IMG/VR virus record: IMGVR_UViG_3300032323_003820
Location: 30,521 to 94,520 of that record
Origin: a virus
Direction: 5' to 3' (one strand)
DNA length: 64,000 nucleotides
The notes under the pieces are model-generated. The model saw only the letters and a list, made by a program, of their open reading frames with translations, did not search any database and was not told where the DNA came from. Positions 1 through 64,000 of the stretch are shown one piece after another (position 1 is the first letter of the stretch; every line of letters begins with the position of its first letter). The translations under genes were made by a program, and so were the position numbers.

Positions 1-2
1 TC

Positions 3-980
3 CCTAATGTATTACCTGTTGCAAACAATAAAGGTGGTTTTTTACATTTAGAGAAATTCGATTTTACCAAAACAAAAGATAAAAAGAAGACCTACACTGA
101 ACTTATTGAAGACATCGTAGTTTGTAAGTATTTGATTGAATATTCTATAATAAATCCCGAGAATGAACAAAATAGCTACACTGGTTTTGTCTTTCTCTAT
201 AAATTAAAACCTGACCAAAAAGTTAACTCTCAGGAATTGAAAGTTGATTCAAATGTTGACAATTTAAAATCTTTGATAATTTCAGAACCTTTCAGAGCAT
301 TGACACTCGACCAAACTGCCGAATTTATAAACGGGTTTATAAATGAAATTAATTCAAAGAATAAGTTCAAGGGTAGAGAATTATTTACTGATGAATCAGT
401 TAATAAGTTCCCTATTTTCTATAGACCCACACCTGACTTTTACAAGTTAGTTTCATCCAATCCATCTCCAACAACTGCAAACATAAGTTATCTATTTGCG
501 AACAAACTTTATAATAGAATAAAATTAAATGTTGAAACTCCAAATAGTGGGTATGGTTTGATATATGCACAAAATAAAGTAGGATTACCATACAAACTGA
601 ATAGAACTAATATTCAGAGCTACAAATACCCTAACAATCCTCAAACATTCGGAAGTCTTGCCGCAGATAAAGTTTTTTTACTTTCACAGGTTTCTTCAAT
701 TCCAGGTAAAGGAGTAATCAACTTTGATGGCACGGTTTATGGTATTTCTGCAGATAAATACATCAAAGAAATTATACCGAAAACCTCAAGTTCAGTCAGG
801 GGTGAAGAACTCATGGAATTATTGAACTTAATAGTTAGTTTTTTACTTACACATACCCACAACTATCCTATGTTGCCTCCGAACCCAAAATCTTATGCTG
901 GTGTTACAGCTGAAGATGTACTGACAGAGATACAAAATGCAACAAATAAAATTCTTAATGCCAATATAAGATTGAATTGA
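3..980 (+). CDS. Partial virion-type protein, open at left edge
   Basis: The reading frame is open from base 3, and the only start-like codon near 132 is an internal TTG, so the N-terminus lies outside the window. I see no diagnostic domain. The C-terminal third has the run THTHNYPMLPPNP followed by an amphipathic helix. The gene is 19 nt upstream of another structural-type gene on the same strand, which suggests a tail or baseplate role. That role is inferred from position only. Confidence 0.75.
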   Translation, partial: PNVLPVANNKGGFLHLEKFDFTKTKDKKKTYTELIEDIVVCKYLIEYSIINPENEQNSYTGFVFLYKLKPDQKVNSQELKVDSNVDNLKSLIISEPFRALTLDQTAEFINGFINEINSKNKFKGRELFTDESVNKFPIFYRPTPDFYKLVSSNPSPTTANISYLFANKLYNRIKLNVETPNSGYGLIYAQNKVGLPYKLNRTNIQSYKYPNNPQTFGSLAADKVFLLSQVSSIPGKGVINFDGTVYGISADKYIKEIIPKTSSSVRGEELMELLNLIVSFLLTHTHNYPMLPPNPKSYAGVTAEDVLTEIQNATNKILNANIRLN

Positions 981-987
981 TATTTAT
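981..987 (+). promoter_or_regulatory. TATTTAT late-promoter-like motif
   Basis: TATTTAT lies 12 nt before the ATG at 1000, in the sense direction. It is one of 22 such sites in the window (see findings). Confidence 0.5.
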
Positions 988-999
988 GTAAAAAGATAA

Positions 1000-2502
1000 A
1001 TGTCAATACTTAGGTCATACGTTAATAGAAATAACACAATAATTTCAAATTCATATGCAAATACGGCACGAAATCCCGTTATGCAGTTGAATTTTGGTTC
1101 TTCGGATTTAATTGCTCCAAGTTACGGTTATACCAGATTTATATTTGATTTGGATTTAGATTATTTGAGACAACAAATACAAACCGGATATATTTCAACA
1201 GGTTGTACTACAGGTATGACCCATATTTTCCAAATGACAAATACATCATCTTTTGATGAGGATTTGATTAACGAAGATATGAGTGATGGTAAAAGAAGAG
1301 CATCTTCATTCGATTTGATTTTGTTCAGAATACCTAAAACCTCGGGAACAACTGGTAACACTCAACCTTGGGACGAGGGTGTAGGCTACGATTATACAGA
1401 ATCAAATAAAAACCAAAATGGTTTGATGGGTGGATTATATCCAATTACATATGTAGACCCGAGGTCATATTCAGACAGACCTTCAAATTGGTATTTAACC
1501 ACAAATGTATCAGAGTGGTCACAAGAGGGAATATACAACAACAGAAATTCGGGTGTTGTAAATTATTCCGCACTTACCATTGTAGATAGACAACACTTTG
1601 AATTTGGTAATGAAGATATCAATTTCGATATGAGTGATGAAATCAACAATATCTTATTCGGGAACTTGACGGGTGTCACAGGATGGGGAATTGCATATCT
1701 ACCTGATGTTGAAAATATAAGTGGATTATCTATTTCTTATAGTGTTGGATTCTTTACGAGACACACTCAGACTTTCTATCAACCATTCTTACAAACAACG
1801 TATGATGACTTGATTAAAGACGACAGAAATACGTTTGTCAAAAATCAAACTAATAATTTATACTTATACATTTATCAAAATGGTGTACCTGTAAATTTAG
1901 ATAATTTACCAACAGTCAGAATTGAAGATAGATTGGGTGACCCTGTTTCAGGTATGACATCATTATCTACATGTTTAAGAACGAAAGGGGTTTATGAAGT
2001 TACAGTTCCAAATGGTTTTACGGGATATTCATCACCTTGTGAATTTTATGATATATGGTCAGGATTAACTTTGAATGGACAATCTTTATCAAACGTTCAA
2101 AATCAATTCGTACTTCAAGATTATTCTGCTAGAGTACAAATAGGTACAAACACTAAAGAACCTGAAAAATTTGGATTCGACTTTTACGGAATATTACAAA
2201 ATGAAAAAATATTGAACACTGATATCAGAAAAGTTGGTGTAACTATTAAAAAGTCTTACAGTACACAACAACTATTACAGAACTTAGAATCTTTTTATCG
2301 TATCTACGTTAGAGAAGGTAATACTGAAGTTCAAGTTCAAGATTGGACCCCAATTAATAGGACACCTAATGAATATTATTTCATGTTTGATACAAGAGAT
2401 AAGATTCCTAACCAATACTATGTTGATATCAAAGTTAACATAAGTGGTGATGTAGATACTTATAAGAAACAATTAACATTTCAAATTGTTAACAAAAAAT
2501 GA
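1000..2502 (+). CDS. Putative structural (tail/baseplate) protein
   Basis: A 500-residue protein of unrecognised family. It is rich in Asn, Thr, Tyr and Gly with alternating polar/hydrophobic stretches, as expected for a beta-rich virion protein. It has no signal peptide or membrane segment. The ATG at 1000 is preceded by TATTTAT, and the stop overlaps the next start in an ATGA junction, so the two genes are probably co-translated. Late structural function is inferred from composition, promoter motif and neighbours. Confidence 0.75.
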   Translation: MSILRSYVNRNNTIISNSYANTARNPVMQLNFGSSDLIAPSYGYTRFIFDLDLDYLRQQIQTGYISTGCTTGMTHIFQMTNTSSFDEDLINEDMSDGKRRASSFDLILFRIPKTSGTTGNTQPWDEGVGYDYTESNKNQNGLMGGLYPITYVDPRSYSDRPSNWYLTTNVSEWSQEGIYNNRNSGVVNYSALTIVDRQHFEFGNEDINFDMSDEINNILFGNLTGVTGWGIAYLPDVENISGLSISYSVGFFTRHTQTFYQPFLQTTYDDLIKDDRNTFVKNQTNNLYLYIYQNGVPVNLDNLPTVRIEDRLGDPVSGMTSLSTCLRTKGVYEVTVPNGFTGYSSPCEFYDIWSGLTLNGQSLSNVQNQFVLQDYSARVQIGTNTKEPEKFGFDFYGILQNEKILNTDIRKVGVTIKKSYSTQQLLQNLESFYRIYVREGNTEVQVQDWTPINRTPNEYYFMFDTRDKIPNQYYVDIKVNISGDVDTYKKQLTFQIVNKK

Positions 2503-3251
2503 AAAATAAATTAAATGAACAAGTAAAAGCTCAAGCTAGTCCAAACAAAAATGTTATTATAAACGGACAGGAGTATAAGTTAGAAGTAAAGAAAGGCTTT
2601 GGATGGATGGGTGTAAATGTCGATAAACTTGTCCCAACCAAAGACGGATGGCAGGTTACTGCAAGTAAATTAGGAATGAGTCAGACAGACGTAGTTCCTC
2701 AAGATACGATAAATATAGTTGCAAAAAACATAGGACAACCCATGATAGATTTAGGAGGGAAAACACCAAAAAGATTGGTGAAAGTCAACGAAAATAAGGT
2801 TGTAAAATTTACAGAAAAAGACCTAACTAATATTGTGAGTAAAGTTCTTAAAGAACAAAAAGAGAATTATATGTTCTTCTCTAATTTGATGCAAATTAGA
2901 AGACAATGTGATATGATGTTAAAAATGGACCATGAACAAATCGACCAAATCATACAAGATGGTCATGATTGGGCGGATGACCATGTAAGTGAGGCTAAAA
3001 CGAACTTAGACCAAGTTTTTGATTTCTTTATGAACGAGACAAGGAAAAGAGAAAGTTATGCAGAATTTGAAGAACTAAGTGAAGGAAAGAAAAAAACAGG
3101 AAGTAAGCTATGTTCTAGAGGTAAGGCCGCTGCTAAATCTAAATTCAAAGTATATCCTTCAGCTTATGCAAATGGATATGCGGTACAAGTCTGTAAAGGA
3201 AAAATCAAAGGGTTGGACGGAAAAAAACAATGTTCAGGAACCTATTGTTAA
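2499..3251 (+). CDS. Phage protein with C-terminal Cys/basic 'YPSAYANGYAVQVCKG' domain
   Basis: A 250-residue protein. The middle carries a helical segment, FTEKDLTNIVSKVLKEQ, of a type recurring in this phage. The C-terminal 50 residues hold LCSRGKAAAKSKFKVYPSAYANGYAVQVCKG, with conserved Cys, Lys/Arg and the YPSAYAN signature found in many environmental phage and giant-virus proteins of unknown function (DUF5872-like region, from memory). Its start overlaps the upstream stop (ATGA). The convergent neighbour at 3663-4364 bears the companion Cys motif of the same kind of domain, so the two may be functionally linked. Confidence 0.75.
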   Translation: MKNKLNEQVKAQASPNKNVIINGQEYKLEVKKGFGWMGVNVDKLVPTKDGWQVTASKLGMSQTDVVPQDTINIVAKNIGQPMIDLGGKTPKRLVKVNENKVVKFTEKDLTNIVSKVLKEQKENYMFFSNLMQIRRQCDMMLKMDHEQIDQIIQDGHDWADDHVSEAKTNLDQVFDFFMNETRKRESYAEFEELSEGKKKTGSKLCSRGKAAAKSKFKVYPSAYANGYAVQVCKGKIKGLDGKKQCSGTYC

Positions 3252-3278
3252 TCTAATAGAAATTATTATATTTTTGAA

Positions 3279-3686
3279 ATGAAGGTCAATAAACCATTAG
3301 GATTACTTTTTAGGGTTTATCTTCATCTCAGAGATAAATTCAATCCTAAACCAATAATTTCAGAAGAAGAAAGATATGCAATTTCTATTGCAAAAAATCT
3401 TATTGTTACACCCACAACTAAACTTTTGTTTGCACCAATCTCGAACAAAAGATTTATACATAACGACGAAAAAAACATCTATATTGTAGGTGAAGCTAGA
3501 AATCTAACAATTATTAACCACACGTATAGCTATAACATTTATATAGAAAGTGATGAACTATACGAGTCTTTCGTAAATGAATTTAACGAAGAAATGGAAA
3601 CAAGGAGGTTAATTTTGGAAAACGAAATAAAAAATAATATAAAGTACTCACTCAAAAATATATTAGATACCGTCTCGTCTTCTTAA
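3279..3686 (+). CDS. Hypothetical protein
   Basis: A 135-residue protein with no recognised motif. The C-terminus is a long charged helix. It starts 27 nt after the previous gene and its last 24 nt overlap the end of the convergent gene 3663-4364. Function unknown. Confidence 0.6.
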   Translation: MKVNKPLGLLFRVYLHLRDKFNPKPIISEEERYAISIAKNLIVTPTTKLLFAPISNKRFIHNDEKNIYIVGEARNLTIINHTYSYNIYIESDELYESFVNEFNEEMETRRLILENEIKNNIKYSLKNILDTVSSS

Positions 3687-4364
3687 ATTTTCTTTTAATA
3701 CTTTTTTTATCAATTCCCTCACTGATTCATTTTTCTTTTTTGGTTTGTAAGAAACCATTTTCGGTTTGTTACCCGTCCCTGATTTGGGATTTGTTTTCTC
3801 AGCCTTTCTTTTTTGGGCACATGCTGATTTTTTTTGTGAATCTGTCATCTTCGATGCAACACTTCTAGCCCTACATTTCGGGTATCCCTTACTTTCCGCC
3901 TCTGACCTTCCACATGGTGGATGACCGCCACCTTCTTTTTTTCTACAAATATTAACCCACGGTCCTTGAGGTTGTGAACTACCCTTTTTCTTTTTCTTAG
4001 TACCAAACCATACCGCTAAATCTTCTTTCAAAAAACTAACCTCTTTAGGTGGTAGACCTGAAGATGTAGGATTTAGTGCGCTTCCTTCTTCGTCATTTTG
4101 ACCTGTATAAAATTTTTTCAGATACATAGTTGTGTTTGATAACTTTTTAGTTCTTCTTTCGATAGACGCCCTTTTTTCTGGTGATTCTTTAAAATCTCCA
4201 TCAGCTTCTTCGTATGCCAACTCAGCATTAGTATAATTATACACAGGTTCTGTAAAAGGTCCCAGTTGGTCTTCCTCCCATTTTTGAGGGGCTAGTACTA
4301 TTGGTACTTTAAATTTACCTGAGCTTCCTGAGCTTGTGGCTTCACTGATTCTATTTTTTTTCAT
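3663..4364 (-). CDS. Cys-rich basic protein (DUF5872-like)
   Basis: A 233-residue protein. Residues ~125-190 contain the spaced motif WVNICRK...HPPCGR...YPKCR...SACAQKRKAEK, a Cys-His cluster that could bind zinc and matches a domain common in marine phages and large DNA viruses (DUF5872-like, from memory). The N-terminus MKKNRISEA fits the prohead-protease-like pattern I-x-E|A seen elsewhere here. The C-terminus SVRELIKKVLKENL is a short amphipathic helix recurring in this phage. TATTTAT lies 5 nt upstream of the start (4376-4370). Confidence 0.7.
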   Translation of the reverse strand: MKKNRISEATSSGSSGKFKVPIVLAPQKWEEDQLGPFTEPVYNYTNAELAYEEADGDFKESPEKRASIERRTKKLSNTTMYLKKFYTGQNDEEGSALNPTSSGLPPKEVSFLKEDLAVWFGTKKKKKGSSQPQGPWVNICRKKEGGGHPPCGRSEAESKGYPKCRARSVASKMTDSQKKSACAQKRKAEKTNPKSGTGNKPKMVSYKPKKKNESVRELIKKVLKENLRRRDGI

Positions 4365-4369
4365 ATATT

Positions 4370-4376
4370 ATAAATA
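4370..4376 (-). promoter_or_regulatory. TATTTAT late-promoter-like motif
   Basis: Reads TATTTAT on the minus strand, 5 nt before the ATG at 4364. Confidence 0.45.
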
Positions 4377-4391
4377 TCTTAATTAGAAAGT

Positions 4392-4655
4392 ATGGAGAAA
4401 GAACAACCACAAGGTTTTTTATTTGATAGTATTGCATTTTATTCTGAAGAGTCTGTCGAAAATATGATTAATAATTTAGACAAAAAAACGGTATATTATG
4501 TCCTAACTCAAGCATTGGCATATGCTCACACAAAAAATGTTTTTTCACTCACTGAATCAGAAATAATTTCCAAGTCTTTGAGGATACTTAATAAAGAAAT
4601 ATATTCTTATGATGACACAACAGGACAAAACGCAAGTAATATCGAGAATAATTGA
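4392..4655 (+). CDS. Hypothetical phage protein
   Basis: An 87-residue, mostly helical acidic protein with no recognised motif. It diverges from the gene at 4364 with only 27 nt between starts. It overlaps the next small gene by 44 nt. Confidence 0.6.
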   Translation: MEKEQPQGFLFDSIAFYSEESVENMINNLDKKTVYYVLTQALAYAHTKNVFSLTESEIISKSLRILNKEIYSYDDTTGQNASNIENN

Positions 4656-4824
4656 GTTAGAATTAGAAATCACTCGTGCTGTGATAAGTGGACACAAACC
4701 AAGTGGTAATGATAAATTCGAAGATAAAAGACAGGAGTTAACTCTACTACGTTGTTTGTATTTTGGATATCGAACAAAATTTTGTAATATAAAAAAGGGG
4801 TTTCATGGAACCCCTTTTTCTTAG
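4612..4824 (+). CDS. Small hypothetical protein overlapping a terminator
   Basis: About 70 residues if it starts at the second of two adjacent ATGs (4612). The frame runs through the hairpin at 4792-4819, so the last ~10 codons encode the terminator stem. That is unusual but occurs in compact phage genomes. The reading frame could instead be partly fortuitous. Confidence 0.45.
   Translation: MTQQDKTQVISRIIELELEITRAVISGHKPSGNDKFEDKRQELTLLRCLYFGYRTKFCNIKKGFHGTPFS
4792..4819 (+). terminator. Rho-independent terminator
   Basis: AAGGGGTT-tcatgg-AACCCCTT stem followed by a T run. It closes the rightward pair 4392-4824. Confidence 0.75.
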
Positions 4825-4888
4825 AATTATTTTCAGAAAAAAATAGGTTAATTATTTTTTAATTTTTATTTTTGCTGAAATAACTTGT

Positions 4889-5266
4889 ATGATTAAATCA
4901 ATAATCCTTTTATTTTGGATTTTAAACCCCCTTTTTACCCGTTCTCAGTCAATTGAGTATATTGGACCAATCAACTCGGAATTAACTAAAATAATGACAC
5001 CTAATGAGCTCCTGTTGTATTCTGAATGTATTGTTGCAATTGGTAAAGAAAGAGAACATCTGAAATGGGTTGATTTGAAAACTCAAACATTATTTGTAAA
5101 CAATCCAAAAAATTTTACACACCTTTCAGTTTCAATAAATTCTATTGATAGGATTACTGAATTAAAATACAACAGAGGCAAACAAAGGTTGGGTGAAGAA
5201 AAAGTTCTTTTTTCTCTAAACAGAAGTACAAATAGAAGTTCAGTTGAAGTTTTTCTATTCTATTGA
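4889..5266 (+). CDS. Small secreted protein
   Basis: A 125-residue protein with an N-terminal hydrophobic signal-like segment (IKSIILLFWILNPLF) and a probable cleavage near SRSQ/S. The remainder is soluble with no recognised fold. It is convergent with, and overlaps by 7 nt, the leftward gene 5260-6558. A periplasmic or surface role is inferred from the signal peptide only. Confidence 0.6.
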   Translation: MIKSIILLFWILNPLFTRSQSIEYIGPINSELTKIMTPNELLLYSECIVAIGKEREHLKWVDLKTQTLFVNNPKNFTHLSVSINSIDRITELKYNRGKQRLGEEKVLFSLNRSTNRSSVEVFLFY

Positions 5267-6558
5267 GGAGTTGTATTCAACAAATTTTCGAGTTTTTTCA
5301 AATCTTTTCTTGTTACATTATAATCTTTCACAAAATCTTTCCATGTTGTCCCTTGAAGATTTTTATAACGTCTAAACTCTACCATTTTATCAGGAGGAAA
5401 ATTAAAAACACCATTTTCAACGAACTTGTATAGTTGAATCAAAGTTTTGGGGTCGACACCTTCTTCAGTATATTTCAAATCAAATGCTGGAATATTTTTG
5501 ACTATTGGTGCTTGCACTTTTTTTTCAGGGTCATAAATTGAAATTACTTGTCCACATTTGTTCAGTTTCAGGAGTTCAACAGGTTGCTCTGTATTTTTCA
5601 AACTTTTTCCTGCTGTTATAAAAGTGGGTTCTAATAACACGTCACCGTTTGTATTTATAATTGTAATGTGGGCAGGGTCACTATGACACTTGGTCAATGC
5701 ACACCCAAAAGTTAATGAAATTTCATCAGGATTCTTGGATAGTATATTTTTTTTCTGTTCTTCTGAAACAAACAATTTGACCTCTACTGAAGGACCGCTC
5801 GTTTCCTTACCTGTACCATTATTCAAATTTATACTCGAGTCTCCTTTTTCAGTGGTTAGTTGAATTCCATTTGCCCACATATAAAAAACAGCCTCGTTAC
5901 ATTTATGACATCTACTTTCATCCACATCAGGTTTACACCATTCCTTTTTGTAATCAACAATAATGTAAAAACCTAAATCACAGAATTCTTCTTCCTTTTC
6001 TGCCGATGTCAAAATATTGAATGACACATATTGCCAACGTGTATATCTATCTTGAGAAGCTAAAGCCTTAATTTGGTCTGTTGTTGAATTTTCAGGTGGG
6101 TTCCAATCAGGACCTTGAGCTCCTAAATCTTTCAAAACAATTTTAACATTCTGAGGTAATTTTCCTTTGAGGTATTTTTCCATTTGTTCACCTCTTTTTT
6201 TGGAAAGTTCACCTGTTTTCAAACTTACTCCTCTGTTAGGAACTTTAGATTCAGATGATTCAATTTCGACTTCAATTTTCTGATTCTTTGGAAATTCTTT
6301 GAGATATTCATTCATTTGACTAATAACCTCATTCACAGCTTCTTTATTGAAATTAACATAGTCTCCACTTACAAAAGTATTATTCGGTAAAGTAAATCTT
6401 TTTGGTTCTGACTTTACAGTTTTTAATGTTTGTTCATTTAGAAGATAATGTCTTTTAGTCGCAGACTTATGACTTTCAAGAATTCTATTATATTCTTGAG
6501 CATCTATATTGAATAATGAGTTGAACATCGTGATAAAATATATTACAATAAGTATCAT
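5260..6558 (-). CDS. Exported or virion protein with weak OmpA-like region
   Basis: I chose the ATG at 6558 (432 residues): longer versions would start inside the terminator hairpin 6583-6604, and TATTTATA at 6576-6569 sits 10 nt upstream of this ATG. The N-terminus MILIVIYFITMFNSLFN is signal-like or a membrane anchor. Residues ~60-150 contain NKEAVNEVISQMNEYL...SKKRGEQMEKYLKG, resembling an OmpA-type peptidoglycan-binding core, but the match is weak. A middle CHKCNE pair and further cysteines could bind metal or form disulfides. It follows the capsid gene in the late block. Confidence 0.65.
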   Translation of the reverse strand: MILIVIYFITMFNSLFNIDAQEYNRILESHKSATKRHYLLNEQTLKTVKSEPKRFTLPNNTFVSGDYVNFNKEAVNEVISQMNEYLKEFPKNQKIEVEIESSESKVPNRGVSLKTGELSKKRGEQMEKYLKGKLPQNVKIVLKDLGAQGPDWNPPENSTTDQIKALASQDRYTRWQYVSFNILTSAEKEEEFCDLGFYIIVDYKKEWCKPDVDESRCHKCNEAVFYMWANGIQLTTEKGDSSINLNNGTGKETSGPSVEVKLFVSEEQKKNILSKNPDEISLTFGCALTKCHSDPAHITIINTNGDVLLEPTFITAGKSLKNTEQPVELLKLNKCGQVISIYDPEKKVQAPIVKNIPAFDLKYTEEGVDPKTLIQLYKFVENGVFNFPPDKMVEFRRYKNLQGTTWKDFVKDYNVTRKDLKKLENLLNTTPQ

Positions 6559-6568
6559 TATTTTATAA

Positions 6569-6576
6569 TATAAATA
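6569..6576 (-). promoter_or_regulatory. TATTTATA late-promoter-like motif directly after a terminator
   Basis: TATTTATA on the minus strand lies between the terminator 6583-6604 and the ATG at 6558. A gene placed right after a terminator needs its own promoter, so this is one of the best individual cases for the motif. Confidence 0.6.
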
Positions 6577-6582
6577 AAAAAA

Positions 6583-6604
6583 GGGGACAATAAACATTGT
6601 CCCC
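6583..6604 (-). terminator. Terminator after the capsid gene
   Basis: GGGGACAAT-gttt-ATTGTCCCC hairpin followed on the minus strand by seven T. It ends transcripts from the major capsid gene. Confidence 0.85.
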
Positions 6605-6627
6605 TTTGTATTTTGGTTCAGACCATA

Positions 6628-8427
6628 TTATCTCAACTCTTTCAAATCGAATGTTCTAACACCATCAACTGTAACTCTACCATAGAAACGGTTGTTAACC
6701 ATTTTCTTAGCGTATCTAGTCATGATACCCTTGATAGGTGTGAAGTTGAATGGATTATACATTGTTGGAGTAAGTTGTAAAGGTACATATGGTGCGTAGA
6801 TGTAACCAGTGTCTAATAGAGACGTTCCTTTGTGACCAAGAAGAACTTGGTTAGCTGGGAAGTAAGGGTCTCTATACACCTGATAACGACCTGCAAGTGT
6901 ACCGATTCTTTCGATACCCATATTGTATTGGTCTTGCTCAGGAGCCGCGTTAGAAACGTGGAAATACTCTAAATCATCAAAAATCGCAGAAATTTCAGAA
7001 GACACTACAATCCAGTTAGCACCACCTCTAAGAGTTGATTTGTGAATTTGTGCTGAAATTTGGTTGATTGCTGTGATAAGAGTTTGGTTCCAGTCTTTCT
7101 GAGTATAAGGAACAGCGTTAGTTCCCAATCTCTTCCAACCGTTGTAATCCCATCTTAAGTTCCATGCTGCACCTTTTCTAAGGTCTCTCAAGATTTCTCT
7201 ATCGATTTCAGCTGCAACTTGCTCAGACAATAAAGCTGTCAATTCAGCTTCAGCGTCGATGTTGTGGAAAGCCGCAACGTCTTGTGCCATTTCTGGAGAC
7301 CACTGTGCTCTTAATTTTCTTTCAGTTACAGAAACTGTCACTGATTGAAGGTCGAAAGATACCTCACCAATTCTATCTTCGAATTCAAGGTTCTTATAAA
7401 TTCTATATACAGGAACAAACGCATCGTTGTTAGTTACATCCGATTCAAAAGTAGAACCTGAATAACCATCAAGTGAGTTTTGTCCAACAGTACAAGGAAC
7501 TTGTAAGTCAACTTCCAAATAGATGTTACCGTCAACATCACAAAGGTTATCATATTGACCACCACCTGTTCTAGAGTTCGGGAAAATTGCTTCAGCGTTG
7601 TTGTTACCATACTGAACGATTCCTTTACCGTATCTTTGAGTTACAACTCTGAAAAGATAAGGATTAGAAGTGTTTGCTGAAGTATAAACGTTTCCAGTTG
7701 CACCATAGATAGTCAAATCAGATAAGAATGATTCGTTATCGATTGGGTTACCATCTGGACCGATTAACTTACCAGCAGCTACTGTTGCGAAACCAGACAT
7801 GATGATAAGAACTTTTCTGTACGCGTCTACTGTGTAAGCTGAAGGTACTAAATTCAATGTTGTAGAATTCCAAGCTGCAGTTACTGCAGTACCTGTTATT
7901 GCAGAAAACTGACCTTTTGAATAATCAAACAAACCTGGTGGGTCTAATGCTGGTTCATTACCTTCGTAAAATCTATCATAAAGGTCTCTACCTTCATTAT
8001 AGTTATAACCTTCATTTGGTGTTTGACCTGCCTCCGCGTTTGGAGAACCGTAAGGTGCGTAGTGTCTGTTAGGTACACCTGTGTCTACGTAATTTTGAAT
8101 TTGAGGTACAAAATAGAACAATTTACCGATAGGTAAGTTCATTGCTTGTACAGATACGATGTCGTTAGCCAATAACTTAGAGAATACTCTTCTGATAATT
8201 GGAAATACAACTGTTTCGAAAGAACCTGTGTCAGAAGTTGTTGAAGCTTCGTTTATCAAGTGTGAAGCTTGGTTTTCATACAACTGAGCTACGTTCTCTT
8301 TCATGTGACCCTTAAGTCCTTCTAGGAAACCTAAGTTGTCCCATTTGTTAATTGTGTCTTCTTTGATAACTTTAAGGTGCTTAAGACCAATATTACCAAC
8401 AAGACCTGATTCTAATAAAGCTCCCAT
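6628..8427 (-). CDS. Major capsid protein, T4 gp23-like
   Basis: A 599-residue protein of the T4 gp23 family, which builds the capsid shell. The N-terminal delta-like region runs through LGFLEGLKGHMKENVAQLYENQ and is followed by HLINE|ASTTSD, a predicted prohead-protease site after Glu60. T4 gp23 is cut after Glu65 at a comparable I/L-x-E site. The segment VFPIIRRVFSKLLANDIVSVQ and the later GGANWIVVSSEISAIFDDLEYF resemble conserved gp23 blocks. It is strongly set up for expression, flanked by a terminator downstream and the scaffold gene 31 nt upstream. No TATTTAT lies directly at its start. Confidence 0.93.
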   Translation of the reverse strand: MGALLESGLVGNIGLKHLKVIKEDTINKWDNLGFLEGLKGHMKENVAQLYENQASHLINEASTTSDTGSFETVVFPIIRRVFSKLLANDIVSVQAMNLPIGKLFYFVPQIQNYVDTGVPNRHYAPYGSPNAEAGQTPNEGYNYNEGRDLYDRFYEGNEPALDPPGLFDYSKGQFSAITGTAVTAAWNSTTLNLVPSAYTVDAYRKVLIIMSGFATVAAGKLIGPDGNPIDNESFLSDLTIYGATGNVYTSANTSNPYLFRVVTQRYGKGIVQYGNNNAEAIFPNSRTGGGQYDNLCDVDGNIYLEVDLQVPCTVGQNSLDGYSGSTFESDVTNNDAFVPVYRIYKNLEFEDRIGEVSFDLQSVTVSVTERKLRAQWSPEMAQDVAAFHNIDAEAELTALLSEQVAAEIDREILRDLRKGAAWNLRWDYNGWKRLGTNAVPYTQKDWNQTLITAINQISAQIHKSTLRGGANWIVVSSEISAIFDDLEYFHVSNAAPEQDQYNMGIERIGTLAGRYQVYRDPYFPANQVLLGHKGTSLLDTGYIYAPYVPLQLTPTMYNPFNFTPIKGIMTRYAKKMVNNRFYGRVTVDGVRTFDLKELR

Positions 8428-8457
8428 TTTTGTGAATTTTATTTTTCTTGTTTATTT

Positions 8458-10035
8458 TTATTTTATTTTACTCATTAAGTCCTTAATTCTTAAGAATTGA
8501 GGTGCTTCGTAAGTCTTATTTTCAATAAGTGTTGTTGAAGAGCCTGTTTGTACATTTTGTACTAACTTATTCTCAACTGTCTCATTGATTGATTTTGTTT
8601 CAGTTTGAGTCAATTCATCTTTAACTGCTCTGTAAAGAGATTTAGATTCTTTCAAAGATTGAACATTATCAAACCTTCTCAAAATATTTATCTTTTCCTT
8701 TTTAGTTGTTGAATGTTCAGTAAAGATTCTAGTTGCATATGCTAAGTTAGAGTTGAATATTGCTACTTCGTTCAATTTTTCTCTGAAGACATTTAGAGCT
8801 TTTCTATATTCTTCATTCTTTTCTCTCAAAGCAACAACTTCAGTTTCTAAAGATTCGTTCTTTAAATTTCTATTGTTAGTAATTCCTTTTCTCAAACCTT
8901 TAGGTCCAAATGCATATCCTCTAGCAGCTTCTTTAGTTTCAACCTTTTTTACTACTTTGGATTTTGCTTCCATGTTTTCACCCTTCTTGTATTCGAATTT
9001 AGCCTTTCCAGTACCCATAGTTTTAGGACCTTCTTTTTTGTCTTCTTTAAATCCACCAGAAACTTTGTTCTTGTAAGTGAATTTAGGACCTGAGCCAATT
9101 CCAACACCTTTAGGTTTTATGGATTTTTTTCCTTCTTTTGTTTCTTTTTTCTTAGCCTTTTTATGACTATATGATTCCATCATTTCCTCTTCGTCATCAA
9201 ATTCCATCATTTCCTCTTCGTCATCAGATTCCATCATTTCCTCTTCGTCATCAAATTCCATCATTTCCTCTTCGTCATCAGATTCCATCATTTCCTCTTC
9301 GTCATCAGATTCCATCATTTCCTCTTCGTCATCAGATTCCATCATTTCATCTTCGTCATCAGATTCCATCATTTCGTCTTCGTCATCAGATTCCATCATT
9401 TCGTCTTCATCCTCTTCGTTGAATTCAATTTCATAGACAACTTCTTCTTCAGAATCATCAACATTCATTTCAACATCAGATTCTAAATCTGACATGTTTG
9501 GTTCGTCGGAAAAAATTGCGTCAATTACATCTTGAACTTTTTCGTCAGATACTTCTTCGTTATATTCCATAGTTTCGTAGTTTTCTTCATAGGATTCTCC
9601 TAATTTTATAAGATACTCTGCATCTTGTTTGTTGTCTTTGAGATGAACCATTTCATCATCTTTTTTTACGATGATTCCATCGTCTTCACCCATAGCTTTA
9701 AATACTCTAAGTATTTCTTCGTCGGATGCAGATGTCAAATCAATTGGTTCTTCCATTTCAGAATCTCCACTTGCGTCGAAATCAACTTCAACATCTTCCT
9801 CACCCTCTTCATCATCGGATGACATGTCTAAGTCAACATCAACTTCCTCTTCGGAATCAACATTGTCAGTGTCTAACTCTTCTTCGTCTTGTTCAGATAA
9901 AGACTCTTTTACTAATTGGCTGATTTCTTCCTTCATAGTAGAAGCAAGTATTCCTTTTGCATTTTCGGCAATAACATCTTCAACATTTTTCATTTGAATG
10001 AGTGCCTCTTCAACAAGATTTTTGTTTTCTTGCAT
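8458..10035 (-). CDS. Prohead core/scaffold protein with acidic tandem repeats
   Basis: Starts at the ATG at 10035 (525 residues). An upstream in-frame TTG at 10056 overlaps the TATTTAT motif and is unlikely. The N-terminal half is extremely acidic, including nine EMMES/F units spaced by DDED/DDEE. The C-terminal third is helical and lysine-rich and contains NSNLAYATRIFTEHSTTKKEKINILRRF, typical of T4-like core proteins. The position between protease and capsid genes equals that of T4 gene 22. The role is the internal scaffold, degraded by the prohead protease during maturation (family knowledge). Confidence 0.82.
   Translation of the reverse strand: MQENKNLVEEALIQMKNVEDVIAENAKGILASTMKEEISQLVKESLSEQDEEELDTDNVDSEEEVDVDLDMSSDDEEGEEDVEVDFDASGDSEMEEPIDLTSASDEEILRVFKAMGEDDGIIVKKDDEMVHLKDNKQDAEYLIKLGESYEENYETMEYNEEVSDEKVQDVIDAIFSDEPNMSDLESDVEMNVDDSEEEVVYEIEFNEEDEDEMMESDDEDEMMESDDEDEMMESDDEEEMMESDDEEEMMESDDEEEMMEFDDEEEMMESDDEEEMMEFDDEEEMMESYSHKKAKKKETKEGKKSIKPKGVGIGSGPKFTYKNKVSGGFKEDKKEGPKTMGTGKAKFEYKKGENMEAKSKVVKKVETKEAARGYAFGPKGLRKGITNNRNLKNESLETEVVALREKNEEYRKALNVFREKLNEVAIFNSNLAYATRIFTEHSTTKKEKINILRRFDNVQSLKESKSLYRAVKDELTQTETKSINETVENKLVQNVQTGSSTTLIENKTYEAPQFLRIKDLMSKIK
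9174..9415 (-). repeat. 27-bp tandem repeat inside the scaffold gene
   Basis: Eight full 27-bp units and a partial ninth, each encoding EMME(S/F)DDE(D/E). Units differ at few positions, so the array is recent or gene-converted and its copy number may vary. Confidence 0.9.
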
Positions 10036-10055
10036 AATTTTGATAATTTTATTCA

Positions 10056-10062
10056 ATAAATA
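10056..10062 (-). promoter_or_regulatory. TATTTAT late-promoter-like motif
   Basis: Minus-strand TATTTAT lies 20 nt before the scaffold ATG at 10035 and just after the terminator of the protease unit. Confidence 0.55.
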
Positions 10063-10129
10063 GTATCAAATACAAAAAAAGTTTTTATTATCTATCAGAA
10101 ATTCAAACTTTTATGTTTACGCAAAAAAA

Positions 10130-10152
10130 AAGTGGTCGAATTTGACCACTTT
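10130..10152 (-). terminator. Terminator between the 10374 gene and scaffold gene
   Basis: AAAGTGGTC-aaattc-GACCACTTT hairpin with a T tract on the minus strand. Confidence 0.8.
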
Positions 10153-10161
10153 AAAATTTTA

Positions 10162-10374
10162 TTAATCTTCTACAACTTCATCTATTTTACTTTCGGAAAC
10201 TGAAGTTATTCTCCAATCGTATGAAAAATTTTTATAGAGTTTTGTAACCTTAGCTTCAATATCAGTGACAGTATAACCTTTCACTAATTTTTCTTCTCTG
10301 ATTTTTTTAATTTTACCACTATTCTCATCAGGTAAATCATAAGTGACTTTTGCCACAAAATATTTTTCGTTCAT
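10162..10374 (-). CDS. DUF4494-like small protein
   Basis: A 70-residue protein. YFVAKVTYDLPDENSGKIKKIREEKLVKGYTVTDIEAKV resembles DUF4494, a small Bacteroidota/phage family with the pattern 'kV.Y...E.GK.KKV.E.YLVdA.sfTEAEa'. Function unknown. It lies directly downstream of the prohead protease (6 nt), so it is likely expressed late with it. A TATTTAT at 10395-10389, inside the protease 3' end, could give it its own promoter. Confidence 0.7.
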   Translation of the reverse strand: MNEKYFVAKVTYDLPDENSGKIKKIREEKLVKGYTVTDIEAKVTKLYKNFSYDWRITSVSESKIDEVVED

Positions 10375-10380
10375 GTTTAA

Positions 10381-11103
10381 TTATTTTGATAAATAATCGG
10401 ATAATTTTTTCATTAAATCAATAGACTGGTTTACACTTGGAGCTGAAGTAATTTTATTCTTTTTTTCCTCCTCCAAATTTTCTTCATATTTTTCTCTCTC
10501 TGTAACGTCGTCAAAAAGATACGCTCCTGGTGTTGATGGCGAGGAAACTAAATCGAAACAAATTAATTCAAAATCTTCTTGTACTTCATTTCTTTCACCC
10601 ACTTTCTTTAGTGACCCAACCCCTCTCGAAGATATCCCCAAAGTAACTCCTTGTCTCAAAAGGTTTGCTGCAATGTCCCCTTTGGTTGTTACTACACCTC
10701 TTTCATGAAACCCTGGTGAAGTAAGTAATTTTAATTTACCCATTAAGATATTTCTATCCCACCATATGTCTGTAATTAAATGAGATACTCTGTCTAAGTC
10801 TATCAAAGAAGATTCAGGATGATTAAGTTCAGAAGTTGAGAGTCCTTTCTTAATTATTTGTTTATACTTCTCAGCTTCTCTTTTAAGTATTGGTTCAGGA
10901 TAGGTTCTACCATTTCTATTCGGGGTATTATATTTCTGTAATACTGCATAAAATTCAAAAGGGTTTCTATAATCTACATTCTTAGACTCATTCATGAACT
11001 TGAGGTTTATATCATCCAACGGAGATATATAACCCGCGTCCATTTCAACCAAAATTCCGAACCCTTGTTCGTGTGCTTCTAATATTCTAAGTTTTTTTTC
11101 CAT
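10381..11103 (-). CDS. Prohead protease, T4 gp21-like
   Basis: A 240-residue serine protease that matures the prohead by cutting scaffold and capsid proteins. Visible candidate catalytic residues are His95 in SELNHPESS, Ser158/159 in LGISSRGVGS, and an acidic residue around Asp184 in ICFDLVSSPS, the order and spacing of the gp21/herpesvirus-protease fold. The gene sits just upstream of scaffold and capsid genes as in T4. TATTTAT at 11122-11116 lies 12 nt upstream of the ATG. Its likely cleavage consensus, (I/L)-x-E|A, is read from the capsid protein. Confidence 0.9.
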   Translation of the reverse strand: MEKKLRILEAHEQGFGILVEMDAGYISPLDDINLKFMNESKNVDYRNPFEFYAVLQKYNTPNRNGRTYPEPILKREAEKYKQIIKKGLSTSELNHPESSLIDLDRVSHLITDIWWDRNILMGKLKLLTSPGFHERGVVTTKGDIAANLLRQGVTLGISSRGVGSLKKVGERNEVQEDFELICFDLVSSPSTPGAYLFDDVTEREKYEENLEEEKKNKITSAPSVNQSIDLMKKLSDYLSK

Positions 11104-11115
11104 TAACTTTTTTAA

Positions 11116-11122
11116 ATAAATA
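11116..11122 (-). promoter_or_regulatory. TATTTAT late-promoter-like motif
   Basis: Minus-strand TATTTAT, 12 nt before the prohead protease ATG at 11103. Confidence 0.55.
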
Positions 11123-11139
11123 TTTGTTTTAAGTAATAC

Positions 11140-11568
11140 TTACTTTTTCGTCAAAGAAAAATCGAAATACTGATTGTCTAAGATATTAGTTTTTTGAATG
11201 CTACGGACAATTCTTTTTACAGAATCCTTAATTTCATTCGACTTGAAATCAAGTTCTTTGTCGAGATAAAGATTAATCTCTAAGTTAAAAAATGACTTTT
11301 TACCTGAAAAGATACCACTTGTCCTTAAGTCTAAATCTACAATCGAATTTTTACTAAATAAATTTGTATTGATTGAATCAAATACTGTGTGTTTTAGTTC
11401 TCTACTTAAATTACCAACAACTCTATTCCAATTTTCTAAGTCTTGTTTGGGTGATACCCATGATTGTATGTTAATGTAAAGTGATTTCAAGTTTTTGGAG
11501 TCTACCGTACCATATGAAGATTTGAACGAGTTTGATAAATTCATCTTCACATTTTTTCCTTTTTTCAT
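11140..11568 (-). CDS. Hypothetical protein of the head module
   Basis: 142 residues from ATG 11568, or 134 from ATG 11544 (MNLSNSFKSS), which may be the true start. No motif recognised. It is mixed alpha/beta with SFFNLEINLYLDKELD. It lies between the protease and the bS21 gene in the head block, so a morphogenesis role is possible but unproven. Confidence 0.6.
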   Translation of the reverse strand: MKKGKNVKMNLSNSFKSSYGTVDSKNLKSLYINIQSWVSPKQDLENWNRVVGNLSRELKHTVFDSINTNLFSKNSIVDLDLRTSGIFSGKKSFFNLEINLYLDKELDFKSNEIKDSVKRIVRSIQKTNILDNQYFDFSLTKK

Positions 11569-11648
11569 CTATGAACCATATTTCCAAAGTTTATTTTTAA
11601 AAAGATAACACATAACTTTATCTATGTCAAAATTTTAAGAATAAACTA

Positions 11649-11656
11649 TATATTTG
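11649..11656 (+). promoter_or_regulatory. Host-type -7 element TATATTTG for bS21
   Basis: TATATTTG matches the Bacteroidota -7 consensus TAnnTTTG and ends 6 nt before the ATG at 11663. Transcription from it would give an essentially leaderless mRNA. No good -33 TTTG was found at 19-21 nt. Confidence 0.55.
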
Positions 11657-11662
11657 TAATAT

Positions 11663-11848
11663 ATGTTGATAATAGAAATTAAAAATAATGGAGGGATAGA
11701 AAAAGCCCTGAAAACTTTGAAGTCTAAAGTAATTAAGACGAAGCAACAAAAATTACTTACGGAGAGAAAGGAGTATACTAAAAAGTCAGTCAAAGAAAGA
11801 AGTGAAAGACTTAAAGCAATATATGTTCAGAAAAAAAGAAACAATTAA
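11663..11848 (+). CDS. rpsU: Ribosomal protein bS21 homologue
   Basis: A 61-residue basic protein. The pattern IEKALKTLKSKVIKT...LLTERKEYTKKSVKERSERLKAIY matches bS21 (I/V-x-n-x-A-L-k-k-x-K, then R-k-x-y-x-K-x-S-x-x-R). bS21 sits on the 30S platform near the anti-Shine-Dalgarno end of 16S rRNA. In Bacteroidota, bS21 helps occlude that end (established work on Flavobacterium ribosomes), and phage-encoded bS21 has been reported. The gene is inserted plus-strand in a minus-strand late block with its own host-type promoter, so it is probably expressed early. Its last 4 nt overlap the convergent gene 11845-12549. Confidence 0.85.
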   Translation: MLIIEIKNNGGIEKALKTLKSKVIKTKQQKLLTERKEYTKKSVKERSERLKAIYVQKKRNN

Positions 11849-12549
11849 ATTGATTCTTCAAGTTTTTTCAATCTCAAAAAATTAATTTGATTGAACTTGT
11901 CATTCTGAATTTTGTCTATTGTTTCTTGAATCTTTTGTTTAGTCTCCAAGTCAGTCTCGTTTTCCAAAACGGGAGAAAGTTTTTGTAAAGTTTTTTCTTT
12001 TAATGAATTGAACCTACTTTCTAAAGATTCACTATCTTCTTTAATTAATTCAAAAAATTCCTTTTTTGTATTTTCATCTAAAGATTCAATGTAATTTTGA
12101 ACTGTTTGATTAGCAACTCTAACCATCGTACTCAAAGGAATGTTGATTGGTTTCTGATTTTTAATCTCGGATTCACTGAGTGTTTTGTAAAGTTTTTTCT
12201 TTAAATTAACTCTTTCAGTCAAATCAATTTTCTTATTCAAATAAACCAAGTCATCAATATCCTGATATCTATTTTGAATTTTGGTTTCAGTCATCAACTT
12301 AGGTAATTTAATATGTTGTAGGAGTGATTGTATCATTTGTATTCCTTCGTTCACAAATTCTTTAGCATCTTGTTCATTCAAACCTTTTGGATTCGACAAC
12401 TCGTCATATAAAGAATATACTTTGGACAAATCTTTATTATTAAGAATATTCTGTTTGAATTCCATCAAACTTTTCTTGAAAGATTTTTCATCTTTATAAG
12501 ATTCTATTAAACTATTTTCTATTACCGATTTGATGAGCCCAAAAGTCAT
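11845..12549 (-). CDS. Helical head-module protein
   Basis: A 234-residue, almost entirely alpha-helical, charged protein with no recognised domain. It lies 24 nt downstream of the portal gene and upstream of the protease, where T4-like phages often carry small core proteins. TATTTAT at 12573-12567 is 17 nt upstream. A scaffold or core role is an inference from composition and position. Confidence 0.65.
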   Translation of the reverse strand: MTFGLIKSVIENSLIESYKDEKSFKKSLMEFKQNILNNKDLSKVYSLYDELSNPKGLNEQDAKEFVNEGIQMIQSLLQHIKLPKLMTETKIQNRYQDIDDLVYLNKKIDLTERVNLKKKLYKTLSESEIKNQKPINIPLSTMVRVANQTVQNYIESLDENTKKEFFELIKEDSESLESRFNSLKEKTLQKLSPVLENETDLETKQKIQETIDKIQNDKFNQINFLRLKKLEESI

Positions 12550-12566
12550 ATATTTGTGATTTGAAT

Positions 12567-12573
12567 ATAAATA
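12567..12573 (-). promoter_or_regulatory. TATTTAT late-promoter-like motif
   Basis: Minus-strand TATTTAT, 17 nt before the ATG at 12549. It overlaps the 3' edge of the portal region. Confidence 0.45.
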
Positions 12574-14403
12574 TTACGAATTTAATAACTTATCTAATTC
12601 TTTTTCGATTTCACCTAAAGAATCTTGTCCTTGGTTAAGTTCAAGGTAAGTATCACCTTTAAAAATGTTATTTTCTACTAAAATATTCATTCTTTCATCT
12701 TGTCCCTCAGGTGTCACTCCAGCAGGTGCAGTAATCTCGCCTTCAGGTTGTGGTTCAGGTGCTGGTGGTATAGTTGGTTCTTCCGTACCCGCAAATGCAC
12801 CACCTAATTCAGGGGCTGCACCTGCAGTTGCCGCTGTTGGAGTAGAACCACTCGATTGAGAATACAACTTATCGATAGTATCAAATAATCCAGTTTTACT
12901 TATAACTGTTGGTGTTTGTTTGAGTTCTTCACCGATTGCCCTTTCCAACCTTTGTTGCATCAAATCTACTTTGATTTCTTCATCAGACCAACCAAATATA
13001 TGTTTCTTCGCCCATGTACTTGAGGTTGGTTGAATTCCATTTCCTGGGTCTAATACCAAATCTTTATACAGAAGGACTTTTTCTTTCCAAACATCTATCT
13101 TTAATAAATCTGCCTGAGTAGAAGGATTAGTCAATCCAAGTGTGAAGTTAGAAATCTCATCTTCAAATCCCAAAAGAAACAAATGAACAATTGCAATCTT
13201 GTTCAATTCCTGAATCATACTTTTTTGAATTCTATTTATAGTTCTTGCAAAACGAATGTCTTGAAGTGATAGGTTTTTACCATCACCAACTACTTGCTCA
13301 AATCCCAAGAAAGCTTTCGGAACACGAAGTGCGGTCAGAAGTTTTTTCTGAATATATTCAATATCGGCAATTTCTGATAGGTTTTGTGCCCCTGCCAAAG
13401 TTTCAATTGGACTTGGAGCTGCAGGGTCTCTCACAGGAACAAAATAATCTTGGTCCACTGCCATTTGATTGAACCTTAAATCTACGTTACCCGTTTTAGA
13501 ATCAACAACTTGTTGCCTTTTAAATTTATCTGCAACACGATTTACATATGCTTCAACATCATTGTCATCCATGTTTCCAACAAAAATCTTGAAAATTCTT
13601 CTTTCAGGTGCTCTTGATGTTCTATAAATCATCATAGCATCCTCAGATAAAAGTAATTGTTTCCAAATTCTTCTAGCCTTTTCTAACATTGATGTTCCGT
13701 ATGGAAGTTTTCTATCATCACCAAGTAATCTGAAGTGACCAACTTCCCACGTTTGAAATGTCATGTTTTTAGATTTCCATTCAAAAGTTAAAGCTTTTTT
13801 TGCTTCAGCTTTCCCTAAATTGACCGCATTTTTATCGGTAACCCCGATTTCATGTCTTTCAATTTCTATGTTTGGTAATTGTTGACATCCTACAATACCC
13901 TTTTCGGGGTCTAATTTAAGATAAATAAAATTATCACCGAACTTACAAGTATTTCTTGTCCACATCGGTAAATTTGTGTTGATATCGAGTGTATTATTGA
14001 ACAAATCTGCCAAAACCGCTTTTATTCTTTTCGATTCAGAATAAATTTGTAACATAAACCCATCTTCATTTACCGTAGTAGATTCCTCGGCATATATGTC
14101 CAAAGCTGCAGATATTTCTGGCGTATACTCCATGGACTCATAATCATACGTAGCCGAAAGTCTTGAAGGTTCGTAAAATATTGCTTGAGTATATAGATTG
14201 TTTTCAACTTTAGCCCATTGATTTGCGATATAATAAGTTTGTTGAGCTTGTAGTTTTTCTCTTTCGTATTCTCCTCTATCTTGTGTTCTTAATAATTCTT
14301 TTTTGTCGAATTTAAAAGTTGGGTAATCCTGACCCAAAAGAGAATTTGGACCAAATGCTTTACCTAATCTTTGCCAAATCGTCAGATTGTTATTTTCCGC
14401 CAT
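12574..14403 (-). CDS. Portal protein, T4 gp20-like
   Basis: A 609-residue protein forming the dodecameric portal at the capsid vertex through which DNA is packaged (family knowledge). Recognisable gp20-type blocks include DYESMEYTPEISAALDIYAEEST, GTSMLEKARRIWKQLLLSEDAMMIYR, RAPERRIFKI and QDIRFARTINRIQKSMIQELNKIAIVHL. The C-terminal ~90 residues are Pro/Ala/Glu-rich and probably disordered. It lies 40 nt downstream of the terminase gene. TATTTAT at 14440-14434 is 30 nt upstream of its ATG. Confidence 0.92.
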   Translation of the reverse strand: MAENNNLTIWQRLGKAFGPNSLLGQDYPTFKFDKKELLRTQDRGEYEREKLQAQQTYYIANQWAKVENNLYTQAIFYEPSRLSATYDYESMEYTPEISAALDIYAEESTTVNEDGFMLQIYSESKRIKAVLADLFNNTLDINTNLPMWTRNTCKFGDNFIYLKLDPEKGIVGCQQLPNIEIERHEIGVTDKNAVNLGKAEAKKALTFEWKSKNMTFQTWEVGHFRLLGDDRKLPYGTSMLEKARRIWKQLLLSEDAMMIYRTSRAPERRIFKIFVGNMDDNDVEAYVNRVADKFKRQQVVDSKTGNVDLRFNQMAVDQDYFVPVRDPAAPSPIETLAGAQNLSEIADIEYIQKKLLTALRVPKAFLGFEQVVGDGKNLSLQDIRFARTINRIQKSMIQELNKIAIVHLFLLGFEDEISNFTLGLTNPSTQADLLKIDVWKEKVLLYKDLVLDPGNGIQPTSSTWAKKHIFGWSDEEIKVDLMQQRLERAIGEELKQTPTVISKTGLFDTIDKLYSQSSGSTPTAATAGAAPELGGAFAGTEEPTIPPAPEPQPEGEITAPAGVTPEGQDERMNILVENNIFKGDTYLELNQGQDSLGEIEKELDKLLNS

Positions 14404-14433
14404 TTTACAATTTTAGTTTTACCTATTGATAAT

Positions 14434-14440
14434 ATAAATA
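14434..14440 (-). promoter_or_regulatory. TATTTAT late-promoter-like motif
   Basis: Minus-strand TATTTAT between terminase and portal genes, 30 nt before the portal ATG. Confidence 0.4.
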
Positions 14441-14443
14441 GTT

Positions 14444-16201
14444 CTAATTAGTAAACAACCATCTATATTTCTCATAGTCATCTCTGGACGGTCCTTGGTT
14501 TGGAAAATGTTGTCTTTTTTGGTCTGTTTGAGGCATCATTGGATTGAAAAATTGTGATGAGTTTTTGTTCTCATTTATCGAAGTTGCCCAAGAATCAATC
14601 ATTGCCTTTGTATGATTCAAATTTTTTGTAAGTTTTTGAAAAGATTTTTCTGCAACATATGTTGCCATAGATATGCCCATGATACAATCGTCATGATGTC
14701 CCTTTTGATGGTCAGGTCTTCCATTAATATAAACAAAGGTATTCATTTCGTTATATAATCTGTGAGACCTAACTTTAAATCCATGTCGAACATTTTCTTC
14801 AAACGACGCAATAATTTGGACTCTTTTACTATTGAAATTTATTCCAGGTATTTTTTCGTTAATTTTAGGGTCCCATTTCCATTTGTTCGCAGTATCTACC
14901 GTATCAACATACAGTCCTTTGTAGTTTAATTCTTGTAATTTTCTTGCCGTTGCCACTCCCATACCACCTGTAAGGTCAACAACACAAAATGCGTCATACA
15001 TGGTTCCCCACTTATACGCTATTTCAGCAACAACATCTGGTGGTACTTTAGCAACGTATTCTAAAACTTGTTCATTCTCATCGAAATCGATAATTTCTAT
15101 GCAAGAAAAATCTTCTGAGTCCCCTCTCGATACATCTACTCCCATAATGTACTTGTGTCCGACAACAGGTTCTTTCCAAATCCATAGAGCTCCACCCATC
15201 AGTTTAGCTCCGGGTTCTTGGAGTGTATTTTGTGCAATATTTTGAAGTATTTCAGATTCAAAGACGTTATCACCTGAACCCAAAAAGTTACACTCTAATT
15301 CCTGAGCAACTTTTCTTCTATCATACTTCAATTTTTTTACCATCCCCTCAAACCAAGAAGAACATGGTTTATATCCTTGTTTAATGTAATCTGTGACAAC
15401 AGAATGGTCACGTTCATAAGGGTTTGCAACTGAAAGACTTATGACCGCATCTGTTGAATATTCTTCTTTGTTTAATAAAAAATGAACCAAATCATTTGTT
15501 TTGACCATGTACAAATCTTTTGTATACCTTGGGTCTCGATACCAAAACATCTCAGATATTTTGAAATCGTTCATACTTCTCAAGGCTTGGTCGTATATCT
15601 CATAATAAATCGGGTCATACCCATTCGGTGTAGAAACAACAATAACTTTACCACCTGTAGAAAGTGATGCCATACATGCCGACCAAAAATCACCGTCAGC
15701 ATCTATGAACGCAGCTTCATCGAAAATAAGAATTGTTGGAGTATAACCTCTCAAAGCATCCTTTGATGTTGCCACCGCTTTTACTTCACAATCATTCGTT
15801 AGTTTGAAATGTCTTTGAGAATTTTTTTCTTGTGAAAAACCAACACCAACCCAAGCCGGCCATTGTTCTGTGAATGACCTAATCTTGTTTGCCATTTCCA
15901 TCGAAGTATCCAACTTGTTCGCAATTATCAGAACCTTTTCAGGTTTTTGTTTTTTTGCGAAGACTAGTTTTTTTGACGCCCAAGCGGCAGTAACTGTAGA
16001 AACACCTGCCTGTCTATATTTGAGGGCAATGTTTTCGTTAAAATTTTCGTAGTCTTCTATTAATGAAACTTGGTCAGGAAACAAATCTAAAGGGACATAC
16101 TTAGAAACCGTGTTATCATAGGTTTGTAAGTATGTCCTTAATGCGTATGGTGTATTTCTGATACATTTAGTAACCTCAATAATTAATTGTTCTTTGGTCA
16201 C
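14444..16201 (-). CDS. Terminase large subunit, T4 gp17-like
   Basis: A 585-residue packaging motor. The N-terminal ATPase has KYRQAGVSTV (residues 61-70), a P-loop variant in which the usual Lys of GK(S/T) is Val, as in other 'RQxGxST' terminases, followed by Walker B ILIFDEAAF. The C-terminal RNase-H-like nuclease carries acidic motifs MGVDVSRGDSEDF, CVVDLTGG and HHDDCIMG. The start is GTG, 9 nt after the upstream stop, which suggests translational coupling. It packages concatemeric DNA together with the portal. Confidence 0.93.
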   Translation of the reverse strand: MTKEQLIIEVTKCIRNTPYALRTYLQTYDNTVSKYVPLDLFPDQVSLIEDYENFNENIALKYRQAGVSTVTAAWASKKLVFAKKQKPEKVLIIANKLDTSMEMANKIRSFTEQWPAWVGVGFSQEKNSQRHFKLTNDCEVKAVATSKDALRGYTPTILIFDEAAFIDADGDFWSACMASLSTGGKVIVVSTPNGYDPIYYEIYDQALRSMNDFKISEMFWYRDPRYTKDLYMVKTNDLVHFLLNKEEYSTDAVISLSVANPYERDHSVVTDYIKQGYKPCSSWFEGMVKKLKYDRRKVAQELECNFLGSGDNVFESEILQNIAQNTLQEPGAKLMGGALWIWKEPVVGHKYIMGVDVSRGDSEDFSCIEIIDFDENEQVLEYVAKVPPDVVAEIAYKWGTMYDAFCVVDLTGGMGVATARKLQELNYKGLYVDTVDTANKWKWDPKINEKIPGINFNSKRVQIIASFEENVRHGFKVRSHRLYNEMNTFVYINGRPDHQKGHHDDCIMGISMATYVAEKSFQKLTKNLNHTKAMIDSWATSINENKNSSQFFNPMMPQTDQKRQHFPNQGPSRDDYEKYRWLFTN

Positions 16202-16210
16202 AAATTTTTT

Positions 16211-17521
16211 TTAAGTTAGGGATATTCCCAATCCACCCAAGAAATCTTTGAGGTCGTCATCATCATCGTTAACGTCATCAGAGTCAGGTTCTTCACCCTT
16301 ACTTTCTTTATAAGAATCGTACTCTTCTTTCATTTTCATAGCCTCTTTCATCAACTCTTCAAATCTTTTTGTGGCTTTTTTATTTTTTGATTCATCGGTA
16401 GAAATTACATCACCAATTACATTCAAAAATTCCTTGGCTTCTAACATGTATAATTGTACTTTGAACCAATTTATTAATCCTTTATTTGAATCATTAAACA
16501 TCTCATCAGGTAAGACCATTCTAAGTTTTTCAACTATTTCTGGACCTATTCTGAGTTGCATTGGTTCGTTCGATAATAAATCTGTCTGACCCATTACTTT
16601 TTGTGCCAACTCGGTATCTTGAGGTAAACCATGTCTTCCTGCAGACTCTTCAATACCTTTGATAACTTCATGACAAAGAATAGGGAAAATTAAACCATCT
16701 GCAACAATTTTTGTATCAGGTTTTTCCTCACCTTCTTCACCACCACCTTCTTCATCGTCTGAATCATTGTCTTGAAGTTCAACTTTACCAGCAACACCAT
16801 TTCCAGTTTGACTCATCATTTCAATCATTTGTTCCATAGTGAAATAAAGAAAATCATTGATTGCCATAATACCTAAATAAGCAGGATACAATCTTGTATC
16901 AATTCTATCTAATTCTGCTCTTATTTCAGGTTTTTGAAATATGTAATGACCTTTTTTAGCAGCACCTTGGATGATGGCGTTTATGATATTTCTTTTGTGT
17001 TTTTCTAATTCAAATATTTCCTCATCTGTCAAATCCTCAACCTCAAATGATGGAATTTCTAATTTATTTTCTTCATCATCATCTTCATCTTCCTTTTCTT
17101 CTTCAGGTTGGTATCTGAAGTTAGAAACATCTATTGGTTGTCTGTTCAACCTTGCAACTATCTCATACCAATCACTCGGTACTTCAGTTTCTTCTAAACA
17201 CGCCTCTATCGCCAAGTTTTCCAACTCTTCTCTATGTCTACCCTCGATTTGCATTATCGTTGGTACTTTAGACATCATCTCCCTATAAATCATTGCTTGG
17301 ACCTGTTGCGAACTAATATTTTGATTTCCTGTAACCTCTTTCAACTTATCGGCAACTTTACCAAATCTTGAACTTACTAATCTCTGCACATCATCAGAAC
17401 CCTTTTTGAATGAAGGATTGTCAGAATAAATGTTTTCACCTGACCTTAATTTTCTTTCTAAATTAGGGTCCATCCTTTCAGGTCTATTTCCGTAATCTAT
17501 TTGTTCTTTTATTTTAGCCAT
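16211..17521 (-). CDS. Conserved head-module protein, acidic linkers
   Basis: A 436-residue protein of unknown function immediately upstream of the terminase. It has two Asp/Glu-rich linkers (~150-165 and ~250-275) and an acidic tail, with helical domains between. HEVIKGIEES is not a canonical zinc-protease motif. Its start overlaps the upstream gene by 8 nt. The small-terminase position is worth considering, but length and sequence do not show it. Confidence 0.7.
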   Translation of the reverse strand: MAKIKEQIDYGNRPERMDPNLERKLRSGENIYSDNPSFKKGSDDVQRLVSSRFGKVADKLKEVTGNQNISSQQVQAMIYREMMSKVPTIMQIEGRHREELENLAIEACLEETEVPSDWYEIVARLNRQPIDVSNFRYQPEEEKEDEDDDEENKLEIPSFEVEDLTDEEIFELEKHKRNIINAIIQGAAKKGHYIFQKPEIRAELDRIDTRLYPAYLGIMAINDFLYFTMEQMIEMMSQTGNGVAGKVELQDNDSDDEEGGGEEGEEKPDTKIVADGLIFPILCHEVIKGIEESAGRHGLPQDTELAQKVMGQTDLLSNEPMQLRIGPEIVEKLRMVLPDEMFNDSNKGLINWFKVQLYMLEAKEFLNVIGDVISTDESKNKKATKRFEELMKEAMKMKEEYDSYKESKGEEPDSDDVNDDDDDLKDFLGGLGISLT

Positions 17522-18341
17522 TTTTCAAAATTTTTACTATAGCATCTATCACTGCAGATTTAGCTTCCTCAGGATTTTTAGCCTTCGGAGCAGGATTAAC
17601 TTTTGGATTAGGATTTCTACCTGGATGACCAGGTTTTATTTTTGGTGGATTTTTGGTACCGGGCTTGGGTTCTTTGACACCTGGTTTTGGTGCGACTTTT
17701 GGTTCCGCCTCAACCAAATAGTTCATTAAATCCTTCTTTGTAATTTTAGGTGGTAAGTGTGATTCTACAAGTTTCATAATTTTTTCCTCCAAAAACAAAG
17801 ATACGGGATTTTTTCCTTCTCCTAATTGTTTTTTTACTTGTTTAACACATCTTTCCCATTTTCTCGATTTTTTTGGTCCTACTTGAGAATGACAAATAGC
17901 CCATGCATTATTTTCCTTTTTCGATTCTGTCATACCAACAGAACTCAAATTTTTGTTTTTTGGGTTAGTATCATCATCCATACCATCATCAGCTTCGTCG
18001 CTTTGGTCTTCGGGTGGCAATTGACCATTAACTTTTTGAGTTAAGTCTTGTTGCACCAAATAATCGTCGTCATCTTCATTTACCTCTTCGGTTGGAGTTG
18101 CCTTAATCCCTGTTGCTGTTTTTTGTATTGATAACTTTTTTCCTGCTTCCGTGGGTGGTAATGTTACACCTTTCTCGGCATCTGCCGTCGGAATATTATA
18201 AGAAGTTGTTGTTGTTTGTGTAATTGCTTCTCCTAATAATTTTGAATGTAAAATAGAAATTTGCCCTTCATTAAGTTTTGATACTGTTTTGGAGGACAAC
18301 CCTTTTTCAATTAGTTCTAAGGCTTTTTTATTAACTTTCAT
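17514..18341 (-). CDS. Head-module protein with 'AWAICHSQ...RCVKQVKKQ' motif
   Basis: I chose the ATG at 18341 (275 residues), because the upstream alternative overlaps the preceding gene more deeply. Residues ~150-175 carry NAWAICHSQVGPKKSRKWERCVKQVKKQ, a paired-Cys motif widespread in phage proteins of unknown role. The N-terminus contains KLLGE|AITQT around residue 38, a possible prohead-protease site. The C-terminal half is Pro/Lys-rich and likely disordered and DNA-compatible. Packaging into the capsid is plausible but unproven. Confidence 0.7.
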   Translation of the reverse strand: MKVNKKALELIEKGLSSKTVSKLNEGQISILHSKLLGEAITQTTTTSYNIPTADAEKGVTLPPTEAGKKLSIQKTATGIKATPTEEVNEDDDDYLVQQDLTQKVNGQLPPEDQSDEADDGMDDDTNPKNKNLSSVGMTESKKENNAWAICHSQVGPKKSRKWERCVKQVKKQLGEGKNPVSLFLEEKIMKLVESHLPPKITKKDLMNYLVEAEPKVAPKPGVKEPKPGTKNPPKIKPGHPGRNPNPKVNPAPKAKNPEEAKSAVIDAIVKILKNG

Positions 18342-18726
18342 ATACAACCTTTTTTTCAAATTCAAGAATTAAATCATTCTCGTATAATTTATCTTTGATA
18401 TCTTTTTCGGTTTCTCCGAAACGAAACACTAGTCTTTTTTTGTGAGTTTCATCTTCCTTTTCCCAAGCCATTGCAACAACATCGTCCATTGCATCGACCA
18501 TTGAAAAATAATCGGAGTTCTGAATCAACTCCAATTTTAACTCGGTGTTTTTCAGAACTCCTACTCTTTTAATATATTTCAACTCTGGTGGATGTGGGTA
18601 TGAATTTGATGGTTTACTTTCCCAAGATTCTCCCCAAACATCCGTAGTATCAGAAAAAATAAATTCGTATAAATTATCTCCTTTATAATCAGGACCAAGT
18701 CCATTTATAAAAATTAAATAACTCAT
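18331..18726 (-). CDS. Hypothetical protein of the head module
   Basis: A 131-residue protein with no recognised motif (MSYLIFINGLGPDYKGDNLYEFIFSD). It overlaps both neighbours (4 nt upstream, 11 nt downstream), so it is part of a tightly coupled operon that feeds the terminase gene. Confidence 0.7.
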   Translation of the reverse strand: MSYLIFINGLGPDYKGDNLYEFIFSDTTDVWGESWESKPSNSYPHPPELKYIKRVGVLKNTELKLELIQNSDYFSMVDAMDDVVAMAWEKEDETHKKRLVFRFGETEKDIKDKLYENDLILEFEKKVVYES

Positions 18727-19952
18727 ATAACAAATCCCTCAGGAGAAATTTTCACTTGTCCTGATTTATTTTCAAATACTAAGTTTTTCTTGTTAGTTTT
18801 ACCTAAGAAAATATATGATTTATTTTCTTGTAAAAATTTTTTAGAAGAAAGTTCTTGTTCTATTGTTTCGCTTAAGTTCTCAATTGATTTAACTTTCTTG
18901 GCAAACTCAGATTTTCTTTTAATTTCTTCATTTACCATCTTTTCTTTTTTATCTTTCTTTTCAGAATCAGACATTTCAAAATACTTTGAAATAACCTTAT
19001 CAATTTTTGATTCACTAAAGATACTATCTAAGATTGTATCATGAATAGATGATTCACCCATTTCTTGGTCAACTGCAACATCCATATCTGCCTGTACATC
19101 TTCTACTTCAGAATCTCCAGTAATGTCTTCTGAACCCATATCTTCCATGTCCACATCCATTTCATCACTTTCCTCATCACTTTCAAACTTAGAAAGAACG
19201 TCTTCTTTATCTTCATCATTGAGTTGGTTCAAATCAACAGCAGAAATTACCATGTTTAAAACATATTTGATATTTTCAGAAGTCAAACCTTTTTCTTGTT
19301 CATACTCTCTGATTTTCTGAGTTAACTTTCCTGTCAGTTTTTGAATTGATTTGAAAGTAACAATATCCGCGTTTTCACCCCCTTGACCCATGTCATCCAC
19401 CGGCATTTCTTCTGCACCCATGTCATCCACCGGCATTTCTTCTGCAGGTAAATCAGCATCATCAGATGGTGGTAAAGCTTCAGGCGAATCTGGCAACTGT
19501 GGTTCAGGAACCGCAGGTGGCTCTGCTGGTGGGGCTGCAGGCTCATCCATCATTGGTTCGTCCATTGCGGGTTGTGGTGTTTTTAAGACAAACTTTTTTT
19601 GTTCACCGAACAAACTAATTTCTTCGTCCTGTCCGTTAATTCTATTAGATTCTTTGATAATTAAATTTAATCTTTTCAAAGCCTGAGAATATGAATTATA
19701 ATATTTCCTATTTCTCATAGGTTCGATATAATCAACCTCTGATTCTGAAATATTTTTTTTGATTACATATCCCATTTTTTCTCTAACAATTTGATACCCA
19801 CTTCCATCAGATACATTTATTGAATATTCTGTAGTACTGAGAGTATTTGTTTCTGATTTAGGAACTTCATTATATCTGGCAATCTCCATGATTCTGTTCA
19901 ACTTCTCTTGACCAGTTAATTTTTCACTTCCTAACGGTTTTAATTTTCCCAT
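18723..19952 (-). CDS. Acidic Pro/Ala-linker structural protein
   Basis: A 409-residue protein. The N-terminal ~120 residues look folded (a DGSGYQIVREKMGYVIKK-like beta segment). A Pro/Ala/Glu linker follows and includes a duplicated 10-residue unit AEEMPVDDMG (30 bp x2 at ~19386-19445). Next come very acidic stretches, a helical lysine-rich region and a C-terminal beta segment. Composition resembles the core protein. Function unknown. Confidence 0.68.
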   Translation of the reverse strand: MGKLKPLGSEKLTGQEKLNRIMEIARYNEVPKSETNTLSTTEYSINVSDGSGYQIVREKMGYVIKKNISESEVDYIEPMRNRKYYNSYSQALKRLNLIIKESNRINGQDEEISLFGEQKKFVLKTPQPAMDEPMMDEPAAPPAEPPAVPEPQLPDSPEALPPSDDADLPAEEMPVDDMGAEEMPVDDMGQGGENADIVTFKSIQKLTGKLTQKIREYEQEKGLTSENIKYVLNMVISAVDLNQLNDEDKEDVLSKFESDEESDEMDVDMEDMGSEDITGDSEVEDVQADMDVAVDQEMGESSIHDTILDSIFSESKIDKVISKYFEMSDSEKKDKKEKMVNEEIKRKSEFAKKVKSIENLSETIEQELSSKKFLQENKSYIFLGKTNKKNLVFENKSGQVKISPEGFVI

Positions 19953-19976
19953 TTTATAGTGTTATTTTTTTTATTT

Positions 19977-20825
19977 TTAGTTATTTAATCCGTTAAATCC
20001 ACCTAATTTTACCGCACTTAAATCAATAACCCAACCTCTCGTTCCTTCAACGTAAGCTTCAGGATGAGGAACATCCCCCAAACTTGCATCCCATGTACCA
20101 CCACTGAAACTACCTTCCATCTGATTTGTATATTCATACTGTACGTTAACGTAGGTTGTACCAATACTTGTCAAACTTGGTGTTATTGTAGGTGTTGGTG
20201 TTGGGGTTGAGGTCTTGGTTGGTGTTGGGGTTGAGGTCTTGGTTGGTGTTGGGGTATTTGATGATGTAACTGTTGGAGTTACTGTTCTTGTTGGAGTCAC
20301 ACTTGGTGTTATACTTGGTGTTGGAGTATTAGTTGAGGTAACTGTTGGAGTTACGGTTCTTGTTGGTGTTGGAGTTGCGGTTTTTGTTGGTGTTGGAGTA
20401 TTTGTTGATGTTACTGTAGGAGTTACCGTTCTTGTTGGCGTAATACTTGGTGTTGGAGTTGCAGTTTTTGTTGGTGTGGGTGTGCGAGTTGTAGTTACAG
20501 ATGGTGTCGGAGTTCTTGTTGTAGTTGGTGTAATTGACGGGGTTACTGTAGGAGTTACTGTTGGAGTTGGTGTTGGTGTTGGGGTGGGATTTGCATTCAA
20601 ACATGTTTGACAATCTCCATAATTGGTACCTAAAGGACCTGAAACTTCGTCCACTCCTGTTGCAGGTTCTGCTGTATCCACAATTTCATAACAACCTCTA
20701 GCAGTTGCTCCTGTAAAAATAAGATAATAATTACCACCAACCACAGGTAACGTGGTTGAACTGAATTCAACATTTAATGCTGACCCTCCAGAACATGGGG
20801 CTACGAGATATGTGACTAAAGCCAT
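19977..20825 (-). CDS. Thr/Pro-repeat surface-type protein
   Basis: A 282-residue protein. A ~75-residue N-terminal domain with Cys11, Cys45, CQTC is followed by ~140 residues of TPTPT/TVTPT/TRTPT repeats and a C-terminal domain with GTWDASLGDVP. Such Thr-Pro tracts act as extended, often glycosylated linkers, so a fibre or capsid decoration protein is plausible. TATTTAT at 20846-20840 is 14 nt upstream of the ATG, which supports late expression. Confidence 0.7.
   Translation of the reverse strand: MALVTYLVAPCSGGSALNVEFSSTTLPVVGGNYYLIFTGATARGCYEIVDTAEPATGVDEVSGPLGTNYGDCQTCLNANPTPTPTPTPTVTPTVTPSITPTTTRTPTPSVTTTRTPTPTKTATPTPSITPTRTVTPTVTSTNTPTPTKTATPTPTRTVTPTVTSTNTPTPSITPSVTPTRTVTPTVTSSNTPTPTKTSTPTPTKTSTPTPTPTITPSLTSIGTTYVNVQYEYTNQMEGSFSGGTWDASLGDVPHPEAYVEGTRGWVIDLSAVKLGGFNGLNN
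20179..20600 (-). repeat. Thr-Pro coding microsatellite
   Basis: Degenerate 6-bp-based repeats (GGTGTT/GGAGTT on the plus strand) encode the TxTP tract. Slippage could change linker length without breaking the frame when in multiples of three. Confidence 0.85.
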
Positions 20826-20839
20826 TTAATTTTTTCTTT

Positions 20840-20846
20840 ATAAATA
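20840..20846 (-). promoter_or_regulatory. TATTTAT late-promoter-like motif
   Basis: Minus-strand TATTTAT, 14 nt before the ATG at 20825, in a true intergenic gap. Confidence 0.55.
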
Positions 20847-20874
20847 TACGAAACCACGAAATAAGTAGAAAATA

Positions 20875-22500
20875 TTATGCAAGATTGGACGAACCTAACT
20901 TAGATTTCGATAAGACCATGTCACTTATGTTGGATACAGATGAAACAATACTTCTCAATTTGGGTTCATATTCACCCGAAGCATATCTATTTCCATTAAC
21001 ATTTACGAAGTTTCTGAGTAAGTCACCCGCTCTTTTTCCACCAGTCAAATATCTTCTAACCATCAAATCATAATAAGCACAAACACCTTCCTGAACTGTC
21101 GAAAAATATTTGTTTTTTCCTGAGTCGGTGTTTCCAACATTGAATGGATTTTTAGTTCTTCTTGGTCTAACAGTTTGATTTTTCGACAATCCTCCCTCTA
21201 ACGCTAATTGAGCCAATGCTAATTCAGGCGGTACGTATCCTTGTGAAAAGTATCTTTTAGAACATTCGGCCATCATTTGTCCGTCAACACCAGCATTAGG
21301 ATTTCGTTTATCAATAAAGTTTTGACAAATCTCAGCATAAAGTTTGAAAGCCTCAGGGTCGTTCATGTCCAAATAAGTGAAATTACCATCCTTACCGAAT
21401 TCACCAGTAAATTTATTTAATTTAGAATCTGAAAATTTGTTCAAGACTAATAAAGCTAAAAGATGTTTCAAATCGTTAGTTTTCATTACTCCATCTTTCA
21501 GAAGTTTCGAAGACTCTTGAAATTTTTCAATTGCCGACTTTGTTTCGGAACCAAGTTTTCCATCGATACCCCATTTTGGTAATTTAAAATTTAAAAATTC
21601 TAGCCCATCTTGAATTATTCTAACGTCATCATCAAATGGGATTTTCATTCCTGGAGTGTATTCAAAGGTTTTCTTATTATCTACCAACTCCTTTAATTTC
21701 TTTAAAAAAACTGAGTTTTCAATAATGTCAATAACCTCTTTATTTTCCTTTTTCATGTCTTGTTCATTCAAATGTTGTTCAACAGATAATTCTTTATCTT
21801 TAAGTTGATTAACCTTATCAAAAAGTTTTTCAATATGTTTTGACCTTCTCAAAAACTTGAAAACTAAATTTTCATATGACAATTCGCCACCTTTTTCTAA
21901 TCCACACTTTCTATATTCCTTGAGTTTTTCTTTGATAGTTTCCAATTTTTCAACACCATCAGTTTCAGAATCTTCAATTGCAGTTTCTATTTTTTCTACC
22001 CAGTTATCTATTTTATTTACCAAAACATTCTTGTCAATTTTTTTAAAATCTTTCTTTGGAACATTAATCCACTCATCATTCGCAACAGAATAAACTGCAC
22101 TACTCACATGGGATTCTTCTTTATCTTGAGCATATAGTTCAACATCATATCCTAATATTTTAATATCGTGAGAATCGTTGAATATTCTCTTTTTCAAATC
22201 ATATAATTCTTTATATGTTTCCGATTCTTTCTCGTATTGTTGTAAATCTATTAAGATGTGTAAATCAAAGTCCGAAAAATTAGACCAGTTATAGTTTGCC
22301 AATGAACCAGTCAATATAATATCTTCAACCATTACATCCTCGCCCAAATAATCAATAAATTCTTCGGCAATTCTTTCCAAAGCCTTTCTGACTTTAGGTT
22401 TCATTTTTGCATCCTTTGGGTCATTGTAGTTATCCCATATCTTTGGATTCAAAGTCTCTTGGAGAGAGAAACTTTTCAATATTTCTGTAAATTTTCCCAT
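20875..22500 (-). CDS. Nucleotidyltransferase - PG-binding - glucosaminidase fusion
   Basis: A 541-residue three-part protein. Residues ~45-115 form a minimal nucleotidyltransferase core, with TGSLANYNWSNFSDFDLHIL giving the G-S...D-x-D motif (Ser66, Asp77, Asp79). Residues ~290-340 match a peptidoglycan-binding repeat (IQDGLEFL...GIDGKLGSETKSAIEKFQ). Residues ~425-500 resemble a GH73/FlgJ-type glucosaminidase: ALAQLALEGGLSKN with candidate catalytic Glu435, then NPFNVGNTDSG. This implies a virion-associated wall hydrolase with an unexplained nucleotidyl-transfer module. TATTTAT lies 5 nt upstream. Confidence 0.8.
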   Translation of the reverse strand: MGKFTEILKSFSLQETLNPKIWDNYNDPKDAKMKPKVRKALERIAEEFIDYLGEDVMVEDIILTGSLANYNWSNFSDFDLHILIDLQQYEKESETYKELYDLKKRIFNDSHDIKILGYDVELYAQDKEESHVSSAVYSVANDEWINVPKKDFKKIDKNVLVNKIDNWVEKIETAIEDSETDGVEKLETIKEKLKEYRKCGLEKGGELSYENLVFKFLRRSKHIEKLFDKVNQLKDKELSVEQHLNEQDMKKENKEVIDIIENSVFLKKLKELVDNKKTFEYTPGMKIPFDDDVRIIQDGLEFLNFKLPKWGIDGKLGSETKSAIEKFQESSKLLKDGVMKTNDLKHLLALLVLNKFSDSKLNKFTGEFGKDGNFTYLDMNDPEAFKLYAEICQNFIDKRNPNAGVDGQMMAECSKRYFSQGYVPPELALAQLALEGGLSKNQTVRPRRTKNPFNVGNTDSGKNKYFSTVQEGVCAYYDLMVRRYLTGGKRAGDLLRNFVNVNGNRYASGEYEPKLRSIVSSVSNISDMVLSKSKLGSSNLA

Positions 22501-22505
22501 ACCAA

Positions 22506-22512
22506 ATAAATA
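22506..22512 (-). promoter_or_regulatory. TATTTAT late-promoter-like motif
   Basis: Minus-strand TATTTAT, 5 nt before the ATG at 22500. Confidence 0.45.
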
Positions 22513-22521
22513 GGCGAATTA

Positions 22522-22764
22522 TTATAGTTTTTTATATTTGTGGTTCTTTGCAATTTCTGAAACGAAAAATTTACCCTGTGATTCTGCCATTCTAAATTGT
22601 GTGTATAACTTATGTGGTACTTCATCATACTCATACTTAAGACCATTATTAAACTCCACAATCAGTTTTTTTGTTTCAGTATCGTATTCTGTTTTTTTGA
22701 TGTTGGATGATTTAATTTCATTTATAATTTTTGTCCCAACAATTTCTTCTTTAATAACTCCCAT
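22522..22764 (-). CDS. KTSC-domain protein
   Basis: An 80-residue protein. SSNIKKTEYDTETKKLIVEFNNGLKYEYDEVPHKLYTQFRMAESQGKFF is a clear KTSC domain (Ser..., Y-D, F-x-x-G-x-x-Y-x-Y-x-x-V-P, AxSxGxxF). The family is small, beta-rich and linked in some annotations to nucleic-acid or lysyl-tRNA-synthetase-like contexts. Function is unknown. Confidence 0.8.
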   Translation of the reverse strand: MGVIKEEIVGTKIINEIKSSNIKKTEYDTETKKLIVEFNNGLKYEYDEVPHKLYTQFRMAESQGKFFVSEIAKNHKYKKL

Positions 22765-22821
22765 AATATTTTTTTTAAATCTATTAATTAATCATATTAA
22801 GTATATCTAATAATTATTATC

Positions 22822-23370
22822 ATGGAACTAGAAGAAATTGGTAGGGAGAAACAACCATTTGGTCAAGGTATCGAGCACCAAATATTCTCATCACCTAACA
22901 AACCTGATGTCATTTTTAAGGTTGGGGAGTGGGATGTTATTAATGAATGGTATGATGTATTCAAATCTGACCCTAATATTTTTCCAACAGTTTATAAACT
23001 CGGTAGATTACCAAATAAACAATATTATTACGTAGAGTTAGAAAAGTTGGATACTGAAAAGTTCGAAGATAATTGGGACGATTTGGAACTTGATTTGGAA
23101 GAATTGGGTATATTAGATGTCGATAGAGGAGAAAGTTTCACTGATTTATACACTCATGAAGGTTCTTCTGCGTCAGTTTTCGCTGAGATTGGTAAGAAAC
23201 TATCAAAACACAACCCTGAATTATACAAATTTTATATTGAGTTATTAACTGTAATAAAAAAAGCGGAAAAGGCTCAGAATAAAATTCTCAAAAAGGATAC
23301 TTTAGTAGATGCTCACAAATATAATTTCGGTTATTCCAAAGACGGAAAACTTAAATGTTTAGACATATAA
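22822..23370 (+). CDS. Degenerate kinase-like protein
   Basis: A 182-residue protein. GQGIEHQIFSSPNKPDVIFKVG looks like a glycine-loop/beta-strand/Lys start of a protein-kinase-like N-lobe. The C-terminus DAHKYNFGYSKDGKLKCLDI parallels a catalytic-loop D-x-h-x-x-N and a DFG-like (L)D. It is far shorter than a normal kinase, so it may be a pseudokinase or a phosphotransferase-fold remnant. It faces the same terminator as hsp20. Confidence 0.5.
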   Translation: MELEEIGREKQPFGQGIEHQIFSSPNKPDVIFKVGEWDVINEWYDVFKSDPNIFPTVYKLGRLPNKQYYYVELEKLDTEKFEDNWDDLELDLEELGILDVDRGESFTDLYTHEGSSASVFAEIGKKLSKHNPELYKFYIELLTVIKKAEKAQNKILKKDTLVDAHKYNFGYSKDGKLKCLDI

Positions 23371-23395
23371 AAACCCTCCACATTGGAGGGTTTTA
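23369..23395. terminator. Bidirectional terminator
   Basis: AAAACCCTCC-acatt-GGAGGGTTTT between two convergent genes, T-rich on both exits. Confidence 0.8.
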
Positions 23396-23397
23396 AT

Positions 23398-23817
23398 TTA
23401 GATGATGTTAATCTTATTTTTTCTTTTTTCAGTGTCCTTGTTATATTTCGGAATATAAACCGTAAGGATACCGTCAGAGATTGTTGCTTCAATTGTTGAA
23501 GAGTTGTATGTGTTATTCAGTTTAACTCTTTTACTTATTGTTTTTTGTTTTTCAACCCCGTTAACTTTATATTTTCTTAGACCTTCCAACACTAATTCAG
23601 AACCCTCTACAGTAATTTCTAAATTTTCTTTGTTGAAACCTGGTACTTCAAAATGAAGATACGCTCCGTCTTTTACGTGATTTATTTCATAATCCTCATC
23701 TTTTACATACTCTGTCTGCTCGTCAACTGGAACTAAACGATAGGTACTTGAGTAATAAGTTGATGGAGAATTGAAGAACTTGTCAAACAATTTGTTAAAA
23801 TCATTTCCGTAAATCAT
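23398..23817 (-). CDS. Small heat-shock protein (Hsp20)
   Basis: A 139-residue alpha-crystallin-domain chaperone. The domain spans ~45-130 with the hallmark LHFEVPGFNKENLEITVEGSELVLEG and the late beta strand DGILTVYIPK. The tail ends INII, an I-x-I-type oligomerisation motif. It is an ATP-independent holdase that keeps unfolded proteins soluble for Clp/Hsp70 machines. It diverges from the Clp unfoldase gene across a 209-nt intergenic region that holds two GACA-N3-TGTC palindromes. Confidence 0.9.
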   Translation of the reverse strand: MIYGNDFNKLFDKFFNSPSTYYSSTYRLVPVDEQTEYVKDEDYEINHVKDGAYLHFEVPGFNKENLEITVEGSELVLEGLRKYKVNGVEKQKTISKRVKLNNTYNSSTIEATISDGILTVYIPKYNKDTEKRKNKINII

Positions 23818-23887
23818 AGTTTTTAATTTTTTTAAATTTATTTATTTTTCCTGATATATTCAAACAGCATACCAACTCATTCTATAT

Positions 23888-23929
23888 GACATAGTGTCTT
23901 ATTTATTTTTTATTTAATGACAAGTTGTC
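23888..23929. promoter_or_regulatory. Pair of GACA-N3-TGTC palindromes (possible operators)
   Basis: GACAtagTGTC at 23888-23898 and GACAagtTGTC at 23919-23929, centres 31 bp apart (about three helical turns), between divergent hsp20 and clpC. This suggests a dimeric regulator binding twice. Confidence 0.45.
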
Positions 23930-23966
23930 TGTTTAATATTTTTCATCCTGTTTATTTGTCAATAAA

Positions 23967-23998
23967 TTTGTTTGTGTCCGATAATTGATGGATATTTG
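23967..23998 (+). promoter_or_regulatory. Host-type promoter of the Clp unfoldase gene
   Basis: TTTG (23967-23970), 20-nt spacer, GATATTTG (23991-23998), one mismatch from TAnnTTTG. The ATG is at 24027, so the leader is ~20 nt. The spacer equals that of the ssrA and clpP promoters. Confidence 0.55.
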
Positions 23999-24026
23999 TA
24001 AAAATTAAACATAAAATCTAAAAATT

Positions 24027-26033
24027 ATGAATGAATTAATGGATGATGACGATAAGCAAACGAGTAAGAAAAAGAATACAGATAGTTCTACTCCCGTTTT
24101 AGATAATTTCAGTCGAGACTTAATCAAACTTGCTGAAATGGGTAAACTCGACCCTGTTATTGGTCGAGAAAAAGAAATTTTGAGAATTGCCCAAATTCTT
24201 TCGAGAAGAAAGAAAAATAATCCTGTAATAATTGGAGAACCTGGTTGTGGTAAAACCGCTATCGTAGAAGGATTGGCCATTAAGATTTATAATGGTGAGT
24301 GTCCGAGAAATTTAGTCGATAAAAGGATAGTCGCTTTAGACCTAACTTCAGTTGTTGCTGGTACAAAGTATCGTGGACAATTCGAAGAAAGGATGAAAGT
24401 CATCATGGAAGAACTACAGCAAAACCCTAACATTATTGTATTCATCGATGAAATACATACGTTGGTTGGTTCAGGAAATGCTGCAGGGTCGATGGATGGT
24501 TCAAATATATTCAAACCCGCATTAGCTCGTGGTGAACTCCAATGCATTGGAGCAACAACTTCTGATGAGTTCCGTAAATCATTCGAAAAAGATGGAGCAT
24601 TGGAAAGAAGATTTCAGAAAGTTGTGGTTGACTCTGCAACAGTTGCTGAAACTATAGAAATATTGAAAAACGTTCGTGATAAGTATGAAACTTTCCATAA
24701 AGTGACCTACACCGATGAAATAATTGAAACTTGTGTGAAACTTGCAGACAAGTATATTACAGACAGAGAGTTTCCTGATAAAGCTTTCGACATCTTGGAT
24801 GAAGTTGGAGCTAGGATGCAAACTGAACTCAAGGTTCCTGAAGTTATTGATGATTTGAAGAAAAAAGCTGCGGAACTCAGACAAATGAAGATGGACGTGG
24901 TTAAAAAACAAAACTACGAACAAGCCGCGGAACTGAGGGATAAAGAAAAGAAACTTATCACAAAACTCGAAAGTGAAAAGAAGAAGTTCGAGGAACAACT
25001 TCAAAAAGAAAAACAACCAATCACTTTAGAAGATGTTTATGATGTTGTTTCCACAATAACCAAAATCCCTGTTTCTAAAATGTCCGTGGACGATGTCAAA
25101 ACTCTTGTCAACTTGGATAAAGAACTTGTGGGTAAAGTTATTGGTCAAGACGATGCTGTTCTCAAAATTGTTAAATCAATCAAGAGAAACAGACTCGGAA
25201 TCAAAGACCCGAATAGACCTATTGGAACATTTGTATTTTTGGGCTCTACTGGTGTCGGTAAGACCTATTTGGCAAAACAACTCGCTAAAGAAATGTTTGG
25301 TAGTGAGGAATCTCTGATTAGGGTTGATATGAGTGAATACCAAGAGAAACACACTATTTCAAAATTGGTAGGTGCTCCTCCCGGATATGTTGGATATGAT
25401 GAAGGTGGTCAACTCACTGAGAAGGTGAAAAATAAACCTTACGCAGTAATACTTTTCGATGAGGTAGAAAAAGCTCATAAAGACATTTTCTCAATCCTCC
25501 TTCAAATCATGGATGATGGTTATGTTACCGATAGTTTGGGACGTAAGATTAATTTTAAAAATACCCTCATCATCCTCACATCAAATTTGGGTGTAAAGAA
25601 ATTTCAAGAATTTGGTGCAGGTATCGGGTTTGGAACTAACTCATATTCAAATGAGGAAGCGAAGAAACAAATCTTGATGAAAGAAATGAAAAATTTCTTC
25701 TCACCGGAATTTCTCAACAGAATAGATGATACCATTATGTTTAATACTCTATCTGAGGAAGATATCAAGAAAATAACCCGCATAGAGTTAGACAAATTGG
25801 TCAATAGATTGTCGGAAATGAAATACAAAATCAAATACAACGAGTCCGTGGTTGAGTATATAGCAAAAATTGGTTACGATAGTACCTATGGTGCTCGTCC
25901 AATGAAAAGAGCAATTCAGGATAAAGTTGAAGACTTTTTATCTGAAGAAGTTCTTCTTGGTAAACTTAAAGAGAACACACAGTATGTTCTCAAAGTAGAA
26001 GAAGAAACGGTTAAGATTACAAAGGGTAAGTAG
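24027..26033 (+). CDS. ClpC/ClpB-family AAA+ unfoldase lacking the N-domain
   Basis: A 668-residue, two-ring AAA+ protein. AAA-1 has Walker A GEPGCGKT (70-77) and Walker B IVFIDEIH. A short middle region contains the UVR-like KKQNYEQAAELRDKEKKL, as in ClpC/ClpE. AAA-2 has GSTGVGKT, VILFDEVEKAH and the ClpB/C signature SPEFLNRID. Before that, GAGIGFGTNS sits where ClpC/ClpA carry the ClpP-docking (L/I/V)GF loop. The usual ~150-residue Clp N-domain is missing, so adaptor use should differ. A ClpP homologue is encoded at 52803-53480. Confidence 0.92.
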   Translation: MNELMDDDDKQTSKKKNTDSSTPVLDNFSRDLIKLAEMGKLDPVIGREKEILRIAQILSRRKKNNPVIIGEPGCGKTAIVEGLAIKIYNGECPRNLVDKRIVALDLTSVVAGTKYRGQFEERMKVIMEELQQNPNIIVFIDEIHTLVGSGNAAGSMDGSNIFKPALARGELQCIGATTSDEFRKSFEKDGALERRFQKVVVDSATVAETIEILKNVRDKYETFHKVTYTDEIIETCVKLADKYITDREFPDKAFDILDEVGARMQTELKVPEVIDDLKKKAAELRQMKMDVVKKQNYEQAAELRDKEKKLITKLESEKKKFEEQLQKEKQPITLEDVYDVVSTITKIPVSKMSVDDVKTLVNLDKELVGKVIGQDDAVLKIVKSIKRNRLGIKDPNRPIGTFVFLGSTGVGKTYLAKQLAKEMFGSEESLIRVDMSEYQEKHTISKLVGAPPGYVGYDEGGQLTEKVKNKPYAVILFDEVEKAHKDIFSILLQIMDDGYVTDSLGRKINFKNTLIILTSNLGVKKFQEFGAGIGFGTNSYSNEEAKKQILMKEMKNFFSPEFLNRIDDTIMFNTLSEEDIKKITRIELDKLVNRLSEMKYKIKYNESVVEYIAKIGYDSTYGARPMKRAIQDKVEDFLSEEVLLGKLKENTQYVLKVEEETVKITKGK

Positions 26034-26063
26034 AAAAAGGAGGATTAAATCCTCCTTTTTTTT
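26034..26063 (+). terminator. Terminator after the Clp unfoldase gene
   Basis: AAGGAGGATT-aa-ATCCTCCTT followed by T8. Confidence 0.85.
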
Positions 26064-26064
26064 A

Positions 26065-26071
26065 TATTTAT
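26065..26071 (+). promoter_or_regulatory. TATTTAT late-promoter-like motif after a terminator
   Basis: TATTTAT begins 2 nt after the clpC terminator and 6 nt before the ATG at 26078, so the downstream gene is transcribed independently. Confidence 0.6.
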
Positions 26072-26077
26072 CATAGA

Positions 26078-26728
26078 ATGAAAACAAACCTCAGAAAAAT
26101 TATAAGGGAAGAACTTACGGTTTTGTCAAACTTTGATAAACTCATCAACTCTTTTAGAAGTGATTTCCCTCAAGACCTTCAAAATAAAGTTGACGGCATA
26201 TCCTTATATGTAAAAAACTATGTCAGAGAGAATGGGTTCAATATAAAATTTCTTAATAGTTGCAGGACGGGATTCAAAGGAGTTAGAACTAATAATTTCA
26301 TAATAATTTGTTCACCAATGCAAATTGAAAACATTGGTGATTTTCTTTATACCATTTTTCATGAAATAAGACACGAAGAACAAATGGGTAAACTAAAAAT
26401 TGATAACCCTTTAACAGGACAATTGGAAGATTTTGAAAAATTATTCGAAGATTATTGGAAATTAGAGTTGGATGCAGATGAATTTGCTAAGAAAAAAATA
26501 TCAGAACTTGTTTTAAAATTTGGTATACCAATCGGCACAGCTAAACAAAATTTCAGACTATCTCCTTATGTCGAAAATTACCCAAGTACTTCCAAAATGG
26601 TGAAAAACTATATGAAAACGATAGTTGACGATATTAAGAATATGAGAAAATCAGGGATGGAATACAATGATATTGCTGACCATCCTGTTGTCAAAAATCA
26701 CTTGGAAAAATTAGAAGATTTCTTTTAA
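26078..26728 (+). CDS. HExxH metallopeptidase-like protein
   Basis: A 216-residue protein with FHEIRHEEQ (His95, Glu96, His99) and a downstream ELDADEFAKK that can supply the third zinc ligand (Glu130, Asp134 or Glu135), the layout of a zincin. The N-terminus MKTNLRKIIREELTVL is an amphipathic helix found on several late proteins here. No signal peptide. It has the late-type TATTTAT promoter rather than the clpC promoter. Substrate unknown. A virion-delivered protease is one possibility. Confidence 0.65.
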   Translation: MKTNLRKIIREELTVLSNFDKLINSFRSDFPQDLQNKVDGISLYVKNYVRENGFNIKFLNSCRTGFKGVRTNNFIIICSPMQIENIGDFLYTIFHEIRHEEQMGKLKIDNPLTGQLEDFEKLFEDYWKLELDADEFAKKKISELVLKFGIPIGTAKQNFRLSPYVENYPSTSKMVKNYMKTIVDDIKNMRKSGMEYNDIADHPVVKNHLEKLEDFF

Positions 26729-27567
26729 TCCCAAAGAGAGTAATTTTTCGAAGTATCTTTTTTCTCTTTGTAATGTAAATTGTAACCCAACAATTCTATC
26801 ATTTTCTTACCAATCTCAATTCCATTATATACGTCTTCTATTACAACATATTCATTTCTGGTGTGATAGTTGTAATATCCTATTGAAAAATTGATACAAG
26901 AAAAATCAAAAGACTTTCTCAAAGCATAAACATCTGTATATGGGTGAACCATGTATTCCATAAAGTTTCGATTCATAGATTCTGTAAGAACCTTATCACA
27001 AACTTTGAAAAAATCAGAATCTCTGTCAAATAGAACTTGTCCAAAACATTTTTCTGTGACCATCCAATTTTCAGGAGCATCGAACTGAATTGCATAGCCT
27101 ACGTTAGCAAAAAATCCTGTGTTTGCTTTCAATGAACCATGACACCCTGTTTCTTCGGAAACGAAAAATGCCGCTTTCAAATTCGGTAATTCTTTCAATA
27201 GAGTGAGACATGCAAAAACACCACACTTATCGTCTCCACCAATTCCTGTTGGTTTACCATTACCATCTAATGCAAATAGAGAACTTTTTAATTCATCCTG
27301 AGCATTTGGAAGTTCAGATTCTTGAATGAAAATTTCATTTATCTCGTGTACGGTATCAGTGTGGGAGACCACGCAAGGATAGAAAAAATTTTCATCCTTC
27401 ACGATGTTATCTGTCTTTGTTGCATAAACGTTTTTGTATGCGTCAACAAAAAATTCTATATTGTTTTCGGTCAACCAAGTCGTCAAGTATTCAACCATTC
27501 TATCTTCTTTATAAGTTTTGGTGGGAACACTCAAAACTTCTTTAAGAAGTTGTAAATTATAGCTCAT
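26725..27567 (-). CDS. M20-family metallopeptidase
   Basis: A 280-residue co-catalytic metal peptidase. Ligands and active residues are visible in order: VVSHTDTVHE (His69, Asp71), GIGGDDKCG (Asp112), FVSEETGCHG (Glu138/Glu139), QFDAPE (Asp163) and YNYHTRNE. Family members include peptidase T and other di/tripeptidases, with a lid domain between halves. The length is short (usual ~350-400), so the lid may be reduced. I prefer ATG 27567, because a host-type TATCTTTG (27589-27582) lies just upstream and would overlap the GTG start at 27582. Together with Clp it could finish peptide breakdown. Confidence 0.82.
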   Translation of the reverse strand: MSYNLQLLKEVLSVPTKTYKEDRMVEYLTTWLTENNIEFFVDAYKNVYATKTDNIVKDENFFYPCVVSHTDTVHEINEIFIQESELPNAQDELKSSLFALDGNGKPTGIGGDDKCGVFACLTLLKELPNLKAAFFVSEETGCHGSLKANTGFFANVGYAIQFDAPENWMVTEKCFGQVLFDRDSDFFKVCDKVLTESMNRNFMEYMVHPYTDVYALRKSFDFSCINFSIGYYNYHTRNEYVVIEDVYNGIEIGKKMIELLGYNLHYKEKKDTSKNYSLWD

Positions 27568-27581
27568 ATCTAATATTTTCA

Positions 27582-27589
27582 CAAAGATA
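27582..27589 (-). promoter_or_regulatory. Host-type -7 element TATCTTTG (M20 peptidase)
   Basis: Matches TAnnTTTG on the minus strand, 14 nt before the ATG at 27567. Confidence 0.45.
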
Positions 27590-27601
27590 TGAAAAAAATT
27601 T

Positions 27602-28963
27602 TTATTTTTCGTCTAAAATGTTGAAAAGTTCTGGTTGATTTAAAAATAAATTGAAATGTTGTTCGTCGAACTCATGTATTTTGTTACGGTCGTATCTACC
27701 GTCTTTGTCCTTTGTAAGAATCTGAACTTGTATTTTACCTGTAGAAGTATCAATTCCAAGAACCTGAAAAAATAAATTGGGGTCTTTAGGTGTTTTATGG
27801 ACTTTACGAAAATCGTACTTGTTTTTGATTTTCCAATATAACTCATAAATTCTTTTATAGTCTTCTCCTTCTTGCTCCATTTTTTCGATAATTGTATCCA
27901 AAGTATCTCCCCATTTTCTATTCAATTGTTCCATATCTAACAACCTACTGTTTTCGTAATCATATTGGTTATCATACCAACCACCCAAATTACCTTTTTT
28001 ATTTTCAAAATAATCTTCAAGTAATTGTTTTAAAGTTGCTCGACTATCACCCACTTCAGAATACATTTTCAAAATTTCTGAAATTGGTAATTTCACTATT
28101 TCGCGTACTAAATCTACATCCAATCCAACACTTTTGAAATACTCAATAAGTTCCTCATTTACCTGTTCGTAAGCCGTATCATTCATTTGCTCATTTACCG
28201 CATCTGTCCACACAGATATAATGTCATCCATGTATCTAGCAAACTCATCATATAATATTCTGAAAATTTGTCGAAAATACCCTTCTGACTTTTCATATTT
28301 AATATTGGGCATCAAGAAAGAAGAAATGTATTCTAATTTTTTTTCATTTTCTTCATCAAAATGCCAGAATGGGCCATAACCTTCTTTCATATCCTCGTAG
28401 TCTGAATCATAAGTTCTAAATTCCCACCTACGACTGGATACCCAATTGTAAAAAGAAACGTCATCCTCACCCAACCCGATTTTTTCTAAAAATTCATCGA
28501 AGTCATTAAAGTCCAAAGAGATTTTTGGTTCTTCATCATCGTTGTTTACCACACGAAGTATTAAAGAGTCAGCATTTTCTAACGTCCTTGCAGTAATTTC
28601 ACCTCTCATGAAACTTCTAAGTTGATTGAAAAAGTTCGACCCTAAAAGTTTTTTGGTCATTTGTTCGTCTACTCCAAAATAGTCTTTCAAATTTTTCTGA
28701 ACATCATCTAATGAAACTTCATTCTCGTTAGAATCTAAAATATCGTTATTGATTAGTCTTCTAAATGACTCTACTCTACCATTGATTTTATCTATGAAAA
28801 TGTATGTTACTGTACCTTTATCATTGAACCTTTCGGACATATAACGGTTTCCACAAAAATAATGGTTTTTATCATAATGACAGAGTGCGTCCATGGTTAA
28901 AGGTCTAACAATTGTTAAATCATCCTCGTCCAATATCACTTTAATTTGGTCTTCCATACTCAT
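27602..28963 (-). CDS. Divergent member of the 'YG..WCTA' phage family
   Basis: A 453-residue protein. Residues ~8-60 (ILDEDDLTIVRPLT...ALCHYDKNHYFCGN...VTYIFIDKINGR) align by eye with the core of the 38615-40120 protein (EDDTFVVVVPKT...ASCKYGSNTKWCTA...LYYIINKK), but the WCTA core is replaced by YFCGN. The rest is acidic and helical. TATTTAT at 28976-28970 is 6 nt upstream. Function of the family is not known to me. Confidence 0.6.
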   Translation of the reverse strand: MSMEDQIKVILDEDDLTIVRPLTMDALCHYDKNHYFCGNRYMSERFNDKGTVTYIFIDKINGRVESFRRLINNDILDSNENEVSLDDVQKNLKDYFGVDEQMTKKLLGSNFFNQLRSFMRGEITARTLENADSLILRVVNNDDEEPKISLDFNDFDEFLEKIGLGEDDVSFYNWVSSRRWEFRTYDSDYEDMKEGYGPFWHFDEENEKKLEYISSFLMPNIKYEKSEGYFRQIFRILYDEFARYMDDIISVWTDAVNEQMNDTAYEQVNEELIEYFKSVGLDVDLVREIVKLPISEILKMYSEVGDSRATLKQLLEDYFENKKGNLGGWYDNQYDYENSRLLDMEQLNRKWGDTLDTIIEKMEQEGEDYKRIYELYWKIKNKYDFRKVHKTPKDPNLFFQVLGIDTSTGKIQVQILTKDKDGRYDRNKIHEFDEQHFNLFLNQPELFNILDEK

Positions 28964-28969
28964 AATGAT

Positions 28970-28976
28970 ATAAATA
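28970..28976 (-). promoter_or_regulatory. TATTTAT late-promoter-like motif
   Basis: Minus-strand TATTTAT, 6 nt before the ATG at 28963. Confidence 0.5.
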
Positions 28977-28982
28977 TTTTTG

Positions 28983-29014
28983 TTTGGTGAATAATATATT
29001 TATTCTTACCTTTG
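28983..29014 (+). promoter_or_regulatory. Host-type promoter of the tmRNA gene
   Basis: TTTG (28983-28986), 20-nt spacer, TACCTTTG (29007-29014): a full match to the Bacteroidota consensus. The expected start is ~20 nt upstream of mature tmRNA, so the 5' end would need processing. Confidence 0.75.
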
Positions 29015-29033
29015 TAAGGTTCTTTGAAAATAT

Positions 29034-29456
29034 GGGGAAGACATGGAATCGACTGCAATATGTAGGTACAAGTGGCATGTCGGAGCTGAATTAACTCCGT
29101 AAAAACTGATTTAAAAAACAAATGGCAATACTTTTGCTAAGATGTCTGCTCTCGGTTTGATGAGAGAAGCGTCTGTTGTTGCTGCGTAATCGTAGAGAAC
29201 AACACTCGGGTCGGTAAGGACATACACCTAGGAACAGAAGTCCATGAGGTCTAACAAATACCGCGTGATTCAGTTCAGGAAATTTGTTTGGTGGTGTTTT
29301 CGGTTCAAGCCAACTTAATAGGAACCGACCACAGTTGTTAGTTCTAATGGAAAAATAAGAACTATCTATTTGTTGATTGAGAACTAATCAAATAAACATG
29401 TAGTCATTTGTGGTTGCTATTGCAAGACGAGGGTTCGAGTCCCTCCTTCTCCACCA
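29034..29456 (+). ncRNA. ssrA: tmRNA with extended, atypical tag
   Basis: A complete 423-nt tmRNA. The 5' end GGGGAAG pairs with CTTCTCC before an encoded ACCA. The 5' segment ATGGAATCGACTG and the 3' segments AACATGTAGTC and GAGGGTTCGAGTCCCTC match the conserved tRNA-like domain. The tag frame ends at TAA 29187-29189 inside GCTGCGTAATCG, equivalent to the GCTGCTTAATCG context I recall from Bacteroidota ssrA. Reading back in frame to a likely resume GGC at 29124 gives 21 residues, beginning GNTFAKMSAL and ending MREASVVAA. Usual Bacteroidota tags are about 9 residues ending in NYALAA. Trans-translation rescues stalled ribosomes and marks products for Clp proteases. Confidence 0.93.
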
Positions 29457-29486
29457 ACAGTTTTAAAAAATGAGTTTGGAAAACTT

Positions 29487-29520
29487 AAAACCCCGTTGAC
29501 AAATAGTCTCGGGGTTTTTT
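29487..29520 (+). terminator. Terminator of the tmRNA gene
   Basis: CCCCG...CGGGG hairpin with TTTTTT, 31 nt after the ACCA end. Confidence 0.85.
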
Positions 29521-29594
29521 GTTAGCCCAAACTTAACACAAAAAATGAGGTCATTTAACTTTAATTTTCTAATTATTGGTTTCAACAAAAAATT

Positions 29595-31847
29595 ATGTTA
29601 AGAAATTTATTTTTATTATTGGTTTTACCAATATTCAGTTTTTCCCAAGACACATTGTTCAATCAAAAGTTAGATGAAGTTAAAATTAAAAGTACAACTA
29701 AGAAAGAAACCAACATTGCAGTAATCAATATTGTAAGAAACAGTTCAGTCGTTTCTGATGGACTTTCAGTAGAGTTTATCAAAAAAACTCCTGATAGAAC
29801 TGTCGGAGATGCCCTCAAAAGAGTAAATGGAGTAACAATTCAAAACGACAAGTTTGTTTTGGTTAGAGGATTATCAGATAGGTATAATTCAGCAATACTT
29901 AATAAAACTCTTCTTCCTTCAACTGAACCTGACAGAAGAGCATTTTCATTTGATATTATCCCATCTAACTTAATAGATAATATTATTGTTTCAAAATCAG
30001 CAATCGCATCATTACCTGGCGATTTTGGTGGTGGTATAATTCAGGTGAACACTAAAGATGTATCGAAAAATTTTTTTACGATAGGAATGGGTTCGGGTTA
30101 CGGGACCGTTTCCACATTCCAAAAATTCAGCTCGGTGGAATATATTCCGTTTCCCATGAACTTTCCGTCCACATACGATTTTAGAGTTTCTTCAAATGGT
30201 GATAGAAGAGCGTTTACTAAACTAATAGGGTCTCCTAACTCTAAAACAACAAATTCATTTCCTAACCTAAATGGTAATTTGTCTTTTGGTTATAAAAAAG
30301 ATAAATGGAATTTGTTAATGTCGGCAAATGCAAGAAATTCATTTTCTCTAAATTTTATTGACAGACAAGATTATCAATCATCTACTGAATTGGCTTACAA
30401 ATATAAAGACACGTCATTTACAAAAGTATTTTTGGTTAATGGGTTAATGAACCTAACTTATTTAGGTCAAAACAAATATTCTTGGAAAACATTATTTAAT
30501 CACCAAATTGAAAATTCTTATCTGACAAGAAATGGTGAGAATTATGATAACGTACAAGATGTTAGAAGTAATTCTTCTAATAATATTGTTAAGACAATTG
30601 TAAATTCACAATTTGATGGTAAGATAAAAACTTTAGATTTTAATGTTGGTTGGAACTTGATGATTAGAGACCAGCCTGACTATAGAGTCAACCCTATTGC
30701 AAAGTCATTAGGGACGAATACAGAGTATACAACCGCTTGGAGAGACACATACAGGTTTTGGTCTGTAATGGACGAGAATTCATTCAATGGTTCGTTAAAT
30801 AAGGAGATAAACGATTTCAAGGTTGGTGTATCTTATTTGAAAAAATTAAGAAATTTTAAAGCAAGAATTTTCAGATATGATGCTGAAGATATGTTAAATG
30901 AAATAACAAATAACACTGACAAATATGGTGCCGATTTTGATTTGGGTGCTGGATATGTTCAATACGATAAAACACTTGGAAAACTCAAGGTAAATGGTGG
31001 ACTTAGAACTGAATATAATTTATTCAATGTCGAAACATCAGATTTCAGCGGACAACAGGTTCAGGTGAATAGAGAGTATTTGGACTTCTTACCTTCTATC
31101 AACCTTTCATATAATTTAGAGAAAACAAAATTCAGAACTTCATTTTCCAAAACACTTTCAAGACCTGAGTTTAGAGAAGTTGCTAATTTTGCATATTACG
31201 ATTTCGTAAGAAATGCACAACTCTTAGGTAATACAAATTTAGAAAAGACTGACATCTATAATTTAGACCTTAAGTGGGAATACTATCCAAAATCAGGTGA
31301 GAATGTATCAGTCGCTCTATTCGGTAAGAACTTTGTAAGACCAATAGAACAAATAGTGGCAGATGGTTCAGTACCATCCAATCTTCTTTTAACTTTCACA
31401 AATCCTGACAGAGCAAATGTTTATGGTATTGAATTTGAACTTAGAAAACAAATTAACAAATGGTTAGATGTTTATACAAATTCTACAATATCAAACTCAC
31501 ATGTTGAAGTTAATGGGGTGGGAAGACAATTACAAGGACAATCAAACTACGTGGTTAATGGTGGTTTGAATTTCCATAAAGGAAATAATACATTTAACAT
31601 TTCATATAACAGAGTGGGTGATAGAATTTCTGCAGTAGGATTTCAGGGTTATGCAGATATATTCGAAAACTCAAGAGACGTAATAGACATTGTTTACCTA
31701 TTAAAAATTAAAAACGGTGAACTTAAAATCGCGGTTGGTGACATATTAGCTCAACCAACGGTATACTATCAAAAAATAAACAACAGAGAGTTAATTAAAA
31801 CAAATAACGAACAAACTCTCTCGGTTTCGCTAAACTTAAATTTATGA
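29595..31847 (+). CDS. TonB-dependent outer-membrane receptor
   Basis: A 750-residue protein. It has a signal peptide (LRNLFLLLVLPIFSFSQ), a TonB-box-like KLDEVKIKS (25-33), and a plug domain (~40-160) with PDRTVGDALKRVNGVTIQ, VLVRGLSDRYN and DFGGGIIQVNTKDV. A long Tyr/Asn-rich beta-barrel ends in SVSLNLNL. The N-terminal carboxypeptidase-like domain common in Bacteroidota receptors is absent. Such receptors import large or scarce nutrients using TonB energy and serve as phage receptors. The stop overlaps the next start (ATGA), forming an operon with a lipoprotein. This is host-type cargo, very unusual in a phage. Confidence 0.93.
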   Translation: MLRNLFLLLVLPIFSFSQDTLFNQKLDEVKIKSTTKKETNIAVINIVRNSSVVSDGLSVEFIKKTPDRTVGDALKRVNGVTIQNDKFVLVRGLSDRYNSAILNKTLLPSTEPDRRAFSFDIIPSNLIDNIIVSKSAIASLPGDFGGGIIQVNTKDVSKNFFTIGMGSGYGTVSTFQKFSSVEYIPFPMNFPSTYDFRVSSNGDRRAFTKLIGSPNSKTTNSFPNLNGNLSFGYKKDKWNLLMSANARNSFSLNFIDRQDYQSSTELAYKYKDTSFTKVFLVNGLMNLTYLGQNKYSWKTLFNHQIENSYLTRNGENYDNVQDVRSNSSNNIVKTIVNSQFDGKIKTLDFNVGWNLMIRDQPDYRVNPIAKSLGTNTEYTTAWRDTYRFWSVMDENSFNGSLNKEINDFKVGVSYLKKLRNFKARIFRYDAEDMLNEITNNTDKYGADFDLGAGYVQYDKTLGKLKVNGGLRTEYNLFNVETSDFSGQQVQVNREYLDFLPSINLSYNLEKTKFRTSFSKTLSRPEFREVANFAYYDFVRNAQLLGNTNLEKTDIYNLDLKWEYYPKSGENVSVALFGKNFVRPIEQIVADGSVPSNLLLTFTNPDRANVYGIEFELRKQINKWLDVYTNSTISNSHVEVNGVGRQLQGQSNYVVNGGLNFHKGNNTFNISYNRVGDRISAVGFQGYADIFENSRDVIDIVYLLKIKNGELKIAVGDILAQPTVYYQKINNRELIKTNNEQTLSVSLNLNL

Positions 31848-33043
31848 AAAAACTTCTAACAGCTGTCCTGTTCTCAACAATCTTATTAAGTTGTAAAAAA
31901 GAATTAGGAGGTGGAACACCACCAATTAACGTACCCTCTCAGACTACCTTGACGGGTAACATCAATCAAACAACAACTTTAACATCTGACAAAGTATGGA
32001 CCTTAAAAGGGTACGTATATGTTACAGACGGAGCAAAGTTAATTATCCAACCAGGAACAACAATTATATCTGATGTTGCTGAAAAAGGTGCACTTTGTAT
32101 AGAAAGAGGTGCTCAAATTATTGCAGAGGGAACTCCTGAAAAACCAATCATTTTTACTTCAGGTAAAAACGCTGGTGAAAAAGCACCTGGTGATTGGGGT
32201 GGAATTGTAATTTTGGGAAGAGCTAAAACTAACAGAAGTTCTGAACCAACAATCGAAGGTGGCATTGGTAGACCTTTCGGTGGAACTAATGATGCTGACA
32301 ACAGTGGTATTCTGAAGTATGTAAGAATTGAGTACGCAGGTATTGCCGCACTTCCTAACTCAGAAATCAACGCATTAACATTGGGTGGAGTTGGTAGTGG
32401 AACTGTAATAGAATATGTTCAAACAGTTTACGCTAACGATGATGCGTTTGAGTTCTTCGGTGGAACAGTATCTCCAAAATACCTTTATGCATTTGCAACT
32501 GCGGATGATGATTTTGATTTTGACTTTGGATACACAGGAACAATCACAAATGGTGTGGCAAAAAGAGACCCACAATTTGTAGATAATGGTGACACAGGTA
32601 ATGGAGTAGAGTGTGATAATGATGGTGTAGGTTCATTGGCTCAACCATTCACTCATCCAAAACTTCTTAACATGATTTTGGTTGGTCCAAACGACGCAAC
32701 ATCACTTCCGAATCACAACTTGGGTTTAAGATTCAGAAGAGCAACACAATTCACAATGAAAAATAGTGTGATTTGGGGTTGGATGAAAGGTGGTTTAAGT
32801 TTAGAGAGTAATGAAACTGCACAATTCGTTAAGGATGGAGTTTCAGTATTCGAAAATAACTCAGTGGGGACTTTCAATCCAACACTTAACTTTATTAGTA
32901 AAGCAACAACAATACTTACAAACGACCAATTAAAAACATTATCATTATCAAAAGGCAATTCAGAAATTACTTCAGTAATACCTGAACTTGCAACTCCACT
33001 TTGGATATCCAAATGGACAAGGTTTCCAACAAAAGGAAAATAA
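31844..33043 (+). CDS. Surface lipoprotein partnered with the receptor
   Basis: A 399-residue protein with a lipoprotein signal and lipobox LLSC (Cys17). The mature part has beta-helix-like repeats (WTLKGYVYVTDGAKLIIQPGT, GALCIERGAQIIAEGTPEKPIIFTS) and acidic loops DDADNSG and ATADDDFDFDFGYTG that may bind metal. Proteins of this kind recur beside TonB receptors in Bacteroidota genomes, often mis-annotated as transporters (from memory). It is translationally coupled to the receptor by a 4-nt overlap and followed by a strong terminator. It probably forms a receptor-lipoprotein pair in the outer membrane. Confidence 0.85.
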   Translation: MKKLLTAVLFSTILLSCKKELGGGTPPINVPSQTTLTGNINQTTTLTSDKVWTLKGYVYVTDGAKLIIQPGTTIISDVAEKGALCIERGAQIIAEGTPEKPIIFTSGKNAGEKAPGDWGGIVILGRAKTNRSSEPTIEGGIGRPFGGTNDADNSGILKYVRIEYAGIAALPNSEINALTLGGVGSGTVIEYVQTVYANDDAFEFFGGTVSPKYLYAFATADDDFDFDFGYTGTITNGVAKRDPQFVDNGDTGNGVECDNDGVGSLAQPFTHPKLLNMILVGPNDATSLPNHNLGLRFRRATQFTMKNSVIWGWMKGGLSLESNETAQFVKDGVSVFENNSVGTFNPTLNFISKATTILTNDQLKTLSLSKGNSEITSVIPELATPLWISKWTRFPTKGK

Positions 33044-33049
33044 ATGAAA

Positions 33050-33077
33050 CAAACCCTCACTTCGGTGGGGGTTTTTT
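33050..33077 (+). terminator. Terminator (copy A of a duplicated element)
   Basis: AAACCCTCAC-ttcg-GTGGGGGTTTTTT. The 30 nt from 33051 are repeated identically at 35494. Confidence 0.88.
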
Positions 33078-33127
33078 ATTTAATAATTTCTTAAAGTGGG
33101 GGTCTATAAAATATTCTATTTATTGTT

Positions 33128-33829
33128 ATGAAAATCAAAGAATTATTAACAATAGTAATCCCGTGCAAAAATGAGGAGGAACTTATTTTATTAACTCTTG
33201 GATTATTGAATAAACAAAAGAATATTCGTGGGACCAGAATTATTATTTCAGATAGTTCGGACGACAATACAAGAAACTTAATTTCAAATAAAAAATTTGA
33301 CAACTTAAAGGTTGAAATTATTGAAGGGGGATTTCCGTCAAAAGCAAGAAATAATGGGGCTCTAATTTCTGAAACACCATATATTTTGTTTTTAGATGCG
33401 GATATGTTCCTAACAGACATTAACACTATAGAAAAATCTTTATCTTTTATAGTTGAAAACTCCTTATCTTTAGTTACTACTAAATTTAGAACTCAAGGAA
33501 AATATTTTTACGTATTCCCTATCTTCGAGTTTTTTAGAAATTGGTTTTTACATCATTCAGTTTGTGCGGTTGGGGGGTTTATGCTTTTTGATAGAGGAAT
33601 CTTTTTGGAGTTAGGGGGATTCGACCCAAATTATTTATTTGCCGAAGACTATGCATTGAGTAATAAAATAAACTATAAAGATTTTGGCATTGTAGATACA
33701 AAAATATATACAACAGACAGGAGGTTCAAAAAGAAAGGACTTTTCTATATGACAAAAATGATGATATTGTCCGTTTTGAACTCCAACAATCCAAAGTTTT
33801 TTCAACATCATCACAACTATTGGAAATGA
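33128..33829 (+). CDS. Glycosyltransferase family 2
   Basis: A 233-residue GT-A enzyme. LLTIVIPCKNEEELI is the family-2 nucleotide-sugar start, SKARNNGA a conserved block, and LFLDADMF holds the D-x-D metal motif (Asp90, Asp92). AVGGFMLFDRGIFLELGGFDPNYLFAEDYAL is the acceptor-side signature with E-D. No strong membrane helix. It overlaps the next gene by 4 nt and follows the receptor/lipoprotein unit, consistent with modification of an envelope glycolipid or polysaccharide. Confidence 0.9.
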   Translation: MKIKELLTIVIPCKNEEELILLTLGLLNKQKNIRGTRIIISDSSDDNTRNLISNKKFDNLKVEIIEGGFPSKARNNGALISETPYILFLDADMFLTDINTIEKSLSFIVENSLSLVTTKFRTQGKYFYVFPIFEFFRNWFLHHSVCAVGGFMLFDRGIFLELGGFDPNYLFAEDYALSNKINYKDFGIVDTKIYTTDRRFKKKGLFYMTKMMILSVLNSNNPKFFQHHHNYWK

Positions 33830-34617
33830 AAAAATATCAATATGTAATAGTTTCAGATTTACATTTGGGAACCAAAAATAGTAAATGCAATGAGTTTTTA
33901 GATTTTTTGGAAAATCATCCTTGTCATACTTTGATATTGAACGGAGACATTGTTGATGGGTGGGCTTTGAATCGAGGTTCAAAATGGAAAAAGAAACATA
34001 CCAAAGTAATATCCAAGTTATTGACTATGTCTAATGATACTAACATAATTTGGATAAGGGGTAATCACGATGAATTTCTGACTGAGTTTATAGGAGGTTC
34101 TTTTGGTAATATTCAATTCAAAGAAAATTATATTCTGAAAACTCAGGAATGGAAAACAAATGATTTATTTATCGATAGATATTTTTATGTCTTTCACGGA
34201 GATGTTATTGATATTTTTATTACAAAATATAAGTGGTTATCCAAAATAGGTGCAATAGGTTATGATTTTGCTCTCTGGTTAAATAGAGTGTACAACAAAT
34301 ACAGAACATGGAGAGGTCTGTCTTACCAATCTATTTCACAAAAGATAAAGGAGGGTGTGAAAACGGCAACCCTTTATGTAAATGATTTCGAAACCACCGC
34401 CATCCTGATGGCAGAGAAAGCTGGTTGCGAGGGTGTTATTTGCGGTCACATTCATCAGCCCTCCGATAGAGTAATTAATAATAAAAGATATTTAAATTCA
34501 GGAGATTGGGTTGAAAACATGACCGCTCTTGTTGTTGACAATAATGGACAAATAGAACTTAAAAAATATGAAAATAATAGAACTACTATTAAATTGGAAC
34601 ACGGGGAAGAAATTTAA
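33826..34617 (+). CDS. LpxH-like metallophosphoesterase
   Basis: A 263-residue calcineurin-like phosphoesterase from ATG 33826 (the 33820 TTG is less likely). Motifs in order: SDLHLG, GDIVDGW, GNHDE, FHGD and CGHIHQP, the pattern of UDP-2,3-diacylglucosamine diphosphatases of the LpxH class, which act in lipid A synthesis. ATGA overlap with the glycosyltransferase suggests a joint role in altering the outer-membrane lipid or glycan. The exact substrate cannot be read from sequence. Confidence 0.85.
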   Translation: MKKYQYVIVSDLHLGTKNSKCNEFLDFLENHPCHTLILNGDIVDGWALNRGSKWKKKHTKVISKLLTMSNDTNIIWIRGNHDEFLTEFIGGSFGNIQFKENYILKTQEWKTNDLFIDRYFYVFHGDVIDIFITKYKWLSKIGAIGYDFALWLNRVYNKYRTWRGLSYQSISQKIKEGVKTATLYVNDFETTAILMAEKAGCEGVICGHIHQPSDRVINNKRYLNSGDWVENMTALVVDNNGQIELKKYENNRTTIKLEHGEEI

Positions 34618-34687
34618 TTTTGAAAGAGATATAATTTGGTCAGTAGTAATTTCATCGTTATTATTACTAATTTGTAATATAAGATTG

Positions 34688-34695
34688 TAAGTTTG
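34688..34695 (+). promoter_or_regulatory. Host-type -7 element TAAGTTTG
   Basis: Matches TAnnTTTG, 14 nt before the ATG at 34710. No convincing -33 TTTG. Confidence 0.35.
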
Positions 34696-34709
34696 TAATA
34701 ATTATTGTT

Positions 34710-35132
34710 ATGAAAATTATTATATCAGAATCACAAAGAAAAAAAATTGTTGATTCATTGATAGGTGAAAAAGTTATGGTTTATTATAACCTACACAAAC
34801 ATACCTTTTCAATTACAATACGTGGAATTGTTATGGCTCACGTAGATTATGTTAAATTAAAAAATGTTGAATTTAGGGTTAGGACTGGAGGAAAGGAAAT
34901 GGTTAGAACAAAAAAACAAAAGAATGTTCACGCTTTTGTGATTGGGACCTTGTTGGATTATTGTGAATACCCTTGTGAAAATTTACCTGAAGAACCTTTT
35001 GGTGAAGTGGTTACATATAATCCTTACAAACATGATAGTTTCGTCATCAAATCAACAGAACAACCTGTCTTCTATGCAAAATTGGTTGAAATGATAAACT
35101 CGAAAAATAAAATTTTTATCATAGAAAATTAA
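34710..35132 (+). CDS. Hypothetical protein with MKIIISE N-terminus
   Basis: A 140-residue protein starting MKIIISESQRKK, the first of three nearby genes sharing MKII(I/V)(S/T)E(A/S)Q. The rest is mixed alpha/beta with a CEYPC pair and no recognised fold. The N-terminal motif fits an I-x-E|S prohead-protease site. Function unknown. Confidence 0.65.
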   Translation: MKIIISESQRKKIVDSLIGEKVMVYYNLHKHTFSITIRGIVMAHVDYVKLKNVEFRVRTGGKEMVRTKKQKNVHAFVIGTLLDYCEYPCENLPEEPFGEVVTYNPYKHDSFVIKSTEQPVFYAKLVEMINSKNKIFIIEN

Positions 35133-35141
35133 TAAAAAAAC

Positions 35142-35148
35142 TATTTAT
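35142..35148 (+). promoter_or_regulatory. TATTTAT late-promoter-like motif
   Basis: TATTTAT, 5 nt before the ATG at 35154. Confidence 0.5.
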
Positions 35149-35153
35149 ATAAC

Positions 35154-35474
35154 ATGAAAATTATCATAACTGAAGCTCAACTTAAAAGATTAAATTTAGA
35201 AGAATTCGCAAAAAAAAGATTCACAGGTGCAGAAAAGATTGCCAATACGGCAAAAGAAAAGGGTGGACCTTCTATTCTTACCTACCAACATTTTGTGGTG
35301 AAACTACCATATTACAAGAAAGCTGGCGAAGGTAAGTTCAATGAAAAGGAATCGATTGAAGAATTCAAGAAGACATTAAAATCAATCTCTCTCGAAATGA
35401 CACAAAAAGAGTTCCAAACTGAAGTAGGTAGATTGGAGGTTCTAGGTGAATTAATTATAAAGAACAAAAAGTAA
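35154..35474 (+). CDS. Small MKIIITEAQ-type protein
   Basis: A 106-residue basic helical protein. N-terminus MKIIITEAQLKRL is nearly identical to that of 35980-36213. No other motif. A late TATTTAT promoter and a downstream terminator make it a single-gene unit. Candidate packaged protein by N-terminal pattern. Confidence 0.65.
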   Translation: MKIIITEAQLKRLNLEEFAKKRFTGAEKIANTAKEKGGPSILTYQHFVVKLPYYKKAGEGKFNEKESIEEFKKTLKSISLEMTQKEFQTEVGRLEVLGELIIKNKK

Positions 35475-35493
35475 AAAAAGTTATATATTATTG

Positions 35494-35519
35494 AACCCTC
35501 ACTTCGGTGGGGGTTTTTT
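35494..35519 (+). terminator. Terminator (copy B of a duplicated element)
   Basis: Identical to the terminator at 33051 for 30 nt including TTTTTTATTT. Confidence 0.88.
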
Positions 35520-35567
35520 ATTTGACATTATAAGATGTTATGACTAAATTATATAAAATTTTTTAAT

Positions 35568-35909
35568 ATGACAGTTTTATGTATTATCGGTTGGGTTGTC
35601 TCAGTTGCAACCTCTTTATTCTTAGCAAAAAATGCTTTTGATAAAATTAGAGGTACTGAAGAATCCAAAGGGAATTTCAAATTCATGAATTTAGAAAACT
35701 ATAGAATGGAGACAGGTGTTGGAGAAATGTTGGGAGCGGCTTTGCTTTTGGTTCCTGGTTTTTCAGTAATTGGTCTTGTTTTAATTTCTACTTTTATGGG
35801 TGGGGCAGTCGTTGCTCACTTATCTCTTATGGGAGGTAATAAAAAAGAGTTTCCGATTATGGTATGGGTTGGAGCACTTGTCGGATATTTGCTCAGAGCT
35901 TATTGCTAA
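35568..35909 (+). CDS. DoxX-like inner-membrane protein
   Basis: A 113-residue protein with about four membrane helices. VGEMLGAALLLVPGFSVIGLVLISTFMGGAVVAHLSLMGG matches the DoxX/DoxX-like core (G-E-x-L-G-x-x-L-L-x-P, then M-x-G-A-x-x-x-H). Host members are linked to redox or lipid-associated membrane functions. The cargo looks host-derived and sits as its own unit between two terminators. Confidence 0.72.
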   Translation: MTVLCIIGWVVSVATSLFLAKNAFDKIRGTEESKGNFKFMNLENYRMETGVGEMLGAALLLVPGFSVIGLVLISTFMGGAVVAHLSLMGGNKKEFPIMVWVGALVGYLLRAYC

Positions 35910-35927
35910 GAAAAAAATTTCCACTCA

Positions 35928-35956
35928 GACCCCTTCACTTGTGAGGGGGTTTTTTA
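35928..35956 (+). terminator. Terminator
   Basis: ACCCCTTCAC-tt-GTGAGGGGGT followed by T6, related in sequence to the two ACCCTCAC terminators. Confidence 0.85.
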
Positions 35957-35968
35957 TTTCCAAAATTA

Positions 35969-35975
35969 TATTTAT
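35969..35975 (+). promoter_or_regulatory. TATTTAT late-promoter-like motif after a terminator
   Basis: Lies 12 nt after a terminator T-run and 4 nt before the ATG at 35980. Confidence 0.55.
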
Positions 35976-35979
35976 CTTT

Positions 35980-36213
35980 ATGAAAATAATAGTAACTGAG
36001 GCACAGTATAAACGCCTGAACGAATTATCTTCAAAGTCCAACGGAGTTGAAGAATTTATAGAGATGGTAAAATCAACAAAAGGATTATTAAAACACTTGG
36101 GGTTCAAAAATATGAAAGCTTTAGAAGACTTCATTACCGATAACGGTATTAAAGATTTTTATGAACTCAAAAAAGATGCTACAGATTTCAAAAAGAAATC
36201 TGAAGATAAATAA
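35980..36213 (+). CDS. Small MKIIVTEAQ-type protein
   Basis: 77 residues from ATG 35980. Longer frames run through the upstream terminator and are rejected. MKIIVTEAQYKRLNEL shares the N-terminus of 35154-35474. The remainder is a charged helical domain (FIEMVKSTKGLLKHLGF). Late motif 4 nt upstream. Function unknown. Confidence 0.65.
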   Translation: MKIIVTEAQYKRLNELSSKSNGVEEFIEMVKSTKGLLKHLGFKNMKALEDFITDNGIKDFYELKKDATDFKKKSEDK

Positions 36214-36230
36214 ACAATTAATACACATTT

Positions 36231-37154
36231 ATGAAAATTAATGAAAAAGTACTAATCGGTATTCTTTCAGGTTTACTGATTATTTCGGTCGCGTTTATTA
36301 CTTGGCAAAGTAATACGAATAGAACCATAATCAAAGAGAAAGAAATTCAGTATGTTGAAATCAAAGAATCAAAAGACACTTTGGAAAAAGAACATTCTGA
36401 AACATTATCTAAGTTGGAAGAAGCGGAAATCAAAATCGACGGGTTGACAAACACAAACATCCAATCTGATAAAGAAATCAAATCTTTAAAAAGTAAGATA
36501 AAGAACATCTTATATAAGGAAAAGGTGACAGGTAAGGAATTACAAACTGCCAAAGTTTTAATCTCAGAACTCAACGTAAAAATCACCGATTACTTGAAAG
36601 AAAACGATGTATTGAAACAAAACAACATCAAACTGACTGAAGAAAAAACTTCATTACAAATGGATAAAAATCAGTTGGTTCAAGTTTTAGATTCAACAAG
36701 AGTTGAAAAATCTAAAGCAGACGATGTCATCGATTTGGGAAGTACCTTAGTCATATCTAATATAAGTGTTCAAGGTTTCAATGTTAAAGGTAAAAAAACT
36801 GATATTGCTGAGAAAATTCATAAGTTAAAGTTCTCATTTGTTATTAACGAGAATAGAATTTCTTCAAGTGGAAAGAAAACAATATATTTTGTTTTGATAA
36901 ATCCATTTGGTAAAGAAATCTCAATTGATGGTGTTTCGGAAGTGTTGAGTACAAAACAAAATGGTCAAAAGTTATTCACAGGAAAAAAACAACTCGACTA
37001 TTCTCAAGGACTAATTCAGAAAGCAGAATTTGACGTAGAAATGTCAAAAGTTTTTGTTGATGGAGTATATAAGGTTCAAATATACGAAAATGGTTTGTTG
37101 GTCGGAGAAAGTCGACTCGCACTCAAAAAGAAAAAGGTCTTAGGATTTTTATAG
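36231..37154 (+). CDS. Membrane-anchored coiled-coil protein
   Basis: A 307-residue protein. An N-terminal membrane helix (VLIGILSGLLIISVAFITW) is followed by ~120 residues of heptad-rich coiled coil and a C-terminal beta-rich domain of ~140 residues (KLKFSFVINENRISSSGKKTIYFVLINPFGK). The layout resembles host envelope proteins rather than virion proteins. It sits 17 nt after the preceding gene and before a strong terminator. Confidence 0.7.
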   Translation: MKINEKVLIGILSGLLIISVAFITWQSNTNRTIIKEKEIQYVEIKESKDTLEKEHSETLSKLEEAEIKIDGLTNTNIQSDKEIKSLKSKIKNILYKEKVTGKELQTAKVLISELNVKITDYLKENDVLKQNNIKLTEEKTSLQMDKNQLVQVLDSTRVEKSKADDVIDLGSTLVISNISVQGFNVKGKKTDIAEKIHKLKFSFVINENRISSSGKKTIYFVLINPFGKEISIDGVSEVLSTKQNGQKLFTGKKQLDYSQGLIQKAEFDVEMSKVFVDGVYKVQIYENGLLVGESRLALKKKKVLGFL

Positions 37155-37157
37155 TGA

Positions 37158-37189
37158 GAATCCCCCGAGAAATCGGGGGATTTTTTTTT
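37158..37189 (+). terminator. Terminator
   Basis: TCCCCCGA-gaaa-TCGGGGGA with a T9 tail. Confidence 0.9.
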
Positions 37190-37202
37190 ATGTGATTCAA
37201 AA

Positions 37203-37209
37203 TATTTAT
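37203..37209 (+). promoter_or_regulatory. TATTTAT late-promoter-like motif after a terminator
   Basis: Between the 37158-37189 terminator and the ATG at 37217 (7-nt gap). Confidence 0.6.
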
Positions 37210-37216
37210 CTTTACA

Positions 37217-38089
37217 ATGAAATTACTCACATTAAAGGAATCTGAATTTTTTTCTATGTTAAAAACAATAGTTGAACAAGTTGAGACAGACTTGAACCAA
37301 TACGATGATAACGATTTTTTTGATGCTTTCGTTTATGTATTTAGAAAATGGGCAGCAAATAGGTTAGGGGAAGAATATGAAAAATATCCCTTTTCATATT
37401 TGTTGAAAACCTACGGACAGGAATTCTTGAACCAAATTTTTGGTGATAAGTATGATAAATATTTTGGTAGTGATGAAGTTTCCCTTTACCGACAAATGAT
37501 ACCAAGAATTGGGAAATACTTAGTCCAATCAGGAATTCATTCATTACCATCACTAAGAAACCAATCTAAGTTTACCAAAAAATATGCAAAACATATTTCT
37601 GCTTTGCTCGAAATATATTTAAGTGAATTTAATTTCGTTAGAACTGAAATCAAAGAAGACAAACCTTACGATGTTGATGTTTATTTTTATGTTGATTATC
37701 CTTCCTATTTGAAGTCCAAGTCTCGTACTTTAAATTCGTATAATATTGAAAGAGAATTACGAGACCTATTCGAACAACATTTAGGGGTTGAGTTTGGTAA
37801 CCCAGTTCACGGAAAAGTGAATCTCAAAATACACATCATAAAAGAAAACGAAGAATCGTGGATTAAAAATGTTTTGAATAAGGAAATAAAGAAACATATA
37901 AGAGAAATGGAAGGAGGTAGGTATGTACATTCAATCCGATTTGAACCCAAAGATAATGGAGCTACTATGAAGATAATCTACAAAGATTACGGATATAATA
38001 GCCTTTTCAAAGTATTCGAATTCAGAAATAGAGTTAGGCAGTATATTCAAGATTTAGGATATGACAAAATTTCCGTCGAAAACATTTAA
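37217..38089 (+). CDS. Hypothetical late protein
   Basis: A 290-residue protein starting MKLLTLKESEFFSML. It is charged and mixed alpha/beta with aromatic-rich patches and no recognised family. Terminator and TATTTAT upstream define an independent late-type unit. N-terminal LxE|S again resembles a prohead-protease site. Confidence 0.65.
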   Translation: MKLLTLKESEFFSMLKTIVEQVETDLNQYDDNDFFDAFVYVFRKWAANRLGEEYEKYPFSYLLKTYGQEFLNQIFGDKYDKYFGSDEVSLYRQMIPRIGKYLVQSGIHSLPSLRNQSKFTKKYAKHISALLEIYLSEFNFVRTEIKEDKPYDVDVYFYVDYPSYLKSKSRTLNSYNIERELRDLFEQHLGVEFGNPVHGKVNLKIHIIKENEESWIKNVLNKEIKKHIREMEGGRYVHSIRFEPKDNGATMKIIYKDYGYNSLFKVFEFRNRVRQYIQDLGYDKISVENI

Positions 38090-38117
38090 TAATTTATAAA
38101 ATTCAAATTTTTTTTAT

Positions 38118-38125
38118 TATCTTTG
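38118..38125 (+). promoter_or_regulatory. Host-type -7 element TATCTTTG
   Basis: TAnnTTTG match ending 6 nt before the ATG at 38132, which would make the mRNA nearly leaderless. Confidence 0.45.
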
Positions 38126-38131
38126 TGAACG

Positions 38132-38479
38132 ATGGATTTCACAAAATTATTCATAGGAATTTTATTAGGGTTTTTAGGTCAAATTGGTTCCTTCATGCAA
38201 TTACAAGGAGCAATAAAGTATAATTGGTATGAAAAATATCTTTGGTTGATTTTAATTTTAAGTATACCTATAAGTTGGCTTTACATAAAATCTGTAACTT
38301 ATTTAGTCGAGGGTTTTGGGGGTGAAATTTGGCCGAGTAGGCTGATAGGATTTGCTGTCGGAATTATGGTTTTTAGTATGTTATCAATCATCCTATTCAA
38401 AGAAACCCTAACACTGAAAACAATTATTTGTCTACTTTTAAGTTTTTGTATAGTTTTCGTTCAGTTAGTTATGAAATGA
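38132..38479 (+). CDS. Four-helix membrane protein, SMR/DMT-like
   Basis: A 115-residue protein with four predicted membrane helices. Length, glycine spacing and the last helices (GFAVGIMVFSMLSIILFKETLTLKTIICLLLSF) recall small multidrug-resistance/DMT-type proteins, though the conserved SMR glutamate near the N-terminus is not seen. Probable host-derived cargo expressed from a host promoter. It is followed within 2 nt by a tRNA gene. Confidence 0.6.
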   Translation: MDFTKLFIGILLGFLGQIGSFMQLQGAIKYNWYEKYLWLILILSIPISWLYIKSVTYLVEGFGGEIWPSRLIGFAVGIMVFSMLSIILFKETLTLKTIICLLLSFCIVFVQLVMK

Positions 38480-38480
38480 T

Positions 38481-38552
38481 GGTCTCGTAGTTAAATGGAT
38501 ATAACAGTCGCCTTCTAAGCAACTATTCGTGGTTCGATTCCACGCGGGACTA
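38481..38552 (+). tRNA. tRNA-Arg (TCT)
   Basis: Acceptor GGTCTCG/CGGGACT, anticodon loop CTTCTAA reading TCT (AGA codon), T-arm CGTGG-TTCGATT-CCACG. CCA is not encoded. The anticodon stem has one mismatch. Confidence 0.88.
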
Positions 38553-38570
38553 CAGGAGCTTCGGAAACTC

Positions 38571-38600
38571 AAAAGGGGAGGATTTATATTCTCCCCTTTG
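38571..38600 (+). terminator. Terminator-like hairpin
   Basis: AAAGGGGAG-gatttatatt-CTCCCCTTT after the tRNA. The T-tail is short. Confidence 0.6.
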
Positions 38601-38602
38601 TA

Positions 38603-38609
38603 TATTTAT
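38603..38609 (+). promoter_or_regulatory. TATTTAT late-promoter-like motif after a hairpin
   Basis: TATTTAT, 5 nt before the ATG at 38615, directly following the hairpin at 38571-38600. Confidence 0.55.
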
Positions 38610-38614
38610 AAAGT

Positions 38615-40120
38615 ATGAAATTCATGTCAATTTTATTGAGGGAAGGCAGGAAGGAAGATTTGAAGAAAAAATATTCTGACAAATACGACGAAGAAGTATT
38701 AGATTGGATTTTGAATATTTCTGACCTTGTTGATTTCAATCACAAATACACTGATTTTGTTTTGAGAGTTATTAACCCTAAAAATATGGACGTTGCATGG
38801 TGGGTAGAAACAATAATTGACGAACTTAAGTTATTCGACAAATATCAAAATCAACTCGAAAAAAAAGATATTAATCAGTATCAAACTTTTACCGAATTAC
38901 AAAATGCAGTTACCCCACTTCAACAAAAAGAAAAAGAAAAAGAATTAGAGGGTCAGGTAGATAAAATTTACGAAGATGACACTTTTGTAGTAGTTGTTCC
39001 AAAAACACGAGAGGCATCATGTAAATATGGTTCTAATACAAAATGGTGTACCGCAGCAAAACAAGATAATAGATTTGATACCTATAGCACAGGAAAACAA
39101 AAATTATATTACATAATCAACAAGAAAAAAAGTTCAGGTTCTAACTATTCCAAAATTGCAATTCATTTCAATAATTCAGGTAATAAAACTTATTGGGATT
39201 CCGCAGACTATAATATGAATCCGAGAGAGGTTGATGTTTTAAATTACGCATTTCCTGAAATGATGCAAACCATCGATAAAGACTACTCAACTGATATGAG
39301 TAAGTTTGATAGGGAATCAATCTTACGAGAAGCATTTAAGATAAACCAACCAATTGTTTATTCATTACGTAACTACTTAGAGTCAGGTAAAGACATTTTT
39401 ATAGTTGTTGAAGGATTTGATTCGATACCTGATATGAAAGGTCATTATGAGGGAACTGTTCAGATAGAATTATCAGATGGTTATGATAATTTTTTAGTTG
39501 ATAAATACAATCTACTTATAACGGTACAATATAAACCAAGTGATGGTAATGTCTATCGTGCAGTTGTGGAATTTAACGGGGTAGATTTAGACCCGACCGA
39601 ATACTTTAGAGATTTAGGTTTAGAAACTGAGCAAATTAGTGATTTATATTGGATAAAAGAAGACGCTAGTGAGACACATTCTTTCTTCGCCAGAAGTATT
39701 GCAAACAAAATAAGAACACTTGTCGGAGAAAATCCTGTTTTACAAAGATTAGTTGTTGGTGACAAGAAATTTTGGAGACCTGATAGAATTCATTACGGAT
39801 ACACATTTGCAAGGGCAGATAAAGGATTTATTAAAAAATTGACCGATTGGTTAGATGCAGGTAAAGTCGGAACCAAACTGGACTTTTTAACTGACATAGG
39901 GAAACTCGACAAAAAAATTGAAAACGGGAAAAAGTATTATGCTTTCAAGGGTAAAGCCATTTTTTTACCATCCAAAGATTGGAGAGGACAGTTTTCATCA
40001 TTCTTTGCTTCTGCTAGACTTGCCGGTATTTTGGGTTACAGAAAAGTTGGTAATCAATTCTTACTTGTAAAAGGACCAAACTTCGAAGCATTTAAGGAAG
40101 GAAACCTTAAAGCACTTTAG
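38615..40120 (+). CDS. 'YG...KWCTA' phage protein
   Basis: A 501-residue protein starting MKFMSILLREGRKEDL. Residues ~120-170 hold EDDTFVVVVPKTREASCKYGSNTKWCTAAKQ...LYYIINKKK, a motif recurrent in environmental phages whose function I do not know. The invariant Tyr-Gly, Trp-Cys-Thr and flanking strands suggest a small catalytic or binding domain. The rest is alpha/beta with two further domains. LLRE|G at the N-terminus fits a protease-processed leader. Late motif 5 nt upstream. Overlaps the convergent gene 40107-40328 by 14 nt. Confidence 0.7.
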   Translation: MKFMSILLREGRKEDLKKKYSDKYDEEVLDWILNISDLVDFNHKYTDFVLRVINPKNMDVAWWVETIIDELKLFDKYQNQLEKKDINQYQTFTELQNAVTPLQQKEKEKELEGQVDKIYEDDTFVVVVPKTREASCKYGSNTKWCTAAKQDNRFDTYSTGKQKLYYIINKKKSSGSNYSKIAIHFNNSGNKTYWDSADYNMNPREVDVLNYAFPEMMQTIDKDYSTDMSKFDRESILREAFKINQPIVYSLRNYLESGKDIFIVVEGFDSIPDMKGHYEGTVQIELSDGYDNFLVDKYNLLITVQYKPSDGNVYRAVVEFNGVDLDPTEYFRDLGLETEQISDLYWIKEDASETHSFFARSIANKIRTLVGENPVLQRLVVGDKKFWRPDRIHYGYTFARADKGFIKKLTDWLDAGKVGTKLDFLTDIGKLDKKIENGKKYYAFKGKAIFLPSKDWRGQFSSFFASARLAGILGYRKVGNQFLLVKGPNFEAFKEGNLKAL

Positions 40121-40328
40121 ATTTTTTTCGAAAGTAGAAGTAAAACCCAAAAAATAACGCCGCAATACAATACAAAACGAAGTTCGCTTTCCATAAACTT
40201 CCTGTCCACAATATTAGTGAATACTGAACGGCATCGAACCCAAACGGATTGAAGAAAAGTGCCAACATTAGACATACCTGAGATATGTTTTCGAGAAATA
40301 TGCTTCTCCAAGTTCTGTTTCTCTCCAT
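40107..40328 (-). CDS. Two-helix membrane protein
   Basis: A 73-residue protein. The segments VCLMLALFFNPFGFDAVQYSLI and ANFVLYCIAALFFGFYFYF are membrane helices joined by a short WTGSLW loop, with a basic tail. I recall similar small NPFGFD-containing proteins from aquatic phages. A second minus-strand frame over the same bases (40117-40335) is a shadow. Confidence 0.6.
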   Translation of the reverse strand: MERNRTWRSIFLENISQVCLMLALFFNPFGFDAVQYSLILWTGSLWKANFVLYCIAALFFGFYFYFRKKSKVL

Positions 40329-40388
40329 CTTCCATAGATTGATATTAAAAGTTTATTCAAAGAAAACTTTGATTAATTGAATATAAAT

Positions 40389-40883
40389 ATGTATTTTTAT
40401 GTTCCAAACAAACAATTGATTATGAAACTTTTGAAATCACCAACGTTTAAAGATAATAGGGGTTCGTATACACCCATCCGACTTGATGTAATGGACATCA
40501 AATGGGTACAATCATCCATTAGTTATAATCAGAATAAATTCACCTTCAGAGGAATGCATTATCAGGAAAACAATCCTCAAACTAAATATGTAAAAGTTAT
40601 TAAGGGTTCAATTATAGACTTCATATATGACTTAAAGACTAAGGAAGTAGATTTCATAAAAGTAGACGAAAATTCTGCAGTTTTGATTGACAATAATAAA
40701 GCCCATGGATTTATTACATTAGAACCCGAAACTATAGTCAATTACTTTGTAGATGATGAGTATAATCCTGACTCTGAACGTAGTATAGTTTGGGAAACTA
40801 TACCTGAAATCAAATCCGAGATTTATAGTATAATTGGTGATAGTGAACTTATAATTTCTGAAAAAGATTCCAAAGGTAAGTAA
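40389..40883 (+). CDS. RmlC-like sugar epimerase
   Basis: A cupin of the dTDP-4-dehydrorhamnose 3,5-epimerase type. RG(S)YTPI, FRGMHYQ, KYVKVIKGSIIDFIYDL and NNKAHGFITLEP are the family blocks, with His in RGMHYQ as the usual catalytic base. It is ~155 residues counting from ATG 40422, the start best supported by homology. ATG 40389 gives an 11-residue extension. A 1-nt gap to the sulfotransferase-like gene suggests a sugar-modification pair. Confidence 0.8.
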   Translation: MYFYVPNKQLIMKLLKSPTFKDNRGSYTPIRLDVMDIKWVQSSISYNQNKFTFRGMHYQENNPQTKYVKVIKGSIIDFIYDLKTKEVDFIKVDENSAVLIDNNKAHGFITLEPETIVNYFVDDEYNPDSERSIVWETIPEIKSEIYSIIGDSELIISEKDSKGK

Positions 40884-40884
40884 T

Positions 40885-41493
40885 ATGTCTCATCACGTAA
40901 TTTCTGAGAAGAATAACACTTTTGTTTGGTTACCAATTAAAACGGCATCTTCATTAGTAAGTTGGGTATTGTCACACTTCGAATTTGATTTATTTTTCTT
41001 TTCACAAACTACAAATGAATATAAAAAAATAATCTCAGATTTATCTCACTTTGGGCATTCAACAAATCTACCCCATAATCATCAAGACATGTTATTCATC
41101 TGCACAATGAGACACCCTTATGAAAGGGTTCTTTCATATTACAAATCTACATTACCACAGATTTATAATGATTATAAAATTGAAGGATTCAATCATTTCT
41201 TGAATCAGAATGTTTTTTGTAACAAAACACTTTTTGATGATATACATAAATTTAACAATCGAAAACCTGATTTTTTAATTAGGACTGAAACAATTTACGA
41301 TGATTTACTAAAAATACCTTTCATTAAAAACTCTAAATTAAATGAATGTGGAATTCTCGAGGAAATGTGTAAAAAAAAGGTAAACTCAAGTTTTGAGTCT
41401 CAAGACGATGAATATTTATTATCTTCTGACATAAAAGAAAAAATATATAATTTCTTTAAACCACAATTTGATATCTTTGGATATTCTAAATAA
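40885..41493 (+). CDS. Sulfotransferase-like protein A
   Basis: A 202-residue protein. FVWLPIKTASSLVSW fits the 5'-phosphosulfate loop (PKTxxTS-like) and CTMRHPYERVLSYYKS fits the 3'-phosphate loop (R-x-P-x-x-R-x-x-S-x-Y) of PAPS-dependent sulfotransferases. It shares a C-terminal pattern (KPDFLIRTE...FFKPQFDIFGYS) with the protein at 49513-50106, so the two are paralogues. Substrate, probably a glycan or protein tyrosine, is unknown. Confidence 0.72.
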   Translation: MSHHVISEKNNTFVWLPIKTASSLVSWVLSHFEFDLFFFSQTTNEYKKIISDLSHFGHSTNLPHNHQDMLFICTMRHPYERVLSYYKSTLPQIYNDYKIEGFNHFLNQNVFCNKTLFDDIHKFNNRKPDFLIRTETIYDDLLKIPFIKNSKLNECGILEEMCKKKVNSSFESQDDEYLLSSDIKEKIYNFFKPQFDIFGYSK

Positions 41494-41605
41494 AATATTC
41501 TATCTGTTAATTGGGCTTGGTTCCACAGTTTTAATTGCGGGAACTATCGTTTTTTTAGCATTAAAGACAGCAGATTTTATAAATAAAAAAGATGGAAAAA
41601 ATTAA
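41477..41605 (+). CDS. Possible 42-residue single-span membrane protein
   Basis: TTG-started frame overlapping both neighbours (17 and 14 nt), with one membrane helix (LLIGLGSTVLIAGTIVFLAL) and a basic tail DFINKKDGKN. Length, hydrophobicity and gene packing favour a real gene, but there is no ATG start. Confidence 0.4.
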   Translation: MDILNKIFYLLIGLGSTVLIAGTIVFLALKTADFINKKDGKN

Positions 41606-41789
41606 TATCAAAGAAATTTTGGAAAGAGAAGGAGAAGTTCGTAAATTTGTAGGAGTAGCTCCTGAAGGGTTTGTGTTGATTCACGAAAAAACTCTCGAGG
41701 ATTTAAAAGATTTTGATGTTTGGAAAGACTGGAAAAATGGTCTTACCACCATCGAAAAGATAAATAAATCGAATTTTCGAAATACTTAA
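41592..41789 (+). CDS. Small hypothetical protein
   Basis: A 65-residue protein, MEKINIKEILEREGEVRKFVGVAPEGFVLI..., possibly a beta-hairpin domain. It lies immediately upstream of tRNA-Thr. No function recognised. Confidence 0.55.
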   Translation: MEKINIKEILEREGEVRKFVGVAPEGFVLIHEKTLEDLKDFDVWKDWKNGLTTIEKINKSNFRNT

Positions 41790-41796
41790 TAAAAAC

Positions 41797-41869
41797 GCCC
41801 CCTTAGCTCAGTAGGTAGAGCTGTAGTTTTGTAAACTACCGGTCGCTGGTTCGAGTCCGGCAGGTGGCT
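41797..41869 (+). tRNA. tRNA-Thr (TGT)
   Basis: Anticodon stem GTAGT/ACTAC with loop TTTGTAA (TGT); T-arm GCTGG-TTCGAGT-CCGGC. Acceptor GCCCCCT/AGGTGGC has one C-U mismatch. CCA is not encoded. Confidence 0.9.
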
Positions 41870-41888
41870 CAGCAAACCGTTAGATAAT

Positions 41889-41981
41889 ATGTTTTATGTT
41901 TTTGAATACAAGGTAGAACTTGACCCAAATACAGAGGAAACTCATGAAGAGTGGGAATCTGGTGACATAATCTATTTTTAA
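41889..41981 (+). CDS. Possible 30-residue ORF
   Basis: MFYVFEYKVELDPNTEETHEEW..., between tRNA-Thr and a large hairpin. Acidic and short. It may be a real micro-gene or part of the untranslated leader. Confidence 0.25.
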   Translation: MFYVFEYKVELDPNTEETHEEWESGDIIYF

Positions 41982-41986
41982 CGTGT

Positions 41987-42071
41987 AGTGGTCATACAAG
42001 TGTAACTGTCTGCAGCAGTGAAAGGAAGTCGACTCCGAGGTTTTTACCACTTGTCCCTGACCACTTTTTTA
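41987..42071 (+). ncRNA. Structured RNA or long terminator-like element
   Basis: Nested arms AGTGGTCA (41987-41994)/TGACCACT (42058-42065) and ACAAGTG (41996-42002)/CACTTGT (42048-42054) close a 45-nt head, with an inner GGAAGTCGACTCC palindrome, followed by T6. It could be a small RNA with intrinsic terminator or only a terminator. Confidence 0.5.
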
Positions 42072-42093
42072 TTTACCTTTATAAAAAAATAAC

Positions 42094-42621
42094 ATGCCAA
42101 AATTCACCATCGACATTCATGGAAGAGGTTCAGAAATTAATGCACACAACATTTCTTCAGAACAAAAGGAAAAATTGAATCACCTCAACCTCGATGAGTG
42201 TATTTTAGAAGATGTTGCAGATATTTTAGAATTCGATGACACATTTAGTCTCATAGAAAGTGATGAAATCTATATTGGTGCACATCCTGAAAATTCAAGA
42301 TTGACAGTCACACAACAAGATAATGAGACAGAGGTTTTTTCTGATGAAATAAATTCATTAATTTTTTCTGAAACTATTTCCAATCAAACTTCTACTACCG
42401 AAATTTACCAAAAGAATAAACTTTACGTCAACGATAATATCAAGGGAACTTTTTTCACTTTGGAGTTTGAAGGTGAAAAGTTCGAACCTGAGTTTTTGGA
42501 AATACACTTTACTGAAGTAGAAGGGATAGAATTAGTTTCATCATTCAAATACAAAGGAGAAGAATGTACATTTGGAGATTATTGGAGTAAAGGAATTGTT
42601 TATTTTTTATCGAATGAGTAG
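42094..42621 (+). CDS. Acidic hypothetical protein
   Basis: A 175-residue, Glu/Asp-rich, beta-prone protein (MPKFTIDIHGRGSEINAHNIS). No recognised domain. Its end overlaps the DUF2061 gene by 8 nt. Confidence 0.6.
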   Translation: MPKFTIDIHGRGSEINAHNISSEQKEKLNHLNLDECILEDVADILEFDDTFSLIESDEIYIGAHPENSRLTVTQQDNETEVFSDEINSLIFSETISNQTSTTEIYQKNKLYVNDNIKGTFFTLEFEGEKFEPEFLEIHFTEVEGIELVSSFKYKGEECTFGDYWSKGIVYFLSNE

Positions 42622-42841
42622 AAAAAATATCAACATACAAATCTATAAAACTATCAGTTATAGAATCGTGGGTTCTCTAACCACAGTTGTCCTTTCATTA
42701 ATATTAGGACTTGAAATCAATTGGGCGGTCATTTTGGGAATAGGTGAATTGTTACTTAAACCAATTTTATATTTTCTCCATGAAAGTCTTTGGGATAAAT
42801 ACAAAAAGAAAATCGAGTATTCCTCTGATAAGATTTTCTAA
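42614..42841 (+). CDS. DUF2061 membrane protein
   Basis: 75 residues from ATG 42614. KTISYRIVGSLTTVVLSLILG and LGIGELLLKPILYFLHESLWDK match the two-helix DUF2061 family (K-x-x-x-Y-R..., E-x-x-x-K-x-x-L-Y-x-x-H-E-x-x-W). Function unknown. Host homologues occur beside sulfate-assimilation genes in some bacteria (from memory), which is notable given the sulfotransferases here. Confidence 0.82.
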   Translation: MSRKNINIQIYKTISYRIVGSLTTVVLSLILGLEINWAVILGIGELLLKPILYFLHESLWDKYKKKIEYSSDKIF

Positions 42842-42850
42842 AATTTTTGG

Positions 42851-42857
42851 TATTTAT
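42851..42857 (+). promoter_or_regulatory. TATTTAT late-promoter-like motif
   Basis: TATTTAT, 5 nt before the ATG at 42863. Confidence 0.5.
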
Positions 42858-42862
42858 TGTCA

Positions 42863-44749
42863 ATGGACAATATATTATTAAACATCAGTGAAATTTATTC
42901 TGAGATTTTGAAAACAAAATCTCTTATCAAAGAACAAGAAGAAAAAAAAGTTCATATTTTCGGAGGTGCCAGTTGCAAATGGGGTGGAGGTCCTGACGGA
43001 CACGCATCATTTAATCCAAAAACATGGCAGGTAAATAGAGCTTGGGACATTATGGGTTCTGAAGGAACTAGTGTCTACGCGGTAGACAACGGGGTCATCA
43101 CAAGAGTAGAACAAAAAAAACACAATCCTGAAACCAAAGAATACGGTTATTCTATCGAGATGAATACCGAAGGGGATAAAATATATTACACACATTTATC
43201 TTCTATAGGCCCAAAAGTAAAACAAGGACAAAAAATATCCCAAGGAGATTTATTAGGTAAAATTGGAAAACCCACCGATGACCCTAACTGGCCAGCTCAT
43301 GTTCACCTTGCATTAGAAAATGGAGATATCAAGAAATTAGTGGATGCTTATTGTAATGTAATATTAAAAAAGGGTTCAGGAACAACGACTGGTGGAACAG
43401 GAAGTAGTTCTGCATCTACTGATAGTGACATATACTACGGAAATAAATCATTTGCCAATTTAGTTTTGGGTGACAAATATAAATTAGAATCAACTGAAGA
43501 AATGAAATCAATAAATGAAGTTACAATGATGGCACCTGTACCAATCAAACCAGGATTTAAAGGTAATTTTTCACAAGTAAGAAAAGGTGGATACATTCAT
43601 CCAGGTACAGATATACCTATACCATCAGGAACTCCCGTAAAATCACCGTTGTCAGGTAAGGTAGTCGGTGTTCATTCAAATCGACATCCTTGTGGCGGTA
43701 CAATAGATATTGAGTACAGTGATGGATTTTGGTCAAGATTCTGTCATATGAAACAAATAAAGGTGAAAGTAGGGGATTTAGTCAATAGAGGTGATGTTGT
43801 TGGATTAAGTGGAGGGGGTGCGAATGATTTTGGTAAAGGGAGGTCATCAGGACCACATTTACATTTTACATTGAAAAAAAATGGTCAAAAAGTTGACCCT
43901 GCTCATTATATGGAAAAGTTTAATGCTGCAGACATCACATACGATAGTTCAATAAATTCGGATTCATCTACAACTTCAGACGAAGATTCAATTGAGGGTG
44001 AAGTTGATTATTCTTCGGGTATAAATGCCTTAAACTCTACCGGTACTCAAAAATCAAGTTCAAAAATATTCTTTGGAAACAAAGAATTGGCAGATTTACT
44101 ATCTAGCTCCGTAAATATGAAATTCGAAAATGAAATAAAAGAAGAAAAAGTTTATGGTGACTTCGGTAAATCACAGCAATCGAGATATGGCTCTATTACT
44201 TTACCAAAAGAAAAAAATGAAAAAATCAAAAGTCCAGTTGATGGTTCGATTACAAGGGGAAAATTTAACCCTTCATGTATAAATCAAATATCAATATCTC
44301 ATGAAATGGATGGAGATATCTTTATCCTTGAATATTGTGGAATCAGTAAACCGAGTGTCAGAAACGGTAATAAAGTATCAAAAGGAGATATATTAGGAAA
44401 AACAGATACTGATGTTAGAATTTCTCTGTTTGATGAATCTGGTTCGAGAGTTTATATTGACAATTACATAAAAAAGGAAATTACTAAAAGTGAGAAACTG
44501 GCTTCTAAGGGAATTAAATCAGAACCTAAACTTTATTATAATACTTCTTGGGGTAGGATATTAGGTAATATACTTACAACTCCTGTAAAATGGTTTGAAG
44601 ACCAATACGATGAAACTGGTAACTTGAAACAAAAAAGATGGTCATCTCCTACTGAAAAAACACAACCAGACGATTGGATGGCTCAAGGGTCTCCTACATA
44701 TTCGAAAAAATTGAGAGAACAAATAGAAAGAATAAAAAGAATATTATAA
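42863..44749 (+). CDS. Multi-domain M23 (LytM) endopeptidase
   Basis: A 628-residue protein from ATG 42863 (the TTG at 42857 is rejected). It has three M23-like modules. The first (~45-155) has WDIMGSEG and HVHLAL but lacks the first metal His. The second (~225-350) is complete: IHPGTDIPIPSGTPV and GPHLHFTL. The third (~430-530, SPVDGSITRG...KGDILGKTDTDVRISL) has lost the ligands. Ser/Thr-rich linkers separate the first two. The likely role is cutting peptidoglycan cross-bridges as a virion or lysis enzyme. Late motif upstream, terminator downstream. Confidence 0.85.
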   Translation: MDNILLNISEIYSEILKTKSLIKEQEEKKVHIFGGASCKWGGGPDGHASFNPKTWQVNRAWDIMGSEGTSVYAVDNGVITRVEQKKHNPETKEYGYSIEMNTEGDKIYYTHLSSIGPKVKQGQKISQGDLLGKIGKPTDDPNWPAHVHLALENGDIKKLVDAYCNVILKKGSGTTTGGTGSSSASTDSDIYYGNKSFANLVLGDKYKLESTEEMKSINEVTMMAPVPIKPGFKGNFSQVRKGGYIHPGTDIPIPSGTPVKSPLSGKVVGVHSNRHPCGGTIDIEYSDGFWSRFCHMKQIKVKVGDLVNRGDVVGLSGGGANDFGKGRSSGPHLHFTLKKNGQKVDPAHYMEKFNAADITYDSSINSDSSTTSDEDSIEGEVDYSSGINALNSTGTQKSSSKIFFGNKELADLLSSSVNMKFENEIKEEKVYGDFGKSQQSRYGSITLPKEKNEKIKSPVDGSITRGKFNPSCINQISISHEMDGDIFILEYCGISKPSVRNGNKVSKGDILGKTDTDVRISLFDESGSRVYIDNYIKKEITKSEKLASKGIKSEPKLYYNTSWGRILGNILTTPVKWFEDQYDETGNLKQKRWSSPTEKTQPDDWMAQGSPTYSKKLREQIERIKRIL

Positions 44750-44750
44750 A

Positions 44751-44778
44751 AAAAACCCATCGGAAAGATGGGTTTTTT
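44751..44778 (+). terminator. Terminator
   Basis: AACCCATC-ggaaa-GATGGGTT plus T4 and further T-rich sequence. Confidence 0.8.
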
Positions 44779-44787
44779 GTTGTATCA

Positions 44788-44988
44788 TTATTTGATGATA
44801 CTACCGTCTTGGCTACCGCCACCAGATGAAACAGGGTCAACCACAGTCGTTGTAGTATCAACAACAGAGGTTGTATCTACAACAACAGAATCAACTACAG
44901 TAGAGTCAACAACAGCTTCAGAAGATGTAGATGAGCCACCGCAAGATGCAAGAGCGAAAACAGAAAGAATTAAGACTAGCTTTTTCAT
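44788..44988 (-). CDS. Small repetitive lipoprotein
   Basis: A 66-residue protein with a lipoprotein signal (KKLVLILSVFALASC, lipobox LASC) and a ~45-residue mature part built from VVDS/VVDTT repeats ending GGGSQDG. A disordered outer-membrane-anchored peptide of this size recalls phage superinfection-exclusion lipoproteins such as T5 Llp in size and location only. No sequence kinship is claimed. Confidence 0.7.
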   Translation of the reverse strand: MKKLVLILSVFALASCGGSSTSSEAVVDSTVVDSVVVDTTSVVDTTTTVVDPVSSGGGSQDGSIIK

Positions 44989-45068
44989 AAATTGTTTTTT
45001 TTGTTTATTTTCTAATATTAAATGTAACTAATATTTTTTTTATCGTCAAGTTGGGTTTATAAAATATT

Positions 45069-45449
45069 TTATATTTTCATTAATAAAGACATTGCTTTGA
45101 ACTCGCCAGCAGCAGTTTTAAGGTTGGGTATTGTGCTTGGCTCATGCCTCATGGCAAATTCTTTCTCCACTTGTGTAGATTCTATTAGAATTCGTCTCAA
45201 TTCATCTACTTCTTCTTGAGGGACATGTTCTATCAAATGAAAATGTAAATGGTTAGTCATTTTTTCCAAAAGTGCACAATTGAAATGAGGATATTCGTCT
45301 TTTTCTAATTTGATTGCGGTATCTTCTAACAATTTGGAAATTTCTTCTAAAAGAATTGAAATTCTCAATTTAAGTTCGTTTTTTGTTTTCTTGTTTGTGT
45401 TGACAAACTCAAGTGCATTCTTGCATAACTCAATAGCAATACTTAACAT
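45069..45449 (-). CDS. Helical hypothetical protein
   Basis: A 126-residue, all-helical protein with His-rich HLHFHLIEH in the middle. No recognised family. It diverges from the holin gene. Confidence 0.6.
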   Translation of the reverse strand: MLSIAIELCKNALEFVNTNKKTKNELKLRISILLEEISKLLEDTAIKLEKDEYPHFNCALLEKMTNHLHFHLIEHVPQEEVDELRRILIESTQVEKEFAMRHEPSTIPNLKTAAGEFKAMSLLMKI

Positions 45450-45465
45450 CTTTGACTAATTTAGA

Positions 45466-45472
45466 TATTTAT
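45466..45472 (+). promoter_or_regulatory. TATTTAT late-promoter-like motif (holin)
   Basis: TATTTAT, 31 nt before the holin ATG, within the divergent gap. Confidence 0.4.
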
Positions 45473-45503
45473 AATTAGGCATAAACTTTTAAATAAAACA
45501 AAA

Positions 45504-45668
45504 ATGACTAAAGAACAAGTATTAGGTATTGTTAGACACGTAATCACTTTTGCGGGTGGTATTCTAGTTGTAAAAGGATTGATTGATGATGCCATGGTTC
45601 AAGAAGTACTCGGTGGAGTTTTAGGACTTGTAGGTACTGTATGGTCAATTGTTGAAAAAAAGAAGTAA
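45504..45668 (+). CDS. Putative holin (Pam3-gp28-like)
   Basis: A 54-residue protein, MTKEQVLGIVRHVITFAGGILVVKG, with two short hydrophobic segments (VITFAGGILVVKGLI and VLGGVLGLVGTVWSIV) and a KKK tail. The R-H-x-x-T-F-x-G-G-x-L-V pattern and G-x-V-W-S-I end match a small phage holin family known to me as Pam3-gp28-like. It would permeabilise the inner membrane to release a wall hydrolase such as 42863-44749. Confidence 0.78.
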   Translation: MTKEQVLGIVRHVITFAGGILVVKGLIDDAMVQEVLGGVLGLVGTVWSIVEKKK

Positions 45669-45686
45669 TCTTTTTGGAACAAATTG

Positions 45687-45717
45687 AAAAAACTCAGACA
45701 TTGTCTGAGTTTTTTTA
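45687..45717. terminator. Bidirectional terminator
   Basis: AACTCAGAC-att-GTCTGAGTT with A- and T-runs on both sides, between convergent genes. Confidence 0.85.
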
Positions 45718-45993
45718 TTCGTTGGTGACTTTACCCTGTTTTTTTAAACTTACAACAGCTTTGTCTACTCTAGAGTCAATTTTTTTTGATAATTCTGTAA
45801 ACTTGTGACTCATTTCTGATTTGTAGTCGGAATAATCTTTTTTCAAACTTTCCATATCTGACAAAAGTTTATCCTTTCTTTTAGTACCTCGATTTACCTC
45901 AATCCACATGAAGATGATGGTAATAGCAAAGATACCTAAAAAGAACATTGAGATTGGGTGTGGAAGCGAACTAACTGTCACTTCATCTGACAT
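45715..45993 (-). CDS. Membrane-anchored coiled-coil protein near the holin
   Basis: 92 residues from ATG 45993 (ATG 46014 adds seven). One membrane helix (ISMFFLGIFAITIIFMWIEV) is followed by a charged coiled coil. The place next to the holin suggests a lysis accessory or spanin-like role, by position only. Confidence 0.6.
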   Translation of the reverse strand: MSDEVTVSSLPHPISMFFLGIFAITIIFMWIEVNRGTKRKDKLLSDMESLKKDYSDYKSEMSHKFTELSKKIDSRVDKAVVSLKKQGKVTNE

Positions 45994-46050
45994 TTTAACA
46001 ATTTGTAATAACATAATATTTGATTTTAATTATAAAATTATTTCTAATAC

Positions 46051-46142
46051 GGTTACTCCGACTCGTGATTCTGAGCTGTCACCATCAAGACAACAACTCT
46101 AGCGAGAGTCTACCCCCCAATGGGAGGAGTATACGTCATGTT
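46051..46142. other. Cluster of three hairpins in an untranslated region
   Basis: Within the gene-free stretch 46015-46210: an imperfect stem 46051-46083 (GGTTAC...GTCACC), CTCT-agcg-AGAG at 46097-46108, and a stem around 46121-46142 (TACCCCCCA/TGGGAGGAGTA). Could be a small RNA or processing signal beside the tRNA. Confidence 0.35.
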
Positions 46143-46210
46143 ACAAATATAATTACATTTATAACACGAAGTATCAGAAACGTTTTTATTTCAATGAACA
46201 ATAAGTTCTG

Positions 46211-46281
46211 TGGATGGTGTAGGAGTCGAACCTACCTTAACTGAGTCGGAGTCAATTGTCTTACCGCTAAACGAACCACCC
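46211..46281 (-). tRNA. tRNA-Arg (CCG) on a Gln/Glu-like body
   Basis: Acceptor GGGTGGT/ACCATCC, D-arm GTTT-AGCGGTA-AGAC, anticodon stem ATTGA/TCAGT with loop CTCCGAC (CCG), T-arm GTAGG-TTCGACT-CCTAC. The 5' half resembles tRNA-Gln/Glu more than typical tRNA-Arg, so identity should be tested. Confidence 0.75.
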
Positions 46282-46329
46282 TGCTAACATTTATAATTAT
46301 AATTTGAAAAAAAATGTGAATCAAATATT

Positions 46330-47019
46330 TTATCGATTATCTATATAAATTAAAACCTGTTTGTAATAGTTTGTGAATTTATCTGACCATAAATCCCATT
46401 TAATATCAACACCATCTACGGAAAGAACCTGAAAGTTATCGAATACTCTTAAATAAACATCTCTAAAAACCTTGAATCGACTTGTGAGGTCAACCCCGTT
46501 GAATTGTCCCAAATGAAATTCACCTGCAACTTTTCTAACGTTTTCTTTAATCCATATAAGATTTTCAACGTTAAAAATATCGTATTCACCTCCTTCACAG
46601 TCTGTTTTTATAAAATCTATTTTTTGAACATTATAGTTTTCTAAAAACTTTTTGAATGTAATTGTGTAGTGTTGTAATTCTTTATCATTATAGGCCTCAA
46701 TTTTATCACTTACCCCAACGTTACTTGAAATTGCTTTATTAATACATGTAACATTTCCTGTTATAGTGTTTTTGTTCAGGGTAGGGAATTGGTCAAAACT
46801 AGGTTCGACACAAAAGACATGTTTGGGTTTATTGTTCAAAATAGAATATGTAAAAATTCCTGTGCTGGCACCAACGTCCATAACAATATCCCCTTCATCT
46901 ACAGTGAAAAATTTTTCGTAAATCCTTTGATTAAAAATTTCATCCCCGATAAATGACTTGTACCATTCCGAAGAATTTCCCCAATCAAAATTTTCTAAGT
47001 TAAGATTATCCATTTCCAT
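46330..47019 (-). CDS. FkbM-family methyltransferase
   Basis: A 229-residue SAM-dependent enzyme. VMDVGASTGIFTYS is motif I, VFCVEPSFDQFPTL motif II, and IKTDCEGGEYDIF the FkbM signature. FkbM enzymes O-methylate sugars or polyketides. In phages they usually accompany glycan genes. The ATG at 47013 is an alternative start. Confidence 0.88.
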   Translation of the reverse strand: MEMDNLNLENFDWGNSSEWYKSFIGDEIFNQRIYEKFFTVDEGDIVMDVGASTGIFTYSILNNKPKHVFCVEPSFDQFPTLNKNTITGNVTCINKAISSNVGVSDKIEAYNDKELQHYTITFKKFLENYNVQKIDFIKTDCEGGEYDIFNVENLIWIKENVRKVAGEFHLGQFNGVDLTSRFKVFRDVYLRVFDNFQVLSVDGVDIKWDLWSDKFTNYYKQVLIYIDNR

Positions 47020-47029
47020 TTTTTTAGAG

Positions 47030-47101
47030 TGACCCCATTAGGATTCGAACCTAAACCGGCTCATTCGAAGTGAGACATACTATCCGTTATACTATAAGGT
47101 C
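47030..47101 (-). tRNA. tRNA-Arg (TCG)
   Basis: Acceptor GACCTTA/TGGGGTC, anticodon loop CTTCGAA (TCG), T-arm TTAGG-TTCGAAT-CCTAA. The top pair of the anticodon stem is mismatched. Confidence 0.87.
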
Positions 47102-47135
47102 ATATTTTGAACTTATTTGTATTGCCGGATTTTTA

Positions 47136-47354
47136 TCATTTATGATGATTTTTACAACTATCTTTATGTATTAATCTGTAAACACTCCCTTCACCGATAC
47201 CATATTCGATTTGATAGTATTCACATCCACTGAAATTAACTTCCCTGAATAGATTACTTGAACCTATAACTTTGGGATTAGATACATTACAAGATAACAA
47301 ATTATAAACCGAACAAAATAGTAATAATTTGAATAATAATCGTTTTTTTCTCAT
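47136..47354 (-). CDS. Small lipoprotein
   Basis: A 72-residue protein with a lipoprotein signal (LLFKLLLFCSVYNLLSC, lipobox LLSC). The mature part contains two more Cys (GCEYYQ, DSCKNHH) that may form a disulfide. Unknown function. The second tiny lipoprotein in this stretch. Confidence 0.6.
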   Translation of the reverse strand: MRKKRLLFKLLLFCSVYNLLSCNVSNPKVIGSSNLFREVNFSGCEYYQIEYGIGEGSVYRLIHKDSCKNHHK

Positions 47355-47360
47355 AAAAAT

Positions 47361-47477
47361 TTAGAATTTTCCCCATGTTGCTCTTTCCATGAGTTCGAGT
47401 CTTTTCTTTTCAACAAACTTGAGAAAATTGTAAAAGTCCACAAATTTCTTTTTGATTTTTGTAAATAAGATTTTCAT
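47361..47477 (-). CDS. Micro-protein (38 residues)
   Basis: MKILFTKIKKKFVDFYNFLKFVEKKRLELMERATW... ATG-started, strongly basic amphipathic helix, 6 nt upstream of the lipoprotein gene. Similar 'YNFLxFVE' micro-proteins occur in T4-like phages (from memory). Confidence 0.5.
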   Translation of the reverse strand: MKILFTKIKKKFVDFYNFLKFVEKKRLELMERATWGKF

Positions 47478-47493
47478 AATATTTTAGTTTTTG

Positions 47494-47565
47494 CGTCCCC
47501 TCAAGGTTTCGAACCTTGGACCCTCTCGTTAACAGCGAGATGCTCTACCACTGAGCTAAGGAGAC
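47494..47565 (-). tRNA. tRNA-Asn (GTT)
   Basis: Acceptor GTCTCCT/AGGGGAC, anticodon stem TCTCG/CGAGA with loop CTGTTAA, canonical T-arm CAAGG-TTCGAAA-CCTTG. Confidence 0.95.
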
Positions 47566-47697
47566 GTTAAGGAAAGGAGAAGATGGTCGAGTGGACAACT
47601 CCTTTTACGATTGGCGTTACTATGATGATTTCAACTCCGAAATACAACTTCCACCCATCATCAGGTTATTATGTATTCATTCCCCAATCAACCTATG

Positions 47698-47770
47698 CAC
47701 GCACGTCAGGACTCGAACCTGAAACTCCTAGTTTTGGAGACTAGTACTCTACCAATTGAGCTACGCACGT
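47698..47770 (-). tRNA. tRNA-Trp (CCA)
   Basis: Acceptor ACGTGCG/CGTGCGT, anticodon stem CTAGT/ACTAG with loop CTCCAAA, T-arm TCAGG-TTCGAGT-CCTGA. The 132 nt between this and tRNA-Asn hold no gene I can support. Confidence 0.94.
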
Positions 47771-47777
47771 ATTACTG

Positions 47778-47848
47778 AGGTCGGACCCAGGTTCGAACTG
47801 GGGTAGGAAGTTTTGCAGACTTCAGCCTAACCACTCGGCCACCCGACC
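47778..47848 (-). tRNA. tRNA-Cys (GCA)
   Basis: Acceptor GGTCGGG/TCCGACC, anticodon stem GAAGT/ACTTC with loop CTGCAAA, T-arm CCCAG-TTCGAAC-CTGGG. Confidence 0.94.
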
Positions 47849-47860
47849 ATTTATATAAAC

Positions 47861-48094
47861 CTATGAGACCATATCTAAACTAATATTTTCATTTCTCATA
47901 AGTTCGTGTAACATTTCCCTAACTTCCTCATATACATCATACTTGTCTTGTGGTAAACTGTCAGGCGCATACTTAGTTTTTGCTCTGAGGTCTTGGTCCA
48001 ACTCATACAACACAGACCAAAATTTCATTGCGTTTGAGGCAAGTTGGAAGTCTTGGTTGTCTTCAGGTAAATTAAATTCTAATATTGCTTTCAT
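47861..48094 (-). CDS. Conserved small phage protein
   Basis: A 77-residue protein. MKAILEFNLPEDNQDFQLASNAMKFWSVLYELDQDLR resembles a common T4-like phage family of unknown function (beta strand EFNLPED followed by helices). It sits between tRNA genes. Confidence 0.7.
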   Translation of the reverse strand: MKAILEFNLPEDNQDFQLASNAMKFWSVLYELDQDLRAKTKYAPDSLPQDKYDVYEEVREMLHELMRNENISLDMVS

Positions 48095-48138
48095 GTCACA
48101 AATTTACGAACTATATCTCGAAGAACCAAAAATAAAAA

Positions 48139-48168
48139 ACCCCGAATACATTTCTGTAGTTCGGGGTC
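48139..48168 (-). terminator. Terminator for leftward transcripts
   Basis: CCCCGAA...TTCGGGG stem with a T6 run on the minus strand. It lies in the gene-free stretch 48095-48324, in which I see nothing else. Confidence 0.75.
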
Positions 48169-48324
48169 GTGTATATAAGTCTTCAGGAACTTAACTAACT
48201 TGATTTGAACTACACTTGAGCATATGATGACACCAACAAGTATTTTGTTGTTCTACGTTAGTATTATGTCTAAAATTGTTGTTCATATTATAATAAATAG
48301 TAAAAAAATATAAAAAATCAATTG

Positions 48325-48411
48325 TACCTCAGGCGGGAATCGAACCCGCACGAACTTTTTCGGTTCACAGGATTTTAAGTCCTGCGTGTCTACCTATTCC
48401 ACCACCAAGGT
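48325..48411 (-). tRNA. tRNA-Leu (TAA)
   Basis: Class II tRNA with a long variable arm, acceptor ACCTTGG/CTGAGGT, anticodon stem CAGGA/TCCTG with loop CTTAAAA, T-arm GCGGG-TTCGATT-CCCGC. Confidence 0.93.
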
Positions 48412-48443
48412 ATTTAATTGATTACAAAGATAAGAAAAGTATT

Positions 48444-49154
48444 TTATTTTGCAAAACTTTCTTCAAAAATAGTGTCACTAACATTAAATTCTTCGTTCAT
48501 TGTATGGTACAAATAAATTAAACCATTTTTTAGGTCAAACTCAAAATATCCTGAAGAGCCTTCATTTATTTCCCAACCACCATGATTGTTTTCTAATTGT
48601 TGGTAACACCAATCTTCAACTGATGCCGGAACATCTAATTGATTTTCAAAATTGTCCTCAATATATCCACTATCGCCACCACCATTATATCTTAACACTA
48701 ATAAACTCGAATCTTCACTTTCTTCTGAAAGCATTTCAAGTAATTTTTTAACCTCTTCATCTTCTTGTGAATCCCATGTGGTTCCATCTTCACTGCCAGA
48801 ATCAGTATATCCACAGTATTTGGTTGCAGATACCATCTTCATATCAACATCAATATCTATCGATAACGTGACATAATTCAAATAGTCGACATAAACATTT
48901 TTGAACGTCATTTTATCGTTACAATAGATTAAAATTTTATCAATAATAGGGTAGAGAGGTTCAGGAACTTCTATGTTATGATGATTACTAAAATTCTTTT
49001 CATGTTGTCCGAAAGGAATTTCTTTATCTAAGTCAACATCGTCTGACCCATCATAGAAATTAAATTCTACTAACCCCGATGAAATTCCGAGTGATTGTAA
49101 ATATCGTGATGCAATTCTTAGGGTTTTTTTATCTTCTGATGTGAATAATTCCAT
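48444..49154 (-). CDS. Acidic hypothetical protein
   Basis: A 236-residue, very acidic protein (MELFTSEDKKTLRIASRYLQSLG). The middle holds LLVLRYNGGGDSGYIEDNFE, a strand-loop-strand with Gly-rich turn. TATTTAT at 49172-49166 is 11 nt upstream, so probably late. Family not recognised. Confidence 0.65.
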   Translation of the reverse strand: MELFTSEDKKTLRIASRYLQSLGISSGLVEFNFYDGSDDVDLDKEIPFGQHEKNFSNHHNIEVPEPLYPIIDKILIYCNDKMTFKNVYVDYLNYVTLSIDIDVDMKMVSATKYCGYTDSGSEDGTTWDSQEDEEVKKLLEMLSEESEDSSLLVLRYNGGGDSGYIEDNFENQLDVPASVEDWCYQQLENNHGGWEINEGSSGYFEFDLKNGLIYLYHTMNEEFNVSDTIFEESFAK

Positions 49155-49165
49155 AACTTTTAATT

Positions 49166-49172
49166 ATAAATA
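49166..49172 (-). promoter_or_regulatory. TATTTAT late-promoter-like motif
   Basis: Minus-strand TATTTAT, 11 nt before the ATG at 49154. Confidence 0.5.
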
Positions 49173-49526
49173 TCAATCTTCGAATTCTAATTTTTTCGTT
49201 CGTATCATCCACTGTGGTCTATTACCTTCTTTCATATTCAATACCCACTCCTTTGCACTTGGGATATATCCATAACAATCTTCTGAAACATGTTGTTCAC
49301 CTACGTATCTTGTGTAAACTGTTTTTCCATCTGAATTTTTAAACTCAGTTCCAAACTTCTGTTCCATTTCGAAAATACCTTCACTATGATGTCTAAACAT
49401 TCTATGTAGAGAGTCACCATACCAAGATTTTGTCTCGTCTAACCATTCGTGTAAATGAATATAATCTTCAGGTTTTCCTCCAAATTTTTTTGCCGAAGAC
49501 TTTGCATGTAAATTAGGGTGTGCCAT
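49173..49526 (-). CDS. DUF6915-like protein
   Basis: 117 residues from ATG 49526; the longer version lies mostly inside the preceding gene. HAKSSAKKFGGKPEDYIHLHEWLDETKSWYGDSLHRMFRHHSEGIFEMEQKFG and EQHVSEDCYGYIPSAKEWV form a conserved His-rich pattern that I associate with DUF6915. His clusters suggest metal binding. The start overlaps the sulfotransferase-like gene by 14 nt. Confidence 0.7.
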   Translation of the reverse strand: MAHPNLHAKSSAKKFGGKPEDYIHLHEWLDETKSWYGDSLHRMFRHHSEGIFEMEQKFGTEFKNSDGKTVYTRYVGEQHVSEDCYGYIPSAKEWVLNMKEGNRPQWMIRTKKLEFED

Positions 49527-50106
49527 CTTTCCAAAAGTTTTTATTATAACCAAACATTTCGAATTGTGGTTTACAGATTTCGTAAACAAAATCTGCCGTT
49601 TTTTGATTATATTCAGTATACCAAGGCAATCTTACCTTATCAGTTTTATCTTTGAACTCATTTATATATTGATTTTCGATAACTTGTTCATGATAACCAT
49701 TACCCAAAGAAATAAAAAATTCTTTCAACGGTTTTATATTCATTAGGTCTTCATTATAAAATTCAGTCCTAACAAAGTAATCTGGTTTTTTGGGTAATAC
49801 TTCCAAATATAATGGAAGATGGAGTTGATAATCCTCTTCCCAATACTCATGTTCATATAACCATTCTTCAAAGTTTCTGTAGAAATCTCGATTGTGTAAA
49901 CACGATAACCAATAAATTGAAACTATTCTTGGTAAAGGATTTCTGATGTTGAAGACCAAAGTATAGTCTAACTTATCTTCAGGAATTGATAGCTCATGCC
50001 CTCTATTTACAAAACTATCACAATGTTTTAAAAGAGACACACTAGACCTTGTACAAGCCCTTTGTGGCATGAGCCAAACAACCTTGTATTTTTCTATATA
50101 CGACAT
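49513..50106 (-). CDS. Sulfotransferase-like protein B
   Basis: A 197-residue paralogue of 40885-41493. The putative 5'-phosphosulfate loop WLMPQRACTRSS is degenerate compared with PKTxxTS. The 3'-phosphate loop FNIRNPLPRIVSIYW is kept. The shared C-terminus KPDYFVRTE...ICKPQFEMFGYN supports common ancestry. Coupled to the DUF6915-like gene downstream. Confidence 0.65.
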   Translation of the reverse strand: MSYIEKYKVVWLMPQRACTRSSVSLLKHCDSFVNRGHELSIPEDKLDYTLVFNIRNPLPRIVSIYWLSCLHNRDFYRNFEEWLYEHEYWEEDYQLHLPLYLEVLPKKPDYFVRTEFYNEDLMNIKPLKEFFISLGNGYHEQVIENQYINEFKDKTDKVRLPWYTEYNQKTADFVYEICKPQFEMFGYNKNFWKDGTP

Positions 50107-50120
50107 ATTTTTATTTTTTG

Positions 50121-50194
50121 TGGACCTGGTCGGAATCGAACCAACGACCTTGAAATTATGAGTTTCCTGCTCTAACCGTCTGAGCTACAGGTCC
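50121..50194 (-). tRNA. tRNA with CAT anticodon (Met or Ile2)
   Basis: Acceptor GGACCTG/CAGGTCC, loop CTCATAA, T-arm GTTGG-TTCGATT-CCGAC. There are no three G-C pairs in the anticodon stem, so it is not an initiator. It could be elongator Met or lysidine-type Ile. Confidence 0.9.
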
Positions 50195-50304
50195 GATATT
50201 ACAAATATATAATTTAAATCATTTCCGTCAAAAAACTCGAGTATTTATTTTATAAGTCTTTTTTCCAACGTATTATTTTAATATGTTTAAAACAAAAGAT
50301 TCTA

Positions 50305-50793
50305 ATGGAGGAAGTATTGGTACTAAATTATGATTACAGCCCTTTAAATGTTACCTCCATAAAAAGAGGTTTCAATCTTGTATATAAAGGTAAGGCAGAA
50401 ATTATAAAATCTGATGTAAAAGATATTATCTGTGGAGTAAAAAACTTTGCAAGACCTTTAATAATCAGACTTCTAAGCTTCATAGCATTTCACAAAAGAA
50501 CATACAGAGCAAATAGAAGTAGAATATATAAAAGGGACAATTATGAATGTGTTTATTGTGGTTCAAAAAAAACATTAACTATTGACCATGTAATACCTAA
50601 GTCTAAAGGGGGTTCGAACTCTTGGGAAAATTTGGTAACATCTTGTTTTAAATGTAATTTAAAAAAAGCAAACAGAACTCCCGAAGAAGCTAAAATGAAA
50701 ATGAAGCATACTCCTTATGTCCCAACAATCATGAATGACAATTATGTACTATTAAATGTTTGGAATGATTTTCAAAAAACTTTATTTTCTTAA
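50305..50793 (+). CDS. HNH endonuclease
   Basis: A 162-residue protein. The zinc-bearing HNH module is at ~75-120: CVYC (82/85), the catalytic segment [12 protein letters not shown] (Asp94-His95), ENLVTSC and CFKC (114/117). The N-terminal ~60 residues ([29 protein letters not shown]) are the typical partner domain of this bacterial/phage HNH subfamily. Possible roles are DNA processing or homing. No intron is evident here. Confidence 0.9.
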
Positions 50794-50803
50794 CGATTAA
50801 AAC

Positions 50804-50811
50804 TATTTTTG
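50804..50811 (+). promoter_or_regulatory. Host-type -7 element TATTTTTG
   Basis: TAnnTTTG match 16 nt before the ATG at 50828. Confidence 0.35.
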
Positions 50812-50827
50812 TAACAAAAAATAATCC

Positions 50828-51061
50828 ATGAGTTTAGATTTAAATTTAGAAAACGCACAAAAGGTATTTGATATTTCCATAGTATTATCAAAAACTCTTG
50901 AATTAATCTTCGAAGACAATAACGGAATTGTTTTAGAAATACCCGCCAACACCACAACATTTAAGGATTGGAATAAACTTGTTGTTTATAAAAAAGATGG
51001 TACAATACAAATTACCGGAACTCAAGATGATATAAACGAAGGAACTTTAGTTAAAATTTAA
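50828..51061 (+). CDS. Small hypothetical protein
   Basis: A 77-residue beta-rich protein ending KKDGTIQITGTQDDINEGTLVKI. It is 2 nt upstream of the carbamoyltransferase and may be co-expressed with it. Confidence 0.55.
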   Translation: MSLDLNLENAQKVFDISIVLSKTLELIFEDNNGIVLEIPANTTTFKDWNKLVVYKKDGTIQITGTQDDINEGTLVKI

Positions 51062-51063
51062 TT

Positions 51064-52737
51064 ATGAAAATAATTGGGTTCAGCGTAGGTCACGACAGAG
51101 GGGCTGTTCTGATTGTTGACGGAGAAGTTATAATAGGTATAACTCAAGAAAGACTTAGTCGAGTTAAACACGATGGTGGATACATGGGAGGACAAATACC
51201 TATTGAATCTATTCAATATTGTTTGAATCATTTTGGACTTAAATTCTCAGACATAAATTTATGGGCATATAGTACAACAGAAGAGGTTGACGATGTTGAT
51301 GAAAAAATGACCTCAATTTTAGGTTATAGTTTGGGTGATAAACTACTTTTTGTTCCTCACCATCTCGCACATGCGTATTCTAGCTTCTTCAGTTCGAACT
51401 TTGACGAGGCAGCGGTAATTGTTGCAGACGCCTCTGGAAGTATTTATAACTCCAGAACAAAACTGTCTCAGTTTTATGATTTAGATACATCCGATTTACC
51501 AGAAGGAAGACAAATAGCCGAAGGTATTTCAATTTACCATTTCAAAAGAGATTCTTACTCAGAGGTTTTTAAAAAATGGATAAAAATACCACATCTTTGG
51601 GATACTGAAGAAGAGGAATGTACATCTTTGGGTGCTAGATATTCTGAGGGTTCCTTACAATTAGTTTACGAACAAACAACTCATAGTTGGAGTGCGGGAA
51701 AACTTATGGGTATGGCTTCATACGCTAATCAAAAAAAATTAGAGGAAATTCCAAATCTTGTACAAGAATTAGAAAATGACATTAATATACCAAATATAAG
51801 AATTCTTCCGAACGTGATATGGAATTCAGATTTCCAATCTAAATCCGATGTCGCAGGACTTTATCAAAGAGAACAGGAGCAAGCATCTGTCATATTATCA
51901 AGAATTGCGAAGAATTTAACATCATCGAAAAATGTATGCACTGCTGGTGGGTCTTTTCTCAATTGTAATTCTAACAGACTTATCTTAGATTCAGGGTTAT
52001 TTGATGAATGTTATTTTGTACCACCTTCCGATGACAGCGGTATCCCGTTGGGTTGTGCTTGGTTCGCATATCAAAAAATAGCTTTTGTAAGACAGTATAC
52101 ATTCCTTAGTCCCTACTTAGGTAAAAAGTATGATAGAAACGAAATCATTTCAGCTTTGAACGAAGTTCCTAATTTAAATGTTCAAGAGTTTGAAAGTTTT
52201 CCAACTTTATGTTTTGAAGTTTCAGAATTATTATCAGAAAATAAGGTGATAGGTTGGTTTCAAGATGGTTCTGAAATAGGTCCAAGAGCATTAGGAAATC
52301 GTTCTATAATAGCAAATCCAACTTCAAAATGGATAAGTAATTACATTAACTCTGAAGTAAAATTTAGAGAGTGGTATCGACCATTTGCTCCTGCGGTAAT
52401 TTATGAACATCAAAAGAAGATTTTTGATACAAACTTTTTCTCACCCTACATGCTAGTAACTGCTAAGGTTTTAGATGATTGGAAAGAAAAAATCCCTTCC
52501 GTCGTTCATATTGATGGAACATCTAGATTTCAAAGTGTTACTGAAAATAGTAACTTCAAATTTTATAGTTTACTTACATCTTTTTATATGACAACCGGAA
52601 TTCCTGTTTTATTGAATACGAGTTTCAATGGTCCTGACGAACCAATAGTTGAAACACCATCCAACGCAATCAATACTTTCTTGAAAAGGAATTTGGACTA
52701 TTTGGTTTTGAATAACTTTTTGGTTTCGAAACAATAA
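51064..52737 (+). CDS. Carbamoyltransferase (NodU/CmcH/TobZ type)
   Basis: A 557-residue enzyme. The Kae1-like domain has the metal-binding PHHLAHAYSSF (His99, His100, His103), SVGHDRGAVLIVDG at the start and GKLMGMASY. The C-terminal domain has WFQDGSEIGPRALGNRSI and NTSFNGPDEPIVETP. Family members transfer carbamoyl from carbamoyl phosphate, via carbamoyl-AMP, to sugar hydroxyls of nodulation factors or antibiotics. In a phage it may decorate glycans or modified DNA bases. It lies between HNH and clpP. Confidence 0.92.
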   Translation: MKIIGFSVGHDRGAVLIVDGEVIIGITQERLSRVKHDGGYMGGQIPIESIQYCLNHFGLKFSDINLWAYSTTEEVDDVDEKMTSILGYSLGDKLLFVPHHLAHAYSSFFSSNFDEAAVIVADASGSIYNSRTKLSQFYDLDTSDLPEGRQIAEGISIYHFKRDSYSEVFKKWIKIPHLWDTEEEECTSLGARYSEGSLQLVYEQTTHSWSAGKLMGMASYANQKKLEEIPNLVQELENDINIPNIRILPNVIWNSDFQSKSDVAGLYQREQEQASVILSRIAKNLTSSKNVCTAGGSFLNCNSNRLILDSGLFDECYFVPPSDDSGIPLGCAWFAYQKIAFVRQYTFLSPYLGKKYDRNEIISALNEVPNLNVQEFESFPTLCFEVSELLSENKVIGWFQDGSEIGPRALGNRSIIANPTSKWISNYINSEVKFREWYRPFAPAVIYEHQKKIFDTNFFSPYMLVTAKVLDDWKEKIPSVVHIDGTSRFQSVTENSNFKFYSLLTSFYMTTGIPVLLNTSFNGPDEPIVETPSNAINTFLKRNLDYLVLNNFLVSKQ

Positions 52738-52754
52738 AAGATTGTTGACGATAT

Positions 52755-52786
52755 TTTGGGTTTGTAACAAATATTTTATATTTTTG
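52755..52786 (+). promoter_or_regulatory. Host-type promoter of clpP
   Basis: TTTG (52755-52758), 20-nt spacer, TATTTTTG (52779-52786), a full consensus match with the same spacer as ssrA. Expected leader is ~10 nt before ATG 52803. Confidence 0.72.
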
Positions 52787-52802
52787 TGTCAAATAAATTA
52801 CT

Positions 52803-53480
52803 ATGGATATTGGAAAAGAATTTTCATCTTACTACACAAAACATTTAGGAAAAGGTTCTTTGGACCTACATTATTTTGGACAACAAATTCAATCATCTAT
52901 GACCCCCTATATCTTGGAAGAAAGAGAAATGAGGGCAACTCAAATTGATATCTTCTCAAGATTGATGAGAGATAGAATTATATGGGTTGCGGGTGGTGTT
53001 GATGACAGAATGTCAACAATTGTACAAGCTCAGTTAATGTTCTTAGACAACACAGAAAAGACTGACATAACTATGCACATTGATTCACCTGGTGGTTCAG
53101 TTAAATCTGGATTATCTATGGTTGACGTTATGAATTATGTCTCTTGTGATATTATTACAGTTAATACAGGTATGGCTGCGTCGATGGGCTCAATTTTATT
53201 AGGAGCGGGTACGAAAGGGAAAAGAAGTTCACTCAGATTTTCAAGGACGATGTTGCATCAATCTTCAGGTGGTTTTGGTGGCAACATTCAAGATGCTGAA
53301 ATCAGTATGAAAGAATGGCACAAACTAAACGATATTCTTTTCACACTTTTGGGTGAGTATTGTGGTAAAGATGCCGAACAAGTAAAACAGGATGCAACTA
53401 GAGACTTGTGGTTGGATTCGCAACAAGCTTTAGAATATGGAATCATCGATGAGATTGTTAAAACAAAAAAGAAGGGTTAA
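52803..53480 (+). CDS. clpP: ClpP serine protease
   Basis: A 225-residue ClpP. The catalytic triad is visible: Ser127 in TGMAASMGS, His152 in MLHQSSGG and Asp201 in ATRDLWLD. The oxyanion segment SPGGSVKSGLS and handle-region helix EWHKLNDILFTLLGEYCGKD are present. The N-terminus is ~25 residues longer than E. coli's mature form, so a propeptide or altered axial loop is possible. It forms the tetradecameric peptidase chamber that needs a Clp ATPase. The phage encodes one at 24027-26033. Confidence 0.93.
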   Translation: MDIGKEFSSYYTKHLGKGSLDLHYFGQQIQSSMTPYILEEREMRATQIDIFSRLMRDRIIWVAGGVDDRMSTIVQAQLMFLDNTEKTDITMHIDSPGGSVKSGLSMVDVMNYVSCDIITVNTGMAASMGSILLGAGTKGKRSSLRFSRTMLHQSSGGFGGNIQDAEISMKEWHKLNDILFTLLGEYCGKDAEQVKQDATRDLWLDSQQALEYGIIDEIVKTKKKG

Positions 53481-53492
53481 CCCCTTCTTTTT
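53466..53492. terminator. Terminator after clpP
   Basis: AAGAAGGG-ttaac-CCCTTCTT followed by T-rich sequence. The stem overlaps the clpP stop. Confidence 0.75.
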
Positions 53493-53523
53493 AGATTTTA
53501 GAACACCCCCTTTTTTTTGTTTT

Positions 53524-54189
53524 CTATTTAGTTGCCGTAGAAAGTGCCGGTTTCAATTTATCCAACACCTCTTTAGCATTTCCACTATATTTTTCAAAAA
53601 CTTCACAAACAGAAACTGATAAAGTTTTTTCTAAATTTTGTATAAATTTTAAGTTTTGAAGTTCATTTTGAAGTGCATTTCTAACTATATCCATACCAGT
53701 TCCACCCACACCTGCACTTTGTTTGAGATTCATTATTAAAGTCTCCCCAATTGCTCTAACAATATGTTTTGTTAAAATTTTACAATCTTTAAATGAATTT
53801 AATAGTTCTGACGGATTGGTCGCAAAAAATGAAACTAAGAATTTCCTTATTGAATTGTCAGGAAATCCTAAAGAACCTAACAAAGAATTCAATGCTTTTT
53901 CGGTGAATGCTTCAGGTACAGCCCAAAACGCCGAACCAAAAATATTTTTCAAAGTATCAATGAAATTTTCAGTCAGTAAACCTTCTTCATTTAATGAAGA
54001 CATTTCCATCAAAAATAAAACACAAATTTTACCTTGTTCTTTTTCAGATAAATTTTTGAACCTACCTTCACCAAAATTTTCGACAATCATTTTTAATCTT
54101 GAATGAACAATTTTTTGTTCAATCAAGATAGTTTCTTTCTGAACCTTAGTTTCTTTCAAACTTTTTTTTATCACTTTTTTTAAAGCCAT
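53524..54189 (-). CDS. Helical hypothetical virion-type protein
   Basis: 221 residues from ATG 54189 (the longer start lies inside the upstream gene). It is helical with a hydrophobic central region (FIDTLKNIFGSAFWAVPEAFTEKALNSLLGSLG). It begins 2 nt after the preceding stop. No family recognised. Confidence 0.65.
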   Translation of the reverse strand: MALKKVIKKSLKETKVQKETILIEQKIVHSRLKMIVENFGEGRFKNLSEKEQGKICVLFLMEMSSLNEEGLLTENFIDTLKNIFGSAFWAVPEAFTEKALNSLLGSLGFPDNSIRKFLVSFFATNPSELLNSFKDCKILTKHIVRAIGETLIMNLKQSAGVGGTGMDIVRNALQNELQNLKFIQNLEKTLSVSVCEVFEKYSGNAKEVLDKLKPALSTATK

Positions 54190-54191
54190 TT

Positions 54192-55193
54192 TTATATATT
54201 TTTCAATAACCATTGATGCCTAGTAGACCCTTCTACAGGGAAAGACGGTGGTAGACTCACACCTTGGAATTCACTAATCTCTCTCGACATTAAATCGAGA
54301 ATTTTATTCAATTTTCTAGCATTTGGTCTAAGTCCCCATCTATTGTGGTAAACATTTTTACAGTATTGAACTTTAGGTTTGAAATTTTGAAAATAGCTTG
54401 GTCTCATAGGTTTATCAGCTCTGTAATCTTCAAAATATTGTAAAATATTTTCTACACATTCTTTCTCATCTACAGTGTAGTTATCACTTGCTATTTTGTA
54501 ATCTTTAGTGTCCAATTTCATATCTTCAAGTGGGTCACGATATAATTTTACTTTAGCACCGAATAGTCTTTCTGCAGGGATTGGAATTTCTTTCCAATTT
54601 TGTTGCTCAGCACCTGTCATTTCGTGCCATTCTTTAGCAGAGTATTGTTGTTTTAAATCTTTAATAGCATCTTTTTGTTGTTGTGAAACTCCTGTAACAA
54701 CATCCGCATTTGACATCGGTATATATAAATCAATGCCTTGGATGGTTACTTTTTTCAAGTTAGTCAAATCCCATCCTGACTTAATAGCCTCTTCTTTAGT
54801 CTTAGCCCCGTACTTAGTTTTATATGATTCAACTTCAGCATTTTTGAAATCTCTATCGATAATTTGGGTTTTTGGCTCATCTGGAGTCCAAATACCAGGA
54901 CCGAAGGCAAATTTTCCATCAGCACCAAAGGAACCGTATTTACCATCTAAAAAGAAATAAATCATTTTACCTTTTGTCTTAGAACTTTCTTTTTTTATTG
55001 CAAATCTTCTGTTAGGATTTGATGTTTCTAATTCTGCAATTCCAATTGCACCAGGAGTCTGTCCATTATCAATCATTGCTTGAAGTTTTGACCTTAAATC
55101 TCCAGCCTGCTCTCTGAGTTTCATTTTTTCAGTTTTTTGATTCCTATGTAAATTAAGAACCAACTCTTTTTCAATATCAAGTTTTATCTTCAC
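54192..55193 (-). CDS. Hypothetical virion-type protein
   Basis: 333 residues if it starts at GTG 55193 (MKIKLDIEKEL), 10 nt after the upstream stop. No recognised domain. It contains GQTPGAIGIAELETSNPNRRFAIKKE and a C-terminal helical region with two Cys. It lies in the same leftward unit as the PG-binding protein at 55204. Confidence 0.65.
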   Translation of the reverse strand: MKIKLDIEKELVLNLHRNQKTEKMKLREQAGDLRSKLQAMIDNGQTPGAIGIAELETSNPNRRFAIKKESSKTKGKMIYFFLDGKYGSFGADGKFAFGPGIWTPDEPKTQIIDRDFKNAEVESYKTKYGAKTKEEAIKSGWDLTNLKKVTIQGIDLYIPMSNADVVTGVSQQQKDAIKDLKQQYSAKEWHEMTGAEQQNWKEIPIPAERLFGAKVKLYRDPLEDMKLDTKDYKIASDNYTVDEKECVENILQYFEDYRADKPMRPSYFQNFKPKVQYCKNVYHNRWGLRPNARKLNKILDLMSREISEFQGVSLPPSFPVEGSTRHQWLLKNI

Positions 55194-55203
55194 TTTAAAT
55201 AAT

Positions 55204-56190
55204 TTAAAAATCGCTCCATTTAGTTTGAGAAACCTCTCCACTAATTTCAGGTTTATCTTCTACGGGTTTTTTCTGACAAATTTTAGCAACATCCGCATCT
55301 GTAAATGACTCACCAAATCCTTTTTCCTTGAGTTTCGCTGCCGTCAAAGGACCAAAAGCATTATCAACTTTGAGACCACCCAAACAAGCTTGGACTTCTC
55401 CGATTTTAGGGGACTTACAATATAGTTTATATGTACCACTACAAGGTGCAAATTTACTTCCTTGCTTTTCTTTTCTCGGTGTAACCGCTTTACATTTTTC
55501 TTGGTTGGGGTTTTTCTTACAATCTTCTTCAACCTTTTTTTGGTCTTCATCAGAAAGTTTAAAATCAGTGTCTTCTATAATTCCTACCAAAGGTCTTGTA
55601 AACATTTTCCATTCATCGGGACTATCTGTCAAATCATCTAAAAATTGATATAATCCTCCAGGTATTTTCTTATCAACTTCACACAAATCACCGACTGTTG
55701 GAATTCTCTCTAACGCAGCTTTAATTGCTTTCTCATCATCATTCCAAGTTCCTCTAGCATCCTCAATTGCATATGCAATATTACGGATATCTGCCTTAGA
55801 AAGTTGTGGTATTAACTTGTTCGCTCCCTTGGAGCTACATGCAGACATTACTTGCTTGAATCCTTCACTTCCATAATCTTTACTAGCCCACCAATCTATT
55901 AACATTCCTAATCCTGCACCTGCCACCAAACCAATTGCCGTTCCTACAACAGGAAAAACACTACCAATAGTTGCACCTGCGGTCATTGCTGCTGCTCCTC
56001 CTCCTGCTATGGTTGCCCCTGCTAGAGTCCCAACAGTTCCATAAGCTAATGTTCTTGGTGTGATTGGACTACCTGCGGTTTGTTCTGTAATTATATTTTT
56101 ATTTTCAGTTAAAGTTTTTGAAGTATCGTACTTCATCATGAGTTTCACCCTATCTAAAGCTTGCTGGGGTGAGTATTTTGGTTGTGACAT
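55204..56190 (-). CDS. Membrane-active virion-type protein with PG-binding-like C-terminus
   Basis: A 328-residue protein. NKNIITE|QTAGSP after residue ~30 looks like a processed leader. A long Gly/Ala-rich hydrophobic stretch (~50-98, GTLAGATIAGGGAAAMTAG...GLVAGAGLGMLIDWW) could insert in membranes. DARGTWNDDEKAIKAALERI resembles an annexin-like phage repeat. Near the C-terminus, GEVQACLGGLKVDNAFGPLTAAKLKEKGFG resembles a peptidoglycan-binding fold. Together these suggest an injected or tail-tip protein that acts on the envelope. TATTTAT is 12 nt upstream. Confidence 0.72.
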   Translation of the reverse strand: MSQPKYSPQQALDRVKLMMKYDTSKTLTENKNIITEQTAGSPITPRTLAYGTVGTLAGATIAGGGAAAMTAGATIGSVFPVVGTAIGLVAGAGLGMLIDWWASKDYGSEGFKQVMSACSSKGANKLIPQLSKADIRNIAYAIEDARGTWNDDEKAIKAALERIPTVGDLCEVDKKIPGGLYQFLDDLTDSPDEWKMFTRPLVGIIEDTDFKLSDEDQKKVEEDCKKNPNQEKCKAVTPRKEKQGSKFAPCSGTYKLYCKSPKIGEVQACLGGLKVDNAFGPLTAAKLKEKGFGESFTDADVAKICQKKPVEDKPEISGEVSQTKWSDF

Positions 56191-56202
56191 AACTTTTTTT
56201 TT

Positions 56203-56209
56203 ATAAATA
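56203..56209 (-). promoter_or_regulatory. TATTTAT late-promoter-like motif
   Basis: Minus-strand TATTTAT, 12 nt before the ATG at 56190. Confidence 0.5.
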
Positions 56210-56217
56210 TATTATTT

Positions 56218-56463
56218 TTACCAAATTTGATTTGAAACGCCTCTTTTAGCGCCAGTATTCCATACTGTAACATCCAATTGATTTGCTTTTCCTCTTTGTG
56301 GTCCTCCCACAATATCTTTCCACATAGGAACTGTTGTTGCTCCTGCAGATGCCGAATCTCCACCTGATGTTTTTTCACCACCGGCATCTTGTTCACCAAA
56401 TTCTTTTTTAGAAGTGGTGTTTTTTTTAAAAATTGATATTAAGTTTTCTAAGTCGAAGTTCAT
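56218..56463 (-). CDS. Small Gly/Ser-rich protein
   Basis: An 81-residue protein: helical N-terminus (NFDLENLISIFKK), Gly/Ser linker, and the end PMWKDIVGGPQRGKANQLDVTVWNTGAKRGVSNQIW. TATTTAT is 4 nt upstream. Likely late, function unknown. Confidence 0.6.
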   Translation of the reverse strand: MNFDLENLISIFKKNTTSKKEFGEQDAGGEKTSGGDSASAGATTVPMWKDIVGGPQRGKANQLDVTVWNTGAKRGVSNQIW

Positions 56464-56467
56464 AGAA

Positions 56468-56474
56468 ATAAATA
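56468..56474 (-). promoter_or_regulatory. TATTTAT late-promoter-like motif
   Basis: Minus-strand TATTTAT, 4 nt before the ATG at 56463. Confidence 0.5.
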
Positions 56475-56485
56475 TCTTCTTAAAA

Positions 56486-56794
56486 TTAATAGGGCTGAGA
56501 TGAAGGTAAACTGTTTGGGTTGACCGTATAGTATTCGTTCAGAAAGTTCAATAACTCAGTTTCATCAAGTTCTAAATCTAAGTCTTCTTCATTTATAAAC
56601 TCATCATCTTCATCTTGAGCACCAAAAAAATCAAATGATTCACTTTCTAATTCGTATCCATATTCCTCAACAAAAGAATAATCTATGTTATCTACCCTAA
56701 CTAATTCTTCGCTATCTTCAATAGTTCTAAAACTTACTTCCAAAAGATTATTATCTTTATTAAGATAATAATTGAGCACCTCCTTGATTTCCAT
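56486..56794 (-). CDS. Acidic small protein
   Basis: A 102-residue protein with a strongly acidic middle (FFGAQDEDDEFINEEDLDLELDETELL). No motif. DNA-mimic-like charge is noted but not evidence of function. Confidence 0.6.
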   Translation of the reverse strand: MEIKEVLNYYLNKDNNLLEVSFRTIEDSEELVRVDNIDYSFVEEYGYELESESFDFFGAQDEDDEFINEEDLDLELDETELLNFLNEYYTVNPNSLPSSQPY

Positions 56795-56864
56795 ATCTTT
56801 ATATTTTATAAAACAAATATCACAAAACTCAGTAAAATCTATTTTTTTCTTAAGATATTTTTTC

Positions 56865-56872
56865 TATTTTTG
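56865..56872 (+). promoter_or_regulatory. Host-type -7 element TATTTTTG
   Basis: TAnnTTTG match 12 nt before the ATG at 56885. Confidence 0.4.
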
Positions 56873-56884
56873 TAAAAAAATGAA

Positions 56885-57463
56885 ATGAGATTTAATTCAC
56901 TTGTAATAGATGACTTTTACTCCAACCCGATGGAAGTCAGAGAATTTGCACTTAGACAAGAATTTAAAGTAAGAGGCAATTACCCTGGAATGAGAACGGA
57001 ATCATTCTTAAATGAACCTTTGAAAAAAACACTTCAAAATATTGTTTATCCTTTCGCGGGTAACGTAACTCACTGGGGTGGAGAATATACAGGTTCGTTT
57101 CAATATACATTGTCCTCTGATAGGTCTTGGATACATGCCGATTCAACAACCGATTGGGCGGCAGTTTTATATCTAACACCTAACGCACCTATTTCTGCCG
57201 GAACAGGAATTTTCAAACATAAGGAAACAGGTTGGATGACCTTTGATTATAAAAACCAAGACCCACAATATCTTAACCAAGCACCTCCGGGTCACGACTC
57301 CCAAGATTACACTAAATGGGATATGGTTGATAGATTTGGAAACCTATTTAACAGACTTATTATGTATAAAGCAGACAATTATCATGTCTCTTTGGATTAC
57401 TTTGGAAATACACCAGAGAATGGAAGACTCTTCCAAGTATTTTTCTTCAATACTGAAAGGTAA
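56885..57463 (+). CDS. DUF6445-like 2OG-oxygenase-fold protein
   Basis: A 192-residue protein. VIDDFYSNPMEVREFAL, then SWIHADSTTDWAAVLYLTPNAP with H-x-D, and a later His in NYHVSLDYFG give a facial-triad-like order of the Fe(II)/2-oxoglutarate double-stranded beta-helix. Matches the DUF6445 type found in T4-like marine phages (from memory). Substrate unknown. It is convergent with a second oxygenase. Confidence 0.75.
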   Translation: MRFNSLVIDDFYSNPMEVREFALRQEFKVRGNYPGMRTESFLNEPLKKTLQNIVYPFAGNVTHWGGEYTGSFQYTLSSDRSWIHADSTTDWAAVLYLTPNAPISAGTGIFKHKETGWMTFDYKNQDPQYLNQAPPGHDSQDYTKWDMVDRFGNLFNRLIMYKADNYHVSLDYFGNTPENGRLFQVFFFNTER

Positions 57464-57467
57464 CAAC

Positions 57468-58058
57468 TTATTTAAAGTTGTTACCTCCTAACCATGTAAC
57501 TAATGAAATTCTTGTCCCCGATGTTGTTGGGGTTACTCTATGCAATAAAAATGAAGGGAAAAAGCAAATCAGACCCTTTTCCTTTGGGACTGTCAAAATA
57601 CTTCCTCCAACATTAATTTCTAAATCTCCTCCTGTATATTCATCAGGACCTGCGAGTTGCATTACCATTGAAAGTTTTCTATTCGAAATGTTTGGACCCA
57701 AGTCTAAATGCCAGTCATAATGGCCACCGTTTCCATGATAGATGGTGTATTGTAAATTATCGGGAAATCCCCAAATATCAAAATTCCACATTTCTCTGTT
57801 TGCCTCGTGAGCCAATTTCGCAATTTTATCATAAATCCAAGCAGAATCTTCGTTTTCATCAATCCAAGATACTTCACTTTTTCTATAATTTGAAACAGTA
57901 TTTTCACCTGTAACAGCATCTTGTCTTACAAGTGTAGAAGCCAAATATTTGATTTCGTTTATTTCATTATTCGAAAATTGGTTAACAAAATAATAGTAAT
58001 TACAGTGGTTTGTTTGGTTCCTATGAAGCGAGTTCATAAAAAATTGAGAAGAGTTCAT
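57468..58058 (-). CDS. 2OG-Fe(II) oxygenase (prolyl-4-hydroxylase type)
   Basis: A 196-residue protein with the complete catalytic set: HYDWHLDLG (His117, Asp119), FLLHRVTP (His173) and GTRISLV (Arg183, 2-oxoglutarate binding). The D-x-x-T-G-G-D-L strand is typical of PKHD enzymes. These hydroxylate protein or small-molecule substrates and are frequent in large phages of aquatic bacteria. Confidence 0.9.
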   Translation of the reverse strand: MNSSQFFMNSLHRNQTNHCNYYYFVNQFSNNEINEIKYLASTLVRQDAVTGENTVSNYRKSEVSWIDENEDSAWIYDKIAKLAHEANREMWNFDIWGFPDNLQYTIYHGNGGHYDWHLDLGPNISNRKLSMVMQLAGPDEYTGGDLEINVGGSILTVPKEKGLICFFPSFLLHRVTPTTSGTRISLVTWLGGNNFK

Positions 58059-58118
58059 AATTAAAATTTGTTAAAATTATAAACACTTCTTTTTTCAGTA
58101 TCAATAATATGAAATAAA

Positions 58119-58142
58119 AATCCCCTCATTAAGAGGGGATTA
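58119..58142 (-). terminator. Terminator-like hairpin
   Basis: AATCCCCTC-attaa-GAGGGGATT downstream of 58145-59095 on the minus strand. Confidence 0.75.
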
Positions 58143-58144
58143 TT

Positions 58145-59095
58145 TTAAAACTTTTTCATTCTATTCATCATTTCAACAATTCTATTTTTTTGTTTGACGA
58201 CAGATTCTTTTAAATCTTCATCCAAATAAGAAAATTCATCGTCACCAGTCATTGTAGTTATATCTTCCCACGAGGAGGTATTTGGTTCAAATTCTTCGTA
58301 GTCTGACATGTCAAGTTCATTATCATCGAACTCTTCACCTTCGGCATCCGCCTTATTTTTTCTTCTCATTTTATTCCAAACATGTCTACGTGGATATTGT
58401 TCGTCAGTTTCTTGATAATCTTCTTCGATTTCTTCATCTTTCACTTCGTAGTCTGAAAATGCCGACTCCATTGTTTCATATACTGGCTCTGCACCATCAG
58501 ATTCAAAATCAAATGCAGATTTAACTTCCTCATCATCCAAGTCCATGTCGTAGGCCTTTTCAGAGTATGCATCACCACCATCTTTGGGTCCTTTACTTTT
58601 GAAAGTGTATGCACTCTCTAATTCATCATAAGGGTCTCCTTGTTCTGTCTCTTCAACTTCTCCTTCAACGTAATCAAACTTATCAGAAAGATTCAAATCT
58701 TCAACATTTTTTAAATCTTTTACCTGTTGCATTTCTTCTTCCATTTCGTAGTTTGAACCACATTCCATGCATTCACCTTCTTCCATGTTTCCACCATAAC
58801 CACACTCCATACATTCACCTTCTTGCATCATCCCACCACATTCTGAACATAATTCTTTTTCTTCTTCCATCGGTTGAACTTGTTCGTTAATACCAACATT
58901 TTTATATGCAGTAACAACATTCTTGTTACTCAACGTCACACCACCTTTGTCATTTGCAAAATCTTGAACATATAATGGTTGTTCACTTTTTATTTTAGGT
59001 TGCATTGTTCTATAACCGTCGTATAGAGACCTGTGCTTATCTAAAATGCTACTTTTTTCTTCATTAGACATAAGTCCTATTGCCCATTGTTTCAT
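58145..59095 (-). CDS. Acidic protein with repeated zinc-ribbon-like Cys motifs
   Basis: 316 residues from ATG 59095 (an upstream AT-rich extension is rejected). KELCSECGGMMQEGECMECGYGGNMEEGECMECGSN gives three C-x-x-C-G pairs separated by a duplicated EGECMECG, able to bind zinc. Long acidic stretches follow, then a basic helical C-terminus (VVKQKNRIVEMMNRMKKF). TATTTAT at 59116-59110 is 14 nt upstream. A core-like virion protein is plausible. Confidence 0.7.
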   Translation of the reverse strand: MKQWAIGLMSNEEKSSILDKHRSLYDGYRTMQPKIKSEQPLYVQDFANDKGGVTLSNKNVVTAYKNVGINEQVQPMEEEKELCSECGGMMQEGECMECGYGGNMEEGECMECGSNYEMEEEMQQVKDLKNVEDLNLSDKFDYVEGEVEETEQGDPYDELESAYTFKSKGPKDGGDAYSEKAYDMDLDDEEVKSAFDFESDGAEPVYETMESAFSDYEVKDEEIEEDYQETDEQYPRRHVWNKMRRKNKADAEGEEFDDNELDMSDYEEFEPNTSSWEDITTMTGDDEFSYLDEDLKESVVKQKNRIVEMMNRMKKF

Positions 59096-59109
59096 AATAA
59101 TCTTTTTTA

Positions 59110-59116
59110 ATAAATA
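59110..59116 (-). promoter_or_regulatory. TATTTAT late-promoter-like motif
   Basis: Minus-strand TATTTAT, 14 nt before the ATG at 59095. Confidence 0.5.
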
Positions 59117-59229
59117 TTGACGTAAAGAAATAAAACATCTAATATTGATATAACAAGTGAAACTCAAAACTTTTAGATAGTATCTTGGTAATTTACTTCT
59201 TTTATTTTGTTTTCACTTGTTTTTTTTTT

Positions 59230-59487
59230 ATGATAATTAATGACTACAATATATTTGAATACTGCGAAGGTGCAGTCGTTTTGGACGGACTTGATGATGC
59301 CATAGTTGGTATTTGTGAAGAGTTTGGTTCGGGTCCAAGAATAATGTATTCCAAAACAAAAATTTTAGAAATTCTCCAAAAAAGGGACCTAATGACTGAA
59401 GAAGAATCAGAAGAATTCTATGATTATAATATTTTAGGTCTTTATGTTGGAGAACAAAATCCAGTTTTTGTTATTACCTCCAAATAA
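59230..59487 (+). CDS. Conserved small phage protein
   Basis: 85 residues from ATG 59230. DYNIFEYCEGAVVLDGLDDAIVGICEEFGSGPRIMYSKTKILEILQKRDLMTEEESEEFYDYNI matches a small family widespread in phages and near-universal in its 'Y-S-x-x-K-I-x-x-I-L-x-x-x-D-x-M-T' pattern. Function unknown. Confidence 0.75.
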   Translation: MIINDYNIFEYCEGAVVLDGLDDAIVGICEEFGSGPRIMYSKTKILEILQKRDLMTEEESEEFYDYNILGLYVGEQNPVFVITSK

Positions 59488-59497
59488 CCTATCTTTG
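59467..59497 (+). promoter_or_regulatory. Host-type promoter of the 59.5 kb operon
   Basis: TTTG (59467-59470), 19-nt spacer, TATCTTTG (59490-59497), inside the upstream gene end. ATG 59502 is only 4 nt beyond, so the transcript would be nearly leaderless. Confidence 0.55.
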
Positions 59498-59501
59498 CTT
59501 C

Positions 59502-60152
59502 ATGATAAAAATACCTTACGATACCAAAGTCTGGGTAACCTCAGATACACACTACGGACACAAAAACATATGTCGTGGGGTCACCGATTGGAGAACTGAA
59601 TTAGGTGAAGTACCCATATCACAAACTCGTGATTTTCCCACAATAGAAAAAATGAATTCAACCATAGTTGACAACATAAATGAAAATGTTGGTCAAGAAG
59701 ATGTTTTGATACACCTTGGTGATTGGTCATTTGGTGGGTTTGATAGAATACGTGAATTTTGGGACAGGATAGTTTGTAAAAACATATATCTTGTTATCGG
59801 AAACCACGACCACCACATAGAAAATAATAGGGATGGTAGCCAAGGGTTATTTAAAAGGGTTTCTCATTACGATACACTTGATTACGGACAGTTTAAGTTC
59901 AAATTGATGCACTATCCCATATCTTCTTGGGATGGTCTAAATAAGGGTGTAATGCACTTACACGGACACTGTCATTTACCAACTCACATGAGGTTCGGGA
60001 GGGGTCAGAGAATGGATGTTGGTATGGATGGTCATCCTGAGTTCAGACCTTATGATTTACAAAGAGAAGTAATACCTTTGTTGAGACATAGAGAAAAACT
60101 TTCCGAAATGCCTAACGACCATCATGTTGAGAGATTATTAAATTCAAAATAG
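59502..60152 (+). CDS. Calcineurin-like metallophosphoesterase
   Basis: A 216-residue protein. Metal-site motifs in order: SDTHYGH, LGDWSFGG, GNHDHH, LMHYP and HGHCH. This subfamily is common in phages. A phosphodiesterase acting on nucleic acids or nucleotides is likely, but the substrate cannot be fixed. It opens a compact operon with kinase and RNA ligase genes. Confidence 0.9.
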   Translation: MIKIPYDTKVWVTSDTHYGHKNICRGVTDWRTELGEVPISQTRDFPTIEKMNSTIVDNINENVGQEDVLIHLGDWSFGGFDRIREFWDRIVCKNIYLVIGNHDHHIENNRDGSQGLFKRVSHYDTLDYGQFKFKLMHYPISSWDGLNKGVMHLHGHCHLPTHMRFGRGQRMDVGMDGHPEFRPYDLQREVIPLLRHREKLSEMPNDHHVERLLNSK

Positions 60153-60157
60153 CAACT

Positions 60158-60352
60158 ATGAAATTTGAACTTTCTGAAACACAATTACAAAAACTGAATG
60201 AATGGAAATTTTCCATCAATAAAATTTACGGACATCCCGGTACGTTCATTTACAAATTTATTCCTAATGGTATTGGTGAAACTGTTAAGGTTGAATCTAC
60301 CCTTGTTGGTCCTGAATATGAATTAGATTTAACAGAAATTGAAAATTGGTAA
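60158..60352 (+). CDS. Small conserved phage protein
   Basis: A 64-residue protein, MKFELSETQLQKLNEWKFSI..., of a type frequently seen in T4-like phages. Function unknown. It ends 1 nt before the kinase gene. Confidence 0.65.
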   Translation: MKFELSETQLQKLNEWKFSINKIYGHPGTFIYKFIPNGIGETVKVESTLVGPEYELDLTEIENW

Positions 60353-60353
60353 T

Positions 60354-60767
60354 ATGGACGGAATATTATTTTTAGTGAGAGGACTTCCTGGTTCAGGTAA
60401 GAGTACATTTGCAACCCATATTTGGAATGAATATTCTGTTTGTGAGGCTGATAAATTCTTTTATGATAAACAAGGAAACTATAACTTCGACTCTACCAAA
60501 ATAAGAGATGCACATGCTTGGTGTAAAAACGAAGTTGAGACGAGGATGAAAGACCATCAAATAAATCAACAATATTATCCTGAGATTGCAGTTTCCAACA
60601 CCTTTACTCAAGAGTGGGAAATGGAAGATTATTACAAACTAGCAGAAAAGTATGGTTATAAAGTAGTATCTTTAATTGTTGAAAATAGACACGGAGGAAA
60701 GAATGTTCATGGGGTTCCCGATGACAAGTTGGAAATAATGAAAAATAGATTTGAAATAAAACTTTAA
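60354..60767 (+). CDS. P-loop kinase-like ATPase
   Basis: 137 residues from ATG 60354. Walker A is at 10-18 (GLPGSGKST). CEADKFFYDKQGNYNFD, DAHAWCKNEVE and AVSNTFTQEWEME follow the layout of polynucleotide-kinase/NEDD4BP2-type P-loop proteins. It is compact, with a single domain. Proximity to an RNA ligase suggests 5'-end phosphorylation in RNA repair. Confidence 0.78.
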   Translation: MDGILFLVRGLPGSGKSTFATHIWNEYSVCEADKFFYDKQGNYNFDSTKIRDAHAWCKNEVETRMKDHQINQQYYPEIAVSNTFTQEWEMEDYYKLAEKYGYKVVSLIVENRHGGKNVHGVPDDKLEIMKNRFEIKL

Positions 60768-60768
60768 T

Positions 60769-61005
60769 ATGAAATTAAGGAAAATATTTTGTATCTTTGG
60801 AATGCACTCTTGGAGATACAAAAGAGAAAAACATAAAGTAACTGGTCATCCTGAAGGACGCGAGTTTGTTAGGGTTGTTGTCAGAGAATGTGAAGTTTGT
60901 TCTCACAGAGAACATCACTTATTACCGAAACATTCAGGATTCACAAGATGGAGAAGTTTTGACCATGTATCAGGAGATGCAACAATAAAATATGAAGAAA
61001 TTTAA
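60769..61005 (+). CDS. Small Cys/His protein
   Basis: A 78-residue basic protein: MKLRKIFCIFGMHSWRYKREKHKV...RECEVCSHREHH, with C-x-x-C plus His, possible zinc binding, recalling DUF1660-type small phage proteins. 1 nt after the kinase gene. Confidence 0.65.
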   Translation: MKLRKIFCIFGMHSWRYKREKHKVTGHPEGREFVRVVVRECEVCSHREHHLLPKHSGFTRWRSFDHVSGDATIKYEEI

Positions 61006-61016
61006 AACAAACAAAT

Positions 61017-61220
61017 ATGCAAACATTGATTTTTAACACGACAACAAAAACCGCAGAGGTGATTTATGAAAATGGTGTAAGTAAAACTTACGATGATGTA
61101 CCGACCGTAGCAATTATGGAAGGTTTCTATGAAATCCGTCAAACTGATATGATGGAAGATAAAAGGTATCCAGTTCTCAGGCTCCCAATCGCAAACACCA
61201 TTATGGAAATCAAACGATGA
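61017..61220 (+). CDS. Small conserved phage protein
   Basis: A 67-residue, beta-rich protein (TLIFNTTTKTAEVIYENGVSKTYDDVPTV...RYPVLRLPIANTIMEI). Similar short proteins occur in other T4-like phages (from memory). It overlaps the ligase start by 4 nt. Confidence 0.65.
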   Translation: MQTLIFNTTTKTAEVIYENGVSKTYDDVPTVAIMEGFYEIRQTDMMEDKRYPVLRLPIANTIMEIKR

Positions 61221-62374
61221 ACTTAAGTCTTGAAATATTAAACCAATATGTCGAAGAGGGTTGGGTGGTCAAAAATGACCATCCTTCACTTCCATTATCT
61301 ATCTACAATTACTCTCGTAAAACACAATATGATGGTAAGTGGGATAATGTTACTTTGCAATGTAGGGGAGTAATCACCGATAATGCAACAGGTAAAGTAT
61401 TGGTTAGACCTTTCAAGAAATTTTTCAACTATGAGGAATTAGTAGGAAACAAATGGAAAGAATCTCAGCTTCCACCCATGAGTGATTATGTTTACATCCA
61501 AGAAAAACTTGATGGTTCTCTCGGCATACTCTTTAATTATGAAGGTGAGTGGATAATGGCAACCCGTGGTTCGTTTGTTTCTGAACAAGCAATCAAAGGT
61601 CTTGAAATCCTGAAGTCAAAATATAATTTGGACTCTTGGTTGAAACATTATGGTTACCTTGTCGAAATAATCTATCCTGAGAATAGAATTGTTGTAGACT
61701 ATGGTAAAAAAGAGAGGGTGGTATTTCTTTCAGTTGTGATGAACGAAAGTTATGAATGGGGACCGTTCGATGATAGTGAACAACACTGGACTATATCTAG
61801 GTCTATATTCAAAATGAATGGCATAAAAAAAGAAGATGTGGTTCGAACCGAACAACATTTTAATTTTTCTGATGACCTATATAAGTCTCTGAAGGAAAAA
61901 AATGAGAATAATCAAGAAGGTTTTGTTATAAGGTTCCATCCTGGTAATTTCAGAGTAAAAATAAAGTTTGAGGAATACGTTAGACTCCATAAAATAATAA
62001 CTCAAGTATCAACTTATGATATATGGGAACATTTGAAAAATGGTAAAGATATTTCCGAACTACTCGAAAAAGTACCTGATGAATTCGATAAGTGGGTAAA
62101 ACATACTGTGAAAACTTTGGAGTATCACAAATTTGCTTTGGAAGAAAGATGTGGTAAATCTCATGATTATTTTAGGTATGGTAAATTTAATGACGTTGAA
62201 CCTGAACCCACAAAGAAAGAGTTTGCAGAACACATAAAAAAATATACCAATCCTAAATTACATGGACTTATGTTTGCAATTTGGGATGGTAATAGAAAAA
62301 GAATCGATGAAATTCTTTGGAAACTAATTAAACCTGAATATTCTAAACCCTTTTGGCAAAAAGAAACAGAATGA
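61217..62374 (+). CDS. RNA ligase, T4 Rnl1-like
   Basis: A 385-residue ATP-dependent ligase. Motif I is EKLDGSLG (adenylated Lys97), preceded by LQCRGVITDNATGKVLVRPFKKFFNYEE. Motif III-like VEIIYPENRIVVDYG, motif IV EGFVIRF (234-240) and motif V RVKIKFEEYVRLH (Lys248, Lys250) follow. T4 Rnl1 with Pnkp repairs tRNAs cut by host anticodon nucleases. Nine phage tRNAs and the nearby P-loop kinase fit that role. Confidence 0.9.
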   Translation: MNLSLEILNQYVEEGWVVKNDHPSLPLSIYNYSRKTQYDGKWDNVTLQCRGVITDNATGKVLVRPFKKFFNYEELVGNKWKESQLPPMSDYVYIQEKLDGSLGILFNYEGEWIMATRGSFVSEQAIKGLEILKSKYNLDSWLKHYGYLVEIIYPENRIVVDYGKKERVVFLSVVMNESYEWGPFDDSEQHWTISRSIFKMNGIKKEDVVRTEQHFNFSDDLYKSLKEKNENNQEGFVIRFHPGNFRVKIKFEEYVRLHKIITQVSTYDIWEHLKNGKDISELLEKVPDEFDKWVKHTVKTLEYHKFALEERCGKSHDYFRYGKFNDVEPEPTKKEFAEHIKKYTNPKLHGLMFAIWDGNRKRIDEILWKLIKPEYSKPFWQKETE

Positions 62375-62577
62375 ACAATTTAGATATAAATAGAATTATA
62401 AAAGAACGGAACGTACATTCCACTTTTCTTAATGAGGAAGGGCTTGTTATTGCGTTGAAAGAATCTTATAATTTGGGCGTTGAGGATGTTCTGTCTTGGT
62501 TATCCGAGATGGAACACCTTTGTCCAAATGTTCATTATCTAATAGAAGAATGGAATAATCAAAATAATAAAAAATAA
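62371..62577 (+). CDS. Small hypothetical protein
   Basis: 68 residues from ATG 62371, overlapping the ligase stop (ATGA). Helical: NNLDINRIIKERNVHSTFLNEEGLVIALKESYNLGVEDVLSWLSEM. Function unknown. Confidence 0.65.
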   Translation: MNNLDINRIIKERNVHSTFLNEEGLVIALKESYNLGVEDVLSWLSEMEHLCPNVHYLIEEWNNQNNKK

Positions 62578-62580
62578 GAA

Positions 62581-62754
62581 ATGACAAACGAAGAAATAGT
62601 TGAAGAAATATTGCATGAAGCTAGTGTTTTTGGGATTATGAAAGAAGTCATCAATCAAGCGGGTCAAATTATGTTGAATAACCCAAAAATTGATAGGGTT
62701 ATCGCATACGAAACCGCATTAAATGATTTAAAACAAATAAAAGATGGGAAATAA
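62581..62754 (+). CDS. Small hypothetical protein (57 residues)
   Basis: MTNEEIVEEILHEASVFGIMKEV... ATG 3 nt after the previous stop, overlapping the next gene by 11 nt. Its end is fixed by TAA 62752-62754. Helical, unknown role. Confidence 0.6.
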   Translation: MTNEEIVEEILHEASVFGIMKEVINQAGQIMLNNPKIDRVIAYETALNDLKQIKDGK

Positions 62755-63037
62755 AACTTTAAGATTTTTGGTGGTCATATTGGCCATATTTTCTATTTGG
62801 GTTGTTTTTCAAAACACCTCTGACAGATATAAAATAAACAAACAACACGAATCAGAAGTGAAGTTACTTCGAGACAGTATACTTTTATTTAAATCTCAAA
62901 AGGATTCATTGTATGCTGAATTGTATCCTTGCGAAATAGAACTAAATAGGTTCCAAATCGCATTCAGGATTTTAGAAGATAGAAATCCGAAAGCCGCAGA
63001 ACAGTACGGTGACATTATTTCAGACGAGACAGAATGA
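62744..63037 (+). CDS. Membrane-anchored coiled-coil small protein
   Basis: A 97-residue protein with an N-terminal membrane helix (TLRFLVVILAIFSIWVVFQ) and a charged coiled-coil ectodomain with one Cys. Unknown function. ATGA overlap with the Smr-like gene. Confidence 0.65.
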   Translation: MGNKTLRFLVVILAIFSIWVVFQNTSDRYKINKQHESEVKLLRDSILLFKSQKDSLYAELYPCEIELNRFQIAFRILEDRNPKAAEQYGDIISDETE

Positions 63038-63246
63038 AAGAATTAGATTTACACGGATATTTTCATCATCAAGTTCAATTAGAAGTCGAAAACTTTGTAT
63101 TTTTGAACTCTAAGGAACTCCCCCTCAGAATTATTATAGGTAGGTCTGAAATGATGAGAAATCTTGTCGAATTCACACTTAAATCGAATAACTTTAGTTA
63201 TAATATTCCTGTACATAACCCAGGTGAAATAATTGTTTTATCATGA
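63034..63246 (+). CDS. Smr-domain-like protein
   Basis: A 70-residue protein. LDLHGYFHHQV at the start and LRIIIGRSEMMRNLVEF resemble the core of the Smr domain (L-D-L-H-G, then I-I-x-G-x-S/G). Smr domains bind or cut nucleic acids and some act in ribosome rescue. This copy is minimal, so activity is uncertain. Confidence 0.7.
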   Translation: MKELDLHGYFHHQVQLEVENFVFLNSKELPLRIIIGRSEMMRNLVEFTLKSNNFSYNIPVHNPGEIIVLS

Positions 63247-64000
63247 ATAATTTAGATGCAAGATACCAAGCATTACTTGAAGACATTCTACATTTAGGTG
63301 TTGAAAAAACTGATAGGACAGGAACTGGAACTATTTCAGTTTTTGGAAGACAAATTCGTCACAGGATGAGGGAGGGATTTCCATTACTTACAACAAAGAA
63401 GATGGCATGGAAAACTATGGTGACTGAGTTATTATGGTTTCTGAGAGGAGATACTAATATCAAATTCCTCTTGGATTATGATTGCCACATTTGGGATGGT
63501 GATGCTTATAAAAACTATTGTAAATGGTATGATTCTTCGATAAACGCTGAACTCCCTCAAAAATATACAAAAGAAGAATTCATCAATAAAATCAAAACCG
63601 ATGATGAGTTTGCACACAAGTGGGGTGAATTAGGTCCAATTTATGGAAAACAATGGAGGGATTGGTGTGGAAAAGATGAAGTAAATTTGACGGATGAAAG
63701 AGACGAAAATGGTTATTTGAAATTCGAAAAAAACCATATTGCAGGAGTAGACCAAATTCAAAACCTAATTAACGAACTCAAAACAAATCCTGATAGTAGA
63801 AGGTTGATGGTTAATGCTTGGAATGTGGGTGAGTTTGACCAAATGGTACTACCACCTTGTCATTATGGGTTTCAAGTTTATACGAGAAAGTTGAGTTTAA
63901 AAGAAAGGTATAGCATTGCCAAATATGACTGGCCGCCAGATGGTTTACATAATGTAGCTATAAATCGTTTAGAACAACGAAACATTCCAAGAAGAGCAAT
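63243..64000 (+). CDS. thyA: Thymidylate synthase (partial, runs off right edge)
   Basis: 252 codons are present. DRTGTGTISVFGRQIRHRM holds the folate/phosphate Arg, PLLTTKKMAWKTMVTELLWFLRGDTN and GELGPIYGKQWRDW are family blocks, and VLPPCHYGFQVY contains the catalytic Cys. After it comes KLSLKERYSIAKYDWPPDGLH..., an insertion relative to E. coli ThyA similar to that of Bacteroidota enzymes (from memory). It converts dUMP to dTMP for phage DNA synthesis. It begins 4 nt inside the Smr-like gene. Confidence 0.93.
   Translation, partial: MNNLDARYQALLEDILHLGVEKTDRTGTGTISVFGRQIRHRMREGFPLLTTKKMAWKTMVTELLWFLRGDTNIKFLLDYDCHIWDGDAYKNYCKWYDSSINAELPQKYTKEEFINKIKTDDEFAHKWGELGPIYGKQWRDWCGKDEVNLTDERDENGYLKFEKNHIAGVDQIQNLINELKTNPDSRRLMVNAWNVGEFDQMVLPPCHYGFQVYTRKLSLKERYSIAKYDWPPDGLHNVAINRLEQRNIPRRA

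What the first reader, a model, noticed from the sequence alone, without database searches (positions are those of the whole stretch)
34710..40120. N-terminal MKII(S/T)E-(A/S) leaders resembling prohead-protease sites
MKIIISES, MKIIITEA, MKIIVTEA, MKLLTLKES, MKFMSILLREG and (elsewhere) MKKNRISEA, KLLGE|A and IITE|Q match the (I/L)-x-E|(A/S/G) pattern predicted in the capsid protein at LINE|A. T4 internal proteins carry a similar cleaved capsid-targeting peptide. Most of these genes also have TATTTAT. They may encode packaged, injected cargo.
Basis: inference. Interest (0 to 1): 0.68.

Follow-up and report, generated by a model that had tools for sequence, protein, structure and literature searches.

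The report
Phage leaders marking proteins for packaging
A large group of phages, probably infecting Bacteroidota, attaches short interchangeable 'address labels' to the front of hundreds of different proteins; the labels end in the cutting motif of the phage's own head protease, so they probably send these proteins into the virus head for delivery into the next cell, as the label of T4's internal proteins does.

Summary
The five leaders are real and at the stated coordinates. Within this contig alone the statistics are modest (P 0.009-0.07 genome-wide), but related viruses make the case. Short N-terminal leaders recur in front of unrelated proteins: at a stringent score, 25,579 non-homologous protein pairs share an N-terminus, against 36 for internal segments. 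At least nine leader families exist, and nearly all end in [I/L/V]-x-Glu, the T4 gp21 prohead-protease motif. In the largest family (187 members) conservation collapses right after that Glu. Orthologous cargo swaps leader types but keeps the site. Orthologues of window gene 35154-35474 carry IITE|A here, ILTE|S, LLRE|A or ILRE|A elsewhere, and in other phages a leader (AYSLFINE|A; neighbouring gene KTYQQFINE|A) close to the proven T4 capsid-targeting sequence KTYQEFIAE|A. The contig encodes T4-type capsid protein, protease and portal. Leader genes are enriched for the upstream TATTTAT that also precedes head genes. Best explanation: capsid-targeting propeptides that load cargo into the head, are removed by the protease, and leave the cargo to be injected. 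Targeting is strongly inferred, cleavage well supported, injection inferred; no proteomics exists. Known in kind (T4 internal proteins), new in scale, leader diversity and cargo.

The parts
34710..35132 (+). Leader MKIIISE|SQRKKIVDSLIGE + Phage_L5_gp82 / phrog_586 domain (residues 19-132)
   Evidence: Leader HMM hit; domain starts at residue 19; hits in unrelated phages almost all start at residues 18-25; E7 at least 90% conserved in 43 orthologues
35154..35474 (+). Leader MKIIITE|A + 99-aa all-helical cargo; TATTTAT upstream
   Evidence: Orthologues carry several unrelated leaders with [IL]xE|[AS] in the same column; AF2: first ten residues about 60 pLDDT, body 90-98, first helix starts at E7
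35980..36213 (+). Leader MKIIVTE|A + short cargo (77 aa in all); V at P3, so a weaker site
   Evidence: Leader HMM hit; TATTTAT upstream
37217..38089 (+). MKLLTLKE|SEFFSMLKTIVE|Q leader (resembles the type A leader) + unknown 270-aa cargo
   Evidence: Sequence; sites at residues 8 and 20; TATTTAT upstream
38615..40120 (+). MKFMSILLRE|GRKED leader + 'TKWCT' protein (phrog_28193/17056 domain, residues 104-224)
   Evidence: G016 homologues begin MKFINLLLEGRE, MYKIFLQEGKK, MILFEGRK
3663..4364 (-). MKKNRISE|A leader + unknown cargo
   Evidence: TATTTAT upstream
26078..26728 (+). MKTNLRKIIRE|E leader (type G) + unknown cargo
   Evidence: Leader HMM hit 14.0 bits; TATTTAT upstream
55204..56190 (-). 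Type L leader ...DRVKLMMKYDTSKTLTE|NKNIITE|QTAG + cargo
   Evidence: Leader family shared with G016, G005, L095, L161
58145..59095 (-). Type F leader (SNEEKSSILDKHRS...) + cargo; no [IL]xE found in its first 70 residues
   Evidence: Leader HMM hit 33.3 bits; sites
53524..54213 (-). Candidate leader ALKKVIKKSLKE|T
   Evidence: Sequence only
6628..8427 (-). Major capsid protein (gp23-like) with propeptide ending LINE|A at residue 60
   Evidence: phrog_138 E 8.5e-66; site conserved
10381..11103 (-). Prohead protease (gp21-like), own ILE|A at residue 9
   Evidence: phrog_207 E 1.4e-43
11845..12549 (-). Probable prohead core protein, rich in [IL]xE sites
   Evidence: 4.27 sites per 100 aa, rank 88 of 90 proteins; lies between protease and portal
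12574..14403 (-). Portal (gp20-like)
   Evidence: phrog_213 E 4.4e-64

Best explanation
The leaders are capsid-targeting propeptides like those of T4 internal proteins. A short N-terminal peptide, ending in or containing [I/L/V]-x-Glu, recruits each otherwise unrelated cargo protein to the prohead core during late infection. The gp21-type prohead protease, which also trims the capsid protein at LINE|A, then removes it C-terminal to Glu. The freed cargo stays in the head and is expelled with the DNA into the next host, where it would counter defences or adjust metabolism. Shown here: modular leader, end motif, leader swapping, T4-type protease and capsid genes, shared upstream element. Inferred: targeting, cleavage, retention, injection.
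For: (1) N-terminal 30-residue segments match between non-homologous proteins in 25,579 pairs at score 50 or more, against 36 for internal segments. (2) Leader families A, B, C, F, G, H, K, L, N and D/E, built from different sequences, nearly all end in [ILV]xE; type A: E in 177 of 187, P3 I/L/V in 180 of 187, pairwise identity 0.89 at the Glu, then 0.20, 0.12, then baseline 0.06-0.07. (3) Leader swaps: YMFFSNL family keeps [ILVF]xE in 41 of 42 despite A, B or G leaders, and the one exception has MKE; HQDLD family, A, B or minimal leaders all ending [IL]xE|SG; orthologues of 35154 carry IITE|A, ILTE|S, LLRE|A, ILRE|A or FINE|A. (4) FINE|A leaders resemble the T4 CTS: KTYQQFINE|A versus T4 IPII KTYQEFIAE|A. 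(5) T4 gp21 cuts after L/I-x-E, and the first 10 residues of IPIII suffice for targeting (PMC9026906). (6) Superoxide dismutase homologues keep [ILV]xE 7-8 residues before the conserved KLPY at the enzyme start. (7) Of 31 leader contigs 17 have the protease and 16 a strong capsid match, and all 13 of at least 120 kb have the protease, capsid or same-lineage sheath gene. (8) TATTTAT upstream of 54 of 90 leader genes versus 319 of 1307 others, P=6e-12. (9) Synonymous codon use at conserved positions broadly follows background, so selection is on the peptide.
Against: No virion proteomics or N-terminal sequencing was found for any phage of this group. Not every leader member has a site: type F 58145 has none in 70 residues, and some 34710 orthologues have Q, D or K at residue 20, leaving only the early site. 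35980 has V at P3. Some contigs with leader-bearing relatives showed no T4 head gene: G033 has a GC shift suggesting a chimera, G040 and G043 carry the same-lineage sheath, and others may be fragments. The contig-only statistic is weak, and the cross-phage protein set was partly selected by leader scans. Most cargo has no recognised domain, so effector function is largely unproven.
Confidence: 0.82

Rival explanations
1. The leader is a docking or membrane-targeting amphipathic helix that places phage proteins at the assembly site or inner membrane but is not cleaved and not a packaging signal.
For: Type A is a basic amphipathic-looking helix (LTRIVKRVI); T4 heads assemble at the membrane (own knowledge).
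Against: Minimal leaders (MKRLIKE|S, MKLTDILTE|S, MKIIITE|A) have little helix yet keep [IL]xE; conservation ends at the Glu; equivalence with T4-like CTS on orthologous cargo.
Confidence: 0.1
2. The leader is a by-product of mobile promoter/5'-end duplication (a cassette start site), selected at DNA or translation level only.
For: Leader genes cluster and share the upstream TATTTAT; a few codons (CTA, CGA) are over-represented.
Against: Synonymous codons at conserved positions otherwise match background; different leader sequences converge on the same peptide end; leader lost or swapped in orthologues.
Confidence: 0.04
3. The leaders are packaged and cleaved, but the proteins are mainly structural core or tail-associated components, not injected cargo (a variant of the best explanation, not exclusive of its first steps).
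For: Some leader proteins sit beside the capsid gene (YMFFSNL family); some carry lysozyme, LysM or peptidoglycan-binding domains.
Against: Cargo is hypervariable and patchy, includes soluble enzymes (superoxide dismutase, PPK2, 5'-nucleotidase); over 200 cargo groups.
Confidence: 0.25

Closest known systems
T4 internal proteins IPI/IPII/IPIII and their capsid-targeting sequence (CTS)
   Same: Short N-terminal peptide before unrelated mature proteins, ending (I/L)xE|; a T4-type protease and capsid gene are present; orthologous cargo occurs behind leaders resembling the T4 CTS (PMC9026906, PMC12373910, PMC3012670).
   Different: At least nine unrelated leader families instead of one; over 200 cargo groups against about ten reported internal proteins in T-even phages; 4-32 leader genes by HMM in related long contigs; enzymes among the cargo; no wet-lab proof.
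T4 Alt (virion-packaged ADP-ribosyltransferase)
   Same: Packaged enzyme with a gp21-removed N-terminal propeptide (PMC9026906); one leader cargo here matches ART-PolyVal.
   Different: The L084 ART-like candidates have no Pfam or solved-structure match.
phiKZ / SPN3US inner-body and ejection proteins
   Same: N-terminal propeptides removed C-terminal to Glu by a gp21 relative; identical N-termini on diverged paralogues; multiple sites in a propeptide (PMC5694885).
   Different: Propeptides mostly over 100 residues; S/A-x-E motif; no comparable family of short leaders.
Polyvalent proteins / MuF effectors
   Same: Phage-injected host-directed enzymes (PMC5512222).
   Different: Delivered as multidomain fusions, not by a short cleavable leader.

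Membership tests
T4-type CTS-bearing internal proteins | Shared short N-terminal leader on otherwise non-homologous proteins | tested here: met
T4-type CTS-bearing internal proteins | Leader contains or ends in the L/I-x-E gp21 motif | tested here: met
   exceptions noted (58145 no site, 35980 V at P3)
T4-type CTS-bearing internal proteins | Phage encodes gp21-type protease and gp23-type capsid protein with a matching site | tested here: met
   some leader contigs are fragments without head genes
T4-type CTS-bearing internal proteins | Leader sequence similar to the T4 CTS | tested here: inconclusive
   Met for leaders on orthologous cargo or neighbouring genes in L377-L382/G033; the window's own leaders resemble it only in length and end motif
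T4-type CTS-bearing internal proteins | Late expression with head genes | tested here: inconclusive
   TATTTAT enrichment P=6e-12 and presence before head genes; no transcript data
T4-type CTS-bearing internal proteins | Protein present in virion, leader removed after Glu | not testable with these tools
   Needs virion mass spectrometry
T4-type CTS-bearing internal proteins | Injected into the host with DNA | not testable with these tools
   Needs infection experiment
T4 Alt ADP-ribosyltransferases | ART domain in cargo | tested here: inconclusive
   One of 112 cargo proteins matches ART-PolyVal, E 3.3e-5; the YHG/YHS candidates of L084 have no Pfam match

The most novel reading that the evidence does not exclude
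These phages use a general packaging code: many short, interchangeable leaders, recognised by the prohead core and cut by one protease, that load tens of different proteins per genome into the head, including enzymes such as superoxide dismutase and polyphosphate kinase, so the virion delivers a pre-made kit of host-takeover and counter-defence proteins. The code can be read from sequence to predict injected effectors in uncultured phages.
Probability: 0.6. Interest if true: 0.85.

Novelty: new variant of a known kind. Interest (0 to 1): 0.74.

Why it matters
T4-type internal proteins are known as a set of about ten; here the same principle appears with at least nine leader types and over 200 cargo groups in an abundant uncultured phage lineage. 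If right, a 7-25-residue N-terminus identifies candidate injected proteins across hundreds of contigs, giving a ready list of candidate anti-defence factors among proteins otherwise called hypothetical, and the leaders would be new addresses for loading proteins into phage heads.

Tried and rejected
tblastn of bare leaders A and B against INPHARED found nothing, so these leaders are not evident in sequenced isolates; immuto, an isolated Flavobacterium phage, uses other leader types. Library search for leader strings and virion proteomics found no report. Small ORFs matching the capsid propeptide region in G001 and G027 could not be recovered with simple patterns. Foldseek gave no meaningful match for the two cargo models. 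PDB sequence searches of an ART-like cargo and the 501-aa protein found nothing convincing. A core gene chosen to test the headless contigs matched nothing (no positive control); the sheath gene worked. G033's missing protease is uninformative because its GC shifts from about 40% to 29%, suggesting a chimera. PADLOC gave only weak hits to LeoB and ZorA. Most of a second set of long cargo proteins had no Pfam domain.
Full report
WHAT IS THERE. The window is bases 30521-94520 of a 94.5-kb IMG/VR virus contig. It has a T4-type head cluster on the minus strand: capsid protein 6628-8427 (phrog_138), protease 10381-11103 (phrog_207) and portal 12574-14403 (phrog_213). The capsid protein has LINE|A ending at residue 60, comparable with the 65-residue gp23 propeptide of T4 (PMC9026906), and LINE|A is present in all seven related full-length capsid proteins compared. 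The five quoted leaders in 34710-40120 and the three elsewhere are present. In this contig alone the (I/L)xE|(A/S) pattern is only modestly over-represented: 10 genes versus 6.2 expected, P=0.07; strict form 6 versus 2.0, P=0.0085. The interval is striking but chosen after the fact.

THE LEADER IS MODULAR. The gene at 34710 has 18 residues in front of a Phage_L5_gp82 / phrog_586 domain, and relatives in 824 unrelated phage records almost all begin aligning at residues 18-25 in the rows listed. In 3,999 proteins from related contigs, 25,579 pairs with non-homologous bodies share an N-terminus at score 50 or more, against 36 pairs for internal segments; this set was partly selected by leader scans. 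With HMMs scored on eight genomes, 111 of 1,611 N-termini match at 10 bits or more, against 3 of 1,277 and 2 of 1,057 internal segments; 4 to 32 leader genes per genome in the contigs G002-G029, five in this contig. Regular expressions gave about 230 cargo groups.

THE LEADERS SHARE AN END. Several families built from different sequences (A: MKKIIRLTESDLTRIVKRVIxE|Q; B: MKIIITESQLKRLIxx; C: NLQENIxRIKxMMGLxxE; F: SEEEKxRILxMH...LxE|Q; G: MKDLIRKILKE|E; H, K, L, N, and D/E of immuto) nearly all finish with, or contain, [ILV]xE. In type A the Glu is present in 177 of 187 and P3 is I/L/V in 180 of 187; pairwise identity is 0.89 at the Glu, then 0.20, 0.12, falling to a baseline of 0.06-0.07. T4 gp21 cleaves C-terminal to Glu in L/I-x-E (PMC9026906). 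Synonymous codons at conserved positions mostly follow background, so the peptide, not a DNA element, is conserved.

LEADER SWAPPING. The YMFFSNL family next to the capsid gene carries A, B or G leaders; 41 of 42 keep [ILVF]xE and the remaining one has MKE. The HQDLDGVT family carries A, B or minimal leaders, all ending [IL]xE|SG. Orthologues of window gene 35154-35474 carry MKIIITE|A, MKLTDILTE|S, MRLLELLRE|A (isolate immuto), MIKLLGILRE|A, MNLLDILRE|A or LIKAYSLFINE|A, with the site in one alignment column; one (L374) has none. Neighbouring genes in the last group carry KTYQQFINE|A, SFNEFINE|A and LYSQFINE|A, close to T4 IPII, whose N-terminus MKTYQEFIAEA was confirmed in the T4 record AF158101. 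Ten residues of the T4 peptide suffice to package foreign proteins.

CARGO. Most cargo is unrecognised. Recognised: Fe/Mn superoxide dismutase, PPK2 fused to lysozyme, a 5'-nucleotidase, lysozyme/LysM, one ART-PolyVal hit. In six superoxide dismutase homologues [ILV]xE sits 7-8 residues before the conserved KLPY near the start of the enzyme. AF2 gives less ordered first residues and confident folds after residue 7 for the two window proteins modelled. The gene between protease and portal (11845-12549) is rich in [IL]xE sites (rank 88 of 90), as expected for a core protein cut to fragments.

CONTEXT. Of 31 contigs found by the leader, 17 have the phrog_207 protease and 16 a strong capsid match; three contigs over 120 kb without them (G013, G017, G025) have the same-lineage sheath gene, so all 13 contigs of at least 120 kb carry lineage markers. 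A second set of contigs holding relatives of window cargo is less clean: some lack T4 head genes, one has a GC shift typical of a chimera, two carry the sheath gene. TATTTAT lies upstream of 54 of 90 leader genes versus 319 of 1,307 others (P=6e-12), and upstream of several head genes in the window; reading it as a late promoter is inference. That the hosts are Bacteroidota is inferred from the relatedness of the capsid protein to that of Flavobacterium and Rhodothermus phages.

MECHANISM AND LIMITS. The simplest account is the T4 internal-protein pathway: leader binds prohead core, cargo is enclosed, the protease cuts after Glu, the leader leaves, cargo stays and is ejected with DNA. Targeting rests on homology of context and equivalence with the T4 CTS; cleavage on motif conservation; retention and injection are inference. 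No proteomics of this lineage was found. Early (I/L)TE and late [IL]xE sites in the same leader may both be used, as in phiKZ-type propeptides (PMC5694885, PMC9026906).

NOVELTY. T-even phages have about ten reported internal proteins sharing only a leader (PMC12373910, PMC3012670). The new points are many unrelated leader families converging on one protease motif, hundreds of cargo groups, enzymes among the cargo, and spread through an abundant lineage. No report of these leaders was found in the held library. Hence a new variant of a known kind.

Noticed in passing
window 29034-29456 and 38481-50194: A tmRNA and nine tRNA genes (Arg x3, Thr, Asn, Trp, Cys, Leu, Met).
   Followed up: no
window, upstream of 22 genes: TATTTAT sits mostly 4-6 or 12-18 nt before start codons of head and leader genes; a probable late-promoter element with very short 5' leaders.
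   Followed up: partly
L169:7736-10700: Tandem array of short paralogues with MKY[IL]ITESQ[IL]DxxIFxYLDNQDF N-termini.
   Followed up: no
L255 about 3934-14550 (G029:123934-134546): Many 60-94-aa proteins with MKSVRDRIN/VREQV-type repetitive sequence in one genome.
   Followed up: no
G005, G016, G024, G002, G008, L159 (e.g. L159:3598-6333): Phage superoxide dismutase as the N-terminal part of 500-900-aa proteins with variable leaders.
   Followed up: partly
L239:14879-16645: PPK2 polyphosphate kinase fused to a phage lysozyme behind a leader.
   Followed up: no
G033 (L386-L392): GC changes from about 40% to about 29% near 40 kb; contig probably chimeric.
   Followed up: yes
window 38615-40120, G016 124625/134719/240167: Family with a conserved [GS]xTKWCT motif, several copies per genome, function unknown.
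   Followed up: no
G001:21031-21210, G027:66569-66787: Short ORFs matching the capsid-protein propeptide region by tblastn; could be propeptide-bearing proteins or remnants.
   Followed up: partly
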